Of a DNA stretch of 20,670 nt, positions 1 through 20,670 are shown in pieces. Below the pieces are notes generated by a model. The model was not told where the DNA came from. It made no database searches and worked only from the letters and a program-made list of their open reading frames with translations. Position numbers and translations under genes: made by a program. The first letter of the stretch is position 1, and the number at the start of each line of letters is the position of its first letter. This DNA is from a virus. The DNA lies in the IMG/VR virus record IMGVR_UViG_3300010391_000192, positions 1 to 20,670 of that record. One strand, written 5' to 3'.

Positions 1-2
1 CG

Positions 3-149
3 GCGTTCGTCCTGGGCGGCGGGCGGCTCCAGACGCCGGTCGGCGCCGGACGGCCGATCTGTGCCTCGACAACCGGTAGCCGCAAGGCTTTCGTCCTCGG
101 CGCAGGCGCAACCGGCCTGGGCCTCATCGTCGACGGTACCTCAGCCTGA
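3..149 (+). CDS. C-terminal end of an upstream gene, possibly tail or structural protein (5' truncated)
   Basis: The frame is open from the window edge to the TGA at 147-149, giving about 48 residues. The peptide is rich in glycine, small and beta-branched residues. The stretch AFVLGGG near the window edge is echoed by KAFVLGAG about 30 residues later, followed by a hydrophobic LGLIVDG end. Such repeats are usual in phage tail-fibre or other beta-rich virion proteins, but no family was recognised. The gene starts outside the window. The ordinary protein-like composition and the good Shine-Dalgarno of the next gene right after the stop support this frame over the other two. Confidence 0.5.
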   Translation, partial: AFVLGGGRLQTPVGAGRPICASTTGSRKAFVLGAGATGLGLIVDGTSA

Positions 150-165
150 GAAGGAGACCTCCCCC

Positions 166-498
166 GTGCCCTACAACCCGACCAACCCGCCCACCGAGCC
201 CGTCTACGCGCCCGCGACGAAGCCGATCGACACGTACTACTTCACGACGGTCCGGATCGATCTTCAGCCGGCGAACCCGGCGGAGACGGTCATCCACGTC
301 GAGTGGAACGAGGGCTTCATGGACGGTGGGAACTTCGTAGCATCGACTCGCAAGGTGGCGGACCTCTCGGGTCCGACCCTGCTCGCTGCGATGAACCAGC
401 CGGTGACGCCCGGTAGCACGCACTACGACGACTTCCGGAACGCGCTCTGGGACTACATGGAGGCAGAAGGGCTCATCCCGCCGGGAAGCGTCACCTAG
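166..498 (+). CDS. hypothetical phage protein, 110 aa
   Basis: The GTG start at 166 is chosen because AAGGAGA lies at 151-157, eight bases upstream. The longer frame back to 61 has arginine/alanine-rich shadow composition and overlaps the preceding gene. The N-terminus is rich in proline and threonine (residues 1-25). It is followed by an acidic, aromatic body with a short beta-like stretch (YYFTTVRIDLQP, VIHVEWNEGF) and a C-terminal helix-like part (FRNALWDYMEAEGLIPPG). There is no signal peptide or membrane segment. No family was recognised. It follows a possible structural gene and precedes the accessory operon, so it may be the last gene of the tail module or a stand-alone small protein. 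Confidence 0.75.
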   Translation: MPYNPTNPPTEPVYAPATKPIDTYYFTTVRIDLQPANPAETVIHVEWNEGFMDGGNFVASTRKVADLSGPTLLAAMNQPVTPGSTHYDDFRNALWDYMEAEGLIPPGSVT

Positions 499-503
499 CC
501 CCG

Positions 504-522
504 GGGAGGGGGGTAGCCTCCC
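504..522 (+). terminator. possible hairpin in the 499-548 gap
   Basis: GGGAGG (504-509) can pair with CCTCCC (517-522) around a 7-nt loop. It lies just after the stop of the preceding gene and before the accessory operon. There is no U-tract downstream, so it may be a weak or Rho-assisted terminator or simply a G/C-rich accident. A second small hairpin, GGGG AGA CCCC (538-548), sits right at the GTG start of the next gene and could mask it. Confidence 0.3.
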
Positions 523-548
523 GAAATCCGCATTTAGGGGGAGACCCC

Positions 549-782
549 GTGAAGAAGCTCCCCCGAATCGACCAGGGACGGTACGTCGGCGAGGCCGCCC
601 TCCAGGTCCCGAAGATCCGGGACGCCGAGGCCCTGGTCATCGTCGCGGGCGAGGTCGACGCCGCGCTCGGACACCTCGGCGAAGGGTTCGTCTACCTCGG
701 GAGAGGTAGCTTCGTTCTGGCCGCGCAGGAGCTTTTCTGGGCCGAGATGACCGATACCGTCCCCGACTGGGGGCGCGAATGA
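549..782 (+). CDS. hypothetical protein, 77 aa, first gene of accessory operon
   Basis: GTG start at 549, preceded by a purine run (GGGGGAGA, 537-544). The protein is small and mildly acidic, with a basic first turn (MKKLPR), a central hydrophobic beta-like patch (EALVIVAGEV) and an aromatic C-terminus (ELFWAEM, PDWGRE). No family was recognised. Its stop overlaps the next start as ATGA at 779, so it is translationally coupled to the rest of the operon. It opens a run of about 16 overlapping small genes to 4612. Tight packing of this kind is typical of phage early/accessory regions, where gene products often act on the host. Confidence 0.7.
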   Translation: MKKLPRIDQGRYVGEAALQVPKIRDAEALVIVAGEVDAALGHLGEGFVYLGRGSFVLAAQELFWAEMTDTVPDWGRE

Positions 783-1027
783 CCGTCGTCGAGGGGCTCC
801 GGATTGCTCGGCAACGCCTGCTCGACAAGAACGTGGCGCGAACGGAGTCCGGGTACTTCATCGCGGCGGTCGACCGGCAGCAGGCCGACGAGCTGCGCTG
901 GGCCGGCTCCCCGCTCGTGAAGACGCCCGACTTCGCGCTCCCCACGGACGTGCGCAAGGCGATCGGGGACGCGACGTTCGTCGGCGTCCTGTTCGGCGAT
1001 CTCGTGGTCGTGAGGATCGCGAGATGA
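779..1027 (+). CDS. hypothetical protein, 82 aa
   Basis: ATG at 779 overlaps the previous stop (ATGA). The 82-residue product is soluble, with an N-terminal helix-like segment (residues 4-19, EGLRIARQRLLDKNVA), a segment with tyrosine and phenylalanine (ESGYFIAAVDR), and a hydrophobic strand-like end (FVGVLFGDLVVVRIA). No cysteine pairs, membrane segments or known motifs are visible. The start is secure because of the overlap and the gene-like composition. Its stop overlaps the next ATG at 1024 by four bases. Function unknown. Confidence 0.7.
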   Translation: MTVVEGLRIARQRLLDKNVARTESGYFIAAVDRQQADELRWAGSPLVKTPDFALPTDVRKAIGDATFVGVLFGDLVVVRIAR

Positions 1028-1182
1028 ATCCCGCACACCGCGTTGACCTCCCGAGCGTTCTCGATGCAGAGGGCGACGGGGTAGCGTTGGAGTTCCACGA
1101 GGGTTTCTCGACGATGGTGAACCTCGGGCTCTTGCTCGGATGGCTCCGCGAGAACCGCCCGGACTTGCTGGGGGCGCCGTGA
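1024..1182 (+). CDS. hypothetical protein, 52 aa
   Basis: A 53-codon frame runs from ATG 1024 (ATGA overlap with the preceding stop) to TGA 1180-1182. That stop overlaps the GTG of the next gene (GTGA at 1179). Overlaps at both ends and the absence of any other frame between 1027 and 1179 make it credible despite its size. The product has an acidic N-terminal half (SVLDAEGDGVALEF) and a hydrophobic helix-like C-terminal half (TMVNLGLLLGWLREN). No family was recognised. If this gene were not real, the coupling of its neighbours would be broken by 150 bases. Confidence 0.6.
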   Translation: MNPAHRVDLPSVLDAEGDGVALEFHEGFSTMVNLGLLLGWLRENRPDLLGAP

Positions 1183-1475
1183 CCCACGAGCTGAAGTGCT
1201 GGCCCGCGCAGTTCCAGGCGGTCGTCGACTGCTCGAAGACGTTCGAGTTCCGGAGGGCGGATCGCGCATTCGCCGTCGGAGACTGGCTCGTGCTTCGCGA
1301 GTTGGACCCGGTGACCGAGACGTACACGAACCGGAGCGTACGCAGGCTCGTCACCTACGTGCTCTCCGAAGGGTTCGGGCTGCGAGAGGGCTACGCGATC
1401 CTCGGACTCGAAGACCCGCGGATCGGGCACCTACGCCAGATCGCCGAGATGTTTCGGAAGGAGTTCGGATCGTGA
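1179..1475 (+). CDS. DUF3850/ASCH-like (PUA-fold) protein
   Basis: The 98-residue product fits the DUF3850 family, an ASCH/PUA-like fold. The diagnostic order is an N-terminal HELKCWP with FQAVVD, then KTFEFRRADRAFAVGDWLVLRE, then TNRSVRRLVTYVLSEGFGLREGYAILGL. Known families of this fold bind RNA or modified bases, and DUF3850 proteins are common in phages and prophages. The basic pocket residues (KTFEFRRADR) are what one expects for nucleic acid contact. GTG 1179 is preferred over an upstream ATG at 1140 because it overlaps the previous stop as GTGA and gives the family's usual N-terminus. The natural substrate is not known; RNA binding is inferred from the fold. Confidence 0.85.
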   Translation: MTHELKCWPAQFQAVVDCSKTFEFRRADRAFAVGDWLVLRELDPVTETYTNRSVRRLVTYVLSEGFGLREGYAILGLEDPRIGHLRQIAEMFRKEFGS

Positions 1476-1663
1476 AGAAGAACCTCGTGCTCGCCTTCGT
1501 CGTGCTCGGCATCACCATCGCTGCGTCGTCGCGCGCGCCGATCTACTTTGCAGCCGAGCGCTTCTACGAGTCGTGCCAGGGCGGGCAGATGTACTTCAAA
1601 GCCAAGGGCTACGAGGCGGAACGCGTCGTCGGCTGCGCGGAAGTCGCTCGGAGGATTCGGTGA
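1472..1663 (+). CDS. small protein with N-terminal signal or membrane segment, 63 aa
   Basis: GTG 1472 overlaps the stop of the DUF3850 gene. The product begins MKKN and continues with a hydrophobic stretch of about 17 residues (LVLAFVVLGITIAASS), which looks like a signal peptide or single membrane anchor. The mature part has two cysteines (ESCQGG and VGCAEV), consistent with one disulphide in an envelope or exported compartment. It is the only clearly membrane-directed product in the accessory operon. A role in superinfection exclusion, lysis timing or host-envelope modification is possible, but nothing in the sequence singles one out. Confidence 0.65.
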   Translation: MKKNLVLAFVVLGITIAASSRAPIYFAAERFYESCQGGQMYFKAKGYEAERVVGCAEVARRIR

Positions 1664-1887
1664 AGCTCTACGTCGGTGCGGTCCGGATCATCCCGGCTGG
1701 GCGGACGAACCCGTACGGCAGCAGCCTTGGTGGACCGGAGCGCAAGGCCGCGCTGAAGGACTTCCGCGACGGTCGCCTCCCTCCCAGCCTCGCGGCCTGG
1801 TACGCGCCCCTCAGCGGCGGTGGGGGTCCTCGTCAGCTCACCGATCCGAGCGAGGTCGACTGGGAGTCGGCGGGGCTCGCGCCATGA
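1660..1887 (+). CDS. hypothetical protein, 75 aa
   Basis: GTG 1660 overlaps the preceding stop (GTGA). The product starts with a strand-like segment (KLYVGAVRIIPAG). It then has a basic/acidic helix-like part (PERKAALKDFRDGRLPPSLAAWYAPL), a glycine run (SGGGG) and an acidic end (DPSEVDWESAGLAP). No cysteines or known motif. The stop overlaps the next ATG at 1884. Function unknown. Overlaps on both sides and composition unlike the arginine-rich shadow frames support it. Confidence 0.6.
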   Translation: MKLYVGAVRIIPAGRTNPYGSSLGGPERKAALKDFRDGRLPPSLAAWYAPLSGGGGPRQLTDPSEVDWESAGLAP

Positions 1888-2075
1888 TGCTCGATGAGGA
1901 CGAAGCTCCACCGCCCGCGGGCAAGTGGCCCGAGGGTTCCCCACCCCCGAGTAGGGCCGAGCCGACTATGAACCACGTCGTCCGAGCCCACGGCTGGTGC
2001 CCGGAGTGCAAGCGCCACCTCGACAACTGCGTCTGCGATGGGGCCGAGCCCGGCTCCATCTTCGAGGTCCCGTGA
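1884..2075 (+). CDS. small zinc-knuckle-like protein, 63 aa
   Basis: ATG 1884 overlaps the previous stop; a second ATG follows directly at 1887. The first 30 residues are acidic and proline-rich. The C-terminal half carries GWCPECKRHLDNCVCD, a CxxC followed about eight residues later by CxC, which suggests one bound zinc. Many small phage proteins with such a pattern bind nucleic acid or host polymerase, but the specific partner cannot be read from the sequence. Its stop overlaps the next GTG at 2072. Confidence 0.6.
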   Translation: MMLDEDEAPPPAGKWPEGSPPPSRAEPTMNHVVRAHGWCPECKRHLDNCVCDGAEPGSIFEVP

Positions 2076-2236
2076 TCCGGATCGCGCAGGCCGAGATCCG
2101 CGTGGACGGAGACGGAGCCGCGCTCGATGACCTGAAGCGCATCGTGACGCTCGTCCACGCGCTGCGCCGGCTCGTCGGGAGGGATTGTCCGGACTGGCTT
2201 GCTCAGCTCTCGAAGACGTTCAAGGTGTACCGATGA
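2072..2236 (+). CDS. hypothetical protein, 54 aa
   Basis: GTG 2072 overlaps the previous stop (GTGA), giving a 54-residue product. It has a strand-like opening (IRIAQAEIRVDGDG), one helix (ALDDLKRIVTLVHALRRLVG) and a short end (CPDWLAQLSKTFKVYR). It is soluble and has no recognisable motif. It is coupled to the next gene by an ATGA overlap at 2233. The helix is amphipathic and could dimerise. Function unknown. Confidence 0.55.
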   Translation: MIRIAQAEIRVDGDGAALDDLKRIVTLVHALRRLVGRDCPDWLAQLSKTFKVYR

Positions 2237-2526
2237 TCGCCGCGGTGAAGGCGGGCTACGTCCACAAGGGTTGCGGCGGAGTCTGGGAGCCGTGCCCGGG
2301 ATGGGTGGCGCGCTATCGGTGCTGCAACTGTTGGGCGCTCGGGCTCCGCGAGCGCCTGGTCACGGCGTCGCGGGCCGCGACGGGCGACGTCTCCGCGTAC
2401 GGACGGATCTCCATTCGCCCCTACCTCTGCGCCAGGCGCGTGAAGGGTAAGTCGTGTGGCAGGGTGGCCACGCGACGCGTGCGGAAGGTCTGCTACTGCG
2501 CGGAGCACGCGCCGGAGACGTCGTGA
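2233..2526 (+). CDS. cysteine-rich, probably zinc-binding protein, 97 aa
   Basis: ATG 2233 overlaps the preceding stop. The product is basic and cysteine-rich, with a cluster around HKGCGGVWEPCPG and YRCCNCWALG (residues 10-37). A second cluster follows (LCARRVKGKSCGRVATRR and KVCYCAEHAP, about residues 62-94). The spacing suggests two small zinc sites, the last resembling a C-x-C-x2-H ending. The many arginines and lysines between clusters fit nucleic acid binding. No named family was recognised. It is coupled to the next gene by a GTGA overlap at 2523. Confidence 0.65.
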   Translation: MIAAVKAGYVHKGCGGVWEPCPGWVARYRCCNCWALGLRERLVTASRAATGDVSAYGRISIRPYLCARRVKGKSCGRVATRRVRKVCYCAEHAPETS

Positions 2527-2912
2527 AGGAACGTCAGCAGCTCTGGAGGAACATCGAGCGGGCGCTCATCACGTTCGACGAGGACGGGATGCGCTTCGTG
2601 CTCGTCGTCGCCCTCATCCGAGGGATGGACGCGGAGGAACTCGACAAGCTGCTCGAACACCTCGCTGCCTCGAAGGCGGTCGCCGAGGGAGTCGCGTCGG
2701 TCACGACGACCTTCGTCGCCGGTTGCTCTCACCCCGCGGAGTCGCGCATGCAGATCGTGTCCGGCAAGATCCGCACTGCTCGGATGCACGTCGAGCAGTG
2801 CGGATCCTGCGGAGCGACCCGTTCCGTCTTCGATGAAGAACATGAATGGGGGCCGTGGAAGCCGAAGTCCCCGCTTGAGGATGGCGAGACCACGCGGACC
2901 TCGGGGGCTTGA
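2523..2912 (+). CDS. two-part protein: helical N-terminus and C-terminal zinc site, 129 aa
   Basis: GTG 2523 overlaps the preceding stop. Residues 1-60 look helical (KERQQLWRNIERALITF, RGMDAEELDKLLEHLAASKAVAEG). Residues 66-113 form a compact cysteine/histidine unit. CSHP at 68-71 and CGSCGA from 93 (cysteines 93 and 96) are followed by an EWGPW box at 108-112. This is a likely single-zinc treble-clef or ribbon. The next gene begins with the same unit (CSHP, CTRCGA, EHWTPW), so the two are probably related by duplication. The stop shares one base with the next start (TGATG at 2910-2914). The biochemical role is unknown. Confidence 0.65.
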   Translation: MKERQQLWRNIERALITFDEDGMRFVLVVALIRGMDAEELDKLLEHLAASKAVAEGVASVTTTFVAGCSHPAESRMQIVSGKIRTARMHVEQCGSCGATRSVFDEEHEWGPWKPKSPLEDGETTRTSGA

Positions 2913-3283
2913 TGTGCTCGCATCCCGACGAGTTCGTGCTCCCGCTCACCTGGGCGGGTGCGATCGGTGAACACCGATGGTGTACCCGCTGCGGCGCTCT
3001 CAGCGACAAGGCCGACGACTCCGAGCACTGGACGCCGTGGGTCTTGCCGTACAACTCCTATCAGAACGACCCGAAGAAAGGCTCCTCGATGACCGGCAAC
3101 AACACGCTCGAACTCAACCAGGCGACCATCGTCGAGGCGGTCCAGATGTACCTCGACTCGCGGTTCAAGGAGGGCTGCTCGCCGAAGGTGATGAAGGTCG
3201 CGACGAAGTCGACGAACACGTACAACCAGGACACGGTGTTCGTGTTCGACGTCGAGTCGCCAATGCTTAAAGCGGGGCTCTGA
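2912..3283 (+). CDS. zinc-site protein with a second C-terminal domain, 123 aa
   Basis: ATG 2912 is used because it shares one base with the preceding stop (TGATG) and places CSHP at residues 2-5. Cysteines 24 and 27 (WCTRCGA) and the EHWTPW box at 38-43 complete the zinc unit also found at the end of the preceding protein. From residue 60 a separate-looking domain begins (MTGNNTLELNQATIVEAVQMYLDSRF, then a strand-rich VFVFDVESP end). GAAAGG at 3075-3080 before the internal ATG 3090 could allow the second domain to be made alone. The two parts may be a fusion of originally separate phage genes. Confidence 0.65.
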   Translation: MCSHPDEFVLPLTWAGAIGEHRWCTRCGALSDKADDSEHWTPWVLPYNSYQNDPKKGSSMTGNNTLELNQATIVEAVQMYLDSRFKEGCSPKVMKVATKSTNTYNQDTVFVFDVESPMLKAGL

Positions 3284-3660
3284 TGGCCACCCTCGAAGAA
3301 GCGGTCGAGGCCGCGGCGCAGGCGGCTCACGAGGCAAACCGCGCGTACTGCGAGGCGCTCGGGGACCACTCCCAGCTTCTCTGGAGCGCCGCCTCCGACG
3401 AGCAGCGCGAGAGCGCTCGCGAGGGTGTTCAGAACGTCCTCGCTGGCGCGAGTCCCCGGGCGAGCCACCAGGCGTGGTGGGAGAGGAAGCATCGGGAGGG
3501 CTGGACCTATGGGGTTCTGAAGGACCCGATTCTCCGTACCCACCCCTGCTGCGTTCCCTTCGATGCGCTCCCCCAGGAGCTTCGGATGAAGGACGCGATC
3601 TTCGTCCGGGTCGTGGGGGCGCTCCTCACCGCGCTCGGGCATCCTCCGGTGTTCCGATGA
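3283..3660 (+). CDS. RyR-domain protein
   Basis: The 125-residue product matches the pattern of the RyR domain, first described as repeats in ryanodine receptors and widespread in phages and bacteria. An opening helix carries ANRAYCEALGD. It is followed by W..A.DEQRESAREGVQ, then HQAWWERKHREGWTYG, VLKDPILRTHPCCVPFDALPQE and a closing helix KDAIFVRVVGALL. The EGW-x-YG and THPC-x-VP-[FY]-x-LP boxes are the most diagnostic. Known bacterial relatives are proposed to recognise nucleotide-like ligands, and phage copies may bind host signalling nucleotides; that is inference here. Its ATG shares a base with the previous stop, and its stop overlaps the next ATG at 3657. Confidence 0.85.
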   Translation: MATLEEAVEAAAQAAHEANRAYCEALGDHSQLLWSAASDEQRESAREGVQNVLAGASPRASHQAWWERKHREGWTYGVLKDPILRTHPCCVPFDALPQELRMKDAIFVRVVGALLTALGHPPVFR

Positions 3661-3869
3661 CCCGAGAGGAACTCACGCGCCGACTCGAAGTCGCCTGCGA
3701 CGCGGTGGACGGCATCCCCGACTGCGAGTTCGTGCTCATCGCCTACGACCGGGTCGGGACGGTGATCCGCGCGACCGATCCGGACCGGGATCGCACCGCG
3801 GGGGTGCTCCGCTACCTCGCCGACCAGATCGACGCCGCCGTCGACGTTCGCGCGAGGTCCCTGTCGTGA
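3657..3869 (+). CDS. hypothetical protein, 70 aa
   Basis: ATG 3657 overlaps the stop of the RyR gene (ATGA). The product has a helix (EELTRRLEVACDAVDGI), a strand (CEFVLIAYDRVGTVIRAT) and a final helix (AGVLRYLADQIDAAVDV). It is acidic and soluble and resembles many small alpha/beta phage proteins, but no named family was recognised. Its stop overlaps the GTG at 3866. Confidence 0.6.
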   Translation: MTREELTRRLEVACDAVDGIPDCEFVLIAYDRVGTVIRATDPDRDRTAGVLRYLADQIDAAVDVRARSLS

Positions 3870-4051
3870 CCATCGATCCTCCCCCGTGGTTCCGCGTCCT
3901 CGCCATCCAGCGCGCCGAGGGCAATCCGCTTCAGACGACGGTGCTCGTCGACGGCGGGCACCCGGCAATCGAAGTAGGGGACCGGCTCGCCGCCGCGATG
4001 CTACTCGACGACCGCCCGCTCCCCCCCGGGGACGACCCCGGTTCGGAGTAG
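3866..4051 (+). CDS. hypothetical protein, 61 aa
   Basis: GTG 3866 overlaps the preceding stop (GTGA). The product is short, with an aromatic N-terminus (PPPWFRVLAIQR), a strand (TTVLVDGGHPAIEVGDRL), a helix (AAAMLLDD) and an acidic proline-rich tail. No motif was recognised. A long frame starting nearby at 3886 is an arginine/proline-rich shadow and is not used. Confidence 0.55.
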   Translation: MTIDPPPWFRVLAIQRAEGNPLQTTVLVDGGHPAIEVGDRLAAAMLLDDRPLPPGDDPGSE

Positions 4052-4057
4052 TATCTC

Positions 4058-4369
4058 GTGATTCGTCTCGCCGGGGAGGTGGAAGTGGAGCCGCAAGTCC
4101 TTCAGGCGTTAAGGGACGCCATCGCCGCGCTCTCGAAGGCCGAAAGCGTCCTCGACGACCTGGACCGCCCCGCGCTCGCCCACGCCCTTACCACTCTCCG
4201 AGCGCTCGACCATCTTCTCGACAAGCACGCCGAGGCTACTCTCGACCTCCGGATGTCCCGCCTGCGCCTTCAGGCCCTTCTAGGCCAAGAGGACGAGGAG
4301 AAGACTCCCGTCGACCATCCCCGGAAGGCTTCCCAGCAGCTCCGGATCAGGAAGCCCGGCGCCCCGTGA
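4058..4369 (+). CDS. helical hypothetical protein, 103 aa
   Basis: GTG 4058 has GGAG (4045-4048) upstream. The product is almost wholly helical and leucine-rich (QALRDAIAALSKAESVLDDL, ALTTLRALDHLLDKHAEATL, RMSRLRLQALLGQEDEE), with a basic, proline-containing tail. It probably forms a helical hairpin or coiled-coil dimer. No family was recognised. Its stop overlaps the GTG of the frameshifted gene at 4366, so it belongs to the same operon. Confidence 0.6.
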   Translation: MIRLAGEVEVEPQVLQALRDAIAALSKAESVLDDLDRPALAHALTTLRALDHLLDKHAEATLDLRMSRLRLQALLGQEDEEKTPVDHPRKASQQLRIRKPGAP

Positions 4370-4612
4370 GGTGCCGGGACAAGATCACCTTCCCGACGAG
4401 GGAGGCCGCCGCGCACCGAGCCAAGGCGGTCCCAGGCCGTCTACCAGTGCCCCGACTGCCGCCTCTTTCACCTGACCAAGAACGCCCAGTCCCCCGACGA
4501 CCGTACCCGCGCCGAACACGCAACCAACGTCTCCCGGGCTCACGACATCGGCCGGCACGACGCCAAGGGCAAAGCCCTCCGCCTCCGGCTCAGAAAGCGC
4601 CACCGCCCGTGA
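4366..4612 (+). pseudogene. small zinc-finger protein gene broken by a one-base frameshift
   Basis: From GTG 4366 the frame reads CRDKITFPTREAAAHRAKAV. The expected continuation, QAVYQCPDCRLFHLTKN and a basic end to TGA 4610-4612, lies in the next frame. Removing one C from the CCC run at 4431-4433 joins both halves into an 81-residue protein with one CxxC pair upstream of an H (CPDCRLFH) and the N-terminal cysteine. This matches a common small phage/actinobacterial zinc-finger layout (a cysteine then about 30 residues then CPxCxxxH). The extra base may be a real mutation or an assembly error. A programmed shift is less likely, because the CCC is not in frame as a slippery codon. It is coupled to the preceding gene by GTGA. 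Confidence 0.7.
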
Positions 4613-4867
4613 TGTTCTCCTCCCCCACCCCTCCCGCCCCGTTCCCCCTCCCCCACTCCAACCCACCCGAGTCCCCGAAGCTCCAGCTCGCCCGGCAACG
4701 CTCCCCCAACCTCGCTTCCGCTCCCCGCCCCCTCGGAGTAGCGAGAGAGCCCCGGAAGGACGCGCGGGGCCTACGTTGGATCTACGCGAGGCCGACGCGC
4801 CAGGACCCCCCGAAGGACGCCGAGGACCCCTCCGGAGATACGACACTCGCCGGGGTATCGGAAGCGA

Positions 4868-4915
4868 CCTCGCGCGCTCCACGCGCGCGAGGATCGAGCC
4901 GTTTCCGGCTCGATC
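4868..4915 (+). terminator. two adjoining strong hairpins, probable end of the accessory operon
   Basis: The first stem is CCTCGCGCG (4868-4876) with CGCGCGAGG (4884-4892), 9 bp. It is followed at once by a perfect 10-bp stem, GATCGAGCCG (4892-4901) with CGGCTCGATC (4906-4915), around a TTTC loop. They share one base, so only one may form fully at a time. TCTCA follows rather than a clear U-run. Their place about 250 bp after the last operon gene suits a termination or 3'-end processing role. A structured regulatory RNA is the alternative. Confidence 0.5.
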
Positions 4916-4962
4916 TCTCATCGCGCCTCGGGGGTCGGTACGCTCGTCTCGACCCTCCATGG

Positions 4963-5011
4963 CTCGCGGGTTTGAGCAACCGCGAGGTCAGCATCGGGAT
5001 GCGCCATGCTG
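4963..5011 (+). other. pair of further hairpins in the control region
   Basis: CTCGCGG can pair with CCGCGAG (about 4964-4987, with TT/AA pairs above a one-base bulge and a GAGC-containing loop). Right after it, CAGCAT (4989-4994) pairs with ATGCTG (5006-5011) around an 11-nt loop. Together with the two hairpins just upstream they make a 145-bp run of four stems with little unpaired spacing. This may be a compact noncoding RNA or an extended terminator. No known RNA family was recognised. Confidence 0.35.
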
Positions 5012-5103
5012 CGAGTCCTTGCCGGCGTAGGCGGGTTTCCGATCCCCCCCGGGGTCTCCGGTCGTACCCGGCGCTCGGGGCTCCACGCGGGCGATGTGAC
5101 CCC

Positions 5104-5153
5104 GGGGGGGTCGCACCTCGGGGGAGGGGGGTGCCAGGGGGGTCGAGGGGGGG
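5104..5153 (+). repeat. G-run tract, G-quadruplex candidate
   Basis: Five G-runs occur at 5104-5110, 5120-5124, 5126-5131, 5137-5142 and 5147-5153. The last four are separated by loops of 1, 5 and 4 nt, meeting the usual pattern for an intramolecular G-quadruplex on the plus strand. It lies between the hairpin cluster and the operator-like palindromes. It may affect replication, packaging or transcription, or may reflect extreme local GC skew. Confidence 0.5.
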
Positions 5154-5184
5154 TCCGGAGTCGGGGTACCCCCCGGGAGTCCGT

Positions 5185-5240
5185 GGATGATGATTTCATC
5201 CGGGGGCGCCCCTCGTCCGCTTCGTGCCATGAAATTTCAT
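5185..5240 (+). promoter_or_regulatory. AT-rich operator-like inverted and direct repeats
   Basis: ATGAAATTTCAT (5229-5240) is a perfect 12-bp palindrome. Upstream, GGATGA (5185-5190) and TCATCC (5196-5201) form a related inverted repeat. Both are continued by the same sequence, TTTCATCCGGGG (5194-5205 and 5235-5246), so they are also direct repeats about 41 bp apart, near four helical turns. Such AT-rich symmetry inside extremely GC-rich DNA suggests sites for a dimeric regulator. They lie about 90-150 bp upstream of the promoter at 5332. Confidence 0.5.
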
Positions 5241-5331
5241 CCGGGGCGTCGCCTCGCGACCCTCGGTCTCCTCCCGGCGGGGCCCTTCCCGGGTCCTCGG
5301 GGCTCTCCCCCGGACCTCGACACGATTCCTC

Positions 5332-5402
5332 TCGACATTGGGCCAAGCATGGACTAGTGATTGAGACGTAGCTCGGAGCTACGGAAAGGAACGGGAGAGA
5401 AG
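5332..5402 (+). promoter_or_regulatory. promoter-hairpin module, copy 1 (divergent copy)
   Basis: The -35 TCGACA (5332-5337) and the -10 TAGTGA (5355-5360) are separated by 17 bp. A degenerate operator GCCAAGCATGGA (5342-5353) lies inside the spacer and resembles the inverted form of the element seen in the other copies. The hairpin CGTAGC (5367-5372) with GCTACG (5378-5383) begins about where transcription should start. GGAAAGG (5383-5389) follows, then ATG 5403. The -10 is the weakest of the five, but spacing, hairpin and leader match the others closely. Confidence 0.65.
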
Positions 5403-5642
5403 ATGGTCGGAAGGAATCGGGGGAAGTTCGCGAGGGGGGTCAAGCTGACCGCGGAGGGGTTCGTCTACGTCGAGCGGCTCTCGGCGGAGGTCGAGCGCTA
5501 CTACTCGGGGGAGGTCGGGTACGAGGAGTTCGGGAGAAGGACGAGGGCGATCTGGGTGGAGATCGAGCGGAGCGGGAGGCGGAAGGGGTTGGTCCTCGCG
5601 GCGCTCCGGGAGAAGGCTCCTTACGCGGGGGCTCCGAGATGA
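5403..5642 (+). CDS. hypothetical basic protein, 79 aa
   Basis: ATG 5403 follows the shared promoter-hairpin leader and a purine-rich stretch (GGGAGAGAAG). The product is basic, starts MVGRNRGKFARGVKL and continues with helices (GFVYVERLSAEVERYYSG, YEEFGRRTRAIWVEIERSGRR, LVLAALREKAPYAG). It is soluble and without cysteines; DNA or RNA binding is possible from charge alone. Codon choice here is unusual for the window, with Gly mainly GGG and Arg mainly CGG/AGG/AGA. It overlaps the next ATG at 5639 and heads a three-gene operon. Function unknown. Confidence 0.7.
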   Translation: MVGRNRGKFARGVKLTAEGFVYVERLSAEVERYYSGEVGYEEFGRRTRAIWVEIERSGRRKGLVLAALREKAPYAGAPR

Positions 5643-5914
5643 CCGCCTACTATTCCCGGAACGGGGTCGAGGCGCTCCGGAGGGGGGAGGCGGCGGACCC
5701 GGAGAGCTACGACGTCTCCGGGGGTACGGAGGCGCGGGAGAGCTTCCGCGGGCTCCGGAAGGGCGAAGCGGTCGGGACTCTCGCGGAAGCGGAGACCCGG
5801 GCGGCCCGGATCGCCCGGGTCGCGAACGACCCCGAAGCGTTCGCGGCGGCGTTCGGCCTGGAGATCGTCGGGGCGACGGCGACCGGGTTCCGGACGCGGA
5901 GGCGCCGGAGATGA
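5639..5914 (+). CDS. hypothetical protein, 91 aa
   Basis: ATG 5639 overlaps the preceding stop (ATGA). The product starts MTAYYSRNGVEALRRGE and has a long charged middle (SFRGLRKGEAVGTLAEAETRAARIARVANDPEAFAAAFG). It ends with a strand and an arginine run (FRTRRRRR). The middle is likely helical. No family was recognised. Its stop overlaps the next ATG at 5911. The basic C-terminus suggests nucleic acid contact, though arginine runs are common in this GC-rich genome. Confidence 0.6.
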   Translation: MTAYYSRNGVEALRRGEAADPESYDVSGGTEARESFRGLRKGEAVGTLAEAETRAARIARVANDPEAFAAAFGLEIVGATATGFRTRRRRR

Positions 5915-6222
5915 CCCCGCGAGACGTCGACTACTCGGCCATGGAGGTCGGGACCCGGGTCCGGCTCCCGAAAGGGGAGATCGCGGTCTGCCCGATCTGC
6001 GGGAAGCCGGGCCTCCGGGGCGTCTACTCCTTCCGGCGGGGGAGGTACCGGATCGGGTACACGCATACCGCGGTACACGACGCGGCGGGGTTCGCTCCCC
6101 TGATGATCGACGGCTGCTCGATCGCCGCCTCGAAGCTCTCGGAGCTGCCCGCCTCCGAGCGAGCCGGGCCGCGAGGTCCGGAGCCGGACCCGGCTCGCCG
6201 CTACCGGAGACGGGGAGGGTAG
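5911..6222 (+). CDS. single zinc-ribbon-like protein, 103 aa
   Basis: ATG 5911 overlaps the previous stop. After a short acidic N-terminus (MTPRDVDYSAMEVGTRVRLPKGE) the protein has VCPICGKPGLRGVYSF (residues about 27-43), a classical CxxCG knuckle. Basic strands (RRGRYRIGYTHTAVHDA) and one more cysteine (DGCSIAASKL) follow. The C-terminus is proline/arginine-rich and probably disordered. A single zinc-ribbon or half-ribbon is likely, with an unknown target. It ends the operon started at 5403; 130 bp with the next promoter follow. Confidence 0.65.
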   Translation: MTPRDVDYSAMEVGTRVRLPKGEIAVCPICGKPGLRGVYSFRRGRYRIGYTHTAVHDAAGFAPLMIDGCSIAASKLSELPASERAGPRGPEPDPARRYRRRGG

Positions 6223-6279
6223 TGCCGGACCCGGGCCCCTCGGCATCGACGGGCCTGGTCGATTTCTGCGATTTGGGGG

Positions 6280-6351
6280 TAGACAACGGCCCTAGCTTGG
6301 CCTATCTTTGAATCGTCGGGCGAGACGCCCGAGAAAGGGAAACCAGGGAAG
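6280..6351 (+). promoter_or_regulatory. promoter-operator-hairpin module, copy 2 (amidoligase)
   Basis: The -35 TAGACA (6280-6285, five of six to TTGACA) and -10 TATCTT (6303-6308) have a 17-bp spacer. The operator CCCTAGCTTGGC (6290-6301) sits inside it. The hairpin TCGGGCG AGA CGCCCGA (6316-6332, 7-bp stem) starts 7 nt after the -10, so it would sit at the very 5' end of the mRNA. GAAAGG and a purine-rich ribosome site follow before ATG 6352. Confidence 0.75.
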
Positions 6352-7281
6352 ATGACCGAGTACATCGAGAGACGCCGGGCCCGCGCCGAGGAGACGATGG
6401 CCGCCCTGACCTTCGGAGTCGAGATCGAGACCTACGGGATCGGGATCGAGCGCGCGGCTCGCGCGGTCGCCGGGGTCCTCGGGTCGACGGACGTCCGGAA
6501 CGACGGGGGGTACTACGGGCGCTACACGGTCGGGATGGCCGACGGCCGGCGCTGGACGGTCCTCTCCGACGGGTCGATAACCGGCGGGAACGGCGCCGAG
6601 GTGGTAACCCCGATTCTCCGCGGAGACGGCGACCTGGAGACGCTCCGGGAGGTCGCCCGGGCCCTCCGCGCGGCCGGCGCGAAGTCCGACGCCGACGGCG
6701 GCTGCGGGGTCCACGTCCACGTCGGGCTCGGCCCCTTCGACATCCCGACGGTCGCCCGGGTCGCGAAGATAGTCGGGAAGTACGACGGGTTCATCCGGAA
6801 GGCGCTCGGAATCGCCCCGGCCCGCGCTCGGTGGTGCGCCCCCCTCCCCGCGGAGACCATCCACGCGGTCGGCCGGGCCCGGACCCGGGACGCTCTCGCC
6901 CGGGCCTGGTACGGGGAGCGGGACCTACGGAGCATCTCTTACCGGATCGGGACGCACTACGACGGGAGCCGCTACCACGGCCTGAACCTCCACTCCTACT
7001 TCTACACGGGCCGGGGGACGGCGGAGTTCCGGTACTTCGACGGGACCCTTCACGCCGGGAAAATCGCCTCCTACGTCCACCTCGCCCGGGCGCTCGTCGC
7101 GAAGGCGGCGACCACGAGCGGGGCGAGCGCGATTCCGGCCGAATACGACACGCTCGGGAAGGCGACCGCGCTCCTCGCGAACCTGAGCCTCGCGGGCGAG
7201 AAGTACAAGACGCTCCGGTTCCACCTCCTCGCGGCCTGGCGCCCCGAGCGCCGCGCGAACCCGGAGAGAGAGGCCGCCTAG
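6352..7281 (+). CDS. amidoligase (COOH-NH2 ligase, glutamine-synthetase fold)
   Basis: The 309-residue product has the motifs of the Amidoligase_2 family in order. These are FGVEIE (21-26), SDGSI (72-76) followed by GAEVVTP (81-87), CGVHVHVG (118-125), a YHGLNLHSYF box (N212), and TAEFRYFDGT (E225-R227). The glutamates and histidines are the expected metal/ATP ligands of the glutamine-synthetase-like core, so the enzyme looks intact. The family is proposed to join a carboxylate to an amine using ATP, making peptide or gamma-glutamyl-type amides; the substrate here is unknown. Amidoligases are known to travel with GGCT/AIG2 genes, and two such genes lie downstream under the same promoter module. 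TAGATG joins it to the next gene. Confidence 0.9.
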   Translation: MTEYIERRRARAEETMAALTFGVEIETYGIGIERAARAVAGVLGSTDVRNDGGYYGRYTVGMADGRRWTVLSDGSITGGNGAEVVTPILRGDGDLETLREVARALRAAGAKSDADGGCGVHVHVGLGPFDIPTVARVAKIVGKYDGFIRKALGIAPARARWCAPLPAETIHAVGRARTRDALARAWYGERDLRSISYRIGTHYDGSRYHGLNLHSYFYTGRGTAEFRYFDGTLHAGKIASYVHLARALVAKAATTSGASAIPAEYDTLGKATALLANLSLAGEKYKTLRFHLLAAWRPERRANPEREAA

Positions 7282-7611
7282 ATGCCCCTCCCCCCGAGCG
7301 GCCCGGGCCCTCCCGGCTACGTCGAGTACCGGTTCCGAGACGACCCCCGGACGATCCGGGGCTTCGACGCGTCCGACGTCGTCGCGACCCTCCGGCTCCG
7401 GGTCGCGGTCGGGTTCCCTTCCGAGCTGGCCGAGGGCCCCCTCGGGCCCTTCTGCGCCGCCTTCTCCGCCCGCTCCGGCGCTCCGTACGTCGACCCGGGC
7501 CTCCCGGACCACCTCGCCGCCGCGGCGCTCCTCCGCTCCCTGGAGAGCGTCGGGATCGCCGCTCGGGTTGGCCCCGGCCGACTCCGGATCGTCGAGAGGA
7601 AACGGAAGTGA
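7282..7611 (+). CDS. hypothetical protein coupled to the amidoligase, 109 aa
   Basis: ATG 7282 follows the amidoligase stop without a gap (TAGATG), so the two are almost certainly co-expressed. The N-terminus is proline/glycine-rich. A strand YVEYRFRDDPRTIRGFDAS follows, then VVATLRLRVAVGFPSELAEGPLGPF and a helix (DHLAAAALLRSLESVGIAARVG) before the basic end. The alpha/beta pattern may be a small ferredoxin-like fold. No family was recognised. Position suggests a partner or accessory of the amidoligase, an inference from gene order only. Confidence 0.65.
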   Translation: MPLPPSGPGPPGYVEYRFRDDPRTIRGFDASDVVATLRLRVAVGFPSELAEGPLGPFCAAFSARSGAPYVDPGLPDHLAAAALLRSLESVGIAARVGPGRLRIVERKRK

Positions 7612-7615
7612 TCCC

Positions 7616-7683
7616 TTTACTTAGCCCAAGCTAGGGCCTATACTCTGAGCGTGGCCTCCGAGCCACGGAAAGGAACGAGAAAG
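7616..7683 (+). promoter_or_regulatory. promoter-operator-hairpin module, copy 3, operator inverted
   Basis: The -35 TTTACT (7616-7621) and a strong -10 TATACT (7639-7644) are 17 bp apart. The spacer holds CCCAAGCTAGGG (7625-7636), the exact reverse complement of the operator at 10247-10258. The hairpin CGTGGC (7650-7655) with GCCACG (7662-7667) starts 5 nt after the -10. GGAAAGG (7667-7673) lies 10 nt before ATG 7684. The -35 starts only four bases after the preceding stop. Confidence 0.75.
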
Positions 7684-7974
7684 ATGCCACGCCCCCCAGC
7701 TACCGGGCCGCCCCGGAGACTCGTCGGCGCGCTCCGCGCCGCCGCCCGCTACGGAGGCTTCCGCGCGCTCGACGGCCCCTTCGTCGCCGGAACGAACGCC
7801 CCGCCCGGAGTCGCGCCCTACCGGCTCGGGTACGCCCGGGCCCTGGTCCGCGCCGGCTACGCGACGCTCGGACGCGACGGGACCTACGCCCTGACGCCGA
7901 CCGGGGTCATCACCGCCATCACGCTCGGGATCCCCATCGGGGACACGGGCGCGCTGCCCGCGGGCCTCGGATGA
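7684..7974 (+). CDS. possible winged-helix protein, 96 aa
   Basis: ATG 7684 is set by the promoter leader; an earlier GTG at 7651 lies inside the hairpin and is rejected. After a basic start (MPRPPATGPPRRLVGALRAAARYGG), residues 55-80 read YARALVRAGYATLGRDGTYALTPTGV. This resembles the recognition helix plus wing of winged-helix proteins (x-L-x-x-x-G-[YL]-[AL]-T... Y-x-LT-x-x-G). If so, it might bind DNA. Being the only gene with an exactly inverted operator in its promoter makes autoregulation conceivable. The fold call is by pattern only. Its stop overlaps the next ATG at 7971. Confidence 0.6.
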   Translation: MPRPPATGPPRRLVGALRAAARYGGFRALDGPFVAGTNAPPGVAPYRLGYARALVRAGYATLGRDGTYALTPTGVITAITLGIPIGDTGALPAGLG

Positions 7975-8168
7975 AGGTCCACCTCCACGCCATCACGGCG
8001 GCGCAGGCAGCCCGAATCGTCGCGAAGGTCCGAGCGCTCGGCTACGACTCCGCGGTGCTCGACGACACGCACGTCGCGGTCGAGACCGAGTCGCGCTCCA
8101 CGCTCTTTCGCCAGGTCTACGACGACCCCGAGCTGCGAACGCTCGTCCTGTTCGGAGAGCTGCGATGA
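7971..8168 (+). CDS. hypothetical protein, 65 aa
   Basis: ATG 7971 overlaps the preceding stop (ATGA). The product begins with a strand (MKVHLHAI), then a helix (AAQAARIVAKVRALGYD), two strands (SAVLDDTHVAVETES) and a short helix before a final strand (RTLVLFGEL). The beta-alpha-beta-beta pattern suggests a small ferredoxin-like or ACT-like fold. No family was recognised. It is coupled to the next gene by ATGA at 8165. Confidence 0.6.
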   Translation: MKVHLHAITAAQAARIVAKVRALGYDSAVLDDTHVAVETESRSTLFRQVYDDPELRTLVLFGELR

Positions 8169-8413
8169 CGATCTTCGAGGTCGCCAAGCGACTCGACGAC
8201 GTGCTCCGTGCCTACTGGCGCGTCGATGGTTGGTCCTCCAGGGTCGAAGACGTCTACCGAATCGACGTCTCGAAGACGGCCGGGACCGTCACGGTGGTCT
8301 TCCTCCGAAAGAGTAGGGCGTTGCCCGGTCTTCGCGCGACGATCGAAATCTTCAGGGCGACGGCGCCTGCCGACGTTGCCATCGAGCTGCGGGAGCCGGT
8401 CTCGTTGCCGTAA
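8165..8413 (+). CDS. hypothetical protein, 82 aa
   Basis: ATG 8165 overlaps the previous stop. It begins with a helix (IFEVAKRLDDVLRAYWRV), followed by strands (VYRIDVSKTAGTVTVVFLRK, RATIEIFRATAPADVAIEL). There are no cysteines. The alternation of strand pairs after one helix suggests a small beta-sheet protein. No family was recognised. It ends with TAA 8411-8413, which overlaps a possible -10 of the following ParB-Mom leader. Confidence 0.6.
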   Translation: MTIFEVAKRLDDVLRAYWRVDGWSSRVEDVYRIDVSKTAGTVTVVFLRKSRALPGLRATIEIFRATAPADVAIELREPVSLP

Positions 8414-8452
8414 TGGTCTCCGCGAGGCATCCTCGCGCGTGGAGGTCGCCGA
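8411..8452 (+). promoter_or_regulatory. possible leader hairpin before the ParB-Mom genes
   Basis: CGCGAGG CAT CCTCGCG (8421-8437) is a perfect 7-bp hairpin. It is followed by GGAGG (8441-8445) and ATG 8453. TAATGG (8411-8416) lies four bases upstream and could be a -10, but no -35 or operator is seen. The hairpin-then-ribosome-site layout resembles the five promoter modules; it may be a diverged member or only an intercistronic hairpin. Confidence 0.4.
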
Positions 8453-9043
8453 ATGGATTTCTCGATTCACCGTCCCGTCATGGTCGACGCGGCGAAGCTG
8501 AAGCCCGCCCCGTACAACCCGCGACGGATCAGCCGACAGCAGCTCGACGCGCTAAAGGCGAGCATCGCTCAAAACGGCTTCGTCGAACCCGTGGTTGCTC
8601 AGCGCGGGACGCTGGTGCTCATCGGCGGACATCAACGACTCGAAGCGCTTCGCCAGCTCTGCCGCGACGCGAACGAGAAGCTCCCGAAGATCCCCGCGGT
8701 CCTGCTCGACGTCGACGACCGCCGCGCTCGCCTGATGAACGTCGCCCTGAACCGTATCGACGGCGAGTTCGACGACGCGCTGCTCGGGAACCTGCTCTCC
8801 GGCCTCGGAGAGATCAGCGCGGTGGAGCTGCTCGGGACCGGACTCTCCGATATCGAGGTCGCCGCGCTGCTCGTTCCGGAGCTACCGGAGAACGAGACGA
8901 CCACGTTCGGGCAGAGCGTGACGCTGACCGTCCGGTTCGACACGGTCGAGGAACGCGACGCCGCGAAGGCGCTGCTCAGCGAACGGGCGCAGCGAAGCGG
9001 GAAGAAGGCGAGCGTCGTTCTTCGGGACCTTCTCGGCTCGTGA
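8453..9043 (+). CDS. ParB/sulfiredoxin-like nuclease-fold protein, first copy
   Basis: The 196-residue product has the ParB N-terminal fold in residues 1-75. KLKPAPYNPRRIS is followed by QQLDALKASIAQNGFVEPVV, then LVLIGGHQRLEALRQL. The GGHQR box is the CTP/phosphate-binding or catalytic signature of this superfamily. A C-terminal part of about 110 residues lacks the usual partition DNA-binding helices and includes TVRFDTVEERDAAKALLSERA. Phage ParB-fold proteins of this type occur beside DNA methylases and other modifiers rather than acting in partition. It overlaps a second ParB-fold gene (GTGA at 9040), which overlaps the Mom gene, so the three form a unit. GGAGG sets the start. Confidence 0.85.
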   Translation: MDFSIHRPVMVDAAKLKPAPYNPRRISRQQLDALKASIAQNGFVEPVVAQRGTLVLIGGHQRLEALRQLCRDANEKLPKIPAVLLDVDDRRARLMNVALNRIDGEFDDALLGNLLSGLGEISAVELLGTGLSDIEVAALLVPELPENETTTFGQSVTLTVRFDTVEERDAAKALLSERAQRSGKKASVVLRDLLGS

Positions 9044-9552
9044 CCGCGCCGTCGATCCGTACCGAGCTTCGGAGCGTCTCCGCGCTCTCGAACGATCCGA
9101 GGAACGCGCGGAAGCACGACAAGCGGAACCTCGACGCGATCGGCGAGAGCCTGCGCAGATTCGGGCAGCAGAAGCCGATCGTCGTCGACGACGCCGGGGT
9201 GGTGATCGCCGGGAACGGAACCCTCGAAGCCGCTCGTCGACTCGGCTGGACGACCATCGCCGCGGCGATCACGACGCTCTCGCCCGAGCAGGCTCGCGCG
9301 TTCGCGCTCGCGGATAACCGAACGGGCGAGCTTTCGGACTGGGACCGAGACCTTCTCGGCAGCGAGCTGATCGCGCTCTCGCAGGCCGACGTGGATCTCA
9401 AGCCGCTCGGCTGGACGGACTTCGAGCTGGAAGCACTCCTCGGCGTTCCGGACTTCGGACCCGAGACGGAAATCCCTCGACTCGATCAACTGGAGCCGAT
9501 CGTCTGCCCGAACTGCGGGCACAAGATCGTGCGGAACGATGGCGACTGGTGA
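9040..9552 (+). CDS. ParB/sulfiredoxin-like nuclease-fold protein with C-terminal zinc knuckle, second copy
   Basis: GTG 9040 overlaps the previous stop. Residues 1-70 carry the ParB pattern: NDPRNARKHDKRNLDAIGES, RRFGQQKPIVVD and GVVIAGNGTLEAARRLGW. GNGT replaces the GGHQR of the first copy. ALADNRTGELSDWD and a helical stretch follow. The last 20 residues have CPNCGHKIV, half of a zinc ribbon, absent from copy one. The GNG variant is typical of ParB-fold domains linked to phage DNA methylases and modification proteins. The Mom gene starts inside its 3' end (ATG 9539, 14-base overlap), implying strong translational coupling and a joint role in DNA modification. Confidence 0.85.
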   Translation: MTAPSIRTELRSVSALSNDPRNARKHDKRNLDAIGESLRRFGQQKPIVVDDAGVVIAGNGTLEAARRLGWTTIAAAITTLSPEQARAFALADNRTGELSDWDRDLLGSELIALSQADVDLKPLGWTDFELEALLGVPDFGPETEIPRLDQLEPIVCPNCGHKIVRNDGDW

Positions 9553-10207
9553 CCTCCGGATCGCGCCCTGCTCGCACGCCGCGGCGGACTTCGCGGTGAA
9601 GACCTGGCACTACTCGCGCTCGATGCCGATCGGGAAGATCGCGAAGTTCGGAGTCTGGGAAGCGGGGAAGTTCGTCGGCGCCGTGCTGTTCGGTCGCGGA
9701 GCGTCGCCGCCGATGTACCGGAGCATCGGTCTCCGACAGACCGAGCTGGTCGAACTGGTTCGCGTCGCGCTCGCGTCGCACGAGACTCCGGTGAGCCGCA
9801 TCCTCTCGATCACGCTTCGGCTCCTTCACCGATCGAACCCCGGGCTCCGCGCCGTCGTCTCGTTCGCGGACATGCGGCAGGGTCACGTCGGCGGCATCTA
9901 CCAGGCGAGCGGCTGGATCTACACGGGGTCGAGTCGATCGAAGTTCTTCCGGATCAACGGCCACTGGCGGCAGAGTCGCGCGGTCGCGGGCAAGTACGGA
10001 ACGAGCACGCTCGACGTCCTTCGTCGGAGAGTCGACCCGGACGCGGAGATGGTGGTCTCGGAGAAGCACCGCTACTTCTGGCTGTTCGATCCCGCGCTCC
10101 GCCCCAAGTTCGAGGCGCTTCGTAGACCGTATCCACGCGATGGCCGGAGTGGCCGGCCCGGGGGACCCCCCTCGGAGGACGTTCGACCCGATCCCATCGC
10201 TCCGTAA
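9539..10207 (+). CDS. Mom-family DNA adenine modification protein
   Basis: Residues 1-185 match Mom-family proteins, the GNAT-like fold enzymes that in phage Mu add a carbamoylmethyl group to adenine N6. Marks are LRIAPCSHAAADFAVKTWHY (1-24 region), KIAKFGVWE, FVGAVLFGRGA, a QTELVELVRVAL core strand/helix, ETPVSRILSITLRLL, VSFADMRQGHVGGIYQASGW and the YWLFD end near residue 183. The conserved H, Y and the SFAD-x-x-x-GH-x-G segment are present, so it appears active. In Mu the modification protects phage DNA from host restriction; the same is inferred here. A proline/glycine-rich tail of about 35 residues is extra and may be disordered. No separate activator gene such as com was recognised. Confidence 0.9.
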   Translation: MATGDLRIAPCSHAAADFAVKTWHYSRSMPIGKIAKFGVWEAGKFVGAVLFGRGASPPMYRSIGLRQTELVELVRVALASHETPVSRILSITLRLLHRSNPGLRAVVSFADMRQGHVGGIYQASGWIYTGSSRSKFFRINGHWRQSRAVAGKYGTSTLDVLRRRVDPDAEMVVSEKHRYFWLFDPALRPKFEALRRPYPRDGRSGRPGGPPSEDVRPDPIAP

Positions 10208-10212
10208 CTGCC

Positions 10213-10302
10213 TAGAATCATAAGCGAATTATTCCCTTGCACATGGCCCTAGCTTGGGCTATCCTTCTCTCAGGTCGCCAGACGACCGGAAAGGGAGACG
10301 AG
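10213..10302 (+). promoter_or_regulatory. promoter-operator-hairpin module, copy 4, with AT-rich upstream element
   Basis: The -35 TTGCAC (10237-10242) and -10 TATCCT (10260-10265) are 17 bp apart with CCCTAGCTTGGG (10247-10258) in the spacer. The hairpin GGTCG CCAGA CGACC (10273-10287) starts 7 nt after the -10. GGAAAGG (10288-10294) precedes ATG 10303. Just upstream of the -35, 10213-10233 is strikingly AT-rich for this genome and could act as an UP element, making this likely the strongest copy. A TTG start at 10237 is rejected because it is the -35 itself. Confidence 0.8.
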
Positions 10303-10491
10303 ATGGACAAGCCGAAAGTGAAACTGACCGGAGGCGACGGGAACGCCTTCACGATTCTGGGACGCTGCCGCAAGGCGGCGAAGCGCGCGGGCTGGGGCGA
10401 GGACCGAATCCGCGCCCTCTTCGACGAGATGACCGCCGGGGACTACGAGAACCTCCTCGCGGTCGCGATGCGAAACTTCGAGGTGGAGTGA
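10303..10491 (+). CDS. hypothetical protein, 62 aa
   Basis: ATG 10303 follows the promoter-hairpin leader with GGAAAGG eight bases upstream. The product is MDKPKVKLTGGDGNAFTILG followed by a helix (RCRKAAKRAGWGEDRIRALFDEMTAGDYENLLAVAMRNF). The GGDGNAF-x-ILGR-x-x-x-A pattern recurs in many small phage and actinobacterial proteins of unknown role that precede DUF6011-type genes, as far as I recall. Its stop shares one base with the next ATG (TGATG, 10489-10493). First gene of an operon with the HARP-like and first GGCT genes. Confidence 0.75.
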   Translation: MDKPKVKLTGGDGNAFTILGRCRKAAKRAGWGEDRIRALFDEMTAGDYENLLAVAMRNFEVE

Positions 10492-11111
10492 TGTCCTACG
10501 AGAACGCACCCGCCACGATTCTCCTCGCCACCAACTGCGCCTGCTGCGGGCGACCGCTCGTCGACGCTACGAGCGTCGAGACCGGGGTCGGTCCCGACTG
10601 CCGCCGCAAGTACGGCTACGACGACGCCCAGGGTCCGCCCGACTGGCTCGCCGCGGTCGAGGCGCTCAACCCGAGGCTCGTCCCGAACCTCTTCGGGTCG
10701 GGGCGCTCCGCCACCGCGGAGTGGGGGGTCGACGCTCGCGCGGTCAGCAACCTCCTCACCCACCGGTTCGCCCTCGCGACGGACCCCGCCGAGAAGGGAG
10801 CGCTCGTCGCCGCCATCGGGTTCCTCGGGTTCACCAAGCTCGCGACGAAGCTCGCCGAGTCGGCGCTCGGCAAGGTCGAGGTACTCCCCGCGGGAGACCG
10901 CCTCGCGGTGAAGACCCCGTACCGCGCGGACTTCGTCGCCGCGCTCAAGGCGGCGCGAATCGGCGCTCGCTGGGACCGCGAGACGAAGGTCTGGACGGTC
11001 CCGGTCGACCAGCGCGCTCGCGCCGGACTCTGGGGCGCGCTCCGGGCGCACTTCGCGGGGGCTCTCCTGGTCTCCGAGCGAGGGACGACGACGGTCCCGG
11101 AGGCGGCGTAG
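10491..11111 (+). CDS. DUF6011-like zinc knuckle plus HARP-like domain protein
   Basis: The 206-residue product has two recognisable ends. Residues 12-42 contain NCACCGRPLVDATSVETGVGPDCRRKYG, which fits the DUF6011 zinc-binding pattern (CxxCG, then S-x-E-T-G-x-GPxC). Residues about 140-190 (KTPYRADFVAALKAARIGARWDRETKVWTVP with a following helix) fit a HARP-like unit, known from SMARCAL1 as binding branched or annealing DNA. A helical middle lies between. Together this suggests a phage protein acting on recombination or repair intermediates. The long upstream extension of this frame is shadow; ATG 10491 overlaps the preceding stop. TAGATG couples it to the first GGCT gene. Confidence 0.75.
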   Translation: MSYENAPATILLATNCACCGRPLVDATSVETGVGPDCRRKYGYDDAQGPPDWLAAVEALNPRLVPNLFGSGRSATAEWGVDARAVSNLLTHRFALATDPAEKGALVAAIGFLGFTKLATKLAESALGKVEVLPAGDRLAVKTPYRADFVAALKAARIGARWDRETKVWTVPVDQRARAGLWGALRAHFAGALLVSERGTTTVPEAA

Positions 11112-11522
11112 ATGGCCACCCTGGTCTTCGTCTACGGGACGCTCCGCCGCGGCGGGCGACTCCACGGCTACCACATGCGCGCCGCCGAGTTCGTCGGTCG
11201 GGGGCGCGTCTACGGGTTCGGGATGTACGACCTCGGCTCCTACCCCGCCGCGGTCCCGACCACGAACGCGACCTCGACGCTCGTCGGCGAGGTCTACGAG
11301 GTCGACGCCGAGGGGCTCGCCGCCCTCGACCAAGTCGAGGGGGTCCCCCGCTTCTACGGCCGGTCGACCGTCACGGTCGTCCTCGACAACGGCGAGACCT
11401 GCGACGCCGAGGTCTACTCGATGCCCCGCCCCCCGCGGGACTCGACCCGGGTCGCCGGAGGGGACTGGATCGCCTACGTCGGACCCCGGAAGGACGATGA
11501 TTCCCCTTGCTACTGGCCCTAG
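11112..11522 (+). CDS. gamma-glutamylcyclotransferase/AIG2-like protein, first copy
   Basis: The 136-residue product shows the GGCT/AIG2 fold. VFVYGTLRRG (5-14) is the substrate-loop motif, GMYDLGSYPAAV (37-48) follows, then LVGEVYEVD (57-65) and ALDQVEG (71-77) with E76 as the expected catalytic glutamate, and a final VYSM strand. Family enzymes release 5-oxoproline (pyroglutamate) from gamma-glutamyl amines or amides. In a phage with an amidoligase it may reverse or trim the ligase product. ATG 11112 directly follows the preceding stop (TAGATG). The last five codons and the stop lie inside the next promoter, where TAG is part of the operator CCCTAG. Confidence 0.9.
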   Translation: MATLVFVYGTLRRGGRLHGYHMRAAEFVGRGRVYGFGMYDLGSYPAAVPTTNATSTLVGEVYEVDAEGLAALDQVEGVPRFYGRSTVTVVLDNGETCDAEVYSMPRPPRDSTRVAGGDWIAYVGPRKDDDSPCYWP

Positions 11523-11574
11523 CTTGGACTACTCTCTGATCGTGGCCAGCGAGCCACGGAAAGGTAGGTTCGAG
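11507..11574 (+). promoter_or_regulatory. promoter-operator-hairpin module, copy 5, inside the end of a gene
   Basis: The -35 TTGCTA (11507-11512) and -10 TACTCT (11530-11535) are 17 bp apart. CCCTAGCTTGGA (11517-11528) fills the spacer. The hairpin CGTGGC (11541-11546) with GCCACG (11553-11558) starts 5 nt after the -10. GGAAAGG (11558-11564) is 10 nt from ATG 11575. The promoter overlaps the coding end of the first GGCT gene, whose TAG stop is read from the operator. The hairpin differs from that of copy 3 only in the loop. Confidence 0.75.
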
Positions 11575-11772
11575 ATGGACGAGTTCACGGTCGACCCCTT
11601 CGGGCGGATCGACGACCTCATCGACCGAGCGGCGCTCGGTCTCGGAATCGGGATCGACCCGGACGAGATCGCCGCGACGCTCATCGCCTCCGGCGCTCCG
11701 CGCGGGGAGGCGTTCCTCGCGGTCGCCGCGGCGAGCATCATCGAGCGAGACCGCTCGGGAGGCGCGTCATGA
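11575..11772 (+). CDS. small acidic protein between the two GGCT genes, 65 aa
   Basis: ATG 11575 is set by the promoter leader; a longer frame from 11497 runs through the promoter and is rejected. The product (MDEFTVDPFGRIDDLIDRAALG, then GIDPDEIAATLIASGAPRGEAFLAVAAASIIERD) is acidic and mostly helical, with a GxxxxEAFLAVAAA helix like those of many small phage proteins. No family was recognised. It overlaps the second GGCT gene (ATGA at 11769), suggesting a shared role or simply ribosome loading for that gene. Confidence 0.7.
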   Translation: MDEFTVDPFGRIDDLIDRAALGLGIGIDPDEIAATLIASGAPRGEAFLAVAAASIIERDRSGGAS

Positions 11773-12317
11773 GCCGCAAGCGCCGCCTCATCGTCGCCGG
11801 CAAGCCCGACGGGCGCTCGCTCGTCTTCTCTTTCGGCTCGAACCTCTCGACGGCGCAGCTCCGGGCGCGCTGCCCGGACATGACGCTCGCCTGCCCGGCG
11901 AGGCTCCCCGGGTTCCGCCTCGCCTTCGTCGGATACTCCGCTCGCTGCGGGGGCGGAGTCGCGACGCTCCGCCGAGACCCGAAGGCTTCCGCCTCGGGCG
12001 AGCTAGCCCTCCTGACCGACGCCGACCTCGCGCGCCTCGACATGTTCGAGGGGTCGCCGCAGGTCTACCGCCGGACGCAGGTCCGGGTCCGCGCTCGAAC
12101 CCCGAACGGCGACGAACGCGAGGTGACCGCCTGGACGTACCTCCGCGACGGCGACGAGTGCCCGCCCTCGCCGAGCTACATCGCCCGGATCGCCGCCGGC
12201 TACGGCCGACTCGGGTACGACGAGACGACGGTGGTCGCCGCGGTACAGATCGCGGAGAAGATGCTCTCCTTGGCGACTGCGCGCCGCGTCACCGCCGGGC
12301 CCTGGAGGGTCTATTGA
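11769..12317 (+). CDS. gamma-glutamylcyclotransferase-like protein, second copy (distinct subfamily)
   Basis: The 182-residue product has VFSFGSNLSTAQLRARCP (residues 19-36), the FGSN substrate-loop version typical of larger GGCTs. ARLPGFRLAFVG, GGVATLRRDP and GELALLTDADLARLDMFEG (77-95) follow, with E94 as the catalytic glutamate, and then YRRTQVRVRA. A 60-residue helical C-terminus (PSPSYIARIAAGYGRLGYDE and beyond) completes it. It differs clearly from the YGTLR-type first copy, so it came from a separate lineage rather than a recent duplication. Two GGCT types in one phage region suggest two different substrates, or a make-and-remove pair with the amidoligase. ATG 11769 overlaps the preceding stop. 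Confidence 0.9.
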   Translation: MSRKRRLIVAGKPDGRSLVFSFGSNLSTAQLRARCPDMTLACPARLPGFRLAFVGYSARCGGGVATLRRDPKASASGELALLTDADLARLDMFEGSPQVYRRTQVRVRARTPNGDEREVTAWTYLRDGDECPPSPSYIARIAAGYGRLGYDETTVVAAVQIAEKMLSLATARRVTAGPWRVY

Positions 12318-12931
12318 GTCTCGTCGGCGCGCGACAGTCCGAGGCACCTCGCGCGCTCGTGCGGCTCCTGGAGGCCTGGCCCGAGATTCGCGACAAGTGC
12401 TTCACCCCCGACTGCTGCCTGCACGCGACGCGCGTTCTTCTCGAAGCGTGTCGCGTTCTTCTTCCCCGCGCGACCGCTCGCCCGCTTGCCGTCGAGGTCC
12501 GTGCGGTGAACGTCGCCGGGCTCCGTCTGATCGACGCGGGGGACTTCACCGCCGAGGAGTGGATCGCGGCCGGCGCGCACATCGTCTGCTGCGGCGGGGA
12601 CCCTCAGACACCGGAGGAACGAGAGCAGCTCGCGCACCTGACCGGCTGGTCCGGGCACCTCGTCCTCGTCGTCAACGGTCGGTGGTTCGTCGACGGCTCC
12701 ACGGCGCAGATGAATCGACCGGCGAAGAATCTCCTCGTCCCGCCCATCGTGCTCACTCAAATCGCGCCCCGGCACCTGAGGGGCTGCGGATTCGCGCTGC
12801 CGTTGTCGGACGGCGGTCGGGTGGCGTACCGCGCTACCCCCGAGGTCACCGAATACGAAGACCTGCCAGGGTTTCAGCGACACGCCGTCAACCTCGAAGT
12901 GGCTCGTCGTCTGGTGGACCGTGCGGCGTAG
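12314..12931 (+). CDS. transglutaminase/papain-like protein, 205 aa
   Basis: TTG 12314 is chosen because it overlaps the previous stop (TTGA) and has GGAGGG four bases upstream; the longer frame is arginine-rich shadow. Residues 33-50 read DCCLHATRVLLEACRVLL, followed much later by GWSGHLVLVVNGRWFVDGS (111-129). C34 or C35, H115 and D127 fit the Cys-His-Asp triad order of transglutaminase-like and papain-fold proteins, which cleave or form amide bonds. A conserved-looking QMNRPAKN segment follows the Asp. I recall similar proteins of unknown function in actinobacteria. Its position after the amidoligase and GGCT genes suits a role in amide chemistry. Its stop lies inside the serine recombinase gene. 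Confidence 0.65.
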   Translation: MSLVGARQSEAPRALVRLLEAWPEIRDKCFTPDCCLHATRVLLEACRVLLPRATARPLAVEVRAVNVAGLRLIDAGDFTAEEWIAAGAHIVCCGGDPQTPEEREQLAHLTGWSGHLVLVVNGRWFVDGSTAQMNRPAKNLLVPPIVLTQIAPRHLRGCGFALPLSDGGRVAYRATPEVTEYEDLPGFQRHAVNLEVARRLVDRAA

Positions 12932-13619
12932 CTCCCCCGCCCCGACCGGCGCCGTGCTCTACGTCAGGGTCTCCACCGCTCGCCAGGCGACCGAGGGAGT
13001 CTCGCTCGAAGCGCAGGAGGCCGCCTGCGTGCGTCACGCCGAGCGGATCGGACTCCCAGTCCTCGCCGTCTTCCGCGACGGAGGCATCAGCGGCAAGGAA
13101 GAACTCGCCCATCGTCCCGGGCTCGCCGCCGCGGTCGCCGCCTGCGGCGAGCAGAAGGCGGTCCTCGTCTCCTACTCCGTCTCCCGAATCGTTCGGCGGC
13201 AGCGTCTTCTCTGGAACCTGCTCGACCCGGATGGCGAAGTCGGGCTCCGAATCTCGTCGGCGACCGAGCCGTTCGACACCAGCACCCCGATGGGTCGCGC
13301 GATTCTCGGGATGATCGGGGTCTGGAGTCAGCTCGAATCGGACATGGTGAGCCAGCGTACGCGCGACGCGCTCGCGTACGTCCGCTCGCAGGGCAAGCGG
13401 CTCGGTCGTCCACCGGAGCCGCTACCCGAGCGAACCTACAACCGCGCGTGCGTACTCCGGTTCGACTGCAAGCTCTCGTGGCGCGTCGTCGCGCAGCGAC
13501 TCACGGCCGAGGGCTACCCCGCGGCGCGCGGTGGCCTCGGACACGACCCGAAGACTCTTCGGATCGCGTTCCGTCGGATCAGCCAGGCGCAGGCATCGGC
13601 GGGAACGACTCGGTCGTGA
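12921..13619 (+). CDS. serine recombinase (resolvase/invertase-type), 232 aa
   Basis: Residues 11-150 are a resolvase catalytic domain. VLYVRVSTARQ carries the nucleophile S18 and R16. FRDGGISGKEELAHRPGL, the helix with SVSRIVRR, and TPMGRAILGMIGVWSQLESDMVSQRTRDAL follow. The usual aspartate in the D-R-L-x-R box is replaced by serine (VSRIVR), although both arginines remain. The C-terminal 80 residues (GRPPEP, then a helix-turn-helix-like RAC..FDCKLSWRVVAQRLTAEGYPAARGG) are the DNA-binding part. The size fits a resolvase or short integrase rather than a large serine integrase. A role in phage integration, dimer resolution or DNA inversion is likely; att or res sites were not found by eye. GTG 12921 overlaps the previous gene by 11 bases. 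Confidence 0.85.
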   Translation: MRRSSPAPTGAVLYVRVSTARQATEGVSLEAQEAACVRHAERIGLPVLAVFRDGGISGKEELAHRPGLAAAVAACGEQKAVLVSYSVSRIVRRQRLLWNLLDPDGEVGLRISSATEPFDTSTPMGRAILGMIGVWSQLESDMVSQRTRDALAYVRSQGKRLGRPPEPLPERTYNRACVLRFDCKLSWRVVAQRLTAEGYPAARGGLGHDPKTLRIAFRRISQAQASAGTTRS

Positions 13620-13758
13620 TCCCCGCGGCCGTCAGCGTCGCGAGGTCGTAGCGCCGCGAGTCGATGATCCGTCCGAGCGTGAACCGCTCCGACGCCCCGT
13701 TGATGGTTGCCGTTCCGGCGGTCGTGACGCGCCGCATGTAGTCGGTGATCGAGAGCAT
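13579..13758 (-). CDS. small minus-strand protein, 59 aa
   Basis: This is the only credible minus-strand gene. From the minus ATG at 13756-13758 it reads MLSITDYMRRVTTAGTATIN, then GASERFTLGRIIDSRRYDLATLTAAGI and a proline-rich end, stopping at 13579-13581. The balanced composition with Ile, Thr, Tyr and Phe contrasts with the arginine-rich shadow frames of this genome. The gene fills the only gap between the recombinase and the terminase, overlapping the recombinase 3' end by 41 bases. No Shine-Dalgarno is present. CTGACAC (plus coordinates 13769-13775) begins 17 nt before the ATG, as in two late genes. Function unknown; possibly a structural or regulatory protein. Confidence 0.55.
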   Translation of the reverse strand: MLSITDYMRRVTTAGTATINGASERFTLGRIIDSRRYDLATLTAAGITTESFPPMPAPG

Positions 13759-13785
13759 GGTCGAAAGTGTGTCAGGATCTCCCCG

Positions 13786-14547
13786 ATGCAGCAAGACGAC
13801 CCGTCCCGACGGGAAGCCTACGAGCTGGTCCTCGCGGCGCTCTCCGAGCAGGCCGACGCCGCGAGGCAGGACATCAAGGCGTTCTTCGACTGCGTGATGA
13901 GGCAGGAGCACTCGCTCACCGAGGTTCGGTGCGCCCCCCACCAACGGGTGCTGTTCGACTTCGTCGAGGCGCACCCCATGTGCGTCATCCGGCTCCCCGT
14001 CGGCACGGCGAAGACGACCTCGATGGCGGCTCTGACGCTCCACCTACTCGGGAGGGATCTCACCGGTCGAGGCGCGATCGTCTCCGCGACGCAGGCCCAG
14101 GCGATGAAGCCGCTCGGCATGGTCCGCGACTACATCGAGACGAGCCCGCACCTCCGGATGGTCTTCCCGAAACTCCGGCGCTCGCGGAGGAAGACCGACT
14201 CGTGGACAATCGGCGAGATCACGATCGAGCGTCCTCCCGGTATCCGCGACCCGAGCCTGGTCGCCGTGGGCATCGACGGTGCGATCCAGGGCGCTCGTCT
14301 TTCCTGGGTGGTCGTCGACGACATCCTCACCCGCGAGAACACGGCGACGGAGGACGGGCTCAACAAGGTCCACGAGTGGTTCGGTTCGACCGTCCTCTCC
14401 CGCGTCGACCCGGACGGCGGGCGAATCGTCATCACGAACACGCCCTGGTCGCCGCACGATCTCACCTACCGAATGGAGGAAGCGGGCTGGCCCACGCTGA
14501 CGATGGACGTGCTCGGCAACGTCACCGTCTCGAACGCCGACGACTGA
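13786..14547 (+). CDS. terL: terminase large subunit, ATPase part (cut by an in-frame TGA)
   Basis: The 253-residue product is the motor half of a phage terminase large subunit, which pumps DNA into the prohead. Marks are HQRVLFDFVEAHP (52-64), Walker A RLPVGTAKTTS (69-79), SATQAQAMKPLG (100-111), Walker B LSWVVVDD (172-179) and the coupling motif ITNTPWSPHDL (216-226). The usual Walker B acidic pair is D178-D179 rather than DE. It ends at a single TGA (14545-14547) while the same frame continues into the nuclease half. AGGA (13774-13777) lies eight bases before ATG 13786. No small-subunit gene was recognised in the window. Confidence 0.85.
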   Translation: MQQDDPSRREAYELVLAALSEQADAARQDIKAFFDCVMRQEHSLTEVRCAPHQRVLFDFVEAHPMCVIRLPVGTAKTTSMAALTLHLLGRDLTGRGAIVSATQAQAMKPLGMVRDYIETSPHLRMVFPKLRRSRRKTDSWTIGEITIERPPGIRDPSLVAVGIDGAIQGARLSWVVVDDILTRENTATEDGLNKVHEWFGSTVLSRVDPDGGRIVITNTPWSPHDLTYRMEEAGWPTLTMDVLGNVTVSNADD

Positions 14548-14586
14548 GACTCCCCCGAGATCGTCCCGAGCGCTCGCCCGGGCGAG

Positions 14587-15408
14587 GTGTACCGGCTAGC
14601 GAGACACGCCGAGGCGCTTACCGATCGTGGCGAGGTCTCCGAGGAAACGGTCCCGCTTTGGCCCTGGCGCTACGATTGGACCCGGATCGAAAAGCTCCGA
14701 CAAGACAACTTGCCGGTTCACTTCAACCAGCTCTACCTCTGCATCTGCCGCGACGATAAGTCGGCGCGCTGCAAGCAGGAGTGGATCGACGGCTGCAAAA
14801 AGAACGGCATGGGCGAGTCGCTCGTTCATCTCGCGTCGGGAACGAACGCGACGTTCACGGGGCTCGACCTCGCGGTCGGCAAGGGCGCGCAGTACGACGC
14901 GACGGCGTTCTTCACGTTCGAGCAGCTCCCGGACGGCAAGCGGCGAATCCTCGACATCGAGTTCGGGCAGTGGGACGGCCCGACCATCGTCGGCAAGGCG
15001 AAGGACAAGGCCGAGCGCTACAAGAGCGTGATCCGCGTCGAGAACAACGCCGCGCAGCAGTACATCGTCCAGTTCATGCGCGCGATGAACGCGAGCATCC
15101 CCGTCCGAGGGCACGCGACGGGACGGAACAAGGCGCACCCCGAGTTCGGCGTCGAGGGTCTCTTCATCGAGCTTCGGAACGGCGCCTGGATCATCCCCTG
15201 CGATTCCCGCGGGCGCTGTCACTCGGCCGTCGACGAGTTCATCAAGAACTGCCTGTACTACCAGCCGGGCGAGCACACGGGAGACGTGCTGATGGCCGCG
15301 TGGCTCGCGCGCGAGCAGGCGCGCGAGTTCGGCATGGCCGCGGGGCGTCCCGTGCTCAGCGCGGTGAACAAGGTCGCCGATCTGGCGAAGAGTCTGCTCG
15401 CACGATAG
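14587..15408 (+). CDS. terL: terminase large subunit, nuclease part
   Basis: This is the C-terminal nuclease half of the same terminase, in the same frame as the ATPase half. The RNase H-like core shows GLDLAVGKGAQYDATAFF (first aspartate), then FGQWDGPTIVGKAKDKAERYKSV, RVENNAAQQYIVQF (glutamate) and AVDEFIKNCLYYQPGEHTGDVLMAAWLA (final acidic cluster). These are the expected metal-binding positions for cutting concatemers. The first possible separate start is GTG 14587, which has no good ribosome site. The 13 codons between the TGA and this GTG also look like terminase sequence. Expression therefore may need read-through, reinitiation, or a corrected stop. Confidence 0.85.
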   Translation: MYRLARHAEALTDRGEVSEETVPLWPWRYDWTRIEKLRQDNLPVHFNQLYLCICRDDKSARCKQEWIDGCKKNGMGESLVHLASGTNATFTGLDLAVGKGAQYDATAFFTFEQLPDGKRRILDIEFGQWDGPTIVGKAKDKAERYKSVIRVENNAAQQYIVQFMRAMNASIPVRGHATGRNKAHPEFGVEGLFIELRNGAWIIPCDSRGRCHSAVDEFIKNCLYYQPGEHTGDVLMAAWLAREQAREFGMAAGRPVLSAVNKVADLAKSLLAR

Positions 15409-15413
15409 GCTCG

Positions 15414-15459
15414 GGGGTGGAGGTACCACCCCATGAAGACCGCTCCGAGGCTCTCGTGA
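15414..15459 (+). promoter_or_regulatory. perfect hairpin followed by an eight-codon leader frame
   Basis: GGGGTGG AGGTA CCACCCC (15414-15432) is a perfect 7-bp hairpin directly after the terminase stop. ATG 15433 follows at once and opens an eight-codon frame (MKTAPRLS) ending in TGA 15457-15459, which overlaps the GTG 15456 of the next gene. The GGAGG in the stem-loop would be the ribosome site for the small frame and is masked when the hairpin forms. It may control translation of the next gene, or be a hairpin without a U-run acting at the transcript end. Confidence 0.45.
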
Positions 15460-15998
15460 CCGACGCCAAGTCGGCCGTCGTCCTGTTCGATCCTTCCGGC
15501 GAGGAACCCGAGGGAGAAGTTCTCTCCGGTCATCGTCTCTCAGCCGCTCGTGCTCGCAGCGTCGACACGCTCCCGGTCGACGTGACGCTGCTCCGTTCCG
15601 GAGCGCTCTCCGGCTACGCGCGCCGCTGCTACGGTCGCGGCTGGCGATACGACGCCAACCAGTCCGGGCGTGGTTGCCCGCTCGTACTTCACGCGAGCGC
15701 GCAGTACCCCGAGATCCATTGGCTCGTCCGCCTCGTTCCCGACCCGGAGCTGAAGCAACGAGCCGGGCACCTCCGGGTAGCGGTCGACACGGCGCAGGCG
15801 GGCGCGCAGGCCGCGGGCCTCTCCCCCCGGGGCTCCCCGCTCAATGCCGGAACGATCGGAGACCCCGACGCCTTCGGCGGCTGGTCGTGGGGTGGCGACT
15901 CGCACGTCACCCTCGTCGGCGACCAGCTCCTCGGGCTCCAGCTCTACGGCGCGCTTTCCGGCCTGCGCGTCGCGTGGTGGGCGGTGTCGCAGGGATGA
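15456..15998 (+). CDS. hypothetical protein in the head module, 180 aa
   Basis: GTG 15456 has GAGG upstream (CCGAGGCTCTC). A GTG at 15417 in the same frame is an alternative start but lies in the hairpin. The product has an acidic N-terminus, then SGYARRCYGRGWRYDANQSGRGCPLVLHASAQYPEIHWLVRLVPDPE. The C-terminal half is rich in glycine and tryptophan (FGGWSWGGDSHVTLVGDQLLGLQLYG, RVAWWAV). The aromatic, glycine-rich end is beta-like and reminiscent of virion proteins, but no family was recognised. It lies between terminase and portal. Its stop overlaps the next ATG at 15995. Confidence 0.65.
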   Translation: MTDAKSAVVLFDPSGEEPEGEVLSGHRLSAARARSVDTLPVDVTLLRSGALSGYARRCYGRGWRYDANQSGRGCPLVLHASAQYPEIHWLVRLVPDPELKQRAGHLRVAVDTAQAGAQAAGLSPRGSPLNAGTIGDPDAFGGWSWGGDSHVTLVGDQLLGLQLYGALSGLRVAWWAVSQG

Positions 15999-16219
15999 CC
16001 CAGAAGCAGATGTTCGAGGCGTGCGTCGAGATCGCGCCCAACTTCCGGATCGGCATCGAGTATCCGGTGCTTGGCCGTTCGCTCATGTGGCGCGGCACGC
16101 CTCGCGGAACCCTCATCGAACTGTCTGCTGGCACCATCTTTCCGGACAACGCCGCCTTCGAGCCCAACTTCACGTTCCTGCTGACACAGGCCGTCATCAC
16201 GCTTCGACAGGCAGTGTAG
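15995..16219 (+). CDS. hypothetical protein, 74 aa
   Basis: ATG 15995 overlaps the previous stop, with AGGG just before it. The product begins with a helix (MTQKQMFEACVEIAPNF). Short strands follow (IGIEYPVLGRSLMWRGTPRGTLIELSAGTIF), then an aromatic stretch (DNAAFEPNFTFLLTQAVITLRQAV). It is soluble with one cysteine. No family was recognised. TAGATG joins it to the next gene, so it is part of the head operon. Confidence 0.65.
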   Translation: MTQKQMFEACVEIAPNFRIGIEYPVLGRSLMWRGTPRGTLIELSAGTIFPDNAAFEPNFTFLLTQAVITLRQAV

Positions 16220-16534
16220 ATGTCGCTCCTCCGATCCTTCACGCACAACGTCGTGATCCATCCCCTGCTGTTCGTTCGCGACGTCGCCGAGCAGGCCGGG
16301 CTCGCGGGCGTCGCGGTGCTGCTCTCCCGCCTCCATGACCGGCACGAGCTAGGTGGGTTGCATCACGAGATACAAGTCGCCGACGACGGGGTCCCCGAGC
16401 AGTACCCGTGGACCGAGAAGGCCGATTCGATGGTGTATCGTCCTCCGCGTCCAGCCATCCCGCCCCCCGCCGAGCGCCCCCTGCCCGGTAGCATCGCCGC
16501 TCGTCGAGGGCGTGCGCGAGGGGGGATGAACTGA
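16220..16534 (+). CDS. hypothetical protein with HPLL-type N-terminal segment, 104 aa
   Basis: ATG 16220 directly follows the previous stop. The first 45 residues (SFTHNVVIHPLLFVRDVAEQAGLAGVAVLLSRLHDRHEL) contain the H-N-x-[VI]-x-HPL ... LHD pattern. This recurs, as far as I recall, in short phage and bacterial proteins of unknown function, often beside structural genes. The segment is amphipathic and may sit on a membrane surface. The rest is proline- and arginine-rich and probably disordered (PPRPAIPPPAERPLPG). It ends four bases before the portal start. Confidence 0.6.
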   Translation: MSLLRSFTHNVVIHPLLFVRDVAEQAGLAGVAVLLSRLHDRHELGGLHHEIQVADDGVPEQYPWTEKADSMVYRPPRPAIPPPAERPLPGSIAARRGRARGGMN

Positions 16535-16538
16535 AGCC

Positions 16539-18470
16539 ATGCCCGCCGCCACCGTCATCCCCATCGGTCGATCCATCGCGCTCGCGTCGAGCTTCGGCGT
16601 CGACGAGACCACGCTCGGGCCGCAGTTCCGAGTCCGGTCCATCATGGACTCCGAGCGTTACCGCCTGCTCGACCGCCGGCAGGCGTACTATTCGTGCTCG
16701 ATCCACGATTGGAAACAGTACGACTTCGACGGCCGGCTCATCCAGCAGGGCAACCCGCTACTCGGGCAGCCGCTCCTCGCGAGCGAGCCGGCCAACTGGT
16801 ACGTCCCGCTGAAGTACCGCCGCCCCTCCGCGCCGTACCGCCTCGCCCGCGCCATCGTCGACGCCTTCACGAACCTCCTTTTCGGCTACCAGCGCTGGCC
16901 GACCGTCCGCTCCCCGGGGGACGGCGAGACCGAGGAGTTCGCCCGCGCCGTCGTCGACGCCGTCCACCTTCGCACGCTGATGGTCCGGGCCCGTACGCTC
17001 GGGGGCGCCGTCGGCACGGTCGGGCTCTCGTGGCGCATTGCGAAGGGCATCCCCCGCGTGCGCGTCCATTCGGCGAAGCACCTGTACGTCCATGCCTGGG
17101 CCGACCGCGAGCTGCTCGTCCCGTCGCACGTCACGGAGATTTACAAGTTCCCCCGCGACGAGTGGGACCAGGAAAAGAAGCAGTTCATGCGGAACTGGTA
17201 CTGGTTCCGGCACGACTGGACCTCGGTCGCCGACGTCGCGTTCCACGAGATCAAGGACTACGTCGGCGCCGACCCGTCGTGGACGATCGACGAAGAGAAC
17301 AGCTACCGGCACGACGACGACTTCTGCCACTTCGTCTGGGTCCAGAATCTCCCGACCGACTCCGAGGACATCGACGGCGTCCCCGACTACGAAGGGCTCT
17401 ACGAAAACTTCGACGCGCTCGACATGCTCAACAGCGTGCTCGCGCGCGGCACGACGCTGAACCTCGACCCGCCGCTCATCCTCAAGCTCGACCCGGAGAT
17501 CGTCGCGCACTCCGGGATCAAGAAGGGCGCGGACAATTCGCTCGTCGTCGGGCTGTCCGGAGACGCTCACTACATGGAGCTGGCGGGAACCAGCGTTCAG
17601 GTCGGCACGACGCTGTTCTCGAAGATGCGCGAGAGCGCGCTCGAAGTCGCGCAGTGCATCATCCCCGACCCGAACCAGATCGGCGCCGCGGGTACCTCGT
17701 CCGTCGCGCTGAAGGTCATCTACGCGCCCATGCTCGGCAAGGCCGACGTCCTTCGCGAGCAGTACGAGAACGCGATGCGGCTCCTGCTCTCGCAGATCAC
17801 CCGGTCGGCTCGCCGGCAGATGGACGGCCCCCCGGTCGTGCTCGTCTCCGACGCCGGAGACGAAACCGAGATGGAGCCGTTCATCGATCTGCCGCCGCGG
17901 GTCGTCGTCGAGGACGTGCTCGACCCCGATACGGGGGAGCCGTCGGGCGAGAAGCGCGATCGTCGCGTCCCGCTCCGTCCCGGCCCGACCGAGCTGTTCG
18001 CCTTCGACTGGGGCGACTACTTCCTCCCGACCCCGGCCGACCAGCAGCAGACGGCGACCACCCTTTCGCAGCTCGTGACGAGCAGCCTGCTCTCGCAGGA
18101 GTCGGGGGCGGACCTCGCGTCCCGGGTCGTCCGGATCGATCCCCGGACGGACTGGGAGCGAATCCAGAAGGACAAGGCGGCGAAGGCGAAAGAACAGGCG
18201 ATGGCGCAAGGGGCGCCCCCCGACGCCTTCGGGGGTATGGGGGGGCACGTCGACGACGAGGGAGACCTACCCCCCGGAGCGCTCCCGCGGAGCGGGCGGG
18301 GACTCGGCGAGGGCCCTCCGGCGGGTCTCGACAAGGCGGGGCTCGGGACCTTCACGGTCGACGAGACGCGCTCCGCGATGGGGCTCGCCCCGCTCGGGGG
18401 CGAGACGGGGAAGCTCACCCTCGCGGAGTTCCAGGCCCGGGCGAAGGCCGGGTCGCTCGACAGGGGGTAG
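16539..18470 (+). CDS. portal protein (SPP1 gp6-like)
   Basis: The 643-residue product lies just after the terminase and before the minor head gene, the standard portal position. The N-terminal half holds the clip/wing-type region: QAYYSCSIHDWKQYDFDGR (50-68), YRLARAIVDAFTNLLFGYQRWP (101-122), RARTLGGAVGTVGLSWRIA, a VHSAKHLYVHAWADRELL strand pair and ENFDALDMLNSVLARG. The helix-rich stem region follows (SKMRESALEVAQCIIPDPNQIG, REQYENAMRLLLSQITRSARRQ). The C-terminal 100 residues are charged with glycine-rich turns (GGMGGH). Portals of this type form a dodecamer at one capsid vertex and bind the terminase. No lesions are seen. Confidence 0.85.
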   Translation: MPAATVIPIGRSIALASSFGVDETTLGPQFRVRSIMDSERYRLLDRRQAYYSCSIHDWKQYDFDGRLIQQGNPLLGQPLLASEPANWYVPLKYRRPSAPYRLARAIVDAFTNLLFGYQRWPTVRSPGDGETEEFARAVVDAVHLRTLMVRARTLGGAVGTVGLSWRIAKGIPRVRVHSAKHLYVHAWADRELLVPSHVTEIYKFPRDEWDQEKKQFMRNWYWFRHDWTSVADVAFHEIKDYVGADPSWTIDEENSYRHDDDFCHFVWVQNLPTDSEDIDGVPDYEGLYENFDALDMLNSVLARGTTLNLDPPLILKLDPEIVAHSGIKKGADNSLVVGLSGDAHYMELAGTSVQVGTTLFSKMRESALEVAQCIIPDPNQIGAAGTSSVALKVIYAPMLGKADVLREQYENAMRLLLSQITRSARRQMDGPPVVLVSDAGDETEMEPFIDLPPRVVVEDVLDPDTGEPSGEKRDRRVPLRPGPTELFAFDWGDYFLPTPADQQQTATTLSQLVTSSLLSQESGADLASRVVRIDPRTDWERIQKDKAAKAKEQAMAQGAPPDAFGGMGGHVDDEGDLPPGALPRSGRGLGEGPPAGLDKAGLGTFTVDETRSAMGLAPLGGETGKLTLAEFQARAKAGSLDRG

Positions 18471-18474
18471 GCGG

Positions 18475-19521
18475 GTGGCGCGGGGCGACCCCGTCGACGT
18501 GCTCCGGATCAACCGGCAGCAGGCGAAAACACTCGTCGACCGGGTCGGCGGCAAGGCCGTCCGGTTCCTCCTGACCGACGCGGCGGATGATCTCCGGAAG
18601 CGACTCTCGGAATCGATCCGGACCGGCTCCACCACCCCGACGAGCGAACGTGAAATGCGCATCGCGCTCGCCCAGATCGAGGACGTCGCCCGGGCGACCG
18701 CGCGACAGATCGGTCGAACCGCCGCTTCGACCGCGGGCAGGGCGGCCGAGGTCGGCGCCAACGGGCTCGCCAGGTACCTCAAGCAAGCCCAGGCCAGGTA
18801 CGGATCGAAGGCCGCCCCGCTCGCCATCCGAGAGGGCGCGATGCTCAGGCGCTCCGTCCAGGGCGCCGAGGCCACCGTGCTCCGACGCCTCGCCACGACC
18901 GAGCAGGCGCTCGCCGCGTCCGCGACCTCCACCGACGCGCTCTCCGGACAGCCAGCGCGCATCCAGCTCACGAACGAGACAAGCGTGCTCACGCGCTACT
19001 CGATGGAAACGATCGGCGAGTTCGAGTCGGTGCTCTCCACCGCCGTCGTGACCCGGAAGCCCTGGGTCGACGTCCGCGACGCCATCGTCGAGAAGAGTCC
19101 CTTCCTTCAAGGCGCTCCCGCGTTCTGGGCCGAGCGGATCGTGCGCACCGAATGTCTGGGCGCGCTGAACCGCGCCGGTTGGGAAGGAATCCGCTCCGCC
19201 GATGACGACCTCGGCGACATGGTGAAGATCCTCTCCGCCACGTTCGACAACCGTACGGGCTGGGACTCGTACCAAGTTCACGGCCAAATCAGACGACCCG
19301 ACGAAGCCTTCGCGTGGGCTGGCGGGCTCTACCAGCACCCGCCGAATCGCCCGATCGACCGAGAGATCGTAGTCCCGCATCGGCTCTCGTGGGCCCTTCC
19401 CTCCGAGCTGACGTGGCGCAGCGACGCCGAGGTGGTCGCCGCGTGGCAGCGCGACCGGCGCAAGGGTGCTCCGCCGCCGCGGCCGAACATGACCACGATT
19501 CCTCTTTCGCGCTTCGGCTGA
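18475..19521 (+). CDS. minor head/morphogenesis protein (Mu F-like)
   Basis: The 348-residue product begins four bases after the portal stop, at GTG 18475 preceded by AGGGGG. Its N-terminal 200 residues are long helices. The C-terminal part has the Mu F-like pattern RIVRTECLGALNRAGWEG, ILSATFDNRTGWDSYQVHGQIRRPDEAF, the GGLYQHPPNRPIDREIVVPHRLSW box and a basic end. In Mu and SPP1 (gp7) this family helps build the prohead and binds the portal. Here the usual cysteine of the P-x-x-C-R-C ending is absent and is replaced by DREIVVPHR. It appears complete. Confidence 0.85.
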   Translation: MARGDPVDVLRINRQQAKTLVDRVGGKAVRFLLTDAADDLRKRLSESIRTGSTTPTSEREMRIALAQIEDVARATARQIGRTAASTAGRAAEVGANGLARYLKQAQARYGSKAAPLAIREGAMLRRSVQGAEATVLRRLATTEQALAASATSTDALSGQPARIQLTNETSVLTRYSMETIGEFESVLSTAVVTRKPWVDVRDAIVEKSPFLQGAPAFWAERIVRTECLGALNRAGWEGIRSADDDLGDMVKILSATFDNRTGWDSYQVHGQIRRPDEAFAWAGGLYQHPPNRPIDREIVVPHRLSWALPSELTWRSDAEVVAAWQRDRRKGAPPPRPNMTTIPLSRFG

Positions 19522-19534
19522 TACCGTCCTCTCC
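19518..19534 (+). promoter_or_regulatory. CTGATAC start-proximal element before the gene at 19535
   Basis: CTGATAC (19518-19524) begins exactly 17 nt before ATG 19535. No Shine-Dalgarno lies between (GTCCTCTCC is pyrimidine-rich). GATACC could serve as a -10, putting the transcript start at or next to the ATG, that is, leaderless. No clear -35 is seen. The same element occurs at 19912 and, on the minus strand, at 13769-13775. Confidence 0.4.
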
Positions 19535-19885
19535 ATGAACGCCGCACGACTCGTCGTTGGAGACGGAACCGCGCTCGTCGCCGTCGACGCAGCTCCGAAC
19601 CCCACCGAGCCTCCGCCTGGTCGAGTCTTCACGCTTCCGAACCGAGGCGGCGTCGCGACGTCGCTCTGGCTCACCGCCGAGGGCGGGACCCCGACGGTGG
19701 AACTCTGGCTTCAGGCGTTCGGTTCCCCCGGGCGCTGGTATCGCTGGAACAACTCCGCCTTCGCCATCGCGCAGGACGCCCTTCAGTTCCTCGCGCTCGG
19801 CGCTTTCCCTCTGGACATGCCGGCCTTCCTCCGGGTCACCGTCGTGAACGCCTGTACGCGCATCGGCGGCGGCCTGACGATCTGA
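19535..19885 (+). CDS. beta-rich hypothetical virion-type protein, 116 aa
   Basis: ATG 19535 is the likely start although no Shine-Dalgarno precedes it. The product is mostly short strands: AARLVVGDGTALVAVDAAPNPTEPPPG, then VATSLWLTAEGGTPTVELWLQAFG, GRWYRWNNSAFAIAQDALQF, LRVTVVNACTRIGGGLTI. The aromatic, threonine-rich sheet pattern fits a capsid decoration, head-fibre or tail-type protein. It lies next to the minor head gene, in the usual place of head accessory genes. No family was recognised. Confidence 0.7.
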   Translation: MNAARLVVGDGTALVAVDAAPNPTEPPPGRVFTLPNRGGVATSLWLTAEGGTPTVELWLQAFGSPGRWYRWNNSAFAIAQDALQFLALGAFPLDMPAFLRVTVVNACTRIGGGLTI

Positions 19886-19911
19886 CCACCCCCTTGCGCG
19901 TCAACCCGCGC

Positions 19912-19928
19912 CTGATACTCTCCCCTCG
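19912..19928 (+). promoter_or_regulatory. CTGATAC start-proximal element before the gene at 19929
   Basis: CTGATAC (19912-19918) begins exactly 17 nt before ATG 19929, as at 19518. The intervening TCTCCCCTCG has no ribosome site. GATACT is a fair -10, and TTGCGC (19894-19899) upstream could be a -35 with a short 14-bp spacer. It may drive a leaderless mRNA. Confidence 0.4.
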
Positions 19929-20231
19929 ATGGCGAAGCCGTTCCGCGTGACGTCGCAGGCTCAGGTGGGCCGCACCTCGGACGGCAAATTCACGCGGCTC
20001 GTCGGCTCCGCGCCTCCGCAGGTCATCGACGAAACGATCAAGCGCGGCATCGAGCTGAACCAAGTGATCCGCGAGCAGCAGGTTCCCGATCGTCTCGTCG
20101 GAACCGGCGCTCCGAAGAACGTCGCTGGACCTCGCGCGCAGGCGAAGGCTCCGGTCTACCCGGATGCGATTCCGTGGCCGGAGGCCGGGCCGACGAACGA
20201 CGCGAACCGCAAACCGTTCAAGGTGAGGTGA
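19929..20231 (+). CDS. hypothetical basic protein, 100 aa
   Basis: ATG 19929 lies 17 nt after the start of a CTGATAC element and has no Shine-Dalgarno. The product begins MAKPFRVTSQAQVGRTSDGK, then has a helix (VIDETIKRGIELNQVIREQQV) and a long proline/alanine-rich stretch. It ends NRKPFKVR. The next protein ends HKPFKGI, so both close with a KPFK peptide. The length and disorder suggest a scaffold-associated or head-accessory protein, but no family was recognised. Confidence 0.65.
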   Translation: MAKPFRVTSQAQVGRTSDGKFTRLVGSAPPQVIDETIKRGIELNQVIREQQVPDRLVGTGAPKNVAGPRAQAKAPVYPDAIPWPEAGPTNDANRKPFKVR

Positions 20232-20234
20232 CAG

Positions 20235-20597
20235 ATGGCGACCGGCGACGGAAAGACGCAAGGCGACGGAAGCACGAGCCCCTTCGGTGACGGCGGGGGG
20301 AAAGTACCAGGAGCAGGAACCATGGCAGGCAACGACTTCGTGAAGAACCCCGCTGGCGGCACGACCCCCGGGGCGGGCAACAACTTCCTCACCAACCCCT
20401 CGGGCGCTGGCCCTACCGGAGACAAGCCCATGAACGTCGCAGAAGGTGGCAAGGACGCCCAGAAGAAGGGCGAGAACGTCGACCTGAACCCCGAGAGCGA
20501 GATCCGCGAGAAGGGACAGCTCGTCCCGCTCATCGATCGACCCGACGCGGGCACTGGTTCGATCGGCAACGCGCACAAGCCCTTCAAGGGCATCTGA
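20235..20597 (+). CDS. glycine-rich low-complexity protein, 120 aa
   Basis: ATG 20235 has GAGG (20223-20226) upstream, about eight bases away. The product is rich in Gly, Asn, Asp and Pro. It contains a tandem repeat of about 16 residues (AGNDFVKNPAGGTTPG then AGNNFLTNPSGAGPTG, residues about 31-62), followed by a charged segment and a KPFKGI end. It is probably largely disordered. In this position it might be a scaffold, capsid-associated or decoration protein. No family was recognised, and composition alone cannot settle it. Confidence 0.65.
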   Translation: MATGDGKTQGDGSTSPFGDGGGKVPGAGTMAGNDFVKNPAGGTTPGAGNNFLTNPSGAGPTGDKPMNVAEGGKDAQKKGENVDLNPESEIREKGQLVPLIDRPDAGTGSIGNAHKPFKGI

Positions 20598-20605
20598 GGT
20601 AGCGC

Positions 20606-20670
20606 GTGGGTCAAGTCGTCATCAGCGGCAGCTACCAGGCGGGTCCTCCGCAGGTAGGAGCGGGATTCCC
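20606..20670 (+). CDS. start of a gene running off the window
   Basis: GTG 20606 has a perfect GAGGT (20596-20600) five bases upstream. The open frame continues to the window end as MGQVVISGSYQAGPPQVGAGFP. Only 21 codons are seen. The glycine-, serine- and valine-rich start is typical of virion proteins, but nothing more can be said. Confidence 0.5.
   Translation, partial: MGQVVISGSYQAGPPQVGAGF

Follow-up and report, generated by a model that had tools for sequence, protein, structure and literature searches.

Why are at least five operons of one uncultured phage preceded by leaders built to the same plan? The window analysed here is the whole 20,670-nt stretch of virus record IMGVR_UViG_3300010391_000192, and the cassettes, each comprising a promoter with a palindrome in its spacer, a hairpin, GAAAGG and an ATG, lie within positions 5332-11574.

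A leader layout common to five operons

The original prediction of five leaders with one layout was borne out, as coordinates, hexamers, hexamer spacing (17 bp in every case) and hairpin offsets all agree with the sequence. All five leaders and their operons are on the plus strand, with start codons at 5403, 6352, 7684, 10303 and 11575. Leader 1 (5332..5402) has weak promoter hexamers (TCGACA/TAGTGA), the palindrome GGGCCAAGCATGGACT at 5340-5355 and the hairpin CGTAGCT-CGG-AGCTACG, then GAAAGG; operon 1 (5403..6222) encodes three small proteins for which no family was found. In leader 2 (6280..6351), TAGACA and TATCTT flank a palindrome at 6288, the hairpin is TCGGGCG-AGA-CGCCCGA followed by GAAAGG, and the ATG is that of an amidoligase (PF12224), which shares operon 2 (6352..7611) with a 109-aa protein; both are conserved in L034, a contig of a close relative. 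Leader 3 (7616..7683; TTTACT/TATACT) carries its palindrome at 7624, on the opposite strand relative to the other copies, and the hairpin CGTGGC-CTCCGA-GCCACG with GAAAGG, ahead of operon 3 (7684..8413) with its 96-aa protein and two small proteins. Leader 4 (10237..10302; TTGCAC/TATCCT; palindrome at 10245; hairpin GGTCG-CCAGA-CGACC, then GGAAAGG) precedes operon 4 (10303..11522), which encodes a 62-aa phrog_1933 protein, a DUF6011 protein and an AIG2-like (GGACT) protein. Finally, leader 5 (11507..11574; TTGCTA/TACTCT; palindrome at 11515; hairpin CGTGGC-CAGCGA-GCCACG, then GAAAGG) precedes operon 5 (11575..12931), encoding a 65-aa protein, a gamma-glutamylcyclotransferase-like protein and an unassigned protein. 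A GGAAAGG, shortened to GAAAGG in one copy, had been described after the hairpins; GAAAGG is indeed present in the leaders, but what comes after the copy 2 hairpin is GAGAAAGG. Rfam gave no match above the gathering score in the window, and a tRNA search of it found nothing.

The spacer element, first described as 12 bp long at 5342, 6290, 7625, 10247 and 11517, is found at these positions, but an imperfect 16-bp palindrome with the half-site GGSCCWWG describes it better. Searching the window for GGCCCTAGCTTGGGC with up to 3 mismatches gave 7 matches on both strands versus 0.67 ± 0.79 in shuffled sequences, where 7 was reached in 0 of 100. Six of the seven fall at promoters 2-5 (two promoters being matched on both strands), and the seventh, with 3 mismatches, lies elsewhere, at 16607. 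Copy 1 is divergent: its element GGGCCAAGCATGGAC has 4 mismatches to GGCCCTAGCTTGGGC and alone would not stand out, and it resembles the form found in close relatives, GGGCCNAGCATGGCCC. The palindrome spans approximately −27 to −12, between the −35 and −10 hexamers, and overlaps the polymerase footprint. Judging from sequence, the same symmetric site thus recurs at several promoters, as in a repressor-operator regulon, and the proposal of one regulator site shared by all five is supported by a common palindrome, placed so that a protein on it would stand in the way of RNA polymerase.

Regarding a regulator within the window, the proteins scanned gave no match to a helix-turn-helix regulator. 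A low-confidence model (pLDDT 59) of the 96-aa protein encoded at 7684 has its elements ordered as in a winged helix, with a best Foldseek E of 0.03; the confidence of this model is too low for the protein to be named as the regulator. A temperate life is plausible, given that the phage encodes a serine-recombinase integrase, and a repressor would then be plausible too.

The covarying hairpin

The hairpin had been placed 5-7 nt after the −10, and checking on the sequence gave 6, 7, 5, 7 and 5 nt for window copies 1-5. Across ten leaders from the window and its relatives, the stem starts 5-8 nt after the predicted −10 and is dominant in predicted folds. The further suggestion that the mRNA begins with the hairpin fits this placement, in that the predicted hairpin start would coincide with +1 or differ from it by one or two bases. 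Of all window positions, 4.9% have a perfect stem of ≥5 bp at the matching offset, which gives a probability of ~3e-7 for five out of five by chance. In a further 1.1 Mb of viral DNA, none of 20 well-formed promoters with a Shine–Dalgarno sequence and ATG had such a hairpin.

In the nine distinct stems, delimited by hand for the covariation test, 45 of 45 outer pairs are Watson-Crick, versus 18.3 ± 4.4 when arms were swapped between leaders (maximum 37 in 20,000 permutations); therefore the pairing is conserved, not the letters. The ten loops (CGG, AGA, CTCCGA, CCAGA, CAGCGA, ACAAA, GACGCT, TCAGT, ACAAC and GAGTTT) have no common sequence, and the stems likewise share none. The variable stems are misplaced by MAFFT, so that RNAalifold missed the hairpin when run on an automatic alignment; a padded alignment was also misaligned and was left out of the analysis. 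As far as sequence comparison can tell, such covarying stems speak against a sequence-specific DNA site, a fixed-loop antiterminator site and a fixed protein-binding loop. The hairpin was also considered as a second DNA operator, which we rejected given that nine different stem sequences serve. In predicted folds the ribosome site lies outside the stem, with mean unpaired probabilities of 0.51-0.93 for this site and 0.41-0.81 for the AUG, accessibility being only moderate in leaders W4, R2, R4 and R5.

Conservation and exchange in close relatives

In close relatives (64-65% identity in the portal, ~70-74% in the large terminase), five distinct leaders retain the layout, and several of these lie before orthologous operons; the spacer element and hairpin, whose absence from such phages was to count against the original prediction, thus proved to be conserved. 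The full layout is found in L034 at 717, 2532 and 4674 and in L032 at 326, and hairpin leaders without a clear palindrome at L034 10570, L029 4613, L032 6011 and L074 5402. The counterpart of leader 2 precedes the amidoligase orthologue in L034 (~2530-2606), and the leaders at L034 4674 and L032 326 are roughly syntenic with leader 3. As for leader 4, the DUF6011 orthologue in L029, L032, L034 and L074 is preceded by a hairpin leader lacking a clear palindrome, and palindrome and hairpin are therefore separable modules. A natural swap is seen between L034 and L032, which have a nearly identical promoter and palindrome, with no difference over 101 bases upstream and 21 bases from the palindrome; just past the −10 the match ends, and a different hairpin and gene follow in each. 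Promoters of the relatives have a spacing of 17-18 bp and CATAGT as −10, and GAAAGG is kept in nearly all copies, preceded by CAAC in the relatives. Relatives at a greater distance, with a terminase at 45-57%, were found to have no such leaders, and neither did the 57% GC contig behind L054.

Among 2.9 million viral contigs, the exact window palindrome with the leader was found in one other contig, L004, where the site is placed elsewhere relative to the promoter; we took this match as chance. The same applies to the 46 matches to a looser palindrome form, none of which had a window-like layout and base composition. The GCATGGCCCATA form gave 15 matches, three of which are the known relatives, and the rest were taken as chance except L050; there, a hairpin and GAAAGG accompany a poor palindrome, and the part examined contains no homologues of window genes.

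A repressor-blocked promoter with a protected message?

From these observations we infer, with slightly more belief than doubt, a two-module control cassette for non-structural operons, in which a promoter blocked by a repressor is joined to an mRNA-protecting 5′ stem-loop. The DNA module would be a sigma70-type promoter whose spacer holds the palindrome; by occupying it, a putative repressor, encoded by the phage and acting as a homodimer, would keep RNA polymerase off all five promoters, leaving them silent in lysogeny or shut off later in infection. In the RNA module, transcription would start near the base of the 5-7 bp stem-loop, and the resulting base-paired mRNA 5′ end may hinder 5′-end-dependent decay of the RppH/RNase E type, or by equivalent enzymes of the host, while the ribosome site GAAAGG and the AUG would stay mostly free of pairing. 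In E. coli, 5′ secondary structure blocks both RppH and RNase E (review PMC3997798). The whole operon set could then probably be switched as one, with its messages protected.

The weak −35 hexamers, many of them TTGC.., could count against the repressor reading, since an activator would fit them. Such an activator, of phage or host origin, would bind the palindrome and offset the weak −35, making the five operons an activated middle-gene regulon, and the boxes TTGC.., TCGACA and TTTACT as well as CATAGT as −10 in the relatives are in its favour. MerR-type spacer activators, however, work on long 19-20 bp spacers with a central dyad, whereas the spacer here is 17 bp in all window copies and 17-18 bp in relatives, and a protein on the palindrome would normally clash with polymerase; we consider an activator unlikely. 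It is quite improbable that the site is owned by a host regulator, e.g. a stress-response repressor, with the regulon induced by host state. Two scans of genome contigs for prophage relatives of the terminase found none, which leaves room for this explanation, but the palindrome differs more between phages the less these are related (GGCCCTAGCTTGGGC vs GGCCCTTGCATGGCCC), and other viral contigs match the palindrome core without the layout.

As regards the RNA module, the position of the hairpin directly before the ribosome site, together with the retention of GAAAGG and, in relatives, the CAAC before it, would also suit a hairpin with another main role than stability, either in translation or as a binding target for a protein (antitermination, put-like, or for a phage translational regulator). 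We find this rather doubtful, because, unlike boxB- or MS2-type sites, neither loops nor stems have a common sequence and the ribosome site is outside the predicted stem. If 5′-terminal hairpins are used systematically across the operons of a natural phage, with the pairing itself selected as the covariation shows, this would provide strong evolutionary evidence that phages gain from blocking 5′-end-dependent mRNA decay. Co-regulated operons of uncultured phages can easily be recognised by this cassette, whose natural leaders with different stems offer a ready set for studying the effect of 5′ structure on mRNA lifetime.

Within the literature searched, the claim that no described element has the full layout holds, with ESAS/SAS and the T7 phi10 leader as near analogues: the ingredients, namely multi-operator phage regulons and ompA- or T7-type 5′ stem-loops, are known, and the cassette is a variation on them. 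The ESAS/SAS of cluster K mycobacteriophages (Adephagia, TM4) are likewise repeated intergenic cassettes before non-structural genes (PMC3203893, PMC11373665), with a SigA-like promoter of 17-18 bp spacing, an inverted repeat, a shared ribosome-site element and ATG, and are conserved at orthologous genes. In contrast, the ESAS repeat arms include the hexamers (TTGACATGCATACAG ... CTGTATGCATGTCAA), whereas the window palindrome sits between them and the covarying hairpin is separate; repeat-arm changes in ESAS do not support RNA pairing (PMC3203893). None of seven Adephagia leaders had a hairpin directly after the −10, and the SAS 13-mer GGGATAGGAGCCC (≤2 mismatches) was not enriched in the window, with 1 match, inside a gene, versus 0.87 expected. 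The cassette described here would help to clarify the function of comparable start-site cassettes such as ESAS/SAS.

The 5′-terminal stabilising stem-loops of E. coli ompA and papA and of the T7 phi10 leader stand at +1 or close beside it, ahead of an unstructured ribosome site, which is the arrangement predicted for the hairpins here, and predicted folds of the T7 phi10 and phi9 leaders have a 5′-terminal stem. Here, by comparison, ten leaders of one phage group have stems with free letters, coupled to a sigma70-type promoter and a shared palindrome. Short sites at several promoters are also found in the multi-operator phage regulons (L5 stoperators, P1 c1 operators, the P22 Arc site in P-ant). 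In P22 P-ant, Arc binds between the −35 and −10. Stoperators are described as asymmetric 13-mers scattered along the genome (PMC9283540, PMC3203893), whereas the window site is palindromic and almost only at promoters.

More tentatively, and with rather less belief than doubt, the cassette may be portable, its operator-in-promoter and structure-only hairpin leader being joined yet exchanged independently, so that genes moving between phages would each carry a stabilising hairpin along with them and come under a common switch, and distant phages would have reached the same plan with a different one. Such a distant phage contig, IMGVR_UViG_3300031965_000025 (L069-L071), has seven copies of a TTGAC promoter with shared spacer letters (C.ACAA), a hairpin soon after the −10, a ribosome site and ATG, and has amidoligase and AIG2-like genes in common with the window. 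Its spacer element is different and not a palindrome, and its hairpin starts later, ~7-12 nt after the −10, with conserved letters (GGCCC..ATGA..GGGCC).

Leaders with a spacer palindrome and a predicted 5'-terminal hairpin

The five leaders of the original prediction, which precede the ATGs at 5403, 6352, 7684, 10303 and 11575, were all confirmed in the window sequence, with 17 bp between the -35 and -10 hexamers in every case. The element proposed to lie in the spacer is likewise present, although not as the 12-bp motif first described, since a 16-bp imperfect palindrome (for example GGCCCTAG|CTTGGGCT) fits better. Leader 3 carries the palindrome on the opposite strand, and the copy in leader 1 has diverged (GGGCCAAG|CATGGACT). 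With ≤3 mismatches allowed, the window contains 7 matches against 0.67 expected, a number reached by no shuffle, and all fall within the spacers of these promoters except one weak site at 16607.

A perfect stem begins 5–7 nt after the -10 in all five leaders. Stems of such quality occur at such an offset at 4.9% of positions, giving a chance of ~3e-7 for five out of five. For comparison, 1.1 Mb of other viral DNA yielded 20 promoters with good hexamers, a ribosome site and an ATG, none of which had a stem of at least 5 bp at the place of the leader hairpin; at control positions the count was 1 to 6 of 20. Across nine distinct stems, 45 of the 45 outer Watson–Crick pairs are formed; when arms were swapped between leaders, 18.3 ± 4.4 pairs formed, with a maximum of 37 in 20,000 trials. 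Each of the five pair positions is occupied by two to four pair types, and the loops have no sequence in common. The hairpin is thus conserved as a structure, a pattern expected if pairing at the 5' end is selected and not expected of a sequence-specific site.

Conservation in relatives and similar leaders elsewhere

The leader cassette is a genuine feature, kept in close relatives and far above what chance would give. Portal searches retrieved several contigs with portals 64–65% identical, whose early genes are syntenic with those of the window. Conservation of the spacer element and hairpin, on which the original prediction depended, is seen in stretches of these relative phage contigs: the full layout is present at L034 717, 2532 and 4674 and at L032 326, and a hairpin leader with no clear palindrome at L034 10570, L029 4613, L032 6011 and L074 5402. 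The palindrome has an equal frame in both groups (GGCCCTAGCTTGGGCT in the window; GGCCCTTGCATGGCCC and GGGCCGAGCATGGCCC in the relatives). Several of these leaders precede operons orthologous to those of the window: the one at L034 2532 precedes amidoligase, as does leader 2, and the one at L034 10570 precedes a DUF6011 gene, leader 4 preceding a small gene and then DUF6011.

Around L034 4674 and L032 326 the two contigs are near-identical over ~330 bases, with exact identity over the 101 bases before the palindrome and the 21 bases from its start. Identity ends just past the -10, beyond which each contig has a hairpin and a gene of its own; thus, the hairpin moves together with its gene, whereas the palindrome stays with the promoter, and the predicted 5' end is paired in both arrangements. 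This natural exchange supports conservation of the hairpin as structure.

A profile search with ten leaders found no further good-scoring copies in ~0.75 Mb of viral sequence, some of it related and some not; because the training copies match by construction, their recovery carries no weight and the search tells only of this absence. No such leader was found in more distant relatives (terminase 45–57% identical). A distant phage contig (IMGVR_UViG_3300031965_000025), excluded from the 1.1 Mb count, carries seven TTGAC..C.ACAA promoters with common spacer letters, where a hairpin of the form GGCCC..GGGCC precedes the ribosome site. Like the window it has amidoligase and AIG2-like genes and a comparable promoter and hairpin set, but it differs in the spacer element and in the letters of the hairpin, and we infer that it follows the same plan in parallel. 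Contig IMGVR_UViG_2808606645_000003 (11677–11731, minus strand) contains TTGCAA, 17 bp, CATACT, the hairpin CGGCGC-AGAACA-GCGCCG, GAAAGG and then ATG, and is possibly an unrelated phage with a leader of the same kind.

Nearest described cassettes and a proposed mechanism

The nearest described cassettes are the ESAS/SAS elements of cluster K mycobacteriophages, which combine a SigA-like promoter, an inverted repeat and a start-site motif (PMC3203893, PMC11373665). In the seven Adephagia elements the repeat arms include the hexamers and no hairpin was seen directly after the -10; the authors of PMC3203893 report that RNA pairing finds no support in the way the repeats vary. The SAS 13-mer is not enriched in the window. 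On these sequence features, the window cassette resembles ESAS/SAS in spirit but does not belong to that group. Taken separately, multi-operator regulons and 5' stabilising stem-loops have both been described; joined as a repeated, covarying cassette they appear undescribed in the literature searched, outside which lay most subscription journals. The cassette is a new form assembled from known kinds of parts; its anatomy and conservation are established, while binding, repression and mRNA protection are inferred.

The predicted +1, ~7 nt after the -10, coincides with the stem start or lies one or two bases off. When the leaders were folded with 40 nt of coding sequence, mean unpaired probability was 0.51–0.93 at the ribosome site and 0.41–0.81 at the AUG. 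RppH and RNase E are hindered by paired 5' ends in E. coli (PMC3997798), and T7 phi10 mRNA folds with a 5' stem of this kind. Together, folding and analogy suggest that the hairpin most likely serves to protect the mRNA and insulate the ribosome site. The palindrome covers approximately -27 to -12, from which a dimer bound there should exclude polymerase; a phage-encoded repressor would be the favoured binder. No helix-turn-helix regulator was hit among the window proteins scanned; in the product of the first gene of operon 3 the elements follow a winged-helix-like order, but the model is poor (pLDDT 59; best Foldseek E 0.03). We lean slightly towards the whole picture, in which such a repressor would act at the palindrome and the hairpin would be protective.

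The phage and its genes

The 20,670 bases are the entire IMG/VR virus record (GC 68.7%). Terminase, portal, head morphogenesis and serine-recombinase integrase genes lie in the right half, and amidoligase, ParB-like, Mom-like, DUF6011 and gamma-glutamylcyclotransferase-like genes in the middle; from this content, the window comes from a tailed and probably temperate phage, of which it is a fragment. No terminase relatives turned up in two scans of genome contigs, and the portal showed only a 26% match to the nearest annotated phages. The large terminase spans two ORFs (13531–14547 and 14587–15408) matching successive parts of phrog_38. In the relatives it is also matched in two pieces with an identical small gap, and may, from sequence, be a pair of genes or a split that has been conserved; in a more distant relative with 57% GC (L054), the second part is interrupted further.

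At 8453–10207, two ParB-like genes in tandem and the Mom-like DNA-modification gene behind them possibly form a DNA-modification module, with none of the five leaders directly before it. Within 8420–8467, a further perfect stem, CGCGAGG-CAT-CCTCGCG, immediately precedes GGAGG, the ribosome site of the ParB-like gene that starts at 8453, with no recognisable promoter or palindrome; it may serve an internal gene as a hairpin leader, or be due to chance. Amidoligase, AIG2-like and gamma-glutamylcyclotransferase-like genes, distributed over three of the five operons (6352–12317) and kept in relatives, likely constitute a peptide-ligation and gamma-glutamyl pathway in the phage. Directly upstream of leader 1, a GC-rich stretch of ~1 kb lacking a convincing gene (4370–5330) is a possible origin or regulatory region.
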